A stretch of DNA of 64,000 nt from Tubulanus polymorphus (taxonomy: Eukaryota > Nemertea > Palaeonemertea > Tubulaniformes > Tubulanidae), in NCBI RefSeq assembly GCF_964204645.1, contig NC_134030.1:1343855-1407854 (forward strand), given 5' to 3'. A model generated the notes under the pieces. The model saw only the letters and a list, made by a program, of their open reading frames with translations. It searched no databases and was not told where the DNA came from. Below are positions 1 to 64,000 of this stretch, piece by piece (positions within the stretch are counted from its first letter, which is position 1; each line of letters opens with the position of its first letter). Made by a program: the position numbers and the translations under genes.

Positions 1-2
1 AT

Positions 3-215
3 TTCGTTTATCACGACGTTTTTTGCGACGGGTGCAAACGCAACATGCAACGTTCCGGTGTTCCGCTAATTCCCTGTCTAAAGAAATGTTACTTGATATT
101 TCCATGGATCTCTTATCTTTACAAATGTAAGAGCTGTTGTGTTTTGCTGAAGACTTATGTATGTGGTTCATGTACTTTTGTCAATAACAGTTTTAAAACT
201 GGCCATGATAATTGA
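3..215 (+). pseudogene. Cys-rich, ZZ-zinc-finger-like ORF fragment, cut by window edge
   Basis: Frame 3 is open from the window edge to a TGA at 213-215 (70 codons). It begins FVYHDVFCDGCKR and later has YKCKSC, CGSC and a terminal GH. The order H-x3-C-D-x-C, Y-K-C-x2-C, C-x2-C, H resembles a ZZ-type zinc finger, a domain that binds two zinc ions in adaptor proteins. The spacing between the first and second Cys pairs is longer than usual and contains two extra Cys, so the fold may be decayed. Directly after the stop, another frame stays open for about 29 codons, which suggests a frameshifted gene remnant or the end of an exon. No start or upstream exon is visible. It lies outside the duplicated unit. 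Confidence 0.35.
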
Positions 216-1127
216 TAAGAATGATCTTAAATTGGATTCTCCGATTATGAAAGTTATTCAGATTCAGCCATTGGCCCTTTTCATGAAAGATGTCAGAAAA
301 GAAAGATAGCCAAAAAGCCCTCAGAATACACAAGTACCTAAATTGAACAAATTTTCAGGGGAGGACCCCAGACTATGGCTTCAGAAAGACAGTGCCGCAT
401 ACTGCCCTGACGGTTAGCGAAAACTGGCCAGTCTCGACTCTCAACGGCTGGTCTAGTGGACTCACCAGTCTGCCCCGGTAGCTCGATAGGGATGGAATTT
501 AGTTGGGGATTTCACACCTTGAGAGAAAGCACGGGAGTTCTTAATCTGGATACCAGGGCGATGTACGGGTTCCCGGGTTGTTTGGGATTCAAGAACTCAG
601 GCAGGGGTGTCAAACAGCGGAGGAGGGGTACAAGGGAGCCGGGATTTCCGGCTGCGGATTTAGAATTTTGATTTCTGATGCAGAAAAGCCGGCGGTTACG
701 GTGGGCGGTGAACAGTAGTTATTTTTTCTGCAGGCAGTGAGTAACCGGAACCCCGGCTCCTGAACACCAGGCCGTTTTCAGACCAAAGGAAGACAAGAAA
801 TAGCATAATATTATGAACTTGAACAGTTTGATATCTTTTTAGTTTTGTGATTTGAAAAACCTTTCGTCGCCCGCGGGAGAGGAACGGCCGGCGCGCCTAG
901 TCCAGGGTGTTCACAGTATGGCCTAATCGTTGTGTCCGGTCCAGGTGTCCATTATCCAAAAGAAATCTATTTCTGGTTTGAATAAAAATGTTGACTATGT
1001 TGGTTTTCATATAATTGACGATGACTGTACGCGTCACCATGTTAAACGATTTATATGCAGTAAATATTGAAAAAACATACACTGCGGTGGCGCTAGCGGA
1101 CGGACGCCCGTACTGTAAATAAGTCGT
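216..1127. other. Left flank without a recognised gene
   Basis: Positions 380-800 are richer in G and C and resemble repeat-derived DNA. A 71-codon open frame at 456-671 has no recognisable motif. Positions 870-900 contain a short GC-rich stretch (CGCCCGCGGG, GGCCGGCGCGCC). This segment is not part of the tandem duplication. Confidence 0.4.
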
Positions 1128-1207
1128 ACCTCGTATGTAATATGTCGTATCTCGTATGTATCATCTCATATCTCGTATGTTATATCTCATATCTCGTATG
1201 TCGTCTG
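1128..1207. repeat. Short TCGTATGT-type tandem repeat at the duplication edge
   Basis: Repeats of the TCTCGTATGT / TCTCATA type (about 25 bp period, imperfect) end a dozen bases before the first base shared by the two large copies. The position suggests a fragile or recombination-prone edge. Confidence 0.65.
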
Positions 1208-1419
1208 AGGTCTTCCATATAAATCTGCCAAAGCTCAACAATTTGAATTAGTGAAAACCGATGTGCGAAGTCGTCAATTCAGTAGCCCGATAGAGCCCGG
1301 TAACCAGTCTAACTGACAATGTTCATTGCGCGGGAATGAACAGGCAACCAATCTACGATGAAAAATCATTTCTGAAAAATTATGAACGGAGATATTCATT
1401 TTACTTTGAATTTTGAATT

Positions 1420-1719
1420 ATCTTATAAAACTGACAGCCATATTAACCAAAATATTAATAGTAAATCTGATAAAATCTAATACCGGTTTTAGAATAGGTG
1501 AAAACTGATTTATGTGATGCCGTCGGTTCAGAAGACTGATCCGTAGAATCGTTCGCCACTTTCTTCCGGTCCACTTACTTCCGCGTTTGTGATTTGCATA
1601 CAAGTAGTTTGAATGTTAAATGTATTAAGCCGCGTGTTGATTGGTTGAGGTCAGTGCGGTTTACTGAACGATGACCAGCTGTCAGCTGATCGAATCATTC
1701 GTTTCACAGACATTACGAC
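1420..1719 (+). promoter_or_regulatory. Candidate promoter and noncoding first exon of gene copy A
   Basis: Upstream of the first coding exon the only strong donor before the satellites is GAC/GTAAGTAT at 1720. Before it lie an inverted CCAAT box (GATTGGTT, near 1638) and a TATA-like TTATAAAAC near 1423. The first coding exon begins with ATG directly after a TTTTTCTAG acceptor, so a 5' noncoding exon ending at 1719 is expected. No transcript evidence is available; the exon start is not defined. Confidence 0.4.
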
Positions 1720-2341
1720 GTAAGTATATTTTACATCTTTGATCAAAAATTGTAGTGTAAAAAAACTCAAAACTAAGGCCTCTATAAATGATCGATTGAC
1801 TTTAAATGATTACTTTAGCACAGCTCTTGTAGACAATGATTAGGTGTCAAAGTAGTTTAGCTCGAAAGTGCACATATAAGGTTAATTTTCATCCCTTATT
1901 TAGAGACCGAGGTATTGAGCGTCCATTTCAGCCCTTCAAACATCATCAACCTACCTCAAACTGACTGTTTTTAAATCCAGCAATAGTTACCTAACTATTG
2001 ACTCATCATGGATTCGATTCAAAAACAATTTTTGATGATCATAGTGATTCGAAACGTTTGAATTTTTGAAAAACACGAATGCTAAACGACGGATCCGGAC
2101 TTCGATTGCGGCCCAATGGCAGAGTTGATTTTCTTATTTGGAATTTGAAGATATAAATCACTGAAATCAATTGGTTTTCTCAACCAAAATTAAAATTAAG
2201 AAGAATTTAGGATGGAGATGTTTGATTTTCATTTTGTCTAAAATGCCGACTTAAAAATTAATTCAATTGAATCAAATTAATGAATTCATCATTTCACGAT
2301 ATTATAGATAATCAAAATGTGAATATGAAATCACCTTTTCA

Positions 2342-4360
2342 ATCGCTGTTTTTGGGTAAGATCGCAGTTTTTAGGTAAGATCGCAGTTTTTAGGTTAGAT
2401 CGCTGTTTTGAGGTTAGATCACCGTTTTTGGTTAGATTGCTGTTTTGTGTTAGATCACTTTTTGTGTTAGATCACAGTTTTTGTGTTAGATCGCTGTTTT
2501 TGGGTTAGATCGCTGTTTTGTGTTAGATCGCTGTTTTAGGTTAGATCGCAGTTTTTAGGTTACATTGCAGTATTTTGGTTAGACCGCAGTTTTTTGTTAG
2601 ATCGCAGTTTTTAAGTTAGATCGCTGTTTTGGGTTAGATCACAGTTTTTGTGTTAGATCGCTGTTTTAGGTTAGATCGCAGTTTTTAAGTTAGATCGCTG
2701 TTTTGGGTTAGATCACAGTTTTTGTGTTAGATCGCTGTTTTAGGTTAGATCGCAGTTTTTAAGTTAGATCGCAGTTTTTGTGTTAGATCGCTGTTTTAGG
2801 TTAGATCGCAGTTTTTAAGTTAGATCGCTGTTTTGGGTTAGATCACAGTTTTTGTGTTAGATCGCTGTTTTTAGGTTAGATCGCAGTTTTTAGGTTACAT
2901 TGCAGTATTTGGGTTAGACCGCAGTTTTTTTGTTAGATCGCAGTTTTTAAGTTAGATTGCTGTTTTGGGTTAGATCACAGTTTTTGTGTTAGATCGCTGT
3001 TTTTAGGTTAGATCGCAGTTTTTAAGTTAGATCGCTGTTTTGGGTTAGATCACAGTTTTTGTGTTAGATCGCTGTTTTTAGGTTAGATCGCAGTTTTTAG
3101 GTTACATTGCAGTATTTAGGTTAGACCGCAGTTTTTTTGTTAGATCGCAGTTTTTAAGTTAGATCGCTGTTTTGGGTTAGATCACAGTTTTTGTGTTAGA
3201 TCGCTGTTTTGGGTTAGATCACAGTTTTTGTGTTAGATAGCTTTTTTAGGTTAGATTGCTGTTTTTGGGTTAGATCGCTGTTTTAGGTTAGATCACAGTT
3301 TTTGGGTTAGATCGCTGTTTTGGGTTAGATCACGGTTTTTGTGTTAGATCGCTGTTTTTGTGTTAGATCGCTGTTTTGGGTTAGATCACAGTTTTTGGGT
3401 TAGATCGCTGTTTTTGGGTTAGATCGCTGTTTTGGGTTAGATCACAGTTTTTGGGTTAGATCGCTGTTTTTGGGTTAGATCGCTGTTTTGGGTTAGATCA
3501 CAGTTTTTGGGTTAGATCGCTGTTTTTGGGTTAGATCGCTGTTTTTGGGTTAAATTGCTGTTTTTGTGTTGGATCATTGTTTTTTGTGTTAGATCATTGT
3601 TTTTGGGTTAGATCGATGTTTTTGTGTTAGATCGCATTTTTGTGTTAGATCACTGGTTTTTTGTTAGATTGCAGTTTTTAGGTTAGATCGCTGTTTTTGA
3701 GTTAGATCGCTGTTTTGTGTTAGATCGCCGTTTTGTGTTAGATCGCCGTTTTTAGGTTAGATTGCTGTTTTTAGGTTAGATCGCTGTTTTTAGGTTAGAT
3801 CGCTGTTTTTAGGTTATATCGCAGTTTTTGTGTTAGATCACTGTTTTTGTGTTAGATAGCAGTTTTTAGGTTAGATCGCTGTTTTTGAGTTAAATCGCCT
3901 TTTTGGGTTAGATCACAGTTTGTGTTAGATCACAGCTTTTAGGTTAGATTGCTGTTTTTAGGTTAGATCCCTTTTTTTCTTAGATCGCAGTATTTAGGTT
4001 AGATCGCTTTTTTTGGATTAGATCGCTGTTTTTGGGTTAGATCGCAGTTATTGTGTTAGATCGCAGTTTTTTGTTAGATCGCTGTTTTTGGGTTAGACTG
4101 CAGTGTTTAGGTTAGATTGCAGTTTTTGGGTTAGAACACTGTTTTTCTGTTAGATCGCAGTTTTTTGTTAGATCGCTGTTTTAGGTTGGATCGCTGTTTT
4201 AGGTTAGATCGCAGTTTTTTGTTAGGTCGCTGTTTTTGGGTTAGAAAGCTGTTTTTGTGTTAGATTGGTGTTTTTAGGTTAGATCGCTATTTTTGTGTAA
4301 GATCGCTGTTTTTGGGTTAGATCGCTGTTTTTGGGTTAGATCGCTGTCTTTGTGTTTTTG
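2342..4360. repeat. 18-20 bp satellite, unit GTTAGATCGCTGTTTTTG, copy A
   Basis: More than 100 head-to-tail variants of GTTAGATCGCTGTTTTTG, with CGC/CAC/CGCA and GGG/GTG/AGG variants. Higher-order blocks recur, such as the run with GACCGCAG and TACATTGCAG variants. It lies inside the predicted first intron. The array is about 2.0 kb here and 2.5 kb in copy B. Confidence 0.95.
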
Positions 4361-4405
4361 TCAATCATCATATCAAGATTTGCAATCCCAGTTGCCTTCA
4401 AGTTT

Positions 4406-5641
4406 CATATAGAGAATTAGTGGATGTGGTGTCCCTGGACCCCTACATGCACCATATAGAGAATTAGTGGATGTGGTGTCCCTGGACCCCTACATGCACC
4501 ATATAGAGAATTAGTGGATGTGGTGTCCCTGGACCCCTACATGCATCATATAGAGAATTAGTGGATGTGGTGTCCCTGGACCCCTACATGCACCATATAG
4601 AGAATTAGTGGATGTGGTGTCCCTGGACCCCTACATGCACCATATAGAGAATTAGTGGATGTGGTGTCCCTGGACCCCTACATGCACCATATAGAGAATT
4701 AGTGGATGTGGTGTCCCTGGACCCCTACATGCACCATATAGAGAATTAGTGGATGTGGTGTCCCTGGACCCCTACATGCACCATATAGAGAATTAGTGGA
4801 TGTGGTGTCCCTGGACCCCTACATGCACCATATAGAGAATTAGTGGATGTGGTGTCCCTGGACCCCTACATGCACCATATAGAGAATTAGTGGATGTGGT
4901 GTCCCTGGACCCCTACATGCACCATATAGAGAATTAGTGGATGTGGTGTCCCTGGACCCCTACATGCACCATATAGAGAATTAGTGGATGTGGTGTCCCT
5001 GGACCCCTACATGCACCATATAGAGAATTAGTGGATGTGGTGTCCCTGGACCCCTACATGCATCATATAGAGAATTAGTGGATGTGGTGTCCCTGGACCC
5101 CTACATGCACCATATAGAGAATTAGTGGATGTGGTGTCCCTGGACCCCTACATGCACCATATAGAGAATTAGTGGATGTGGTGTCCCTGGACCCCTACAT
5201 GCACCATATAGAGAATTAGTGGATGTGGTGTCCCTGGACCCCTACATGCACCATATAGAGAATTAGTGGATGTGGTGTCCCTGGACCCCTACATGCACCA
5301 TATAGAGAATTAGTGGATGTGGTGTCCCTGGACCCCTACATGCACCATATAGAGAATTAGTGGATGTGGTGTCCCTGGACCCCTACATGCACCATATAGA
5401 GAATTAGTGGATGTGGTGTCCCTGGACCCCTACATGCACCATATAGAGAATAAGTGGATGTGGTGTCCCTGGACCCCTACATGCACCATATAGAGAATTA
5501 GTGGATGTGGTGTCCCTGGACCCCTACATGCTCCATATAGAGAATAAGTGGATGTGGTGTCCCTGGACCCCTACATGCACCATATAGAGAATTAGTGGAT
5601 GTGGTGTCCCTGGACCCCTACATGCATCATATAGAGAATTA
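4406..5641. repeat. 47 bp satellite upstream of coding exon 1, copy A (26 units)
   Basis: Exact 47 bp period beginning CATATAGAGAATTAGTGGAT, with 26 full units and a partial one. Variants are few (CAT/CAC, TTAG/TAAG), so homogenisation is recent. It ends about 70 bp before coding exon 1 of the gene. The same array in reverse complement occurs at 30341-31847, again next to a copy of exon 1. Confidence 0.97.
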
Positions 5642-5711
5642 TTTCAATGAACCAGAATAAGACTGACTGATATATTTTCAAATGATTTAATATTTTTACT
5701 TGTTTTTCTAG

Positions 5712-5774
5712 ATGCCAAAAGCCACTAAGAAAACCCGGGGCGCGGGGCCCTCAACATCTAGCCCCTATAATAAA
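5712..5774 (+). CDS. Coding exon 1 (copy A)
   Basis: ATG immediately follows a TTTTTCTAG acceptor and the exon ends at AAA/GTAAGT. It has 21 codons, phase 0. An inverted paralogous exon at 30209-30271 has the same length and frame, with changes mostly at codons 5 and 20, which supports this reading frame. Confidence 0.7.
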
Positions 5775-6950
5775 GTAAGTACAAATTCACTGCTTCCATG
5801 CTTATTTATTCATCCCATACTTAGTATTTTGTACCCCTGGGTCCAGTTTCACAAAAAGGATTAACGCCTTAATCGATTTAAGATAAACTGAATTAATGAA
5901 GAAATTAAATCGATTTAAGAGTTAAACCTGTTTGTGAAACTAGGCCCTGAATTGCATCTAGAATGAAAAAAAAGAAAAAAAAATATTGAATATAACGTTG
6001 GTGAAATATTTCTGGATCTTTCTGGATTTCTGCTCAATGCATCGTTTAGTAAAATATCGATATTCTCTAAAAGTAAAGATATAAGAATAAAAATATTGTA
6101 TTGAATCGTGATTAGTTACTGTATGCGCTGCTAGTTGTTGCCCAACCCATAGCCTCATTTCTCTCCATTCTAAATTTGCATTGTTTAACATTGTCTGGTC
6201 GCTATGGAAACTATTTATTTAAGTTTCTTTGTTGTATCCATGGCAACAGTAACGTTTAGGTAGTGGCACCAATTATGGGTCCCAACGTTCCCATGGCGAT
6301 ACATGAGAACATTTATCCTATTTTTGACCTTCATGACGTAAGATGGTAGTGAGTCGATGACGTCATTTTCGTCTCACCACTAATGAAAAAAAAAATGAAA
6401 TGAAAAAAAAGGAAAAAATCGTTAGAATTACGTTTATGAAATTTTTCTGGATCGGCTAAATGTATTGTTCCATTAAATATCGACATTCTCTAAAATTATA
6501 GGCATCAATATCAAAATGATGATACAGCAGACTCCGCTTAACTCTGTTCTATTTGGACCATTAATTAACCGAATACCAACTTTTTAAAATTTTAGGATTT
6601 TAACTTTAAGGATCAGAAAATGTGTATGCAATTTCAACCGGGTACCGAGTAGGGTGGCCGAGTCTACTGTAGTCTGCTGCCCCCTCGAATCCATTACCTT
6701 ATTATCTCTCAATTTGCATTGTTTGACCTCGTCTGGTTGCTATGGAAACTATTTAGTTATATCAGGAACGGTTTTTTCGAGGTAACCAGTGGCAACATTT
6801 AACAGGCGTGTCCGTCCTAGAGATAAACTGTCTGATTTCACAGCCACATCCGTCCTGGAGATAAACTGTTAGATAAACTCTGATTTCGCGTCTGTCCTAT
6901 TTCTTGTCATTGTATGAATATGTTTTCTCTTTTATAGGGTACAGCGCAGC

Positions 6951-6987
<37 letters not shown>

Positions 6988-9900
6988 GCAACAACAACAA
7001 CAAAAATTTGATATTTCTATGTCCGGAATAGACGTAAGTTATCGTAAACGCCTGTTTGAAGTCATCATTCTTGAGCTTGAAACCGAAATTTATATTATAG
7101 AATATTAAACCCTGCTTCTGCTACTGACAGGTAATGTCCGTCATACATTACTGCATCGTCAAATCTATACCAGGGTGCACCCAGGCAGATCGTTCGCATC
7201 ATCACATGCAAAGGGCTGATTATTTTGGAACCCAGTTTTTATCAGCTGGAACATTCTGCACATTCGACCATATTGATTGATAGCCCGTTATAGACGAGTG
7301 GAGAAAAACTGAAAAACCAGTTCGGAAAAACTTCGATTGATTTCACTCACATTTACAGAAATTTGGTCCGACCCCAAAACCATTTACTTACACTATACAA
7401 ATCAGATCAGGTTTTTAACATTGTCTTTGATTGTATTTTCAGTTTTTACCGACAACGCCGCCCAGTGGTGTTTCGACGCCGGTAAGTGATAACTATTTTC
7501 TAATAAATCACGCTTATTTCAATTTGTAATTTGAAAATAGAGGGTAGTAGCTGTTATGTATAAATTATGCTAATTAGGAATAAATTCAAATTCGATTAAG
7601 TCTCATCATCGTAGAAGTCATATATTAATGATGCTATCTCTAAAGTTGTCATTTAAATTAAGTGTTATATTTACTACTTCATTTGCTTCATGACCCAAAA
7701 ACCTCTACTATATAGCTACTGGTTTTGTTCTAATCTTGGAGAATTTGCTGCAAAATTTACTTATCATTTGTTAAACAGTTTTTATTGAAAACCTGAATCA
7801 GTGATACATGCATTCATGAATATCCATCTAATATTTTGTTTTATTTTATCTTTACAGGATTTATCACCGATACAGCACGTGGACGTAAGAGATTAAACAT
7901 TGATCTTGAATTTTAAGTTCAAACTAATTTATTTTTTATCTCACTCGGGACTATAGTTATTGCGTTCACTTTGCGTCCAGTTGTCTCGGGTAGTTTTTGA
8001 TTTATCGTGTTGATAATTGGTTTATATACTCAAACTCAAAATATCGGCGCAATTGGAATTAAGATGGCGCACTTGTATGTCCATTTTTTTCCCCGGCAAA
8101 ATTAGCACTTTAGCAGATTTTAAGGATCAATTCTGTTGTTATATTACATTGAAATCAGAGTTTAATATATATCGGTATAGAGCAGATTTTTGCTCTAGTT
8201 ATAAATAAAGTTATAAATAATCTCATGACATGTTCTGTATATGTGTAGTGAGTTTCAATGTCTTTGGTTCCTTTTAAACCAGGGGGAGTTAAATTTGAAA
8301 ATGTCAGATCGTCGAGCATTTCAGACCGCATCCAAAGTGGGTCCCTGCACCCCTAGTTATACCGTTAATATTTTAATAATACATTAATATTTTTATTTGA
8401 TAGAATATATTGATATACCATACATTGATATCGGTCTTGTAATTGGATCAACAACCATGAGATCAAAACACAGCAAATATGAACCTGCTGTGAATCAATA
8501 GATTTGTGATAAATGTAATGAAATTGTTATTTTTCATATTGACTTTTTGAGTTAAGGGTCTGTTGTATAAGAGTCTTTGGTCTCGCGTGTCAATGTATGA
8601 TATCAATCTGTTGTATTTCCTCGTTCCAATGTTTAAAAGGTGTTCGTCACCTTATATTAATAAACTACTTTAACCGTTAGATGGCGCCATAAGTGTGATA
8701 TTTGATTTATGGGATACCCGCAAAACCAGCTATTCCACCAGATGGCGCAACGAGTAGTAGGTCGTTCGTTGTCAAAATTAGTTCATTTTCGATGAACTTT
8801 GAACTGGTTTGAAGAAGAAATACTTTCATTCTTCTACTCTGATATCGATTTAGTTTTCATTAATAATTGATTCATTTAAGAGAACAATTCATTCAGATTT
8901 AATTGAAATGTACAAGAAAATCGAACGCAGACGACCAACTATTTACTAGCGACACCTGGTGGATCCTCGCCTGCCATAAGTGGAATCCTCGATTGCCACA
9001 GTAAGACTGCGGGTATCCCATTGTTTGGCGTGTGAAGTAAAGTAAAGTTAGAAAACGGATGTTTAACTTTGTTGTGAAACGAAAGCGTTTTGGAGATTTT
9101 TAAACCAATCAAATCAATATTTTGATATTACGCTTGAAACCCTTCTCACTCATATTCTACTTACTAAGTATATATTCTTGTTTCTGTGGAAATCATGGTG
9201 AGTGGCGCCATCTATACAGTGGAGTTAGCTTTATAAATCGAGCTTGCTTCGACAAGTGGCTCCATCTATTCCCTAATACTGAAGCGAGGTAACCAGCAGC
9301 GCCCTCATATACAGGAAATGAACGCCTATCAAGTTTAACAATGCACGGTGTATTGACCACAGCGACCGGTGATAATTATATCAATGTTGATTAGCTATTG
9401 CCATAGACAGGTCCGTAGCGTTTGACTGGACCAGAACGGGGCCCCCTAACCAAAACAAATTTTGAAAACGTGCCCAGATAAATTGCCTCTGGGAGATTGA
9501 TTTAACGAGGTTTTGATTAAATGAACAAATTTTAATATTTGTAAGTTTAACATTTCTGTTTTTAATTTTTCTTTGCGAGGAACTGAATTTTCGAACCCCC
9601 CCGAACCGCCTCAAGCTATGTTCCTGATATAGTGCTAGCTATACCTGAATACTTTTCTCTTATTGAAATTGTCTAAAAAACCAGCACCTTGAACTAATGA
9701 ACGTCATAATGAAAATGTTTAAAAATTCAACCGTTAATGAATTTGACTAATGTATTTTTTTTATTTTCATTTCTAGCGTCAGTTTGCCTCAGAGGCAAGG
9801 TCGCCGTCGCTTAATGTAAGTATCAGTGACGCCCTCAATCTCACATGCCTCACTTCCCTCCTAATGTAACCATTTTTATGAAATTCCTCAAGAAAATATA

Positions 9901-12900
9901 TACTAGTAATCTTAGAATACACGTTTTTGTACCCAGACCCCTTCATTCTACTGAACTACCGTGTAATAAGTGCCTGTTGTGTTCATTTTCTGTTGCATTG
10001 ATTTATATATTATTTCTATTTACAGTTGTCAAACAACAGCAGCAGCAGCAACAGCAGCAGCAGCGCACCCCTCCCGCCGGAGACGCCTCCCGACTTGCAA
10101 GCAAGAAGTAAGTTCAGTCTTCAAATACAATTTCAACGCATTCAATTTTTTGTATGGCGTTAAAACGGTTAAAGTTGTGACTAGTTTTCATAACTCCGTG
10201 ACGTCATATTTCCATCGAGTACCGGACCCTTTCCTATGTTTTTTGCCAATTTGGATTGAATGATCGCCAGCGGTTTTTCTATACGACCCGGCTCTGCTGT
10301 ATTGCATTTAGCCATCCTTTTTCTTGGCGTTTTTTATAAGAAGGTGTTTGATTTTGTCTCTAAGGGATTTAGGAATTTAAGAGACACTTGTACTTTCTAT
10401 GCAGTGAGTTTGTTCTGTTTTTGTTCCCTCGTGAATTTTATTTTTGTTTGAATCAAATCAAATCAGTGCATCTTTCTTGAATTGCGTGTATGTTATAATA
10501 TTATGTAAGTTATAACGTTAAAATATCTGTTATATTTAAACCGAATATTTAATTGTTGTATTTTGAATGCGATAATGCCGCTCCCTGCTAAAGTCCAGCG
10601 TCGTCATCGTGAGGGATGCGGTCATCTGTTCGGGCCCTGATTACGTTCTGTGTTCATCCTGTTGGGCTACATCGGGCGTTATATGAGTTAATCCTTCCTC
10701 GACTTGCGGATTGTGGTCGGAAGATCTATGGGTTCGGGCCGATAAGTCCCGGAAACAGAAAGTACAGTTTCTGCCGATGTGCCCATTGATGTCTCTATTT
10801 CAGAACATCACAGCGGTCGCCGGCTGTACAAGCACGGTCGGCTTCCCAACTCCTTTCTCTGAGGAGGATCGCTGGTTCTCTAGTAACGGTCAGTCACCAG
10901 TCAATCAACGGTTCAGCTGGTTCAGTTTCCCAGGTATCGGCGCGGGACAGTCGGGATACCTGCACAGGAACTCAGGTCCGGTCCGGGCTACTCCGAGCAC
11001 CGGTCCGGTCCAGGCCTCACTGGGTAATGAACATCTGGTCCGGTCCGGGCGGCTTCGAGCACCGGTCCGGTCCAGGCATCACCAGATACTGAACATCCTG
11101 TCCAGTCAGCTCCGTGCACCGGTCCGGTCCAGGCATCACCGGGTACTGAACATCTGGTCCGGTAGCTTCGAGAACTGGTCCGGTCCAGGCATCACCGGAT
11201 ACTGAACATCCTGTCCGGTCAGCTCCGTGCACCGGTCCGGTCCAGGCATCACCGGATACTGAACATCTGGTCCGGTCAGCTTTGAGAACCGGTCCAGGCA
11301 TCACTGGGTACTGAACATCTGGTCCGGTAGCTTCGAGAACTGGTCCGGTCCAGGCATCACTGGGTACTGAACATCTGGTCCGGTAGCTTCGAGAACTGGC
11401 CTGGTCCAGGCATCACCGGGTACTGAACATCTGGTCCGGTCAGCTCTGTGCACCGGTCCGGTCCAGGCATCACCAGTTACTGGTCCGGTCCGGGCAGCTT
11501 TGAGCACCAGTCCATTCCAGGCATCACTGAGTACTGAACATCCAGTCTGGTCCGGTCCAGGCAACACCGGGTACTGATCATCCAGTCCGGTCCGGTCCAG
11601 GCATCACTGGGTACTGAACATCTGCTCCGGTAGCTTCGAGAACTGGTCCGGTCCAGGCATCACCGGGTACTGAACATCTGGTCCGGTAGCTTCGAGAACT
11701 GGTCCGGTCCAGGCATCACCGGGTACTGAACATCTGGTCCGGTAGCTTCGAGAACTGGTCCGGTCCAGGCATCACCGGGTACTGAACATCTGGTCCGGTA
11801 GCTTCGAGAACTGGTCCGGTCCAGGCATCACTGAGTACTGAACATCCAGTCTGGTCCGGTCCAGGCATCACCGGGTACTGATCATCCAGTCCGGTCCGGT
11901 CCAGGCATCACTGGGACTGAACATCCAGTCTGGTCCAGTCCAGGCATCACCGGGTACTGATCATCCAGTCCGGTCCGGTCCAGGCATCACCGGGTACTGA
12001 ACATCCAGTCTGGTCCGGTCCAGGCATCACCGGGTACTGAACATCCAGTCTGGTCCGGTCCAGGCATCACCAGTTACTGAACATCCAGTCCGGTCCGGTC
12101 CAGGCATCACCGGGTTCTGATCATCCAGTCCGGTCCGGTCCAGGCATCACCGGGTACTGAACATCCAGTCCGGTCCGGTCCAGGCATCACTGGGTACTGA
12201 TAATCCAGTCCGGTCCGGTCCAGGCATCACTGGGTACTGAACATCCAGTCTGGTCCGGTCCAGGCATCACCGGGTACTGAACATCCAGTCTGGTCCGGTC
12301 CAGGCATCACTGGGTACTGAACATCCGGTCCGGTCCGGTCCGGTCCAGGCATCACCGGGTACTGAACATCCAGTCCGGTCCAGTCCAGGCATCACCGGGT
12401 ACTGAACAGGGTTCGTCGCGGTGCTTGAAAAGCTTGAAATGGCTTGAATTTGAAAAATACTACTCAAGCGCTTGAAAACAGCTTGAAAATAGATCGAAAG
12501 CTTGAAATAATTATTTTTGACTTGAAATAAAAAGTTATGGCTTGAAATGCTTGATTATCACAAATTTTCTTCTTCACGAATTTTTTTCGATGAAATCGCA
12601 GACAGAATATGTTCTTGAGTTGTTTCTACGCGTGCGTCATGTTTTAGGCATCAATAAAGAAATTAATTGAATTGTATTGAATCGCTATGAGGCTCTTGTG
12701 GTGAAACTCTACGGTGTCTGGAGACATGAACATACGGGGAAATTTCAGTCATGCATGTTATCGAGCATTGATGTAAAATGGCATTGAAATCCCACACCAG
12801 GAGTGAGAGCCATGTTGAAGGCACAGCGACCTAGTCAAAGTCATTGAACATTACAAATTTCGTATTAGGCCATACAAAAATCAAGGTCTGTTTGCCGTCA

Positions 12901-15900
12901 TCCGACCGACCCGACTTCAAAGGTACCCAGTGGAAACTTTTTTCTTGGATTCATTGAAATAAATTGTATTTTTGATACAAATGGCCGACCCACTGCCGAT
13001 GTATGAGCTATGTATGTTTGAAGTTAAGTGTGCATCATGTGAAAACATGCCTCGACTATTTACTTGAAGTTTTCCAGGAAACTGGCAGTGTTCCAATAAG
13101 CTGCCATTCATTCTAAAGCTGGTAATGTTATAGCGTGCATATATTCAATCTACTGTTTCATTTTGAACGCAGATTTCGGATGTTGTTTCCGCTAAAAGTG
13201 GTGATGATAAATTTGTTGTTTTTTTTTGCCCCAAAATTTTGCAAAAAAAATGATGCTACCTTCCTACTGACTTATCCCAAAAATTTTAGTAGGTGTAACG
13301 GCAAAACAGACAATTAATTTGGGATGGCCAAATATCCAAATCTTGATTGATATGAATATTTAAGCTAGGAAATGCTGAAAATCATTGTGATGAACAGGTT
13401 TCATCTCTAACAGAATCGTATCAACTCGGAGGTTCCACTGGAATCAAAATTTTACCTCTTTTTTAACATTTTTATACGAACCTGTTCAAAATAGGCAAAT
13501 TGGCTGCGACTAACGAAAATTGCTTCCAACGTGCCTTAAAAAATAGCTTGAAAATGGTATAAATCTAGCTTGAAATGGCTTGAATTTCACCTGAGCTTGA
13601 GACAATGAACCCTGCTGAACATCTGGTCCGGTCAGCTTCCAGCACCGGTCCGGTCCAGGCATCACCGGTTACTGAACATCCGGTCCGGTCAGCTTCCAGC
13701 ACCGGTCCGGTCCAGGCATCACCGGTTACTGGTCCGGTCCGGGCAGCTTTGAGCACCGGTCCGGTCCAGGCATCACTGAGTACTGAACATCCAGTCCGGT
13801 CCGGTCAGCTCCGAGCACCGGTCCAGGCATCACCAGGTACTGAACATCTGGTCTGGTCCGGGCGGCCTGGCATCAATGTTTCGAATTTAAAACATAGTTA
13901 TCATGGCTCTAGGTTTGGTAGAGGGCGCTCTTCTACCAGATGCAGGAGCGAGGTCACCTTCACGGAGATCGAGATCGAGGGATTATGATTGATTCTGTAG
14001 GAACCATCATCATTCATCAGTTCAGGTCGAGGGACCGCTTAGGAAGTTCACGTCTTTCACGTCGAGGGACCGTTTAGGAAGTTCACATCTTTCACGTCGA
14101 GGGACCGTTTAGGAAGTTCACGTCTTTGACGTCGAGGGACCGTTTAGGAAGTTCACGTCTTTCACGTCGAGGGACCATTTAGGAAGTTCACGTCTTTCAC
14201 GTCGAGGGACCGTTAAGGAAGTCGTCACAATAATCAGGATTTCCGCGATTTCGAAAGTCAGATTTTAAACTTGTTATTGTCATTGTAAGCTACCGCAGTT
14301 ACAGGTAAGCCTATTCTTGATTGCCCGAGACAGGCGTGCAGATATTGTTCCCGACTTAAGTTTTTGGTTGATTTTCTTGTGACTTGTTTGTTTTAGGGGT
14401 GAGATGGATGAGCCTTATTGTTTTTTGACATATATAGGTCATCCAAGATGGCCGCCACAGCCATTACAATGTGTAAAATAGCCATTTTGAAGCTTGTGAC
14501 AACTCTACAATCTACAGTTTCAGACCAATTTGCCAATTACTTATTCTGTGGTTTCATAATGGTAGGAGAATGAGCCTTATTGTTTTTGACATATATAGGT
14601 CATCCAAGATGGCCGCCACAGCCATTTCAATGTGTGAAATAGCCATTTTGAAGCTTGTGACAACTCTACAATCTACAGTTTCAGACCAATTTACCAATTA
14701 CTTATTCTGTGGTTTCATAATGGTAAGAGGATGAGCCTTATTGTTTTTGACATATATAGGTCATCCAAGATGGCCGCCACAGCCATTTCAATGTGTGAAA
14801 TAGCCATTTTGAAGCTTGTTACCGCTCTACGGACTTAAGTTTTAAGCTTAAGACTTAAGATGGCCACCACAGTTATATCAATGTCTTAAATCTTATCCGA
14901 TTTGGAGCTTGTTACTGCTCTAAGATGTAGAGGTTTAGAGGTTTATAATTTCATTCATACTTGTACTGTGGTTTATTTATGGTGGTCAGAGGATGAGACC
15001 TATTACAATTTGCATTCTCTACTTGACTCACTGGTCAAGGGTTAATATCTAGTTTGATAAATGTGATAAGCATGTCGGTGAATCACCCCCCCCCCCGGAC
15101 TCTGATCTCAATGTCTGATGTCAATCGTCAGCAGTTTCAATGGAATGGGCTCGATTAGGTGTGGAACAAGTGGAATCCTCGATTGCCACAGTCGAACCTA
15201 GAGTATTAAGAGCTCAATTAGGTTCTTCTTTGCGTCTCTTCTCCGGTTGGAGTGCTCCAGTTTCCACCGAATGGAGGAAGATTAGAGATGTGCAGATTCA
15301 AGTCCACCATGCGGACTCCGGCTCCGGCTCCGGCAGCTCAAGGTTCAGCCCGAACTCACACAATGCCATCTCAAGCATCCGTACTTTCTCAAGCGGCTAC
15401 TAATGCTGTTTGGAGAACAAGTGCACAGCTCCAACATTCTCGTGCCCCTTCTGGTCAGAATAATTCTAGTTCATATCGGGGAATGCTCCTAAAAGGAGCT
15501 CTTCCTCTCGGAGAAACTCAAAATGAATGCTCGGGGCCAGTGAGAGGTTGTCTATAACGAGCAGCCACCTACTGATCCGGCGTTCCCGGGTCGTATCACG
15601 GCGGCTACTGTCTTCAATTCTGAACACCTCCCGACATGCGCCCGAAAGCAGGTCACGAGACACTAATCTCGTCAGCTCTCAAAGATCTGGCCAAAAAGAG
15701 AGCAATAGAACCAGTACGGGACGAAGCCTCATCCGGCTGGTTTTCATGAATATTTATGCTCCTGAAGACCACAGGGCGTCGATGGACTGTCATTCCTCGA
15801 GCGGCACCTGGATATCCCGAGGCTTCCGATGACTAAAACAGGGAGGTAATTCAAGGTCTCCGCCGAGGTTAATGGGCGGCTTCATTGGACCTGAAAGATG

Positions 15901-18900
15901 TCAGGTTCCTATTCACCCGAAATCTCATCAATAAACCATTTTACAGTTGCTAACCGCCATTTTGTTAGGGTACTTTTGTCCCGTATTGTTGGGTCATTTT
16001 TTTCTATTTTTTAAAAACTATCCGTAATGCGTGTTGTATCATATTTCATCTGTCCATGGATGGATTTTGACAACTTCAGCAACATTCAAACCGCGTGAAT
16101 TTTTAGTTTTCAGTTATGTAAAAATCATTTCTCAAATTTACAACAATGCGACATGAGAGCGATATAAAAATCGGTGGTCAGTTTTTGCCGTGCGCATAGA
16201 AATCAAGGGTACTGAACTTTGAAGTTCGTTATTTTCAGAAATAATTTTCTAAAAAATCCAAGCATTTCAAGAACTGTGCGCATAAATGCCCCCTTTCAGG
16301 TGAACTTTGAAATTTTAAGATATCTTGCCTAGTTTTTTCCTATGGCACTTTAACTGCAGCGCGTGTATTGTCATTCCGAGATTCGGCGCTGTTTTCTTTG
16401 CGTGTATTTCAGTATATGGGTGTTATTTTTTCATTTTTACTACACTTGTCTCTACGGAAAATGGTTTTAATTGTTGGTACGAGTATCAGGTTTTAATATT
16501 ACGTCATTTATGCAATATAATAGATCGAAGACATTAGAGATGTTGGAGTTTAAGGGATTTTTTACCAGTTTTAGCAGCGAGACTGAACGGCATTTTGATC
16601 ACGCATTCGAAGTTGCGCGCGGGAAGAGAATATATGGGCCTATATTGAGATGGAAGAAGAAAAGAAATATAACACTCAAAATCGAGTATGATGACCATTT
16701 AAATCAGTAGTCTATCAATAAATTTACATAAAAATCTACTGAAATTAGATGGATTGAGAAGTGGTCAAAAAGCTGGACAAATGGGTTGGGGCAAATATTC
16801 AGCTACTTTCTATGAATACTTTCTATTAAGTACACACAAGATTGATTAGATTGGGAAGAAAATATAGGAAAACGTTTTCTTGCTTTGGTGGTGAAATATC
16901 AAGTATCATGTCCTAATGTCAGACACAGGTGATAAAAAGTAAAAAGTGACATCTACCATCACAAAATCGCAAGAAGTGTGTGGATTGCATTTACAACAAA
17001 AGAGTGATATTTTGGGTTTTCTTGGGTGCATGTACGTAAGCCTCTGCCTGCTGTAAAAGCGGCTACCAATACAGCCATTACGAACTAGCGCCGGAGAACG
17101 GAATACAGTATTAATGCCGTAATATTAAAACCTGATACTCGTACCAACAATTAAAACCATTTTCCGTAGAGACAAGTGTAGTAAAAATGAAAAAATAACA
17201 CCCATATACTGAATTACACGCAAAGAAAACAGCGCCGAATCTCGGAATGACAATACACGCGCTGCAGTTAAAGTGCCATAGGAAAAAAACTAGGCAAGAT
17301 ATCTTAAAATTTCAAAGTTCACCTGAAAGGGGGCATTTATGCGCACAGTTCTTGAAATGCTTGGATTTTTTAGACAATTATTTCTGAAAATAACGAACTT
17401 CAAAGTTCAGTACCCTTGATTTCTATGCGCACGGCAAAAACTGACCACCGATTTTTATATCGCTCTCATGTCGCATTGTTGTAAATTTGAGAAATGATTT
17501 TTACATAACTGAAAACTAAAAATTCACGCGGTTTGAATGTTGCTGAAGTTGTCAAAATCCATCCATGGACAGATGAAATATGATACAACACGCATCACGG
17601 ATACTTTTTAAAAAATAGAAAAAAATGACCCAACAATACGGGACAAAAGTACCCTAACAAAATGGCGGCTAGCAACTGTAAAATGGTTTATTTCACAGAA
17701 TGAAGTGGAAACGCCGCCAGTTCCAGTTCAGGTCTCTTCCAGTCGGCCTCAGTACAGCCCACGCCCTGGGTATTTACCAGCTTGGGTCAAGTCCAGAAGG
17801 TACACTACACTCCAGGGCTGGGTTTCATAGATATGGAAGAAAAATAATTCCAGGGAACATTTTGAAATTTGTCAGTTATAACCATGGTTTCTCATTGTTA
17901 GTATGGTGGTTGAGGATTTATCCCTTTGGATAACTTTGATACTCAGTCTATGAAACCGGGTCCTGGAGTATTTGTCTGTTGGTTTACCTCGACGACTGGT
18001 TACTAGTACCAAACTCGACTATAGAATGTCAGGAGGCGGTGACCGCTGTCGACCGCTGTCGTAGACTTAGTTCACCAGTTCCGCGTAAACTAAGTAAAAT
18101 CTCACTTGATGCCGTCCCAACAGTTCACATCTCCGGATCAGCACGGTCTTTCCGTCCATGGCTCGAGTAGCCAAACTTCAAGAAGCGTAGTTACCACAAA
18201 CGAGAGGACAGCTAGTTATCGGTGACGCCTGTGGCTAAATGCAATACCGCAGTGCCAGGGGTCGTATCTCTGGCTATCTACACATTCAGAGAATATTAAC
18301 TAAAACCATAGGAAAGGGTCAAGCACTACTCCGAAAAAAAACTAATTTTATTTCCAAAAAATTACGATATTATATGGATTGCATGCTGTGTGGAAGAAGT
18401 TTTCAAAATTATTTAGGAGCTTATTATAATTTGAATACATGAATTGAGAGCAATTTGAAATGTGTTGATATCCGAAAGTGTTTCCATTGACTTCACTCAT
18501 TCACCTGATGAAGCTTCTATACATTAGTACCCAAAGCTTGTGTGTCAAATAAACTAGTTACACGTCCTATAAAGTACTACTTGTCTCGTTATATATTCTA
18601 AACCCCAGTTAACAATTCCAGTAAGTCAGGTTTAGGGAATAGATATTTAAACCTTCAGATGAAACCGATGTGATACAATTCCAGTAAGTCAGGTTTAGGG
18701 AATAGATATTTAAACCTTCAGATGATACCGATGTGATACAATTCCAGTAAGTCAGGTTTAGGGAATAGATATTTAAACCTTGAGATGAAACCGATGTCAT
18801 ACAATTCCAGTAAGTCAGGTTTAGGGAATAGTTATTTAAACATTCAGATGAAACCGATGTAATACAATTCCAGTAAGTCAGGTTTAGGGAATAGATATTT

Positions 18901-21537
18901 AAACCTTCAGATGATACCGATGTCATACAATTCCAGTAAGTCAGGTTTAGGGAATAGATATTTAAACCTTCAGATGATACCGATGAATTTAGCAATTTTG
19001 AATGAATTAAACCAATATGAGATTTCGATCCTAAGAATATTGGAAGCTTGTGTTTAACGTTACTAAATAGTAATATTATATAAAGCTAGAAGGACACGAG
19101 CGTATCCATTTTTTTGCCCGATCGCGACGATTAAATTCGCTGGTGAATTTATACGCCCGATACGAGTGGGTACCGATCTATTTATAAATCGGCCATCACG
19201 GTGATTTCGTCGCCCGCCGACATTAAACATGTTCGATATTTACGCCGGTGTTCAGGTCACTTGTTAATTCGCTCGTCTTGTCGGCAAGCTTAAAAAGATT
19301 TAGAAAAAACTACAAATTCTCATTCCTGAATGAACTGGATTCATCTGGGTTCAGTTTCATGAGACTCAGTTCAAACTGCTCTAGAATTTGAGTTTGTAAT
19401 TAATGTATGTGATTATAATGAATTGTATTTTTTGTTTTACAGCTTTGGCATTTCGGTTAAGTCGTGCGTTCCGGCGGGAGGAGTTTGTACGTTTGTTTCT
19501 CCCGGAGTGTAAGTAGTTTAACTATTTTCATACAATATCATTTAGTGTGACGTATGTCACTGATAATCAAAATCTAATAATAACTGTTGATCCGTAGTAT
19601 TAACATTGTGCAATTGAAATCCTATAGTTGTTTTTAGAAAGGATAAATGGCGCCATCAATGTGACAATCGATTGTAAAGTTTAAGAAATGAATGTTTAAC
19701 CTCGCCGAGTACCAGAATTCTTAACCGTAGCATCGAAACCATTCGACTTGTTGTTTAATGTATTTCTCTCTATTTTTATTTTACAGTGATGATCATTTTA
19801 CAAGACTGCCCGTTTGGGGACTTGGTGGGGGAATTCAAAAGAAACTTGGTTCCCGATAGGATACCACCACCGGTTAATCCTATGTCGCCCGCTGCTGCCC
19901 CTCCCCAAAATCCGATAAATTCGCCTCAGCAGCGGCCTGTCAGACAGCCGCCCCCGGCCGCCACTCGTTCGTCAGACAGAGTCCGGGGACGGCTGTTTGA
20001 AGGAGATCTGACGGAGGTAAGAATCTTTATTTGTTTTCATATTTTATTCAGGATATCAGTTGAAGTTCAGCAAATAAATTACCAGACCTGTAAACAGAAG
20101 AGTAGTCATAAATTTCCATTTGCGGGTAAAACCCCATAGTCGAAAACCTTCGGTTATTGATCTATATCTGCTTAAGACCAATGGTTGTACACACGAGTGC
20201 GAAAACTTATCGCTCAAACTTTGATTGTATCCATGGTAACGCGTACAGTATACTATGCGTGACTTACCGTTTCCTATCACTGGAATACAATACTGTTTTA
20301 GACCATGAGCGCCATCTGCGGCGGTCATAACGGACTGAGTGGTGATTGGCTGAAATGCTCGTCTACCGTGGTGACGATTATTCGGTGTTACACGTGCAGC
20401 AGACACGTCTCTGAATATCTAACATTTGATTGTTGTAACTCATCGGGAAAAATATGTTTATGAGTCGATTTTTTGTCGAAATTTTGTTCGGCAGAAAATT
20501 GGCTGCGTACGTCAAGAAGGCGGCTGATATTTGTATCGTGTGACCCCTCGTCCCGGTAATATGCCGACCCACGTACACCTGAGACCAGTTGCAGAGCTTA
20601 GAATTAAGACCGTTTTAAGACCAACTTAGTTCTATAGCCAATCTAATAACTTAAGACCAGTCTTTAGATTTAAGACCACTTTTGGACTTATGTCTTGACC
20701 ATGGAATCGGCCCCAGATGCTTATTCCGCTGTATTGGATGCTGACGTGCTCGTGTCTTCCAGCAATGTTGTTATTCACCAAAAATATCATGTTTTGTTCG
20801 AATAACACGATTCATCTGAGTCTGGGTTTAACGGATGACACGTTCAAACAGAACTACGAAATCAATATCAGAAGTCCTTTTATATTGAAACGGTCCCAGA
20901 AGTCCCTGTTATAATGGGTACTTTTTCAAAAAAAGTAACGAGAACTCCGATGGCTTTCCGTATCGGTAAAAACTAACTATTTCTATGAGCGTCACTCGTA
21001 GATTTACCGAAACGCCACCTTGTGACACGATATCCTAACTACGTATAGGTGTTTTATTTGCTGAATCGCTGGTTTCTCATTCTCATTTTTTAAACTTGTG
21101 TTTAATTTTATACTAAACAAATTTTTCACTTTTTCTCTTTACAGACACGACCACCGCCAAAAAAAACTAGAACAAAAAGGAAAAGAAAAGTTGCGGTCGT
21201 CGTGGCTCCGCAGGGAGGAGGAGCAAGAGTGGTCCCGGCGGATGGTGCGGCTGACGAAGGTAATCGGGAGGAAGGGGAGGGGATAAATAGGAAGCGGCCG
21301 AGGAGGGATGGTGGTGGGGCTGGGGATGGTGCGGGTCCTGCTCCTCCTGCTCCTCCATCCGTATCTCGGGCGGTCACTCGTTCACTCGCCAAAAAGCTGG
21401 CGAGTGAACGAGTGGCCCGAGAGGTAGAGGTGGTGGCCCGACATACGGATGGAATGTGGGAGGAGCGGCTTCGTTCGGGGACAATTCCGGATTTGTTAAC
21501 TGATTTAAAAAATATTCTTTCAGTGAAGGGATATTAG
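5712..21537 (+). CDS. Nine-exon gene, copy A: 344-aa polyQ/Pro-rich basic protein of unknown family
   Basis: Joining 5712-5774, 6938-7033, 7443-7481, 7858-7884, 9777-9815, 10026-10107, 19443-19508, 19787-20016 and 21145-21537 gives one open frame. Every intron has a good GT..AG pair (mostly GTAAGT) and the phases match (0,0,0,0,0,1,1,0). Residues 1-21 are basic (MPKATKKTRG start); 25-43 polyQ; 54-88 short Pro/Ser/Thr-rich exons; 93-101 Ser-rich; 117-137 Arg/Leu-rich (LAFRLSRAFRREEF); 139-214 begins MIILQDCPFGDLVGEF, then Pro-rich; 220-229 KKTRTKRKRK resembles a nuclear localisation signal; the C-terminus is Gly/Arg-rich with an amphipathic tail. No signal peptide or membrane segment is seen. 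A nuclear role is inference only. I do not recognise the family. Intron 6 (over 9 kb) is filled with satellites and transposons. Confidence 0.7.
5836..5950. mobile_element. Foldback MITE (about 115 bp), copy A
   Basis: The ends GGGTCCAGTTTCACAAA and TTTGTGAAACTAGGCCC are imperfect inverted repeats. The stem continues inward to a shared CGATTTAA core, so nearly the whole element can fold back. No coding. The equivalent in B is 40684-40798. Confidence 0.65.
5962..6800. repeat. Direct duplication inside intron, second copy split by a MITE
   Basis: A segment running from poly-A rich sequence through TTTCTGGATC, TAAATATCGA and TTTGCATTGTTT to GCTATGGAAACTATTTA occurs at about 5962-6290 and again, diverged, at about 6382-6800. 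The second copy is interrupted by the element at 6525-6669. Confidence 0.6.
6525..6669. mobile_element. Tc1/pogo-like MITE with TA target duplication, copy A
   Basis: Inverted ends CAGCAGACTCCGC and GCCGAGTCTACTG (11 of 13 matching when paired), flanked by TA on both sides, 145 bp, noncoding. TIRs of the CAGnAGACTC type with TA duplications are typical of pogo/Tigger-like nonautonomous elements. Confidence 0.6.
6938..7033 (+). CDS. Coding exon 2 (copy A): polyglutamine
   Basis: The acceptor TTTTATAG and donor GAC/GTAAGTT bound 32 codons: GTAQ, 18 further Gln codons (CAA with one CAG), then KFDISMSGID. The repeat is in frame and one codon longer than in copy B, as expected of a coding CAA tract. 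Confidence 0.75.
7443..7481 (+). CDS. Coding exon 3 (copy A)
   Basis: A 39 nt microexon reading FLPTTPPSGVSTP, phase 0 at both ends, bounded by GTATTTTCAG and GTAAGTG. Copy B differs at seven bases here (FLPSTPPSGSSTP), four of them synonymous, while the introns on both sides differ by about one base each over the adjoining 50 bp. Confidence 0.75.
7858..7884 (+). CDS. Coding exon 4 (copy A), 27 nt microexon
   Basis: Reads DLSPIQHVD between TCTTTACAG and GTAAGAG, phase 0. Identical in copy B. Confidence 0.65.
7885..9776. other. Intron after coding exon 4 (copy A)
   Basis: 1.9 kb, no coding exon found. It contains the 313 bp MITE (8709-9021) and several GATGGCGCCA-type short motifs (8681, 9203). 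Copy B lacks about 25 bp of an AT-rich stretch near 8375. Confidence 0.55.
8709..9021. mobile_element. 313 bp MITE with perfect 14 bp inverted ends, copy A
   Basis: ATGGGATACCCGCA at 8709-8722 is the exact reverse complement of 9008-9021. The interior holds CCACCAGATGGCGC near the left end and ACCTGGTGGATCC near the right end, so the inverted ends extend imperfectly. No clear target duplication was seen. Noncoding. Confidence 0.65.
9777..9815 (+). CDS. Coding exon 5 (copy A)
   Basis: 39 nt reading RQFASEARSPSLN between TTTCTAG and GTAAGTATC, phase 0. Copy B has RQFASQRRSPSLN through three changes within six bases. Confidence 0.7.
10026..10107 (+). CDS. Coding exon 6 (copy A): polyserine
   Basis: 82 nt; acceptor ATTTACAG, donor AGAA/GTAAGTTC. 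It reads LSNN, a Ser tract (AGC codons), then APLPPETPPDLQAR and leaves one base, which joins CT of exon 7 to make Thr. The CAG/AGC run would be polyQ in the next frame, but only the Ser frame fits the phases on both sides. Copy B has one more codon. Confidence 0.65.
10108..10971. other. Start of intron 6 with open, possibly retroelement-derived stretch
   Basis: After the donor at 10108 the sequence is AT-rich until about 10560, then GC-richer with long open frames to about 10970 (164 codons from 10711, running into the minisatellite). One reading has GCGHLFGP followed, after a frame change, by DYVLCSSCW, a C-x2-C arrangement seen in gag-like proteins. This may be the 5' part of the DIRS-like remnant found downstream, but the link is weak. 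The exon 6 to exon 7 phase match makes it unlikely to be part of the gene. Confidence 0.3.
10972..12406. repeat. 40/56 bp minisatellite (CCGGTCCGGTCCAGGCATCA), copy A
   Basis: Units of 40 bp (AACATCCAGTCCGG start) and 56 bp (AACATCTGGTCCGGTAGC start) alternate in blocks and share the core GGTCCGGTCCAGGCATCACC. It is GC-rich against an AT-rich background. The frames open through it are a consequence of unit composition, not evidence of a gene. The array resumes at 13615 after a transposon. Confidence 0.92.
12407..13614. mobile_element. Nonautonomous hAT-like element (1.2 kb) inside the minisatellite, copy A
   Basis: The ends CAGGGTTC and GAACCCTG are exact inverted repeats, with CTGAA on both outer sides, which restores the array sequence if the element is removed. 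Both subterminal regions are packed with GCTTGAAA / TTCAAGC motifs (12420-12545 and 13545-13600), the kind of repeated short motif hAT transposases bind. The interior has no transposase frame; a 64-codon minus-strand frame at 12917-13111 has no recognisable motif. Assignment rests on ends and subterminal repeats. The 5 bp duplication is shorter than the usual 8 bp. Confidence 0.7.
13615..13865. repeat. Remainder of 40/56 bp minisatellite, copy A
   Basis: Continuation of the array after the hAT-like element, with GTCAGCTTCCAGCACCGGTC-type units. The copy B remainder is shorter (47978-48112). Confidence 0.85.
14026..14222. repeat. 35 bp tandem repeat, copy A (6 units)
   Basis: Unit GTCGAGGGACCGTTTAGGAA followed by GTTCACGTCTTTCAC; six copies, the last truncated. 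Copy B has eight (48273-48539). Confidence 0.92.
14399..14825. repeat. 161 bp tandem repeat with AAGATGGCCGCC motif, copy A
   Basis: About 2.6 units starting GATGAGCCTTATTG, each with CCAAGATGGCCGCCACAG, which is close to the YY1 core. A diverged relative (AAGATGGCCACCACAG) follows at about 14855. Copy B has about 1.6 units. Confidence 0.8.
15140..18200 (+). pseudogene. Decayed DIRS-like retroelement (gag-like and reverse transcriptase), copy A
   Basis: Reading across frameshifts and stops gives the motif order of a DIRS/Ngaro-type reverse transcriptase: KKRAIEPV (about 15700), WTVIPR (about 15783), SLDLKD (about 15883), then after an inserted element FQFRSLPVGLSTAHALGIY (about 17720) and the catalytic VYLDDWLLVP (about 17980; the YLDD box supplies the active-site Asp pair). 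Upstream open stretches at 15140-15560 are Ser/Gln-rich, as in ORF1/gag of such elements. Many stops and frame changes show it is dead. Split by the foldback element 15933-17689. No tyrosine recombinase was found. Confidence 0.65.
15933..17689. mobile_element. 1,757 bp foldback element with 571 bp inverted arms, copy A only
   Basis: Left arm 15933-16503 and right arm 17118-17689 are nearly perfect inverted repeats (ends AAACCATTTTACAG and CTGTAAAATGGTTT), separated by about 610 bp. AT flanks both ends. Copy B at 50089 reads CATCAATTTCACAG with a single AT, the precise empty site, so the target duplication is 2 bp. Open frames in the left arm and centre (16325-16710) match no family I know and no transposase motif was seen, so it is probably nonautonomous. 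Confidence 0.88.
18201..18611. other. Intron segment between retroelement relic and 63 bp array (copy A)
   Basis: AT-rich, no coding support. The 67-codon frame at 18239-18442 is not conserved in frame in copy B because of a single-A indel near 18344. Confidence 0.5.
18612..18992. repeat. 63 bp minisatellite, copy A (6 units)
   Basis: Unit begins CCAGTAAGTCAGGTTTAGGG; the period of 63 is a multiple of three, so long minus-strand frames exist (21-residue peptide repeat with SLNLTYWNC). Open frames also occur in a second register, and the array is within an intron, so coding is not supported. Confidence 0.92.
18993..19442. other. End of intron 6 (copy A)
   Basis: Positions 19100-19260 are CpG-rich with repeated CGCCCGA / GCGACGA motifs. 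No coding exon. It ends at the GTTTTACAG acceptor of exon 7. Confidence 0.45.
19443..19508 (+). CDS. Coding exon 7 (copy A)
   Basis: 66 nt between GTTTTACAG and GTAAGTAG, phase 1 in and out. It encodes LAFRLSRAFRREEF followed by VRLFLPE. Copy B differs at seven bases within 20 nt near the 3' end, with only one conservative change (Leu to Ile). Confidence 0.75.
19787..20016 (+). CDS. Coding exon 8 (copy A): Pro-rich
   Basis: 230 nt between TTTTACAG and GTAAGAATC. The split codon gives Leu, then MIILQDCPFGDLVGEF, a Pro/Ala/Gln-rich segment and SSDRVRGRLFEGDLTE. Copy B differs at ATC/AAC and TGC/TGT and in a 12-base block (CAAAATCCGATA versus CCACGTCCATTA). Confidence 0.75.
20017..21144. other. 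Last intron of gene copy A
   Basis: 1.1 kb. An open minus-strand frame of 116 codons (20056-20406) and others show no known motif and are read as chance. Positions 20590-20710 contain inverted-repeat-like TTAAGACC motifs and look like another small foldback repeat. Confidence 0.45.
21145..21537 (+). CDS. Terminal coding exon 9 (copy A): basic C-terminus
   Basis: Acceptor CTCTTTACAG; 130 codons and TAG. It starts TRPPPKKTRTKRKRKV, continues Gly/Arg/Pro-rich, then VTRSLAKKLASERVAREVEV, and ends NILSVKGY. It contains a perfect 16 bp inverted repeat (21375-21414), and its last codons form one arm of a second hairpin. An inverted relative lies at 32639-32971. Confidence 0.8.
   Translation, partial: TRPPPKKTRTKRKRKVAVVVAPQGGGARVVPADGAADEGNREEGEGINRKRPRRDGGGAGDGAGPAPPAPPSVSRAVTRSLAKKLASERVAREVEVVARHTDGMWEERLRSGTIPDLLTDLKNILSVKGY
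21375..21414 (+). other. Perfect 16 bp coding hairpin in exon 9 (copy A)
   Basis: CACTCGTTCACTCGCC at 21375-21390 is the exact reverse complement of 21399-21414, with an 8-base loop AAAAAGCT. It lies in frame and encodes part of VTRSLAKKLASERVA. In the inverted paralog (about 32732-32771) the stem has one mismatch. Confidence 0.9.
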
Positions 21538-21590
21538 GTGCCTTGAACGCATGAGTCGTTCATGCGCGCCTAATATGCCTTCACTGAAAA
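21519..21590 (+). other. Palindrome spanning the stop codon (copy A)
   Basis: TTTCAGTGAAGG plus ATATTAGG on the left pairs with CCTAATAT plus CCTTCACTGAAA on the right, with an inner TGAACG/CGTTCA stem. The left arm encodes the last residues (LSVKGY) and the stop. The inverted paralog at 32.6 kb lacks the left arm and ends earlier, so this C-terminus may have arisen with the palindrome. Confidence 0.8.
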
Positions 21591-21663
21591 AAATCAACTA
21601 TAACATGTACCACATATTTTTTGATTTAATTTTAGTCCAATTCCACAATTATTTCGGCTTACA

Positions 21664-21912
21664 ATAGTGTCTTCAATTCTTTAAAGCCCAAAGCACCTTT
21701 TTGACTCAACATCCAGTATGAAGGTGGCCGGGAATCGGGCCTGTTTTCTTCCATTTTTGTATCCCGCCCAGCATACTGGTTGTTGACTCGAAAAGGTGCT
21801 CGCTCTGGGAGCTTATCAAAGGCAGGTGATGGGAAAGGTGCCATCACACACTCTCCTTTGATAAGTTTCCTAGAGTGTCACGGGCTTTAACGGGTTGAAT
21901 TCACTATAATAC
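21664..21912 (+). other. Three-way-junction fold downstream of the gene (copy A)
   Basis: Three nested or adjacent inverted repeats: hairpin 1, 21693-21720 with 21772-21799 (GCACCTTTT...CCAGTATG, about 24 of 28 pairs); hairpin 2, CTTATCAAAGG 21812-21822 with 21855-21865, containing an inner GTGATGG/CCATCAC stem; and an outer stem joining 21664-21690 to 21882-21912 (ATAGTG..TTCAA..TTAAAGCCC). It may be a foldback element or a structured RNA 3' UTR. It does not match a class I know. Confidence 0.6.
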
Positions 21913-21994
21913 CAATTTTCCAAAATCAATTTAATTTCTTTCAGGCCATTCTTTTTCCATGTTTTTCTGGTACATGTTATGGTTGATTTCCATT

Positions 21995-22110
21995 TTCGAA
22001 AATCCGGAATTGAAGCCGTTCGAAGTCGGGGGGATGGTGGTGGGGTTGGGTTAGTTTAGGGTTCCTCTCTGATTACCTTCTTTAGCTCATCATCCGTGCA
22101 GGTGGCGCTT
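21995..22110 (-). pseudogene. Degenerate inverted copy of exon 9 pieces (copy A)
   Basis: AAATCCGGAATTG followed by CCG and CGAAG matches the reverse complement of the exon 9 end, and CTGATTACCTTC..AGC..CATCCG (22061-22092) matches the reverse complement of its beginning. Between them GGGATGGTGGTGGGG matches exon 9 in the sense direction. It appears to be a scrambled, decayed piece lying tail to tail with the gene. Confidence 0.45.
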
Positions 22111-22179
22111 GCTCTTCTAGCCGGTGTTCCCTGGGGTAAACATTTTAAATTTAAAAAATCAAAAATAAAAAAAAATTAT

Positions 22180-22640
22180 AAAATCTTTAAAAATCTCATC
22201 TCATTTCATCCAATTTATTTATTTGCGGGTGCGATGCCTATCGCACCCATTCATGTCATCCATCAAAAAAAAAATTAAAACTAAAAACGAAAAAAAATAT
22301 AAAAATTTAAAAAATCTCATCTCATTTCATCCAATTTATTTGCGGGTGCGATTCCTATCGCACCCATTCATGTCATTCATCCAAAAAAAATAAAAAACTA
22401 AAAACGAAAAAAAAATATAAAAATTAAAAAAATCTCATCTCATTTCATCCAATTTATTTATTTGCGGGTGCGATTCCTATCGCACCCATTCATGTCATTC
22501 ATCAAAAAAAAATTAAAACTAAAAACGAAAAAAAATATAAAAATTTAAAAAATCTCATCTCATTTCATCCAATTTATTTATTTGCGGGTGCGATTCCTAT
22601 CGCACCCATTCATGTCATTCATCCAAAAAAAATTTAAAAA
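22180..22640. repeat. About 120 bp tandem repeat with GGGTGCGAT hairpin, copy A (4 units)
   Basis: Each AT-rich unit carries GGGTGCGAT, a 4-5 base loop and ATCGCACCC, a perfect 9 bp stem (22227, 22343, 22464, 22585). The hairpin is the most GC-rich and most conserved part. Confidence 0.9.
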
Positions 22641-22894
22641 CTAGAAATTAAAGTTCTAAGTTTGTTGTTAGATTCTATTGAAAGAACGTTGTAAAGTTCT
22701 TAATTTGTCGTAAAAAACGTTTGAAAAAAAGAACTTCTTAAAGTTCTCAATCTGCCGTAAAATGCAATTGAAAAGATTATAACTCACATGAAAATTAAAA
22801 AGATAAAATAATTGATAAATAATCATTAATAAAAATTGAACTTTGGTCTCGCAATGTTTCCCCGTTATGCATTTTTTACTCGTCGTCAAACATC

Positions 22895-23525
22895 GGCAGC
22901 TCATCGTCGATACTCGCAGCTCGATACACACCAGCAGCTCGTCGTCGATACACACCAGCAGCTCGATACACACCAGCAGCTTGTCGTCGATACTCACCAG
23001 CATCTCGATTCACACCAGCAGTTCGTCGTTGATACACACCAGCAGTTCGTCGTCGATACACACCAGCAGTTCGTCATCGATACACACCAGCAGTTTGTCG
23101 TCGATACACACCAGCAGTTCGTCGTCGATACACACCAGCAGCTCGATACACACCAGCAGTTCGTCATCTATACACACCAGCAGTTTGTCGTAGATACACA
23201 CCAGCAGTTCGTCGTCGATACACACCAGCAGTTCGTCGTCGATACACACCAGCAGTTCGTCGTCGATACACACCAGCAGCTCGATACTCAGCAGCAGTTT
23301 GATACACACCAGCAGCTCGTCGATACACACCAGCAGTTCGTCGTCGATACACACCAGAAGCTCGATACACACCAGCAGCTCGTCGTCGATACACACCAGC
23401 CGCTCGATACTCACAGCTCGATACACACCAGCAGCTCGTCGATACACACCAGCAGCTCGATACTCACCAGCAGCTCGATACACACCAGCAGCTCGTCGTC
23501 GATACACACCAGCAGCTTGATACCA
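22895..23525. repeat. 15/24 bp minisatellite (CACACCAGCAGCTCGTCGTC), copy A
   Basis: Units CACACCAGCAGCTCGATA (short) and with added GTCGTC (long) alternate. Unit lengths are multiples of three, so several frames on both strands stay open (Ser/Thr/His-rich on plus, Cys/Leu-rich on minus). The 254-codon plus frame 22836-23600 starts outside the array, but no splice or family support was found. Confidence 0.9.
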
Positions 23526-24496
23526 AAACAGCTTTTAGCTGGTGAAAACCTACCCCCCATCGGGGTTAAACATGATCAAGCTATTATTCTAGGAATATAA
23601 CTGTTGCAAGGGAAGTTAAGATTCATTATATCCTAAACTTGATACAAAGAGATTATTGCTAATTATGAATTTCAAGGGTTTAAAAACTGATTTAAAAATC
23701 TTGAAAGACGCTCGGTCTCACTAGAGATTTTCATCTTAAAGATTTATTGTCCTCTTACTATTGTTTAGGTGATCTATAATTTGGTAAATGCTGCTGTTGG
23801 AAAGATGCCAGAAGAAAGTTGATTCGTGCACATCTTCACTTCACGTATTTATTGCACAAGGCGCCGACTTGCACCTGCACTACACCATTCACACTTCACC
23901 ACTTCTGCATCTTTATCAATTAATTCTGGCATCTATTTGAAAATTACTTTAAACATCAGATCTCAAACTGAAACATTGAGGTATTGAATTTCAAACTGAA
24001 ATATCGAGCTATCGAATCTCGATCTCAAATGTTTACTGGAAGCCATATTTGATGTTGTATTATTCATCATAGATTGTTTAGTGTTTTCTGGCATATGCGG
24101 GCCATTTAAGATGGTCAGATAAATTCCCCGGTGGAAAATATATCTCGTGGAAGAGTCATGGAAATGAAAAATATCTTATGTAGATGTGAAGTTAGGAACC
24201 TTGCAACAGTTATTCCACCTGAGGATAATTTGATATAAGATGAATCAGTTATTGGATCATTTAACTGAAGCCAAATATAGTGAAAAATCTTAGTAAAAAT
24301 TTGTCTCAAACTACAATTGAAAGGACTTATCACAGTTCTAATTCGACTCTAGGTGCGTTCAGAAGAACTTCTTAACAGTGAAAAAACTTGACTAAAAATC
24401 AGGAATCGACCCTGTTCATTGATAAGATTTGATCTTTATTTGAAGATTAAGAATCAAACTCGCTAATTCACAATTTTTGGTAGTAAATACTGTTGA
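23526..24496. other. AT-rich spacer between minisatellites (copy A)
   Basis: No gene supported. It is nearly identical to B 59876-60843. Contains no clear exon or element. Confidence 0.5.
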
Positions 24497-24972
24497 TCCA
24501 TCATATTCGCAGCCCCCCGTGGGCTTACCAATCCATCATACGTGCAGCCACCTTGCGCTTACCAGTCTATCATACTCGCAGCCCCAGTGGGCTTACCAAT
24601 CCATCATACGTGCAGCCACCTTGCGCTTACCAGTCTATCATACTCGCGGCCCCAGTGGGCTTATGAATCCATCATACGTGCAGCCCCCGTGGGCTTATCA
24701 ATCCATCATACTCGCAGCCCCAGTGGGCTTATCAATCCATCATACGTGCAGCCACCTTGCGCTTACCAGTCTATCATACTCGCAGCCCCAGTGGGCTTAC
24801 CAATCCATCATACGTGCAGCCACCTTGCGCTTACCAGTCTATCATACTCGCGGCCCCAGTGGGCTTATCAATCCATCATACGTGCAGCCCCCGTGGGCTT
24901 ACCAGTCCATCATACTCGCAGCTCCAGTGGGCTTATCAATCCATCATACGCGCAGCCCCCTTGGGCTTATCA
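24497..24972. repeat. 33-34 bp minisatellite (CCATCATACGTGCAGCC), copy A (about 14 units)
   Basis: Units carry either CCACCTTGCGCTTACCAGT or CCCCAGTGGGCTTACCAAT endings in an alternating pattern. Copy B has only four. Confidence 0.9.
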
Positions 24973-25157
24973 ATGAGAAACATTCAGACATAGTAACCGT
25001 TTTACTCGTGCTTTTCAACGACACCGTCTTATCACTCTGTAGAACGGCGATCGCAGCGTGAAATTTGTAATCGTATTTCTCCGCTGAATTTGAATATTTG
25101 ATACGCGACGCGCGTGATTGAAGCTTTGTTTATGTTCGTGCTTGCCGCGATGAATTG

Positions 25158-25442
25158 TCATAAATATATCCTCCGTACAGGAGGACCATGAAAAGGTTTG
25201 AAGGGATCCCTAGTTAGCGCTTGTCCAGGTTTGGCTCTGGACCCGCTTGTTCGACTAGGCATCTTGTTGGAAATTTTGTCGACTGAAACTTCCGTAACTT
25301 TCGTTTTAGACCTCGCTGCTCGAAGAGCCGTTGCTGCGTCGGTTACTGTCATGCTTCGGCACAATTTTGAACGATTGTTGGAAACCGCCTTGTTCTTCTG
25401 CTGCAGATGTTGACTGTGTCGTACCCACAGTAAAGTAGCCAT
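25158..25442 (-). CDS. Candidate 94-aa basic protein or exon, copy A
   Basis: Minus-strand frame starting ATG with a good context (AAGATGG) and ending in TGA: MATLLWVRHSQHLQQKNK at the start and PPVRRIYL at the end. It is Lys/Arg/Ser/Thr-rich with no Trp after residue 6, no signal peptide and no membrane segment. The frame is open for a further 17 codons upstream of the ATG (including DEDLKCPKLFEFK), so it could be an internal exon. Identical protein in copy B. Codon composition looks more gene-like than the surrounding AT-rich DNA. I do not recognise it. Confidence 0.35.
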   Translation of the reverse strand: MATLLWVRHSQHLQQKNKAVSNNRSKLCRSMTVTDAATALRAARSKTKVTEVSVDKISNKMPSRTSGSRAKPGQALTRDPFKPFHGPPVRRIYL

Positions 25443-25699
25443 CTTAAATTCAAATAGTTTCGGACATTTGAGGTCCTCATCAACTCCGAGTCTTCATTCA
25501 ACTGCAGTTACTGCCATTTGCCAGTGTCTGATGTAGAAGTTCTGACTTGACATTTTGATTTTCAGAATTAAAACCTTTTTTCTATTAAAGAAATTAGATA
25601 TTGGTTAAAAAACAAGTGAATAATTGTTTGTAAGAAAAAAGAAAATCATGTTAGAAAAAAATATAGATGTAAAAAAATATAGATGTAAGAAAAAAAAAG

Positions 25700-27520
25700 T
25701 ATATTGTAAATCGACGAGACGACAGAACCAGCATCAGCAACAACAACATCAGAGGAAGCAGTAACCAGTTATTTATCAGCTCCATAAATTACTGAAACGA
25801 AATCCACAACTCGGATACCAACCACACTCAACTCTAGAATTGTTCATACAACTGTCAACATGGAGTTCATCTCACAAGCAAATTAGGTAATTATCTTATG
25901 AAATTGTATGAATTGCCAATTTAACATTTTTGCATTTCAAGTAGGTGTAATTGAATGTTTGTCAACCTTACTCTTATAAAACTGTGTTAACCGTTGAACA
26001 GGATTCTAAGACTGTGCAGAAAACCCGTTATCGCTGCTTTGCAGCTATAATTATCTGATAAATTAGTATGGAATGCCAATTTTACATTTTTGCATTTAAG
26101 TTTAAATGAGTTTAAAATCACGTTTCATTTGTTGTTTATTTTGTCTTTTCAGTTTTCAATTTGCCGAGATCAGTCGTCAAAAACTGTTACAACGGAAACT
26201 AAGATAACAAAGACTTGATTTGGCAGATTGAAGAAATCCTGCGAAAAGATTATTCATGATTTGTTCATACAACTGTCAACATGGAGTTCATCTCACAAGC
26301 AAATTAGGTAATTATCTTATGATTTTGTATGAAATGCTAATTTTTACTCATTAATTTTTTACAAATAAGTTGACTTTGAAATCTTTATTAATTTCTTGTT
26401 TATTTTGTTTTTTCAGTTTTCAATTTGCCGAGATCAGTCATCAAAAACTGTTACAACGGAAACTAAGATAACAAAGACTTGATTTGGCAAAGATTGAAGA
26501 AATCCTGCGAAAAGCTTATTCATGAATTGTTCATACAACTGTCAACATGGAGTTCATCTCACAAGCAAATTAGGTAGTTATCTTATGATTTTGTATGAAA
26601 TGCTAATTTTTACTCGTTAATTTTTTACAAATAAGTTGACTTTGAAATCTTTATTAATTTCTTGTTTATTTTGTTTTTTCAGTTTTCAATTTGCCGAGAT
26701 CAGTCATAAAAAAACTGTTACAACGGAAACTGAGATAACAAAGACTTGATTTGGCAAAGATTGAAGAAATCCTGCGAAGAGATTATTCAAGAATTGTTCA
26801 TACAACTGTCAACATGGAGTTCATCTCACAAGCAAATTAGGTAATTATCTTATGATTTTGTATGAAATGCTAATTTTACATTTTTGCATTTAAGTTTAAA
26901 TGAGTTTAAAATCACGTTTCATTTGCTGTTTATTTTGTCTTTTCAGTTTTCAATTTGCCGAGATCAATCGTCAGAAAACTGTTTCAACGGAAACTAAGAT
27001 AAAAAAGACTTGATTTGGCAAAGATTGAAGAAATCCTGCGAAGAGATTATTCAAGAATTGTTCATACAACTGTCAACATGGAGTTCATCTCACAAGCAAA
27101 TTAGGTAATTATCTTATGATTTGTATGAAATGCTAATTTTTACATTTAAGTTTAAATGAGTTTAAAATCACGTTTCATTTGTTGTTTATTTTGTCTTTTC
27201 AGTTTTCAATTTGCCGAGATCAGTCGTCAGAAAACGGTTACAATGGAAACTAAGATAACAAAGACTTGATTTCGGCAAAGATTGAAGAAATCCTGAGAAG
27301 AGATTATTCATGAATTGTTCATACAACTGTCAACATGGAGTTCATCTCACAAGCAAATTAGGTAATTATCTTATGATTTTGTATGAAATGCTAAATTTTA
27401 CTCGTTATTTTTTTAACTAATAAGTTGACTTTGAAATCTTTATTTATTTCTTGTTTATTTTGTCTTTTCAGTTTTGAATTTGCCGAGATTCACATGTAGC
27501 AGATATAATGGAATTAAGTA
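25700..27520 (+). repeat. Tandem array of splice-site-flanked exon-like units, copy A
   Basis: Units of about 265 bp: a pyrimidine-rich acceptor (TTGTCTTTTCAG), an exon-like body of 155-159 bp starting TTTTCAATTTGCCGAG, and a donor TTAG/GTAATTATC, then an intron-like spacer of about 108 bp. Bodies end at 25886, 26307, 26573, 26840, 27104 and 27361; a seventh acceptor (27470) leads into diverged sequence. Each body ends with the micro-ORF ATG..TAG encoding MEFISQAN. Longer frames are closed, so this may be a noncoding multi-exon transcript. Confidence 0.75.
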
Positions 27521-27529
27521 TTGAGAACC

Positions 27530-28345
27530 GCAACTTAACAATAAACCGGATCAACTTAATATAGTGCTGAGGACCAAAAATAAAGGATAAACCCGACCAG
27601 TGTAATTCAGTGTCGAGAACCGCAGTTAAACGATGAACCCGACCAGTGTAATTCAGTGTCGAGAACCGCAGTTAAACGATGAACCCGACCAGTGTAATTC
27701 AGTGTCGAGAACCGCAGTTAAACGATGAACCCGACCAGTGTAATTCAGTGTCGAGAACCGCAGTTAAACGATGAACCCGACCAGTGTAATTCAGTGTCGA
27801 GAACCGCAGTTAAACGATGAACCCGACCAGTGTAATTCAGTATTGAGAACCACAATTAAACGATGAACCGGACCAGTGTAATTCAGTGTCGAGAACACAA
27901 TTAAACGATGAACCGGACCAGTGTAATTCAGTGTCCAGAGCTGCAGTTAAACAATGAACCGGACCAGTGTAATTCAGTGTCGAGAACTGCAGTTAAACGA
28001 TGAACCCGACCAGTGTAATTCAGTATTGAGAACCACAATTAAACGATGAACCGGACCAGTGTAATTCAGTGTCCAGAGCCGCAGTTAAACAATGAACCGG
28101 ACCAGTGTAATTCAGTGTCGAGAACCGCAATTAAACGATGAACCGGACCAGTGTAATTCAGTGTCGAGAACCACAATTAAACGATGAACCGGACCAGTGT
28201 AATTCAGTGTCGAGAACCGCAATTAAACGATGAACCGGACCAGTGTAATTAAGTGTCGAGAACCACAATTAAACGATAAACCGGACCAGTGTAATTCAGT
28301 GTCGAGAACTGTAATTAAACGATGAACCGGATCAGTGTAATTCAG
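27530..28345. repeat. 46 bp minisatellite (GAACCGCAGTTAAACGATGA), about 17 units
   Basis: Head-to-tail 46 bp units, beginning in the last exon-like body of the previous array; early units are nearly identical, later ones more diverged. Not reached in copy B. Confidence 0.92.
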
Positions 28346-28544
28346 TTTCGCAATAACCGCAATAAAACGATAATCTGGAGTTGTAATAGTGTTGTGTATT
28401 TGCGTAGTGGATCAAGTGGAAGGATTTTAAGTGTATTTGGTGACTTTAATTCGTTCGCATCCAACAGAATCAACAAAGACATTACAAAAAACGACAAAAA
28501 ATGATTGAATGTAAATGCATTGAATTTAGGTTTGATGATCAAGA

Positions 28545-29500
28545 TAATCACTGATCAAGATTGACAGTTATAATCCATAATTGTTGAACTTGATCAGAGA
28601 TTTTCAAGATCGATTTTAAGGTGATTCAGAAGTTTAAATCTGATGTTTTAATCTCTGGGACTCAGATATTAAATCAATAGATTTTTACTGCTGAATGATC
28701 TTCATGTACAGATGAGCTACAATTGTTCCTAGTGTGTTCTGTTAAGACTGATTAAAGGGTGGAAAAACTTGACTCAAATTCAAATTGAGTCGAGTTTTTC
28801 CAAGATAATCTCTGATCAAGATCAGCAGTTACCGGTATAATCCATAATTGTTGAACTTGATTGGTGATTTTCAAGATCTGTTTTAAGGTGATTCACAAGT
28901 TTAAATCTAATGTTTTAATCTCTGGGTTCCAGATATTAAATCAATAGATTTTTACTGCTGAATGACCTTCGTGTTCAGATAAGCTACAATTGTTCCTAGT
29001 GTGTTCTGTTAAGAAAGGGTGGAAAAACTTGACCCAAATTCAAATTGAGTCGAGTTTTTCAAAGATAATCTCTGATCAAGATCGGCAGTTATAATCCATA
29101 ATTGTTGAACTTGATTGGAGATTTTCGAGAACTGTTTTTAAGGTGATTCAGAAGTGTGAATCTGATGTTTTAATCTCTGGGTTTCAGAGATTAAATCAAT
29201 AGGTTTTAACTTCTGAATCACTTCGGGTTTTGGTAAGTTAAAGTGTTTCCTATTGTAATCTGTTAAACTGATTAAAGGGTGGAAAAACTTGATTCAAATT
29301 AATAATCTGAATCAAGTTTTCCAATGATAATCCGCGATCAAGTTCGGCAGTTATAATTCATAACTGTTGAACTCAATTCACAATTAAATGAACTTTTTTA
29401 AGGTGATTCAGAAGTATAAATCTGATGTTTTAATCTCTGGGTTTCAGAGATTAAATCAATAGGCTTTACTTCTGAATCACTGTTAGGTTTTGATAAGTTG
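28545..29500. repeat. About 260 bp tandem repeat made of nested palindromes, 3.7 units
   Basis: Each unit has a near-perfect palindrome of about 40 bp (28761-28801, 29021-29060, 29281-29322) and a second fold with outer arms GTGATTCAGAAGT / ACTTCTGAATCAC (29143-29155 with 29209-29221) around TTTAATCTCT / AGAGATTAAA. Confidence 0.85.
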
Positions 29501-30208
29501 TAAGTTGTTCCTATTGTTTAATGAATTGGTAGAAATTCTATTTTTAGGTGACAGGTCAAATAGATTAGAACAGTAATTTATGCAGAGGTTGAATTAATTT
29601 AATGTTTGATATACCAAAGAATGGTTTATTGTGAAGATTTAATTAAAATCTTAAATAAAGAGTTGTTCAATTTCATAAATGTTTTGTTTTCGATGAAGTT
29701 TTTTCATTTTCTGGATTTGAGGAATTTGACTTTAAACACATCGGTGGATTCAGCACAGTTCTGTGGACACAGTTTTTGGACCGAGACACAGCTCAAGACC
29801 CAGTTACAAGTTCAACTGGACTCCATCCCAAAAAACCCTGGGCCCTTCAAACCTTTAAGTAAGATGCTCACTTACAGATTCATAAAATTGACCCTTATTA
29901 TCTTGTCATCTGCAGCACCATCTCAGAGGCTTAAACCAAGAATTTCTTGTAATGTTCAACAAATGTGAATTACATTAAGTAATTTTTGAGATCGACTTAC
30001 ACTAGTATTGAGTTTTTTCTAAATCACAGTCTACTTATTTTATATTCATCCACGATTTCATAGCTCTTTAACTATTCAACCCTTTCCCTGATGGGCCCTG
30101 GCCCCAATTGCTGAACCCAGTTCTCCAAGTCTAACTTCTGGGTTTAATGGTTTATCAGAGAATTAATGGATTAATTGGAAATAATCTAACAATCAATAAA
30201 GTTGTTCT
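29500..30208. other. Spacer between repeats
   Basis: AT-rich; an open frame at 29606-29968 has no family resemblance and no splice context. Nothing else supported. Confidence 0.45.
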
Positions 30209-30271
30209 TTTTTGATACGGGCTAGACGTTGAGGGGCCCGCGCCCCGGGTTTTCTTTAAAGCTTTTGGCAT
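30209..30271 (-). pseudogene. Inverted paralog of coding exon 1
   Basis: The reverse complement reads ATG after a TTTTTCTAG-like acceptor and 21 codons starting MPKALKKTRG, in the same frame as copy A exon 1. The donor is lost: the exon runs into AAAAAAGAAC instead of GTAAGT, and similarity stops there. The 47 bp satellite lies just upstream, as in the forward copies. Confidence 0.75.
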
Positions 30272-30340
30272 TATCTAGAAAAACAAGTAAAAATATTAAA
30301 TCATTTGAAAATATATCAGTCAGTCTTATTCTGGTTCAGT

Positions 30341-31847
30341 GAACTAATTCTCTATATGGTGCATGTAGGGGTCCGGGAACACAACATCCACTAATTCTCT
30401 ATATGGTGCATGTAGGGGTCCGGGGACACGACATCCACTAATTCTCTATATGGTGCATGTAGGGGTCCGGGGACACGACATCCACTAATTCTCTATATGG
30501 TGCATGTAGGGGTCCGGGGACACGACATCCACTAATTCTCTATATGGTGCATGTAGGGGTCCGGGGACACCACATCCACTAATTCTCTATATGGTGCATG
30601 TAGGGGTCCAGGGACACCACATCCACTAATTCTCTATATGATGCATGTAGGGGTCCAGGAACACCACATCCACTAATTCTCTATATGGTGCATGTAGGGG
30701 TCCAGGGACACCACATCCACTAATTCTCTATATGGTGCATGTAGGGGTCCAGGGACACCACATCCACTAATTCTCTATATGATGCATGTAGGGGTCCAGG
30801 AACACCACATCCACTAATTCTCTATATGGTGCATGTAGGGGTCCAGGGACACCACATCCACTAATTCTCTATATGGTGCATGTAGGGGTCCAGGGACACC
30901 ACATCCACTAATTCTCTATATGGTGCATGTAGGGGTCCAGGGACACCACATCCACTAATTCTCTATATGGTGCATGTAGGGGTCCAGGGACACCACATCC
31001 ACTAATTCTCTATATGATGCATGTAGGGGTCCAGGGACACCACATCCACTAATTCTCTATATGGTGCCTGTAGGGGTCCAGGGACACCACATCCACTAAT
31101 TCTCTATATGATGCATGTAGGGGTCCAGGAACACCACATCCACTAATTCTCTATATGGTGCATGTAGGGGTCCAGGGACACCACATCCACTAATTCTCTA
31201 TATGGTGCATGTAGGGGTCCAGGGACACCACATCCACTAATTCTCTATATGGTGCATGTAGGGGTCCAGGGACACCACATCCACTAATTCTCTATATGGT
31301 GCATGTAGGGGTCCAGGGACACCACATCCACTAATTCTCTATATGGTGCATGTAGGGGTCCAGGGACACCACATCCACTAATTCTCTATATGATGCATGT
31401 AGGGGTCCAGGAACACCACATCCACTAATTCTCTATATGGTGCATGTAGGGGTCCAGGGACACCACATCCACTAATTCTCTATATGGTGCATGTAGGGGT
31501 CCAGGGACACCACATCCACTAATTCTCTATATGATGCATGTAGGGGTCCAGGAACACCACATCCACTAATTCTCTATATGGTGCATGTAGGGGTCCAGGG
31601 ACACCACATCCACTAATTCTCTATATGGTGCATGTAGGGGTCCAGGGACACCACATCCACTAATTCTCTATATGATGCATGTAGGGGTCCAGGAACACCA
31701 CATCCACTAATTCTCTATATGGTGCATGTAGGGGTCCAGGGACACCACATCCACTAATTCTCTATATGGTGCATGTAGGGGTCCAGGGACACCACATCCA
31801 CTAATTCTCTATATGATGCATGTAGGGGTCCAGGGACACCACATCCT
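30341..31847 (-). repeat. Inverted 47 bp satellite (about 32 units)
   Basis: Reverse complement of the array at 4406-5641, same period. The units nearest the exon copy carry GGTCCGGGGACACGACA variants; the rest match the forward consensus, showing continued exchange between the arrays. Confidence 0.95.
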
Positions 31848-32638
31848 ATTCTGTTTGGGGCATGGAGATTGCCCAGATTGCCTCTGCTAACAACAGACAC
31901 CCATTCAACATTTCTCTTTATGGTACTTTCTTCTTCCTCTTTTCTCTCATTTTACAAATTGATATTCAACTATGACCTTTTTCATTTTGATATGATGTTT
32001 ATCTTTACATCATGGTTGCTGGAGATTGTACAAGGAATGACACAAGAAATAATATCCTTAGTTTTAAACTCACAGCTGTTTGCAATTCTTTCATTTAAGC
32101 ACAGGTTCAATTGAAACGATGCATTCCTATACATATACGCAATCATATCTTTTTTCGAGTCATCATTCTCAGGGAAATTTGATCTCCACTCAGGTACAGT
32201 CTACTGGCTTGCCAGTTATCCTTTAACTTTTTTACAAAATTATCTTTTCAAAATGAATTACCATGAAAGCAGTAAATTTGAACTTGCCTTATCATAAGGG
32301 CTTTTTCTTTTACTCTTTGTTTTAGCTTTAGCTATCTTTGATTTGCTGGTGGTTTTAACATGCATGTCGAGGGAGCTCTATCAATCAAGGAACAGTCGGC
32401 TCACAAGCAGCCCCTGCCCAAAAGGTTTTGACATTATATTTTCAAAAGCTCTAGTTGTTCTGTAGAACCGAGAGCGGAGCTCTGACTTGTTCCCCTCACT
32501 GCTGAGGTCTACTTTCTCTGATTCGCTGATTGGCTTCTCTTTTGTACATTTTAGATGATCAAAAACTAGAAACTGTCATGCGTTTATTCATTTTGGTATA
32601 TGTTAAAATTCTTTTACAGTAATGGCATATTAGGCACA
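31848..32638. other. Spacer between inverted satellite and inverted exon 9
   Basis: AT-rich without a supported gene; an open plus frame of 81 codons at 31869-32114 is Phe/Leu/Ser-rich and not recognised. Confidence 0.45.
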
Positions 32639-32971
32639 TCAAAACAAATCCGGAATTGTCCCCGAACGAAGTGGCTCCCTCCACTCTCCATCAGTATGCC
32701 GGGCCACCACCTCTACCTCTCGGGCAACTCGATCACTCGCCAGCTTTTTGGCGAGTGAACGAGTGACCGCCCGAGATACGGATGGAGGAGCAGGAGGAGC
32801 AGGACCCGCACCTGCCCCAGCCCCACCACCATCCCTCTTCGGCCTCTTCCTATTTATCCCCTCCCCTTCCTCCCGATTACCTTCGTCAGCCGCACCATCC
32901 GCCGGGACCACTCTTGCTCCTCCTCCCTGCGGAGCCACGACAACCGCAACTGGTACTTTTCGGTTTCTCAT
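32639..32971 (-). pseudogene. Inverted paralog of exon 9 (110 codons, own ATG)
   Basis: Minus-strand frame from ATG at 32971 (MRNRKVPVAVVVAPQGGG) closely follows exon 9 through VTRSLAKKLASDRVAREVEV to SGTIPDLF, then TGA. It lacks the KKTRTKRKRK cluster and the last 14 residues. The frame has stayed open with mostly conservative changes (R/K, E/D), so it may still be under constraint. No clear acceptor is seen upstream. It could be an exon of an inverted, rearranged gene copy or a decayed fragment. Confidence 0.6.
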
Positions 32972-33872
32972 GGTTTCCCACCATCTTTCAAAAGAGAACT
33001 ATCGATATATCATTAGCTACAAGGAAACTTTTCAGAAACTTTTTCTGGTCATTCTTTCTTGTATTATTAGCATTTGATTCTCTATATATCGTCAGAACAT
33101 GGACTCAGAGTGTTTCTTTAATGGTTAAGAATGTCTCTTTAACCAACATCCCCCTAGCCTGCTTCCTACATATCCCTTCCCTTTCCTCCTGATTACCTTT
33201 GATCCCCACTGCCTAGCAGCTAACAGCTGCTGCTATTTTATCTGGTTTACATGTTTTGCAGATAGTGTCTGTTATGCTATAGTTGTTCTTTTAATCGTTT
33301 AACTTCTTCATCTGAAATTTCATTATTCTAATTTCAGTTTCACGCAGGAAATGGTTCATGAAAATCTGCATTGAGACTGGGACGAAATGTGCATTGAGAC
33401 GGATGAAATCTGCATGAACAGAGATATACTTTAAGATCCCCATTTTATCCATCGGAGTGAATGTACATCCACTACTCACAGGTAGCAAACCTACAAACGC
33501 TAAACACTCATCCCTGGGCCCTGATTCAAAAATAAAAATAAAAGATTAAATTAAGAATTAACATTTTTATGAATCAGTGATCAGTTTCATAAAATAATTC
33601 CTAAATTAATTTTAGGGGTTTATTATTTCATATTGAAATGAATTCTTCATGTTTATGCAATTCTCATTATCTTTCATTGCAGCATTTATATATTCAATTT
33701 TAATCATACATGTGAAATATATAATGTATTTTCAGGGAAACGTAAACAAGAAAGGAAGGGAAGAAAGAGAAGGGAAGAAAGAGTTGGATGATTAATGCGC
33801 ACTTATTCTCCATTCCGAATTCCTGTATTCGACTCTAGGTGATCATCATACGAACGAGATATAGAAAAAAAA
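32972..33872. other. AT-rich region, no gene supported
   Basis: Around 33520-33610 an inverted-repeat-like segment (CTGATTCAAAAATAAAAAT / ATGAATCAG) may be a small foldback element. Nothing else stands out. Confidence 0.4.
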
Positions 33873-34140
33873 ACATTACTGAAGTCATCTCTATTTTTTA
33901 GTCTCAATTTGTATTTCTAATTCAATTTACTAAGTGTGTAAGTCATCATTTGGATAAATCGTCACATTACTGAAGTCATCTCTATTTTTTAGTCTCAATT
34001 TGTATTTCTAATTCAATTCACTAAGTGTGTAAGTCATCATTTGGATAAGTCGTCACATTATTGAAGTCATCTCTTTTGAAGTCTCAATTAGTATTCAGTT
34101 TACTTCAGATAACGTAATTTGGTTTAATCACAAGTCGTCA
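33873..34140. repeat. 91 bp tandem repeat, about 2.5 units
   Basis: Unit beginning CATTACTGAAGTCATCTCTA and including AAGTGTGTAAGTCATCATTT recurs at 33874, 33965 and 34056. Confidence 0.8.
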
Positions 34141-34561
34141 ACATTATAATCAATGTAACTACAGTGACTACATTATTGTCCTTTTATTGAGAAATTTATG
34201 TTAAATTTTGATTTCTGGGATAAATCAAAATTCAAATGTTATCATTTTTTGTATCAAAAATTGTAAAAAATTGAATAACTTGTGTGCTATTGAAACATTC
34301 AGTTATGGGGAGTTTTTAGCTCAGAAAACTTTGAGCCTGTTTATACAAGTGTTGTAACAAGTGTTGAACAATTCAAATATCATGTTTTTTATACTTTGTC
34401 ATGTTAGAAAAAATGTTTTCTAGTATATTGATGTTTCTAAAAAAACATATGATTCAACTTCAAACGGCCAACAAGCCTTCTAATAAAACTAGTTTGTCAT
34501 ATATATATATATATTACTTGGTCATTGTCAAGTTTTTAAAAAAATATTTTGGTTTTCTCAG

Positions 34562-34839
34562 CTTTCTCTGGTGGAAATTTCTTCGTGGAATTCCTCTTCT
34601 ATACAAGTTCCTCCTCAGACTGTTTTTATGCGAGAGTTTATAACAACCGGATCCTCAGAAAATGGTCGGAGTGCCAAGTCTTCGATTTAAGATCACCAGT
34701 CTTATCTGAGACCATAAGTTCACTAGCAAGTTTCACTAGCGATTCCAACAGCTATAGGATGGAACAGTATTATTATATAGGTCACCACTGTGCAATTGAG
34801 CCCAGATCATCAGAAAAAGATAAAAGTGAAGATATGTGA
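34562..34839 (+). CDS. Candidate 3'-terminal exon, 92 codons, unknown product
   Basis: It follows a strong acceptor (TTTGGTTTTCTCAG at 34548-34561) preceded by a T-rich tract, and ends in TGA at 34837-34839. In the only long open phase it reads AFSGGNFFVEF, then a Ser-rich segment, RILRKWSECQVFDLRS, YYYIGHHCAIEPRSSEKDK and SEDM. The mixed, hydrophilic composition with an acidic end is unlike the Phe/Leu/Ile-rich chance frames nearby. No upstream exon was identified and no family is recognised. Confidence 0.35.
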
Positions 34840-36077
34840 TGGGATTCATTGAAAATTTTGCATATATAATTAATTCATTGAACTACTTAATTTGTATGAT
34901 TTATTTTTTGGGAATTTTCGAATTTGTCATCAATAACTAGTATATATTTCTTTTCAAGTTGTGAGCGATCTAGTTCTCTGTCGACCCATTGAAAATGAAT
35001 CGACTCTGAACTGTAGAACTGGACCCAGGGAGCTGAATCTCGCGTGCCACAGCAAGATACAGAGCTCTTCAATGTCTTAACCGTCAGGTGCTGCCCCTAA
35101 ACAAATCAATAGCGGTAAATCTGTGAACTAACTTATAGCTCGCTTGCCAGAGTAGAATCATAGCGAGCTGTCTAAAATCTTGAACCGTCTAGTGCTGCCC
35201 CTTAATCGATATGTATCGGAAAAGTGAATTTATTACTCGCATGCCACAGTAGTTGAGTAGTTGGAACATCATGATAGACTCGTTTTTCTGTGCAGCTATA
35301 ACGGGAACTATTTCAGATCTGATAATGAATATAAACTCAGTCACAGTTCGATAACAAACGCCGCTGGGTGAAATTGATGTAAACAAATAATCGTGTTGAA
35401 ATTGAATTTAGTTTAAGATATATTTTCGTGGTAGTTTTTATTTTCAAGCTGTTTACGTTCACTTCAAATGATGAAACGATGAAACCATATTAAATACATC
35501 CCTGTTTTAGTGGGGATTTTGAGTTTTGGTCCTTTCCGTATCTTCTAGAAACATCAAGTAGAAAGGCATTAACTGAACCCTATGTCTTTAACTTCAGGAG
35601 TCTATATGGAGTTTTCGGATGCCTCTTTTCCTCACTTCTTGCATTCGTCACTATTAGAAATCTGGACAAACTGAATTCAGTTCGACGAGGCCGAAGAACA
35701 GAAGACCAAAGAGTGATCTGCACTAGCCGCAGGGTTCGTGTTGGCTTGGATCGGTGGGAGGCAATCAAACCCCGACACGTGAAGATGTATCCTCAAAAAT
35801 GGATACCGGAACGCTTCTCTGGTTTACGATGATTAGTCTGCAGGGATAACGTGCCCTGGCAATCGAACGCCGGAGTGGAGGTATTCCATACACTGGTAGG
35901 TGAGTCGGAGTAGACTGGTTGCTTGTCCCATAGAGACCGGTAACCAGTCTAGCCACCTCACGATCAGTCTACATTGAAAAACCATTACTGAAATATGGTT
36001 GACGGAAATATTCATTTTATATCAGATTCTAAAATATTTTCTCGTATTGAATACAAAATTTTTATTATCTTGATAAG
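34840..36077. other. Right flank of unit A before the duplication junction
   Basis: No gene supported. Positions 35800-36010 resemble, with many changes, the promoter-proximal sequence at 1290-1405 (GGTAACCAGTCTA, GATATTCATTTTA), and 35912-35950 forms a GACTGGTT/AACCAGTC hairpin. Three diverged repeats with TGCCACAG / CCGTC-GTGCTGCCCC occur at 35045-35250. Confidence 0.45.
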
Positions 36078-36278
36078 ATAAATCTGCCAAAGCTCAACAA
36101 TTTAAATTAGTGAAAACCGATGTGCGAAGTCGTCAATTCAGTAGCCCGATAGAGCCCGGTAACCAGTCTAACTGACAATGTTCATTGCGCGGGAATGAAC
36201 GGGCAACTAGTCTACGATGAAAAATCATTTCTGAAAAATTATGAACGGAGATATTCATTTTACTTTGAATTTTGAATT

Positions 36279-36578
36279 ATCTTATAAAACTGACAGCCAT
36301 ATTAACCAAAGTATTAATAGTAAATCTGATAAAATCTAATACCGGTTTTAGAATAGGTGAAAACTGATTTATGTGAAGCCGTCGGTTCAGAAGACTGATC
36401 CGTAGAATCGTTCGCCACTTTCTTCCGGTCCACTTACTTCCGCGTTTGTGATTTGCATACAAGTAGTTTGAATGTTAAATGTATTAAGCCGCGTGTTGAT
36501 TGGTTGAGGTCAGTGCGGTTTACTGAACGATGACCAGCTGTCAGCTGATCGAATCATTCGTTTCACAGACATTACGAC
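36279..36578 (+). promoter_or_regulatory. Candidate promoter and first exon, copy B
   Basis: This is the equivalent of 1420-1719 with the same CCAAT-like site and the same donor (GAC/GTAAGTAT at 36579). It sits only about 200-500 bp inside the duplication breakpoint, so both copies carry the same proximal promoter but different distal upstream sequence. Confidence 0.4.
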
Positions 36579-37199
36579 GTAAGTATATTTTACATCTTTG
36601 ATCAAAAATTGTAGTGTAAAAAAACTCAAAACTAAGGCCTCTATAAATGATCGATTGACTTTAAATGATTACTTTAGCACAGCTCTTGTAGACAATGATT
36701 AGGTGTCATAGTAGTTTAGCTCGAAAGTGCACATATAAGGTTAATTTTCATCCCTTATTTAGAGACCGAGGTATTGAGCGTCCATTTCAGCCCTTAAAAC
36801 ATCATCAACCTACCTCAAACTGACTGTTTTTAAATCCAGCAATAGTTACCTAACTATTGACTCATCATGGATTCGATTCAAAAACAATTTTTGATGATCA
36901 TAGTGATTCGAAACGTTTGAATTTTTGAAAAACACGAATGCTAAACGACGGATCCGGACTTCGATTGCGGCCCAATGGCAGAGTTGATTTTCTTATTTGG
37001 AATTTGAAGATATAAATCACTGAAATCAATTGGTTTTCTCAACCAAAATTAAAATTAAGAAGAATTTAGGATGGAGATGTTTGATTTTCATTTTGTCTAA
37101 AATGCCGACTTAAAAATTAATTCAATTGAATCAAATTAATGAATTCATCATTTCACGATATTATAGATAATCAAAATGTGAATATGAAATCACCTTTTC

Positions 37200-39722
37200 A
37201 ATCGCTGTTTTTGGGTAAGATCGCAGTTTTTAGGTAAGATCGCAGTTTTTAGGTTAGATCGCTGTTTTGAGGTTAGATCACCGTTTTTGGTTAGATTGCT
37301 GTTTTGTGTTAGATCACTTTTTGTGTTAGATCACAGTTTTTGTGTTAGATCGCTGTTTTTGGGTTAGATCGCTGTTTTGTGTTAGATCGCTGTTTTAGGT
37401 TACATTGCAGTATTTTGGTTAGACCGCAGTTTTTTGTTAGATCGCAGTTTTTAAGTTAGATCGCTGTTTTGGGTTAGATCACAGTTTTTGTGTTAGATCG
37501 CTGTTTTAGGTTAGATCGCAGTTTTTAAGTTAGATCGCTGTTTTGGGTTAGATCACAGTTTTTGTGTTAGATCGCAGTTTTAGGTTAGATCGCAGTTTTT
37601 AAGTTAGATCGCAGTTTTTGTGTTAGATCGCAGTTTTTAGGTTAGATCGCTGTTTTGAGGTTAGATCACTGTTTTTGGTTAGATTGCTGTTTTGTGTTAG
37701 ATCACTTTTTGTGTTAGATCACAGTTTTTGTGTTAGATCGCTGTTTTTGGGTTAGATCGCTGTTTTGTGTTAGATCGCTGTTTTAGGTTAGATCGCAGTT
37801 TTTAGGTTACATTGCAGTATTTTGGTTAGACCGCAGTTTTTTGTTAGATCGCAGTTTTTAAGTTAGATCGCTGTTTTGGGTTAGATCACAGTTTTTGTGT
37901 TAGATCGCTGTTTTAGGTTAGATCGCAGTTTTTAAGTTAGATCGCTGTTTTGGGTTAGATCACAGTTTTTGTGTTAGATCGCTGTTTTAGGTTAGATCGC
38001 AGTTTTTAAGTTAGATCGCAGTTTTTGTGTTAGATCGCTGTTTTAGGTTAGATCGCAGTTTTTAAGTTAGATCACTGTTTTGGGTTAGATCACAGTTTTT
38101 GTGTTAGATCGCTGTTTTTAGGTTAGATCGCAGTTTTTAGGTTACATTGCAGTATTTGGGTTAGACCGCAGTTTTTTGTTAGATCGCAGTTTTTAAGTTA
38201 GATCGCTGTTTTGGGTTAGATCACAGCTTTTGTGTTAGATCACAGTTTTTGGGTTAGACCACAGTTTTTTTGTTAGATCGCAGTTTTTAAGTTAGATCGC
38301 TGTTTTGGGTTAGATCACAGTTTTTGTGTTAGATCGCTGTTTTTAGGTTAGATCGCAGTTTTTAGGTTACATTGCAGTATTTAGGTTAGACCGCAGTTTT
38401 TTTGTTAGATCGCAGTTTTTAAGTTAGATCGCTGTTTTGGGTTAGATCACAGTTTTTGTGTTAGATCGCTGTTTTGGGTTAGATCACAGTTTTTGTGTTA
38501 GATAGCTTTTTTAGGTTAGATTGCTGTTTTTGGGTTAGATCGCTGTTTTAGGTTAGATCACAGTTTTTGGGTTAGATCGCTGTTTTGGGTTAGATCACAG
38601 TTTTTGTGTTAGATCGCTGTTTTTGTGTTAGATCGCTGTTTTGGGTTAGATCACAGTTTTTGGGTTAGATCGCTGTTTTTGGGTTTGATCGCTGTTTTGG
38701 GTTAGATCACAGTTTTTGGGTTAGATCGCTGTTTTTGGGTTAGATCGCTGTTTTGGGTTAGATCACAGTTTTTGGGTTAGATCGCTGTTTTTGGGTTAGA
38801 TCGCTGTTTTTGGGTTAAATTGCTGTTTTTGTGTTGGATCATTGTTTTTTGTGTTAGATCATTTTTTTTCGGTTAGATCGCTGTTTTTGGGTTAGATCGC
38901 TGTTTTTGGGTTAAATTGCTGTTTTTGTGTTGGATCATTGTTTTTTGTGTTAGATCATTGTTTTTGGGTTAGATCGATGTTTTTGTGTTAGATCGCATTT
39001 TTGTGTTAGATCACTGGTTTTTTGTTAGATTGCAGTTTTTAGGTTAGATCGCTGTTTTTGAGTTAGATCGCTGTTTTGTGTTAGATCGCCGTTTTGTGTT
39101 AGATCGCCGTTTTTAGGTTAGATTGCTGTTTTTAGGTTAGATCGCTGTTTTTAGGTTAGATCGCTGTTTTTAGGTTATATCGCAGTTTTTGTGTTAGATC
39201 ACTGTTATTGTGTTAGATAGCAGTTTTTAGGTTAGATCGCTGTTTTTGAGTTAAATCGCCTTTTTGGGTTAGATCACAGTTTTTGTGTTAGATCACAGCT
39301 TTTAGGTTAGATTGCTGTTTTTAGGTTAGATCCCTTTTTTTTCTTAGATCGCAGTATTTAGGTTAGATCGCTTTTTTTGGATTAGATCGCTGTTTTTGGG
39401 TTAGATCGCAGTTATTGTGTTAGATCGCAGTTTTTTGTTAGATCGCTGTTTTTGGGTTAGACCGCAGTGTTTAGGTTAGATTGCAGTTTTTGGGTTAGAA
39501 CACTGTTTTTCTGTTAGATCGCATTTTTTGTTAGATCGCTGTTTTAGGTTGGATCGCTGTTTTAGGTTAGATCGAAGTTTTTTGTTAGGTCGCTGTTTTT
39601 GGGTTAGAAAGCTGTTTTTGTGTTAGATTGGTGTTTTTAGGTTAGATCGCTATTTTTGTGTAAGATCGCTGTTTTTGGGTTAGATCGCTGTTTTTGGGTT
39701 AGATCGCTGTCTTTGTGTTTTT
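37200..39722. repeat. 18-20 bp satellite, copy B (longer)
   Basis: Same array as 2342-4360 but about 500 bp longer. Part of the gain is a second block that repeats the opening variants (GTTTTGAGGTTAGATCAC type) near 37640, which indicates an internal segmental duplication of the array. Confidence 0.95.
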
Positions 39723-39768
39723 GTCAATCATCATATCAAGATTTGCAATCCCAGTTGCCTTCAAGTTT

Positions 39769-40490
39769 CATATAGAGAATTAGTGGATGTGGTGTCCCTG
39801 GACCCCTACATGCATCATATAGAGAATTAGTGGATGTGGTGTCCCTGGACCCCTACATGCACCATATAGAGAATTAGTGGATGTGGTGTCCCTGGACCCC
39901 TACATGCACCATATAGAGAATTAGTGGATGTGGTGTCCCTGGACCCCTACATGCAACATATAGAGAATTAGTGGATGTGGTGTCCCTGGACCCCTACATG
40001 CACCATATAGAGAATTAGTGGATGTGGTGTCCCTGGACCCCTACATGCACCATATAGAGAATTAGTGGATGTGGTGTCCCTGGACCCCTACATGCACCAT
40101 ATAGAGAATTAGTGGATGTGGTGTCCCTGGACCCCTACATGCACCATATAGAGAATTAGTGGATGTGGTGTCCCTGGACCCCTACATGTACCATATAGAG
40201 AATTAGTGGATGTGGTGTCCCTGGACCCCTACATGCACCATATAGAGAATTAGTGGATGTGGTGTCCCTGGACCCCTACATGCACCATATAGAGAATTAG
40301 TGGATGTGGTGTCCCTGGACCCCTACATGCATCATATAGAGAATTAGTGGATGTGGTGTCCCTGGACCCCTACATGTACCATATAGAGAATTAGTGGATG
40401 TGGTGTCCCTGGACCCCTACATGCACCATATAGAGAATTAGTGGATGTGGTGTCCCTGGACCCCTACATGCACCATATAGAGAATTAGTT
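39769..40490. repeat. 47 bp satellite, copy B (15 units)
   Basis: Same unit and position relative to exon 1 as in copy A, but only 15 units. The copy-number difference is the simplest length polymorphism between the two large copies. Confidence 0.97.
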
Positions 40491-40560
40491 CACTGAACCA
40501 GAATAAGACTGACTGATATATTTTCAAATGATTTAATATTTTTACTTGTTTTTCTAGAAG

Positions 40561-40622
40561 ATGCCAAAAGCTGTAAAAAAAACCCGGGCGTGGGGCCCTC
40601 AACATCTAGCCCCTATAATAAA
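40561..40622 (+). pseudogene. Coding exon 1 (copy B), one base short
   Basis: Codons 4-6 are changed at five of nine bases relative to copy A (GCCACTAAG to GCTGTAAAA), followed by the one-base deletion. The acceptor region also has an extra AAG before ATG. Confidence 0.65.
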
Positions 40623-40683
40623 GTAAGTACAAATTTACTGCTTCCATGCTTATTTATTCATCCCATACTTAGTATTTTGTACC

Positions 40684-40798
40684 CCTGGGTCCAGTTTCAC
40701 AAAAAGGATAAACGCCTTAATCGATTTAAGATAAACTGAATTAATGAAGAAATTAAATCGATTTAAGAGTTAAACCTGTTTGTGAAACTAGGCCCTGA
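40684..40798. mobile_element. Foldback MITE (about 115 bp), copy B
   Basis: Equivalent of 5836-5950. Confidence 0.65.
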
Positions 40799-41372
40799 AT
40801 TGCATCTAGAATGAAAAAAAAGAAAAAAAAATATTGAAAATAACGTTGGTGAAATATTTCTGGATCTTTCTGGATTTCTGCTCAATGCATCGTTTAGTAA
40901 AATATCGATATTCTCTAAAAGTAAAGATATAAGAATAAAAATATTGTATTGAATCGTGATTAGTTACTGTATGCGCTGCTAGTTGTTGCCCAACCCATAG
41001 CCTCATTTCTCTCCATTCTAAATTTGCATTGTTTAACATTGTCTGGTCGCTATGGAAACTATTTATTTAAGTTTCTTTGTGGTATCCATGGCAACAGTAA
41101 CGTTTAGGTAGTGGCACCAATTATGGGTCCCAACGTTCCCATGGCGATACATGAGAACATTTATCCTATTTTTGACCTTCATGACGTAAGATGGTAGTGA
41201 GTCGATGACGTCATTTTCGTCTCACCACTAATGAAAAAAAAAATGAAATGAAAAAAAAGGAAAAAATCGTTAGAATTACGTTTATGAAATTTTTCTGGAT
41301 CGGCTAAATGTATTGTTCCATTAAATATCGACATTCTCTAAAATTATAGGCATCAATATCAAAATGATGATA

Positions 41373-41517
41373 CAGCAGACTCCGCTTAACTCTGTTCTAT
41401 TTGGACCATTAATTAACCGAATACCAACTTTTTAAAATTTTAGGATTTTTACTTTAAGGATCAGAAAATGTGTATGCAATTTCAACCGGGTACCGAGTAG
41501 GGTGGCCGAGTCTACTG
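41373..41517. mobile_element. Tc1/pogo-like MITE, copy B
   Basis: Same element and same site as 6525-6669, so it was inserted before the duplication or haplotype split. Confidence 0.6.
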
Positions 41518-41788
41518 TAGTCTGCTGCCCCCTCGAATCCATTACCTTATTATCTCTCAATTTGCATTGTTTGACCTCGTCTGGTTGCTATGGAAACTAT
41601 TTAGTTATATCAGGATCAACGGTTTTTTCGAGGTAACCAGTGGCAACAGTTAACAGACGTGTCCATCCTAGAGATAAACTGTCTGATTTCACAGCCACAT
41701 CCGTCCTGGAGATAAACTGTTAGATAAACTCTGATTTCGCGTCCGTCCTATTTCTTGTCATTGTATGAATATGTTTTCTCTTTTATAG

Positions 41789-41801
41789 GGTACAGCACAG
41801 C

Positions 41802-41835
<34 letters not shown>

Positions 41836-41881
41836 GCAACAACAACAACAAAAATTTGATATTTCTATGTCCGGAATAGAC
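41789..41881 (+). CDS. Coding exon 2 (copy B)
   Basis: 31 codons, one Gln fewer than copy A; otherwise the same encoded sequence in the original frame. Confidence 0.65.
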
Positions 41882-42290
41882 GTAAGTTATCGTAAACGCC
41901 TGTTTGAAGTCATCATTCTTGAGCTTGAAACCGAAATTTATATTATAGAATATTAAACCCTGCTTCTGCTACTGACAGGTAATGTCCGTCATACATTACT
42001 GCATCGTCAAATCTATACCAGGGTGCACCCAGGCAGATCGTTCGCATCATCACATGCAAAGGGCTGATTATTTTGGAACCCAGTTTTTATCAGCTGGAAC
42101 ATTCTGCACATTCGACCATATTGATTGATAGCCCGTTATAGACGAGTGGAGAAAAACTGAAAAACCAGTTCGGAAAAACTTCGATTGATTTCACTCACAT
42201 TTACAGAAATTTGGTCCGACCCCAAAACCATTTACTTACACTATACAAATCAGATCAGGTTTTTAACATTGTCCTTGATTGTATTTTCAG

Positions 42291-42329
42291 TTTTTGCCGT
42301 CAACGCCGCCGAGCGGTTCTTCTACGCCG
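42291..42329 (+). CDS. Coding exon 3 (copy B)
   Basis: FLPSTPPSGSSTP; seven base differences from copy A in 39. Confidence 0.7.
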
Positions 42330-42699
42330 GTAAGTGATAACTATTTTCTAATAAATCACGCTTATTTCAATCTGTAATTTGAAAATAGAGGGTAGTAGCT
42401 GTTATGTATAAATTATGCTAATTAGGAATAAATTCAAATTCGATTAAGTCTCATCATCGTAGAAGTCATATATTAATGATGCTAAAGTTGTCATTTAAAT
42501 TAAGTGTTATATTTACTACTTCATTTGCTTCATGACCCAAAAACCTCTACTATATAACTACTGGTTTTGTTCTAATCTTGGAGAATTTGCTGCAAAATTT
42601 ACTTATCATTTGTTAAACAGTTTTTATTGAAAATCTGAATCAGTGATACATGCATTCATGAATATCCATCTAATATTTTGTTTTATTTTATCTTTACAG

Positions 42700-42726
42700 G
42701 ATTTATCACCGATACAGCACGTGGAC
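42700..42726 (+). CDS. Coding exon 4 (copy B)
   Basis: DLSPIQHVD, identical to copy A. Confidence 0.6.
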
Positions 42727-43524
42727 GTAAGAGATTAAACATTGATCTTGAATTTTAAGTTCAAACTAATTTATTTTTTATCTCACTCGGGACTATAGTT
42801 ATTGCGTTCACTTTGCGTCCAGTTGTCTCGGCTAGTTTTTGATTTATCGTGTTGATAATTGGTTTATATACTCAAACTCAAAATATCGGCGCAATTGGAA
42901 TTAAGATGGCGCACTTGTATGTCCATTTTTTTCCCCGGCAAAATTAGCACTTTAGCAGATTTTAAGGATCAATTCTGTTGTTATATTACATTGAAATCAG
43001 AGTTTAATATATATCGGTATAGAGCAGGTTTTTGCTCTAGTTATAAATAAAGTTATAAATAATCTCATGACATGTTCTGTATATGTGTAGTGAGTTTCAA
43101 TGTCTTTGGTTCCTTTTAAACCAGGGGGAGTTGAATTTGAAAATGTCAGATCGTCGAGCATTTCAGACCGCTTCCAAAGTGGGTCCCTGCACCCCTAGTT
43201 ATACCGTTAATATTTTAATAATATATTGATATACCATACATTGATATCGGTCTTGTAATTGGATCAACAACCATGAGATCAAAACACAGCAAATATGAAC
43301 CTGCTGTGAATCTATAGATTTGTGATAAATGTAATGAAATTGTTATTTTTCATATTGACTTTTTGAGTTAAGGGTCTGTTGTATAAGAGTCTTTGGTCTC
43401 GCGTGTCAATGTATGATATCAATCTGTTGTATTTCCTCGTTCCAATGTTTAAAAGGTGTTCGTCACCTTATATTAATAAACTACTTTTACCGTTAGATGG
43501 CGCCATAAGTGTGATATTTGATTT

Positions 43525-43837
43525 ATGGGATACCCGCAAAACCAGCTATTCCACCAGATGGCGCAACGAGTAGTAGGTCGTTCGTTGTCAAAATTAGTTC
43601 ATTTTCGATGAACTTTGAACTGGTTTGAAGAAGAAATACTTTCATTCTTCTACTCTGATATCGATTTAGTTTTCATTAATAATTGATTCATTTAAGAGAA
43701 CAATTCATTCAGATTTAATTGAAATGTACAAGAAAATCGAACGCAGACGACCAACTATTTACTAGCGACACCTGGTGGATCCTCGCCTGCCATAAGTGGA
43801 ATCCTCGATTGCCACAGTAAGACTGCGGGTATCCCAT
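43525..43837. mobile_element. 313 bp MITE, copy B
   Basis: Same element, site and 14 bp inverted ends as 8709-9021. Shared by both large copies. Confidence 0.65.
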
Positions 43838-44591
43838 TGTTTGGCGTGTGAATTAAAGTAAAGTTAGAAAACGGATGTTTAACTTTGTTGTGAAACGAAA
43901 GCGTTTTGGAGATTTTTAAACCAATCAAATCAATATTTTGATATTACGCTTGAAACCCTTCCCACTCATATTCTACTTACTAAGTATATATTCTTGTTTC
44001 CGTGGAAATCATGGTGAGTGGCGCCATCTATACAGTGGAGTTAGCTTTATAAATCGAGCATGATTCGACAAGTGGCTCCATCTATTCCCTAATACTGAAG
44101 CGAGGTAACCAGCAGCGCCCTCATATACAGGAAATGAACGCCTATCAAGTTTAACAATGCACGGTGTATTGACCACAGCGACCGGTGATAATTATATCAA
44201 TGTTGATTAGCTATTGCCATAGACAGGTCCGTAGCGTTTGACTGGACCAGAACGGGGCCCCCTAACCAAAACAAATTTTGAAAACGTGCCCAGATAAATT
44301 GCCTCTGGGAGATTGATTTAACGAGGTTTTGATTAAATGAACAAATTTTAATATTTGTAAGTTTAGCATTTCTGTTTTTAATTTTTCTTTGCGAGGAACT
44401 GAATTTTCAACCCCCCCGAACCGCCTCAAGCTACGTTCCTGATATAGTGCTAGCTATACCTGAATACTTTTCTCTTATTGAAATTTTCTAAAAAACCAGC
44501 ACCTTGAACTAATGAACGTCATAATGAAAATGTTTAAAAATTCAACCGTTAATGAATTTGACTAATGTATTTTTTTTATTTTCATTTCTAG

Positions 44592-44630
44592 CGTCAGTTT
44601 GCCTCACAGCGAAGGTCGCCGTCGCTTAAT
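44592..44630 (+). CDS. Coding exon 5 (copy B)
   Basis: RQFASQRRSPSLN; three changes in six bases relative to copy A. Confidence 0.65.
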
Positions 44631-44840
44631 GTAAGTATCAGTGACGCCCTCAATCTCACATGCCTCACTTCCCTCCTAATGTAACCATTTTTATGAAATT
44701 CCTCAAGAAAATATATACTAGTAATCTTAGAATACACGTTTTTGTACCCAGACCCCTTCATTCTACTGAACTACCGTGTAATAAGTGCCTGTTGTGTTCA
44801 TTTTCTGTTGCATTGATTTATATATTATTTCTATTTACAG

Positions 44841-44848
44841 TTGTCAAA

Positions 44849-44883
<35 letters not shown>

Positions 44884-44925
44884 CACCCCTCCCGCCGGAG
44901 ACGCCTCCCGACTTGCAAGCAAGAA
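44841..44925 (+). CDS. Coding exon 6 (copy B)
   Basis: 85 nt; polySer tract one codon longer and without the internal Asn of copy A. Confidence 0.65.
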
Positions 44926-45790
44926 GTAAGTTCAGTCTTCAAATACAATTTCAATGCATTCAATTTTGTGTATGGCATTAAAACGGTTAAAGTTGTGACT
45001 AGTTTTCATAACTCCGTGACGTCATATTTCCATCGAGTACCGGACCCTTTCCTATGTTTTTTGCCAATTTGGATTGAATGATCGCCAGCGGTTTTTCTAT
45101 ACGACCCGGCTCTGCTGTATTGCATTTAGCCATCCTTTTTCTTGGCGTTTTTTATAAGGTGTTTGATTTTGTCTCTAAGGGATTTAGGAATTTAAGAGAC
45201 ACTTGTACTCTCTATACAGTGAGTTTGTTCTGTTTTTGTTCCCTCGTGAATTTTATTTTTGTTTGGTATAATTTGATTTATCATAATCAAATCAAATCAG
45301 TGCATATTTCTTGAATTGCGTGTAAGTTATAATGTTATCAAATATCTGTTATATTTAAACCGAATATTTAATTGTTGTATTTTGAATGCGATAATGCCGC
45401 TCCCTGCTAAAGTCGAGCGTCGTCATCGTGAGGGATGCGGTCATCTGTTCGGGCCCTGATTACGTTCTGTGTTCATCCTGTTGGGCTACATCGGGCGTTA
45501 TATGAGTTAATCCTTCCTCGACTTGCGGATTGTGGTCGGAAGATCTATGGGTTCGGGCCGATAAGTCCCGGAAACAGAAAGTACAGTTTCTGCCTATGTG
45601 CCCATTGATGTCTCTATTTCAGAACATCACAGCGGTCGCCGGCTGTACAAGCACGGTCGGCTTCCCAACTCCTTTCTCTGAGGAGGATCGCTGGTTCTCT
45701 AGTAACGGTCAGTCACCAGTCAATCAACAGTTCAGCTGGTTCAGTTTCCCAGGTATCGGCGCGCGACAGTCGGGATACCTGCACAGGAAC

Positions 45791-46768
45791 TCAGGTCCGG
45801 TCCGGGCTACTCCGAGCACCAGTCCGGTCCAGGCCTCACTGGGTAATGAACATCTGGTCCGGTCCGGGCGGCTTCGAGCACCGGTCCGGTCCAGGCATCA
45901 CCAGATACTGAACATCCTGTCCAGTCAGCTCCGTGCACCGGTCCGGTCCAGGCATCACCGGGTACTGAACATCTGGTCCGGTAGCTTCGAGAACTGGTCC
46001 GGTCCAGGCATCACCGGGTACTGAACATCTGGTCCGGTAGCTTCGAGAACTGGTCCGGTCCAGGCATCACCGGGTACTGAACATCTGGTCAGGTAGCTTC
46101 GAGAACTGGTCCGGTCCAGGCATCACCGGGTACTGAACATCTGGTCCGGTAGCTTCGAGAACTGGTCCGGTCCAGGCATCACCGGGTACTGAACATCTGG
46201 TCCGGTAGCTTCGAGAACTGGTCCGGTCCAGGCATCACTGAGTACTGAACATCCAGTCTGGTCCGGTCCAGGCATCACCGGGTACTGATCATCCAGTCCG
46301 GTCCGGTCCAGGCATCACTGGGACTGAACATCCAGTCTGGTCCGGTCCAGGCATCACCGGGTACTGAACATCCAGTCTGGTCCGGTCCAGGCATCACCAG
46401 TTACTGAACATCCAGTCCGGTCCGGTCCAGGCATCACTGGGTACTGAACATCCAGTCCGGTCCGGTCCAGGCATCACCGGGTTCTGATCATCCAGTCCGG
46501 TCCGGTCCAGGCATCACCGGGTACTGAACATCCAGTCCGGTCCGGTCCAGGCATCACTGGGTACTGAACATCCAGTCCGGTCCGGTCCAGGCATCACTGG
46601 GTACTGAACATCCAGTCTGGTCCGGTCCAGGCATCACCGGGTACTGAACATCCAGTCTGGTCCGGTCCAGGCATCACTGGGTACTGAACATCCGGTCCGG
46701 TCCGGTCCAGGCATCACCGGGTACTGAACATCCACTCTGGTCCGGTCCAGGCATCACCGGGTACTGAA
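45791..46768. repeat. 40/56 bp minisatellite, copy B (shorter)
   Basis: Same array, about 980 bp against 1,435 bp in copy A, with a different order of 40 and 56 bp units. Confidence 0.92.
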
Positions 46769-47977
46769 CAGGGTTCGTCGCGGTGCTTGAAAAGCTTGAA
46801 ATGGCTTGAATTTGAAAAATACTACTCAAGCGCTTGAAAACAGCTTGAAAATAGATCGAAAGCTTGAAATAATTATTTTTGACTTGAAATAAAAAGTTAT
46901 GGCTTGAAATGCTTGATTATCACAAATTTTCTTCTTCGCGAATTTTTTTCGATGAAATCGCAGACAGAATAATATGTTCTTGAGTTGTTTCTACGCGTGC
47001 GTCATGTTTTAGGCATCAATAAAGAAATTAATTGAATTGTATTGAATCGCTATGAGACTCTTGTGGTGAAACTCTACGGTGTCTGGAGACATGAACATAC
47101 GGGGAAATTTCAGTCATGCATGTTATCGAGCATTGATGTAAAATGGCATTGAAATCCCACACCAGGAGTGAGAGCCATGTTGAAGGCACCGCGACCTAGT
47201 CAAAGTCATTGAACATTACAAATTTCGTATTAGGCCATCCAAAAATCAAGGTCTGTTTGCCGTCATCCGACCGACCCGACTTCAAAGGTACCCAGTGGAA
47301 ACTTTTTTCTTGGATTCATTGAAATAAATTGTATTTTTGATACAAATGGCCGACCCACTGCCGATGTATGAGCTATGTATGTTTGAAGTTAAGTGTGCAT
47401 CATGTGAAAACATGCCTCGACTATTTACTTGAAGTTTTCCAGGAAACTGGCAGTGTTCCAATAAGCTGCCATTCATTCTAAAGCTGGTAATGTTATAGCG
47501 TGCATATATTCAATCTACTGTTTCATTTTGAACGCAGATTTCGGATGTTGTTTCCGCTAAAAGTGGTGATGATAAATTTGTTGTTTTTTTTGCCCCAAAA
47601 TTTTGCAAAAAAAAAATGATGCTACCTTCCTACTGACTTATCCCAAAAATAGTAGGTGTGACGGCAAAACAGACAATTAATTTGGGATGGCCAAATATCC
47701 AAATCTTGATTGATATGAATATTTAAGCTAGGAAATGCTGAAAATCATTGTGATGAACAGGTTTCATCTCTAACAGAATCGTATCAACTCGGAGGTTCCA
47801 CTGGAATCAAAATTTTACCTCTTTTTTAACATTTTTATACGAACCTGTTCAAAATAGGCAAATTGGCTGCGACTAACGAAAATTGCTTCCAACGTGCCTT
47901 AAAAAATAGCTTGAAAATGGTATAAATCTAGCTTGAAATGGCTTGAATTTCACCTGAGCTTGAGACAATGAACCCTG
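46769..47977. mobile_element. hAT-like element, copy B
   Basis: Same element at the same place in the array as 12407-13614, differing by a few substitutions and small indels. Confidence 0.7.
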
Positions 47978-48112
47978 CTGAACATCTGGTCCGGTCAGCT
48001 TCCAGCACCGGTCCGGTCCAGGCATCACCGGTTACTGAACATCCGGTCCGGTCAGCTTCCAGCACCGGTCCAGGCATCACCAGGTACTGAACATCTGGTC
48101 TGGTCCGGGCGG
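47978..48112. repeat. Remainder of 40/56 bp minisatellite, copy B
   Basis: About half as long as in copy A; units are otherwise the same. Confidence 0.85.
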
Positions 48113-48272
48113 CCTGGCATCAATGTTTCGAATTTAAAACATAGTTATCATGGTTCTAGGTTTGGTAGAGGGCGCTCTTCTACCAGATGCAGGAGCGAGG
48201 TCACCTTCACGGAGATCGAGATCGAGGGATTATGATTGATTCTGTAGGAACCATCATCATTCATCAGTTTAG

Positions 48273-48539
48273 GTCGAGGGACCGTTTAGGAAGTTCACGT
48301 CTTTCACGTCGAGGGACCGTTTAGGAAGTTCACATCTTTCACGTCGAGGGACCGTTTAGGAAGTTCACGTCTTTCACGTCGAGGGACCGTTTAGGAAGTT
48401 CACGTCTTTCACGTCGAGGGACCGTTTAGGAAGTTCACGTCTTTCACGTCGAGGGACCGTTTAGGAAGTTCACGTCTTTCACGTCGAGGGACCGTTTAGG
48501 AAGTTCAAGTCTTTCACGTCGAGGGACCGTTAAGGAAGT
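48273..48539. repeat. 35 bp tandem repeat, copy B (8 units)
   Basis: Same unit as 14026-14222, two copies more. Confidence 0.92.
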
Positions 48540-48716
48540 CGTCACAATAATCAGGATTTCCGCGATTTCGAAAGTCAGATTTTAAACTTGTTATTGTCAT
48601 TGTAAGCTACCGCAGTTACAGGTAAGCCTATTCTTGATTGCCCGAGACAGGCGTGCAGATATTGTTCCCGACTTAAGTTTTTGGTTGATTTTCTTGTGAC
48701 TTGTTTGTTTTAGGGG

Positions 48717-48978
48717 TGAGATGGATGAGCCTTATTGTTTTTTGACATATATAGGTCATCCAAGATGGCCGCCACAGCCATTTCAATGTGTGAAATAGCC
48801 ATTTTGAAGCTTGTGACAACTCTACAATCTACAGTTTCAGACCAATTTACCAATTACTTATTCTGTGGTTTCATAATGGTAAGAGGATGAGCCTTATTGT
48901 TTTTGACATATATAAGTCATCCAAGATGGCCGCCACAGCCATTTCAATGTGTGAAATAGCCATTTTGAAGCTTGTTAC
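48717..48978. repeat. 161 bp tandem repeat, copy B
   Basis: About 1.6 units, one fewer than copy A. Confidence 0.8.
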
Positions 48979-49298
48979 CGCTCTACGGACTTAAGTTTTA
49001 AGCTTAAGACTTAAGATGGCCACCACAGTTATATCAATGTCTTAAATCTTATCCGATTTGGAGCTTGTTACTGCTCTAAGATGTAGAGGTTTAGAGGTTT
49101 ATAATTTCATTCATACTTGTACTGTGGTTTATTTATGGTGGTCAGAGGATGAGACCTATTACAATTTGCATTCTCTACTTGACTCACTGGTCAAGGGTTA
49201 ATATCTAGTTTGATAAATGTGGAGCATGTCGGTGAATCATCCCCCCCCCTCCCCCGGACTCTGATCTCAATGTCTGATGTCAATCGTCAGCAGTTTCA

Positions 49299-50640
49299 AT
49301 GGAATAGGCTCGATTAGGTGTGGAACAAGTGGAATCCTCGATTGCCACAGTCGAACCTAGAGTATTAAGAGCTCAATTAGGTTCTTCTTTGCGTCTCTTT
49401 TCCAGTTGGAGTGCTCCAGTTTCCACCGAATGGAGGAAGATTCGAGATGTGCAGATTCAAGTCCACCATGCGGACTCCGGCTCCGGCTCCGGCAGCTCAA
49501 GGTTCAGCCCGAACTCACACAATGCCATCTCAAGCATCCGTACTTTCTCAAGCGGCTACTAATGCTGTTTGGAGAACAAGTGCACAGCTCCAACATTCTC
49601 GTGCCCCTTCTGGTCAGAATAATTCTAGTTCATATCGGGGAATGCTCCTAAAAGGAGCTCTTCCTCTTGGAGAAACTCAAAATGAATGCTCGGGGCCAGT
49701 GAGAGGTTGTCTATAACGAGCAGCCACCTACTGATCCGGCGTTCCCGGGTCGTATCACGGCGGCTACTGTCTTCAATTCTGAACACCTCCCGACATGCGC
49801 CCGAAAGCAGGTCACGAGACACTAATCTCGTTAGCTCTCAAAGATCTGGCCAAAAAGAGAGCAATAGAACCAGTACGGGACGAAGCCACATCCGGCTGGT
49901 TTTCATGAATATTTATGCTCCTGAAGACCACAGGGCGTCGATGGACTGTCATTCCTCGAGTGGCACCTGGATATCCCGAGGCTTCCGATGACTAAAACAG
50001 GGAGGTAATTCAAGGTCTCCGTCGAGGTTAATGGGCGGCTTCATTGGACCTGAAAGATGTCAGGTTCCTATTCACCCGAAATCTCATCAATTTCACAGAA
50101 TGAAGTGGAAACGCTGCCAGTTCCAGTTCAGGTCTCTTCCAGTCGGCCTCAGTACAGCCCACGCCCTGGGTATTTACCAGCTTGGGTCAAGTCCAGAAGG
50201 TACACTACACTCCAGGGCTGGGTTTCATAGATATGGAAGAAAAATAATTCCAGGGAACATTTTGAAATTTGTCAGTTATAACCATGGTTTCTCATTGTTA
50301 GTATGGTGGTTGAGGATTTATCCCTTTGGATAACTTTGATACTCAGTCTATGAAACCGGGTCCTGGAGTATTTGTCTGTTGGTTTACCTCGACGACTGGT
50401 TACTAGTACCAAACTAGACTATAGAATGTCAGGAGGCGGTGACCGCTGTCGACCGCTGTCGTAGACTTAGTTCACCAGTTCCGCGTAAACTAAGTAAAAT
50501 CTCACTTGATGCCGTCCCAACAGTTCACATCTCCGGATCAGCACGGTCTTTCCGTCCATGGCTCGAGTAGCCAAACTTCAAGAAGCGTAGTTACCACAAA
50601 CGAGAGGACAGCTAGTTATCGGTGACGCCTGTGGCTAAAT
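49299..50640 (+). pseudogene. Decayed DIRS-like retroelement, copy B (unsplit)
   Basis: Same remnant as in copy A but contiguous: the SLDLKD region runs straight into the LPVGLSTAHA region at 50090, giving the empty site for the element in copy A. VYLDDWLLVP is at about 50380. Confidence 0.65.
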
Positions 50641-51010
50641 GCAATACCGCACTGCCAGGGGTCGTATCTCTGGCTATCTACACATTCAGAGAATATTAAC
50701 TAAAACCATAGGAAAGGGTCAAGCACTACTCCGAAAAAAACTAATTTTATTTCCAAAAAATTATGATATTATATGGATTGCATGCTGTGTGGAAGAAGTT
50801 TTCAAAATTATTTAGGAGCTTATTATAATTTGAATGCATGAATTGAGAGCAATTTGAAATGTGTTGATATCCGAAAGTGTCTCCATTGACTTCACTCATT
50901 CACCTGATGAAGCTTCTATACATTAGTACCCAAAGCTTGTGTGTCAAATAAACTAGTTACACGTCCTATAAAGTACTACTTGTCTCGTTATATATTCTAA
51001 ACCCCAGTTA

Positions 51011-51112
51011 ACAATTCCAGTAAGTCAGGTTTAGGGAATAGATATTTAAACCTTGAGATGATACCGATGTGATACAATTCCAGTAACTCAGGTTTAGGGA
51101 ATAGATATTTAA
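51011..51112. repeat. 63 bp minisatellite, copy B, part left of inserted element
   Basis: Two units before the element at 51113. The array resumes at 52107. Confidence 0.9.
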
Positions 51113-52106
51113 CTCTTTGCATGCAACTTTGTTAAATTTTCAGATCTCAGAATTCTCTGATTTGTTCTTAACTACTTTCAGTACATGATAATAAAGCAAT
51201 TATGAGGGCTTTATACTAACAGGGACATAGTAAAACTATATATTTTCTGTTTCAGAACAACCTATTCTATCTAAAAATCTATACTTTTCAAAAATTTTGC
51301 TGTCTGGGGTAAGATGAGGGACCCCAGAAGGCCCCACCCAGGGTGTGGTTGTACTAAATAAGCCTGTTTTTTTTACAGTAATTAGCCAAGGAAAAAAAGA
51401 GATCAGAGAGAAACTGATTATAATTCTCCATTTTATCCAAGCTAGGGCCGTTGTTGATCACTGGGAAAAGTTTTGGGGTCCTTGGGTCATTATGATGGTC
51501 AATATCTCAAGGTCAACGAAAGGTCAAAAAATCAAATTTTAAAAAATTATTTTTTAATTTCAGTCAATATGTCTTCTCTAGTATCCTCTATTGCTGAGTA
51601 TCCTCTCATGAGCTGAAATAAAGTATTCCTCGAGGTGTCTCCGAATATTAGGGGGTCTTTGTGACCCCCTAAATTCCCAGAGGGGTCACCCTAAATTCCC
51701 AGAGGGGTCAAAATGACAGAAAATCTACAAAAAGTCAGTGTAATTTGAATGACATACTTCACTGATGCGACTACGCCGGCCAAAAATAAACACTGATAAG
51801 AGTTAGAATGATACAGTGTATGTAGTGCTACTGTGAAAATCTATCTATGTCAGGTATGCGCCGTGTCTAAACGCTCTGTCATAGGCCTATGTGCTGTATA
51901 CACAGCTGGTGCTTGTATGGATATAGGAACAGCTTCAGTGTGTTGCCAAGGCCTCCGCGTGATAACAGACATAACATGAAGTACAGAGCTCGATGTATAT
52001 TCCATCTATAGGGCCATAGCAACACTACCCGTTATATGATGTAACGTCACGCACATTTCAAAGGTTTGACGACCGTTACTTCCGGTCACCCCCAGCATGC
52101 ATAGAG
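51113..52106. mobile_element. 994 bp piggyBac-like nonautonomous element with TTAA duplication, copy B only
   Basis: Ends CTCTTTGCATGC and GCATGCATAGAG pair with one mismatch, and TTAA flanks both sides (51109-51112 and 52107-52110). The array unit contains TATTTAAACC, so a single TTAA was the target. TTAA duplication is the hallmark of the piggyBac superfamily. The interior has only a 65-codon frame (51345-51542) without transposase motifs. Copy A has no insertion. Confidence 0.82.
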
Positions 52107-53647
52107 TTAAACCTTGAGATGATACCGATGTGATACAATTCCAGTAAGTCAGGTTTAGGGAATAGATATTTAAACCTTGAGATGATACCGATGTTATACA
52201 ATTCCAGTAAGTCAGGTTTAGGGAATAGATATTTAAACCTTGAGATGATACCGATGTTATACAATTCCAGTAAGTCAGGTTTAGGGAATAGATATTTAAA
52301 CCTTGAGATGAAACCGATGTGATACAATTCCAGTAAGTCAGGTTTAGGGAATAGATATTTAAACCTTCAGATGATACCGATGTGATACAATTCCAGTAAG
52401 TCAGGTTTAGGGAATAGATATTTAAACCTTCAGATGATACCGATGTAATACAATTCCAGTAAGTCAGGTTTAGGGAATAGATATTTAAACCTTGAGATGA
52501 TACCGATGTTATACAATTCCAGTAAGTCAGGTTTAGGGAATAGATATTTAAACCTTCAGATGATACCGATGTTATACAATTCCAGTAAGTCAGGTTTAGG
52601 GAATAGATATTTAAACCTTCAGATGATACCGATGTGATACAATTCCAGTAAGTCAGGTTTAGGGAATAGATATTTAAACCTTCAGATGATACCGATGTGA
52701 TACAATTCCAGTAAGTCAGGTTTAGGGAATAGATATTTAAACCTTGAGATGATACCGATGTAATACAATTCCAGTAAGTCAGGTTTAGGGAATAGATATT
52801 TAAACCTTGAGATGATACCGATGTTATACAATTCCAGTAAGTCAGGTTTAGGGAATAGATATTTAAACCTTGAGATTAAACCGATGTAATACAATTCCAG
52901 TAAGTCAGGTTTAGGGAATAGATATTTAAACCTTCAGATGATACCGATGTAATACAATTCCAGTAAGTCAGGTTTAGGGAATAGATATTTAAACCTTGAG
53001 ATGATACCGATGTTATACAATTCCAGTAAGTCAGGTTTAGGGAATAGATATTTAAACCTTCAGATGAAACCGATGTGATACAATCCCAGTAAGTCAGGTT
53101 TAGGGAATAGATATTTAAACCTTGAGATGAAACCGATGTGATACAATTCCAGTAAGTCAGGTTTAGGGAATAGATATTTAAACCTTCAGATGAAACCGAT
53201 GTGATACAATCCCAGTAAGTCAGGTTTAGGGAATAGATATTTAAACCTTGAGATGAAACCGATGTGATACAATTCCAGTAAGTCAGGTTTAGGGAATAGA
53301 TATTTAAACCTTCAGATGATACCGATGTGATACAATTCCAGTAAGTCAGGTTTAGGGAATAGATATTTAAACCTTCAGATGATACCGATGTAATACAATT
53401 CCAGTAAGTCAGGTTTAGGGAATAGATATTTAAACCTTCAGATGATACCGATGTTATACAATTCCAGTAAGTCAGGTTTAGGGAATAGATATTTAAACCT
53501 TGAGATGATACCGATGTAATACAATTCCAGTAAGTCAGGTTTAGGGAATAGATATTTAAACCTTCAGATGAAACCGATGTGATACAATTCCAGTAAGTCA
53601 GGTTTAGGGAATAGATATTTAAACCTTCAGATGATACCGATGAATTT
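52107..53647. repeat. 63 bp minisatellite, copy B, expanded part (about 24 units)
   Basis: About 24 units with a few alternating variants (CTTCAG/CTTGAG, GATAC/GAAAC, TGATAC/TTATAC/TAATAC), against six in total in copy A. Variant order suggests block duplications within the array. Confidence 0.92.
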
Positions 53648-54097
53648 AGCAATTTTGAATGAATTAAACCAATATGAGATTTCGATCCTAAGAATATTGG
53701 AAGCTTGTGTTTAACGTTACTAAATATTAATATTATATAAAGCTAGAAGGACACGAGCGTATCCATTTTTCGCCCGATCGCGACGATTAAATTCGCCGGT
53801 GAATTTATACGCCCGATACGAGCGGGTACCGATCTATCTATAAATCGGCCATCACGGTGATTTCGTCGCCCGCCGACATTAAACATGTTCGATATTTACG
53901 CCGGTGTTCGGGTCACTTGTTAATTCGCCCGTCTTGTCGGCAAGCTTAAAAAGATTTAGAAAAAACTAGAAATTCTCATTCCTGAATGAACTGGATTCAT
54001 CTGGGTTCAGTTTCATGAGACACAGTTCAAACTGCTCTTGAATTTGAGTTTGTAATTAATGTATGTGATTATAATGAATTGTATTTTTGTTTTACAG

Positions 54098-54163
54098 CTT
54101 TGGCATTTCGGTTAAGTCGTGCGTTCCGGCGGGAGGAGTTCGTCAGAATATTTCTACCGGAGT
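54098..54163 (+). CDS. Coding exon 7 (copy B)
   Basis: Same protein as copy A except Ile for Leu; the 3' part differs at seven bases, five of them in synonymous codons. Confidence 0.7.
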
Positions 54164-54220
54164 GTAAGTAGTTTAACTATTTTCATACAATATCATTTAG
54201 TATGACGTGTGTTACTGATT

Positions 54221-54757
54221 CAGGCACGGATCCAGGAATGTTTCCAAGACGGGGTTCATAAAAATGCTGACTAAAATCTCTAATAATAGCCGGGGCCTAT
54301 ACGGCATATTTTTTGGCCAAACATAAGGCCTTTTTTTAATAGCATGGTTTGGTTGCTCCCAAAATTTGAAGAAACATAAAATAAAAAAGAATTAGAAAAA
54401 AAATTTTTTATTCCTGTCTGTGAAACAAATTCAGTGAAAAACCGAGCAAAAAAGATTTTTCACCTCGGCCGAATGAGAATCCTGGATTGAACGATGAAAC
54501 AATTGAAAAACGCGAGGTTCTTTTTTGATCGCAGTGTGCAGAATTCAAACTTTCCAAGAATCATTTGTTCGGACATATGTATATTGCCCTATTGACAGTT
54601 CCCTCTTCCTTCTAAAAGTGATTTTATCTCACTGAGGGAATTTTAAAAAAATTTTCTCTGAAATGATATGGTAGCGTTTTTTTTTTTGCTTTAAAAATTT
54701 TTTGGTAGCCGATCAGCGGGGTCACGACCCCTGAAACCCTCCCTGGATCCGCGCCTA
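54221..54757. mobile_element. 537 bp TIR element, copy B only
   Basis: Ends CAGGCACGGATCCAGG and CCTGGATCCGCGCCT pair with one mismatch. The flanks (ACTGATT on the left, ATGATAT on the right) suggest an imperfect short target duplication of TGAT, present once in copy A near 19563. Noncoding. The TIRs resemble those of hAT-type MITEs, but the superfamily is not certain. Confidence 0.65.
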
Positions 54758-55870
54758 TGATATCTCCTCAAAATCTAATAAAAACTTTCAATGAATTAAT
54801 GCTGTAATGACGATATGTAGCCATCTGTCTATTTGAATGCATTTGCAAAAAGACAAAAAGAAATAGTAGCAGAATTTTGGCTAAAAGTTTAGAATACCCA
54901 AATTCAACATTGCTTGCAGCAGACGGAATTTCCGCCATTTTGGTTAACAGGGGATTCCCCCCTCCGGTACTTCCCATGATCAATAGTGTCTATGACGCGT
55001 TGCGTACGGAATGCCATGGAATTCCCTCACATGATTTATGATAATAATGTTTACTTGCATTCTGATTGGTTAAAATCGCGTGTAGTTTGAACGTAGGCAA
55101 TGTTTACATTTGTAACGTCACCGGCGAGTCGCTGACATTAACGTAGTCATTGAGTTAACATTATCTTGCACTGAATGGTGATATCAATCGCATTCATTTT
55201 ATAAATATTTTGACTATAAATTTGTTTTTATATATCAACTGCGAGTAACAGTGTTACGCTATTGAGTCTTAAGAGACAGCCTTTATGGACCTTATTGGTT
55301 GTTATAACTCACAAGCTGACTGAGTTAGCATTCTGGATCCGTCAGATTAGTTACTTCTAGAAAATATGTTAGTCACATTTTCTGACTATATTCTGGAAAA
55401 CAGTGAAAGCTTGTATCCACCCTAGATTAGAACCAATCAGAATAGAACCAATCAGAATACACTATTTTACAGAAAATATATTTATGACAATTGCGTAAGG
55501 TTTTAGTAAAATAGTGTTTTTTCTCGAGTAGTTGCCGAAGAAGCATAAAAATTTGATTCAATTTCATTCAGATTTAAACAAACAAATCGAATTTCATTTC
55601 ATTCAGCGCAAACTTCAAATCTAATTAAAATTTTGTTCAGTATGAATAAGTTGCAAATCATTGAGAGGAAAAAATAATTAATTGTGTTACTTAAAAAAAT
55701 CACAATTGTACTGTGTTTATCAAAACAGGAGACCACAGGACCTTTGGTCCTCTAGTATTCTTTTCCTAGTTATTCCAAAAACACTAAAACAGTCCAATCA
55801 GCGATCGCTGCCAGACCAACACGATTACATTGAAATCAAACTTAAGTAACATCAGGCGCCCCCTGTTGGA
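54758..55870. other. Copy B-specific intron segment with promoter-like features
   Basis: About 1.1 kb replacing about 150 bp of copy A (19575-19725). On the minus strand an ATG frame (54983-54768) starts MGSTGGGNPLLTKMAEIPSA near GGAAGT and AAAATGGCGG motifs, and further upstream lie several CCAAT-type sites (55061, 55297, 55434, 55449). It could be a captured promoter and first exon of an unrelated gene, in reverse orientation within the intron. A perfect AGGACC/GGTCCT hairpin is at about 55737-55751. Confidence 0.4.
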
Positions 55871-55945
55871 ATAATATTCATAGCCGTAGCATCGAAACCA
55901 TTCGACTTGTTGTTTAATGTATTTCTCTCTATTTTTATTTTACAG

Positions 55946-56175
55946 TGATGAACATTTTACAAGACTGTCCGTTTGGGGACTTGGTGGGGGAATTCAAAAG
56001 AAACTTGGTTCCCGATAGGATACCACCACCGGTTAATCCTATGTCGCCCGCTGCTGCCCCTCCCCCACGTCCATTAAATTCGCCTCAGCAGCGGCCTGTC
56101 AGACAGCCGCCCCCGGCCGCCACTCGTTCGTCAGACAGAGTCCGGGGACGGCTGTTTGAAGGAGATCTGACGGAG
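55946..56175 (+). CDS. Coding exon 8 (copy B)
   Basis: Differs from copy A at I140 (Asn here) and in a four-codon block (PRPL for QNPI). Confidence 0.7.
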
Positions 56176-57309
56176 GTAAGAATCTTTATTTGTTTTCATA
56201 TTTTATTCAGGATATCAGTTGAAGTTCAGCAAATAAATTACCAGACCTGTAAACAGAAGAGTAGTCATAAATTTCCATTTGCGGGTAAAACCCCATAGTC
56301 GAAAACCTTCGGTTATTGATCTATATCTGCTTAAGACCAATGGTTGTACACACGAGTGCGAAAACTTATCGCTCAAACTTTGATTGTATCCATGGTAACG
56401 CGTACAGTATACTATGCGTGACTTACCGTTTCCTATCACTGGAATACAATACTGTTTTTGACCATGAGCGCCATCTGCGGCGGTCATAACGGACTGACTG
56501 GTGATTGGCTGAAATGCTCGTCTACCGTGGTGACGATTATTCGGTGTTACACGTGCAGCAGACACGTCTCTGAATATCTAACATTTGATTTTTGTAACTC
56601 ATCGGGAAAAATATGTTTATGAGTCGATTTTTTGTCGAAATTTTGTTCGGCAGAAAATTGGCTGCGTACGTCAAGAAGGCGGCTGATATTTGTATCGTGT
56701 GACCCCTCGTCCCGGTAATATGCCGACCCACGTACACCTGAGACCAGTTGCATAGTCAGAGCTTAGAATTAAGACCGTTCTAAGACCAACTTAGTTCTAT
56801 AGCCAATCTAATAACTTAAGACCAGTCTTTAGATTTAAGACCACTTTTGGACTTAAGTCTTGACCATGGAATCGGCCCCAGATGCTTATTCCGCTGTATT
56901 GGATGCTGACGTGCTCGTGTCTTCCAGCAATGTTGTTATTCACCAAAAATATCATGTTTTGTTCGAATAACACAATTCATCTGAGTCTGGGTTTAACGGA
57001 TGACACGTTCAAACAGAACTACGAAATCAATATCAGAAGTCCTTTTATATTGAAACGGTCCCAGAAGTCCCTGTTATAATGGGTACTTTTTCAAAAAAAG
57101 TAACGAGAACTCCGATGGCTTTCCGTATCGGTAAAAACTAACTATTTCTATGAGCGTCACTTGTAGATTTACCGAAACGCCACCTTGTGACACGATATCC
57201 TAACTACGTATAGGTGTTTTATTTGCTGAATCGCTGGTTTCTCATTCTCATTTTTTATACTTGTGTTTAATTTTATACTAAACAAATTTTTCACTTTTTC
57301 TCTTTACAG

Positions 57310-57702
57310 ACACGACCACCGCCAAAAAAAACTAGAACAAAAAGGAAAAGAAAAGTTGCGGTCGTCGTGGCTCCGCAGGGAGGAGGAGCAAGAGTGGTCC
57401 CGGCGGATGGTGCGGCTGAAGAAGGTAATCGGGAGGAAGGGGAGGGGATAAATAGGAAGCGGCCGAGGAGGGATGGTGGTGGGGCTGGGGATGGTGCGGG
57501 TCCTGCTCCTCCTGCTCCTCCATCCGTATCTCGGGCGGTCACTCGTTCACTCGCCAAAAAGCTGGCGAGTGAACGAGTGGCCCGAGAGGTAGAGGTGGTG
57601 GCCCGACATACGGATGGAATGTGGGAGGAGCGGCTTCGTTCGGGGACAATTCCGGATTTGTTAACTGATTTAAAAAATATTCTTTCAGTGAAGGGATATT
57701 AG
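57310..57702 (+). CDS. Terminal coding exon 9 (copy B)
   Basis: One amino-acid change from copy A (Asp to Glu in GAADEGN); both hairpins intact. Confidence 0.75.
   Translation, partial: TRPPPKKTRTKRKRKVAVVVAPQGGGARVVPADGAAEEGNREEGEGINRKRPRRDGGGAGDGAGPAPPAPPSVSRAVTRSLAKKLASERVAREVEVVARHTDGMWEERLRSGTIPDLLTDLKNILSVKGY
57540..57579 (+). other. Perfect 16 bp coding hairpin in exon 9 (copy B)
   Basis: Identical to 21375-21414. Confidence 0.9.
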
Positions 57703-57755
57703 GTGCCTTGAACGCATGAGTCGTTCATGCGCGCCTAATATGCCTTCACTGAAAA
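57684..57755 (+). other. Palindrome spanning the stop codon (copy B)
   Basis: Identical to 21519-21590. Confidence 0.8.
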
Positions 57756-57828
57756 AAATCAACTATAACATGTACCACATATTTTTTGATTTAATTTTAG
57801 TCCAATTCCACAATTATTTCGGCTTACA

Positions 57829-58077
57829 ATAGTGTCTTCAATTCTTTAAAGCCCAAAGCACCTTTTTGACTCAACATCCAGTATGAAGGTGGCCGGGAAT
57901 CGGGCCTGTTTTCTTCCATTTTTGTATCCCGCCCAGCATACTGGTTGTTGACTCGAAAAGGTGCTCGCTCTGGGAGCTTATCAAAGGCAGGTGATGGGAA
58001 AGGTGCCATCACACACTCTCCTTTGATAAGTTTCCTAGAGTGTCACGGGCTTTAACGGGTTGAATTCACTATAATAC
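57829..58077 (+). other. Three-way-junction fold downstream of the gene (copy B)
   Basis: Same sequence and predicted stems as in copy A. Confidence 0.6.
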
Positions 58078-58159
58078 CAATTTTCCAAAATCAATTTAAT
58101 TTCTTTCAGGCCATTCTTTTTCCATGTTTTTCTGGTACATGTTATGGTTGATTTCCATT

Positions 58160-58275
58160 TTCGAAAATCCGGAATTGAAGCCGTTCGAAGTCGGGGGGAT
58201 GGTGGTGGGGTTGGGTTAGTTTAGGGTTCCTCTCTGATTACCTTCTTTAGCTCATCATCCGTGCAGGTGGCGCTT
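58160..58275 (-). pseudogene. Degenerate inverted exon 9 pieces (copy B)
   Basis: Equivalent of 21995-22110, same sequence. Confidence 0.45.
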
Positions 58276-58344
58276 GCTCTTCTAGCCGGTGTTCCCTGGG
58301 GTAAACATTTTAAATTTAAAAAATCAAAAATAAAAAAAAATTAT

Positions 58345-58925
58345 AAAATCTTTAAAAATCTCATCTCATTTCATCCAATTTATTTATTTGCGGGTGCGAT
58401 GCCTATCGCACCCATTCATGTCATCCATCAAAAAAAAAATTAAAACTAAAAACGAAAAAAAATATAAAAATTTAAAAAATCTCATCTCATTTCATCCAAT
58501 TTATTTGCGGGTGCGATTCCTATCGCACCCATTCATGTCATTCATCCAAAAAAAATAAAAAACTAAAAACGAAAAAAAAATATAAAAATTAAAAAAATCT
58601 CATCTCATTTCATCCAATTTATTTATTTGCGGGTGCGATTCCTATCGCACCCATTCAGTTCATTCATCCAAAAAAAAATAAAATACTAAAAACGAAAAAA
58701 AAATATTAAAATTAAAAAATCTCATCTCATTTCATCCAATTTATTTATTTGCGGGTGCGATTCCTATCGCACCCATTCATGTCATTCATCAAAAAAAAAT
58801 TAAAACTAAAAACGAAAAAAAATATAAAAATTTAAAAAATCTCATCTCATTTCATCCAATTTATTTATTTGCGGGTGCGATTCCTATCGCACCCATTCAT
58901 GTCATTCATCCAAAAAAAATTTAAA
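58345..58925. repeat. About 120 bp hairpin repeat, copy B (5 units)
   Basis: One unit more than copy A; all stems intact. Confidence 0.9.
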
Positions 58926-59188
58926 AACTAGAAATTAAAGTTCTAAGTTTGTTGTTAGATTCTATTCAAAGAACGTTGTAAAGTTCTTAATTTGTCGTAA
59001 AAAACGTTAGAAAAAAAAGAACTTCTTAAAGTTCTCAATCTGCCGTAAAATGCAATTGAAAAGATTATAACTCACATGAAAATTAAAAAGATAAAATAAT
59101 TGATAAATAATCATTAATAAAAATTGAACTTTGGTCTCGCAATGTTTCCCCGTTATGCATTTTTTACTCGTCGTCAAACATCGGCAGC

Positions 59189-59875
59189 TCATCGTCGATA
59201 CTCGCAGCTCGATACACACCAGCAGCTTGTCGTCGATACACACCAGCAGCTCGATACACACCAGCAGCTTGTCGTCGATACTCACCAGCAGCTCGATTCA
59301 CACCAGCAGTTCGTCGTTGATACACACCAGCAGTTCGTCGTCGATACACACCAGCAGCTCGATACACACCAGCAGTTCGTCATCTATACACACCAGCAGT
59401 TTGTCGTCGATACACACCAGCAGTTCGTCGTCGATACACACCAGCAGTTCGTCGTCGATACACACCAGCAGTTCGTCGTCGATACACACCAGCAGCTCGA
59501 TACTCAGCAGCAGTTTGATACACACCAGCAGCTCGTCGATACACACCAGCAGTTCGTCGTCGATACACACCAGAAGCTCGATACACACCAGCAGCTCGTC
59601 GTCGATACACACCAGCCGCTCGATACTCACAGCTCGATACACACCAGCAGCTCGTCGATACACACCAGCAGCTCGATACTCACCAGCAGCTCGATACACA
59701 CCAGCAGCTCGTCGTCGATACACACCAGCAGCTTGATATTCACAGCTCGATACACACCAGCAGCTCGTTGATACACACCAGCAGCTCGTTGATACACACC
59801 AGCAGCTCGATACACACCAGCAGCTCGATACACACCAGCAGCTCGTCGTCGATACACACCAGCAGCTTGATACCA
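59189..59875. repeat. 15/24 bp minisatellite, copy B
   Basis: Same array with a different unit order; copy A-specific units near 23045-23120 are missing and an extra block near 59735-59850 is present. Confidence 0.9.
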
Positions 59876-60843
59876 AAACAGCTTTTAGCTGGTGAAAACC
59901 TACCCCCCATCGGGGTTAAACATGATCAAGCTATTATTCTAGGAATATAACTGTTGCAAGGGAAGTTAAGATTCATTAACCTAAACTTGATACAAAGAGA
60001 TTATTGCTAATTATGAATTTCAAGGGTTTAAAAACTGATTTAAAAATCTTGAAAGACGCTCGGTCTCACTAGAGATTTTCATCTTAAAGATTTATTGTCC
60101 TCTTACTATTGTTTAGGTGATCTATAATTTGGTAAATGCTGCTGTTGGAAAGATGCCAGAAGAAAGTTGATTCGTGCACATCTTCACTTCACGTATTTAT
60201 TGCACAAGGCGCCGACTTGCACCTGCACTACACCATTCACACTTCACCACTTCTGCATCTTTATCAATTAATTCTGGCATCTATTTGAAAATTACTTTAA
60301 ACATCAGATCTCAAACTGAAACATTGAGGTATTGAATTTCAAACTGAAATATCGAGCTATCGAATCTCGATCTCAAATGTTTACTGGAAGCCATATTTGA
60401 TGTTGTATTATTCATCATAGATTGTTTAGTGTTTTCTGGCATATGCGGGCCATTTAAGATGGTCAGATAAATTCCCCGGTGGAAAATATATCTCGTGGAA
60501 GAGTCATGGAAATGAAAAATATCTTATGTAGATGTGAAGTTAGGAACCTTGCAACAGTTATTCCACCTGAGGATAATTTGATATAAGATGAATCAGTTAT
60601 TGGATCATTTAACTGAAGCCAAATATAGTGAAAATCTTAGTAAAAATTTGTCTCAAACTACAATTGAAAGGACTTATCACAGTTCTAATTCGACTCTAGG
60701 TGCGTTCAGAAGAACTTCTTAACAGTGAAAAAACTTGACTAAAAATCAGGAATCGACCCTGTTCATTGATAAGATTTGATCTTTATTTGAAGATTAAGAA
60801 TCAAACTCGCTAATTCACAATTTTTGGTAGTAAATACTGTTGA

Positions 60844-60978
60844 TCCATCATATTCGCAGCCCCCGTGGGCTTATCGATCCATCATACGTGCAGCCCCCGT
60901 GGGCTTACCAGTCCATCATACTCACAGCCCCAGTGGGCTTATCAATCCATCATACGCGCAGCCCCCTTGGGCTTATCA
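60844..60978. repeat. 33-34 bp minisatellite, copy B (4 units)
   Basis: Contracted version of the array at 24497-24972. Confidence 0.9.
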
Positions 60979-61163
60979 ATGAGAAACATTCAGACATAGT
61001 AACCGTTTTACTCGTGCTTTTCAACGACACCGTCTTATCACTCTGTAGAACGGCGATCGCAGCGTGAAATTTGTAATCGTATTTCTCCGCTGAATTTGAA
61101 TATTTGATACGCGACGCGCGTGATTGAAGCTTTGTTTATGTTCGTGCTTGCCGCGATTAATTG

Positions 61164-61448
61164 TCATAAATATATCCTCCGTACAGGAGGACCATGAAAA
61201 GGTTTGAAGGGATCCCTAGTTAGCGCTTGTCCAGGTTTGGCTCTGGACCCGCTTGTTCGACTAGGCATCTTGTTGGAAATTTTGTCGACTGAAACTTCCG
61301 TAACTTTCGTTTTAGACCTCGCTGCTCGAAGAGCCGTTGCTGCGTCGGTTACTGTCATGCTTCGGCACAATTTTGAACGATTGTTGGAAACCGCCTTGTT
61401 CTTCTGCTGCAGATGTTGACTGTGTCGTACCCACAGTAAAGTAGCCAT
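61164..61448 (-). CDS. Candidate 94-aa basic protein or exon, copy B
   Basis: Same frame and protein as 25158-25442. Because the copies do not differ here, selection cannot be inferred. Confidence 0.35.
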   Translation of the reverse strand: MATLLWVRHSQHLQQKNKAVSNNRSKLCRSMTVTDAATALRAARSKTKVTEVSVDKISNKMPSRTSGSRAKPGQALTRDPFKPFHGPPVRRIYL

Positions 61449-61739
61449 CTTAAATTCAAATAGTTTCGGACATTTGAGGTCCTCATCAACTCCGAGTCTT
61501 CATTCAACTGCAGTTACTGCCATTTGCCAGTGTCTGATGTAGAAGTTCTGACTTGACATTTTGATTTTCAGAATTAAAACCTTTTTTCTATTAAAGAAAT
61601 TAGATATTGGTCAAAAAGAAATTAGATATTGGTTAAAAAACAAGTGAATAATTGTTTGTATGAAAAAAGAAAATCATGTTAGAAAAAAATATAGATGTGA
61701 AAAAATATAGATGTAAGAAAAAAAAAGTATATTGTAAAT

Positions 61740-64000
61740 CGACGAGACGACAGAACCAGCATCAGCAACAACAACATCAGAGGAAGCAGTAACCAGTTAT
61801 TTATCAGCTCCATAAATTACTGAAACGAAATCCACAACTCGGAAACCAACCACACTCAACTCTAGAATTGTTCATACAACTGTCAACATGGAGTTCATCT
61901 CACAAGCAAATTAGGTAATTATCTTATGAAATTGTATGAATTGCCAATTTAACATTTTTGCATTTCAAGTAGGTGTAATTGAATGTTTGTCAACCTTACT
62001 CTTATAAAACTGTGTTAACCGTTGAACAGGATTCTAAGACTGTGCAGAAAACCCGTTATCGCTGCTTTGCAGCTATAATTATCTGATAAATTAGTATGGA
62101 ATGCCAATTTTACATTTTTGCATTTAAGTTTAAGTGAGTTTAAAATCACGTTTCATTTGTTGTTTATTTTGTCTTTTCAGTTTTCAATTTGCCGAGGTCA
62201 GTCGTCAAAAACTGTTACAACGGAAACTAAGATAACAAAGACTTGATTTGGCAAAGATTGAAGAAATCCTGCGAAAAGATTATTCATGAATTGTTCATAC
62301 AACTGTCAACATGGAGTTCATCTCACAAGCAAATTAGGTAATTATCTTATGATTTTGTATGAAATGCTAATTTTTACTCGTTAATTTTTTACAAATAAGT
62401 TGACTTTGAAATCTTTATTAATTTCTTGTTTATTTTGTTTTTTCAGTTTTCAATTTGCCGAGATCAGTCATCAAAAACTGTTACAACGCAAACTAAGATA
62501 ACAAAGACTTGATTTGGCAAAGATTGAAGAAATCCTGCGAAAAGCTTATTCATGAATTGTTCATACAACTGTCAACATGGAGTTCATCTCACAAGCAAAT
62601 TAGGTAGTTATCTTATGATTTTGTATGAAATGCTAATTTTTACTCGTTAATTTTTTACAAATAAGTTGACTTTGAAATCTTTATTAATTTCTTGTTTATT
62701 TTGTTTTTTCAGTTTTCAATTTGCCGAGATCAGTCATCAAAAACTGTTACAACGGAAACTAAGATAACAAAGACTTGATTTGGCAAAGATTGAAGAAATC
62801 CTGCGAAAAGCTTATTCATGAATTGTTCATACAACTGTCAACATGGAGTTCATCTCACAAGCAAATTAGGTAGTTATCTTAGGATTTTGTATGAAATGCT
62901 AATTTTTACTCGTTAATTTTTTACAAATAAGTTGACTTTGAAATCTTTATTAATTTCTTGTTTATTTTGTTTTTTCAGTTTTCAATTTGCCGAGATCAGT
63001 CATAAAAAAACTGTTACAACGGAAACTAAGATAACAAAGACTTGATTTGGCAAAGATTGAAGAAATCCTGCGAAGAGATTATTCAAGAATTGTTCATACA
63101 ACTGTCAACATGGAGTTCATCTCACAAGCAAATTAGGTAATTATCTTATGGTTTTGTATGAAATGCTAATTTTACATTTTTGCATTTAAGTTTAAATGAG
63201 TTTAAAATCACGTTTCATTTGCTGTTTATTTTGTCTTTTCAGTTTTCAATTTGCCGAGATCAATCGTCAGAAAACTGTTTCAACGGAAACTAAGATAACA
63301 AAGACTTGATTTGGCAAAGATTGAAGAAATCCTGCGAAAAGCTTATTCATGAATTGTTCATACAACTGTCAACATGGAGTTCATCTCACAAGCAAATTAG
63401 GTAGTTATCTTAGGATTTTGTATGAAATGCTAATTTTTACTCGTTAATTTTTTACAAATAAGTTGACTTTGAAATCTTTATTAATTTCTTGTTTATTTTG
63501 TTTTTTCAGTTTTCAATTTGCCGAGATCAGTCATAAAAAAACTGTTACAACGGAAACTAAGATAACAAAGACTTGATTTGGCAAAGATTGAAGAAATCCT
63601 GCGAAGAGATTATTCAAGAATTGTTCATACAACTGTCAACATGGAGTTCATCTCACAAGCAAATTAGGTAATTATCTTATGGTTTTGTATGAAATGCTAA
63701 TTTTACATTTTTGCATTTAAGTTTAAATGAGTTTAAAATCACGTTTCATTTGCTGTTTATTTTGTCTTTTCAGTTTTCAATTTGCCGAGATCAATCGTCA
63801 GAAAACTGTTTCAACGGAAACTAAGATAACAAAGACTTGATTTGGCAAAGATTGAAGAAATCCTGCGAAGAGATTATTCAAGAATTGTTCATACAACTGT
63901 CAACATGGAGTTCATCTCACAAGCAAATTAGGTAATTATCTTATGATTTTGTATGAAATGCTAAATTTTACTCGTTATTTTTTTACTAATAAGTTGACTT
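61740..64000 (+). repeat. Exon-like unit array, copy B (at least 8 units, runs off the window)
   Basis: Micro-ORF starts at 61888, 62311, 62577, 62843, 63110, 63374, 63641 and 63905. Two kinds of intron-like spacer alternate (with ACTCGTTAATTTTTTAC or with TTTGCATTTAAGTTTAA), showing block duplication. At least two units more than in copy A. Confidence 0.75.

Follow-up and report, generated by a model that had tools for sequence, protein, structure and literature searches.

The process named ASSET (accelerated segment switch in exons) has been described for viperid three-finger toxin genes, in which the introns of paralogues are alike and some exon segments are distinctly different (PMC2474615, PMC2711939); as the first of these reports presents it, the segments are thought to be exchanged, and the switches are said to alter the protein surface (PMC2474615). 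In the primate L/M opsin genes, introns are described as homogenised by conversion and exons as protected (PMC3213168, PMC3924837). Segmental gene conversion is reported for ves1 of Babesia bovis (PMC7485966), and mosaic VSGs for Trypanosoma brucei (PMC3708902).

By analogy, the pattern that we describe here in Tubulanus polymorphus resembles both toxin segment switching and protected opsin exons, and it appears to be set apart from them by its excess of silent change and its scale. As in the ASSET genes of those reports, introns are conserved, and some exon segments are distinctly different while others are alike; unlike the switches described there, however, those found here do not mainly alter the protein (pN/pS is about 0.2 in exons 1 and 7), although exon 5 and the start of exon 8 do change residues; much of the variation is silent, and the units form large arrays. 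With the opsin genes as reported, the family shares a divergence between paralogues of a tandem family that is greater in exons than in introns, and a divergence peak at selected sites, but the opsin accounts concern two gene classes, whereas here there are tens of copies on three contigs, with mosaics within single exons. Similarly, in the accounts of ves1 and the VSGs, as in this family, mosaic genes are built from segments of related copies, and partial copies lie elsewhere; the differences are that the changes here are largely silent and that a flow from donor to recipient is unproved.

Gene family and its copies

We searched the 268-Mb genome (77 contigs) starting from the window, which is the whole 64,000-nucleotide stretch analysed (C6:1343855-1407854), and identified a gene family of nine exons, present in at least 28 copies across three contigs (C3, C6 and C8), two units of which are copies A and B of the window. 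An intron 1 probe matched at least 28 full-length places at 88-100% identity (40 of 58 candidates scored), 18 of them on C6, 9 on C3 and 1 on C8, and a 421-nt exon 9 probe matched at least 29 places at 99-100% identity (40 of 88 candidates scored), with 18, 10 and 1 on the same contigs, all of these counts being lower bounds. More weakly related exon 7-8 sequences occur on C8, C9, C11 and C12. Family matches lie 0.4 to 3.0 Mb from the contig start on C3, C6 and C11, and at 13.9 to 16.4 Mb of the 16.7 Mb on C8; a position near chromosome ends is only suggested by these places.

Copy A, on the forward strand, has canonical splice sites and a single open frame of 344 codons plus a stop, and its predicted protein is rich in glutamine, serine and proline, with basic stretches. 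The protein family was not recognised in Pfam, which returned two matches only, both far below the cut-off, and a comparison with the PDB gave one match (E 0.91); protein searches with residues 110-185 (15 candidates) and residues 190-344 (5142 candidates) gave no match. An Rfam scan of the window returned 0 matches.

The first coding exon found, exon 1 (5712..5774; MPKATKKTRGAGPSTSSPYNK), is hypervariable. It is followed by exon 2 (6938..7033), which carries a CAA/CAG glutamine repeat and varies at its ends and in the repeat; exon 3 (7443..7481), hypervariable and mostly synonymous; exon 4 (7858..7884), identical in 20 of 22 copies; exon 5 (9777..9815), with a single short variable block that changes amino acids; and exon 6 (10026..10107), whose variation is mainly in CAG repeat length. 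Exon 7 (19443..19508) has a nearly invariant core between two variable blocks, exon 8 (19787..20016) varies in its first ~60 nt and in a block at codons 40-43 and is uniform in the remainder, and exon 9 (21145..21537), the target of the 421-nt probe, includes the stop codon. This stop codon lies within a near-perfect hairpin (21515-21600; -45.9 kcal/mol, z -10), a stop-free form of which, read from the letters, is present in fragment cluster L109. Upstream of the gene are a 2-kb T-/G-rich array with a 19-base unit (2342-4356) and, directly before exon 1, a 47-bp repeat array of 26 copies (4406-5641). In most other copies, an extra codon (AAG, ATA, AAT or ATT) stands between the exon 1 acceptor AG and the ATG, at the place of 5709-5711, and its variability is like that of coding codons.

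Copy B (40558..57702, forward strand) has all nine exons as in A: exons 1-3 at 40558-40622 (one base missing), 41789-41881 and 42291-42329; exons 4-6 at 42700-42726, 44592-44630 and 44841-44925; and exons 7-9 at 54098-54163, 55946-56175 and 57310-57702. The base lost from its exon 1, in a CCCGGGG run, causes a frameshift that is the sole frame break among the 22 copies checked through exon 8; the other 21 are open from exon 1 through exon 8, and splice sites, which were checked for exons 1-6, are intact. The copy sets comprise 28 copies for exon 1, 22 for exons 2-6 (21 in codon counts) and 29 for exons 7 and 8. The first half of one C3 copy, with exon 8 at 1279338, was not located, which accounts for 28 rather than 29 in exon 1, and copy B was dropped from the codon counts of exons 1-6 because its frame is broken.

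Divergence between copies A and B

The preliminary description had reported that A and B diverge in blocks restricted to exons, and our comparison confirms these blocks, with counts that are correct within a few bases of span. From exon 1 to exon 6, 18 of 342 aligned exon bases differ versus 37 of 4553 intron bases (0.8%), a contrast with a Fisher p of 1.3e-8. There are 5 changes in 7 bases in exon 1, 7 of 39 bases are changed in exon 3, and exon 5 has 3 changes in 5 bases; the 7 changes of exon 7 all lie in codons 14-19, and exon 8 has 5 in codons 40-43, plus two nearer the exon start. Exons 4 and 9 are almost unchanged, as had been noted, with 0 of 27 and 1 of 393 bases differing, this being the only pair compared letter by letter in exon 9. 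The earlier figure of about 1-2% for intron difference does not simply hold for introns 6 and 7, which contain large indels. Among the 23 comparable changed codons, 12 are silent and 11 are non-silent, a count that uses codons 1-9 of exon 1 and leaves out exons 2 and 6, whose lengths differ.

Introns 6-8 were compared whole only between A and B, where the large indels misalign the exon 7/intron 7 stretch. Within the tandem repeats of intron 6, a few windows of 20 bases (starting at 12060, 18780 and 18840) contain 3 changes each. A segment of 1759 bases in intron 6 of A (15932-17690) is missing in B, and its ends, judged from the letters, look mutually inverted, in the manner of a foldback element. 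Intron 7 of B-type copies contains an interspersed repeat (54326..54669) with similar stretches on several other contigs.

Exon and intron diversity across copies

Twenty-two copies were aligned from exon 1 into the beginning of intron 6. The most diverse exons are 1 (0.132), 3 (0.128), 2 (0.077) and 5 (0.055); the values for exon 4 (0.0135) and exon 6 (0.014) are close to that of the introns (0.0141 over 4604 sites). Three or more alleles are present at 13 of 346 exon sites versus 3 of 4604 intron sites. For instance, 20 of the 66 columns of exon 1 are variable, 9 of them with three or more alleles, while in its flanks 5 of 120 columns are variable and none has that many. Exons 1, 3 and 5 are jointly more divergent than the introns in 227 of 231 copy pairs. 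Seven pairs differ by less than 0.3% in their introns; two of these are without differences in exons 1, 3 and 5, and the other five differ there by 2.8-8.5%.

Of 133 intron windows of 30 bases in the 22 copies, 1 is as divergent as the exon blocks, exceeding a diversity of 0.06 (value 0.147). This window (7310-7339, with its neighbour to 7369) turned out to be a non-homologous segment in the six C3 copies. In exons 1, 7 and 8, the first variable position is exon base 1 or 2, and the 30 intron bases preceding exon 8 are invariant among 29 copies. Uniformity close to that of the introns is seen in exon 4, in exon 9 and over most of exon 8, an observation that argues against both polishing with RNA reads and mutation across whole exons.

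Silent and amino-acid-changing variation

In exon 1 (27 copies), pS is 0.359 and pN 0.080; the corresponding values are 0.329 and 0.042 for exon 3 (21 copies) and 0.229 and 0.039 for exon 7 (29 copies). This corresponds to the pN/pS of about 0.2 in exons 1 and 7, and in all three exons silent divergence is 16-25 times intron divergence, in copy sets that differ slightly; given this level, the exon variants look old or fast. In exon 3, seven codons show silent-only variation and one an amino-acid change among the 21 copies. The values for exon 2 (0.386 and 0.029, 21 copies) are weak evidence, because its synonymous diversity comes partly from the CAA/CAG repeat and the uncertain alignment of that repeat. 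The other pS and pN values are 0.017 and 0.013 in exon 4, 0.043 and 0.055 in exon 5, 0.079 and 0.050 in the first 84 nt of exon 8 (29 copies), and 0.008 and 0.012 in its last 144 nt, after codon 28 (29 copies).

Residue changes are relatively commoner in exon 5 and at the start of exon 8, and in exon 5 and the first codons of exon 8 the variation is mainly amino-acid changing. Codon 5 of exon 1 encodes T, N, M, V, I or L, and Q in two further C3 copies, and all four bases occur at two wobble sites of the same exon. When codons are grouped by their distance to the nearest amino-acid variable codon, mean silent diversity per site is 0.17-0.21 in the 146 that lie no more than 8 codons away and 0.000-0.004 in the 27 at greater distances, although the rank correlation of silent diversity with this distance is weak (Spearman -0.17, p 0.02); exon 9 was not included in this analysis.

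Mosaic structure of exons

Exon 1 is a mosaic. Among 27 genes, which carry 20 exon 1 types, 87 of 276 pairs of variable columns are incompatible, placing recombination or repeated mutation in at least 8 intervals, and the halves of this exon occur in 28 genes as 21 combinations of 19 first and 12 second halves. Distances in exon 1 agree loosely with those in introns (Spearman 0.36, 120 C6 pairs), and copy C6:1539 combines a B-like exon 7 with an A-like exon 8 start. The interpretation in the preliminary description is thus supported in part: the family is diversified and multi-copy, its exons are mosaic, and its short tracts look templated by related copies, but no donor is proved.

Gene fragments and tandem units

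Partial copies, which are possible donors, are present apart from the genes as opposite-strand fragments. A search with an exon 1-like pattern gave 38 forward and 98 reverse matches, against 1 and 0 for a control pattern. In the window, an exon 1 fragment with its upstream flank lies on the reverse strand (30209..30314), and a partial exon 9 copy on the same strand (32643..32961) is 94% identical over 319 bases. The exon 1 fragment adjoins an inverted 47-bp array of 32 copies, which stands before it at 30343-31846. An 8.4-kb cluster at C6:1331600-1340000 holds, in the orientation opposite to the genes, pieces of exons 1, 2, 5, 6, 7, 8 and 9; in this one cluster that was read, exon 3 was not represented.

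The variation of the genes recurs in the fragments, and the same pattern of blocks at the same places, with silent excess and mosaics, is found on C3, C6 and C8. In 17 of 21 fragments, the ~40 bases leading up to the exon match those of the genes completely or almost so, despite differing exons. Whole exon 1 of a gene is carried by 2 of the 21 aligned fragments and at least one half is common to 5 of the 21; some 29-nt exon 1 matches are found among the matches listed (100 of 136 places). Chicken immunoglobulin genes exemplify conversion from donor cassettes, and a fixed donor library was set aside here as unproved on these counts. Systems of the Dscam kind use tandem alternative exons; considered as intact alternative exons of that type, 12 of the 21 exon 1 fragments keep both splice sites and the frame, and 9 do not.

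Exon 1 is fused to exon 2 exactly at the splice junction in fragments at C3:552k and C6:1049k (2 of 20 separately fetched) and in one more in the C6:1331.6-1340.0k cluster. Intron 2 follows the fusion in the C6:1049k and cluster fragments, and only its first bases follow in C3:552k. In the same cluster, exon 5 runs directly into exon 6, flanked by the adjoining genuine ends of introns 4 and 6. Such fused exons would fit spliced templates and also an ancestral state without the introns.

A locus on C8 consists of six tandem units of the exon 8 start, in which 15 of 45 block columns are variable versus 4 of 75 right-flank columns (126 differences in 675 block comparisons versus 23 in 1125 flank comparisons). 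Non-synonymous differences number 24 of the 126 and all lie within the first 15 nt, while the last 30 nt have 11 variable sites, every one of them silent where random changes would be silent at 21%, and encode one identical peptide. The splice acceptor is missing from four of the six units, and the 127-nt spacing of successive units within an array shifts the frame; such units are probably not readable as exons, and their silent pattern was therefore probably copied from coding sequence, which would make it the strongest sign of templated exchange. Another C8 copy (15639), judged from its letters, combines the left portion of one unit type with the right portion of a second. The intron differences found in the C8 relatives less than 30 bases ahead of exons 7 and 8 occur in none of the 29 genes.

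Possible explanations

The best explanation, to which we give an even chance, is that the units are homogenised by concerted evolution, with islands of old coding diversity that persist among them and move about as short templated patches. Whole-unit duplication and ectopic gene conversion would keep the introns, exons 4 and 9 and most of exon 8 near-identical, and a pool of non-homogenised coding variants, many of them protein-preserving, would persist at fixed places, namely exons 1, 2, 3, 5 and 7 and the start of exon 8. These variants would travel between copies by templated exchange, in patches of very roughly 10-60 nt, and A and B would differ in blocks because the variants move in this way. 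Gene conversion as the mechanism of exchange, resistance of mismatch-rich blocks to homogenisation, and selection on a few residues as the force that keeps the blocks apart are our inferences. Several observations fit less easily. Conversion alone leaves diversity in exons but not introns unaccounted for, so residue selection must be added, and such selection fits poorly with C8 units whose last 30 nt encode the same peptide. For ordinary conversion, at least 8 intervals in ~66 columns would be a very high density, and recurrent changes at wobble sites could produce the same apparent recombination intervals in exon 1. The fragments that share a whole exon 1 (2 of 21) or at least one half (5 of 21) prove no donor, and silent diversity shows a weak rank correlation with the distance to the nearest amino-acid change.

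The limit to exons would be accounted for most directly if gene repair were templated by transcripts of diverged members, spliced in full or in part and acting as RNA or cDNA, since spliced templates would exchange only exon sequence and leave introns untouched. The exact exon 1-2 and exon 5-6 fusions, the onset of variation at exon base 1 or 2 in exons 1, 7 and 8, the variant-free 30 intron bases before exon 8, and the absence from 29 genes of the C8 relatives' intron differences near exons 7 and 8 all point in this direction. We nevertheless regard such patching as rather unlikely: patches are absent from exons 4 and 9 and the 3' part of exon 8, which argues against a general process, the fused exons could be ancestral and predate intron gain, and intron ends hardly differ among copies, so that tract ends would be invisible there. 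That family transcripts repeatedly rewrite short coding patches by RNA-templated repair, with largely silent scrambling and most of the protein held, seems to us unlikely.

Diversifying selection on the protein, as in venom multigene families, with introns homogenised, would explain the mainly amino-acid changing variation of exon 5 and the first exon 8 codons and the many residues at codon 5 of exon 1, Q included. In its simple form we set it aside on pN/pS, which is about 0.2 in exons 1 and 7, and the seven silent-only codons of exon 3 against one amino-acid changing codon likewise make it decidedly unlikely. We consider it improbable that hypermutation is aimed at short exon blocks while purifying selection removes amino-acid changes: exon 1 is private to most copies (20 types in 27 genes) and all four bases occur at two of its wobble sites, but the variation of the 30-nt block is silent-only even in C8 units without a splice acceptor, alleles are common to, and recombined among, copies, and adjacent, equally coding stretches are far less variable.

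Selection at the nucleotide level, by which silent changes would let genes escape small RNAs from the opposite-strand fragments, agrees with the silent excess and with fragments of exons 1, 2, 5, 6, 7, 8 and 9, but is highly improbable because exon 9 hardly varies although its fragments exist, and exon 3 varies with no fragment in the one cluster read. There is very little likelihood of an assembly or polishing artefact, to which the one-base loss in the CCCGGGG run of B might point, because the frame is unbroken from exon 1 through exon 8 in 21 of 22 copies, whose exon 1-6 splice sites are intact, and the polishing with RNA-derived reads raised in the preliminary description would hardly leave exons 4 and 9 and the 3' part of exon 8 untouched or make fragments and C8 units vary alike. 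Protein diversification alone, in-place mutation, small-RNA escape and artefact are all less likely than concerted evolution with surviving islands of old coding diversity.

Significance

Silent exon sites are expected to evolve at about the speed of introns. In this family, they reach up to ~25 times intron divergence, at fixed places in the gene and across tens of copies. The family is a natural system in which to measure very short ectopic exchange, and one in which to ask whether spliced RNA can template exchange in the germ line.
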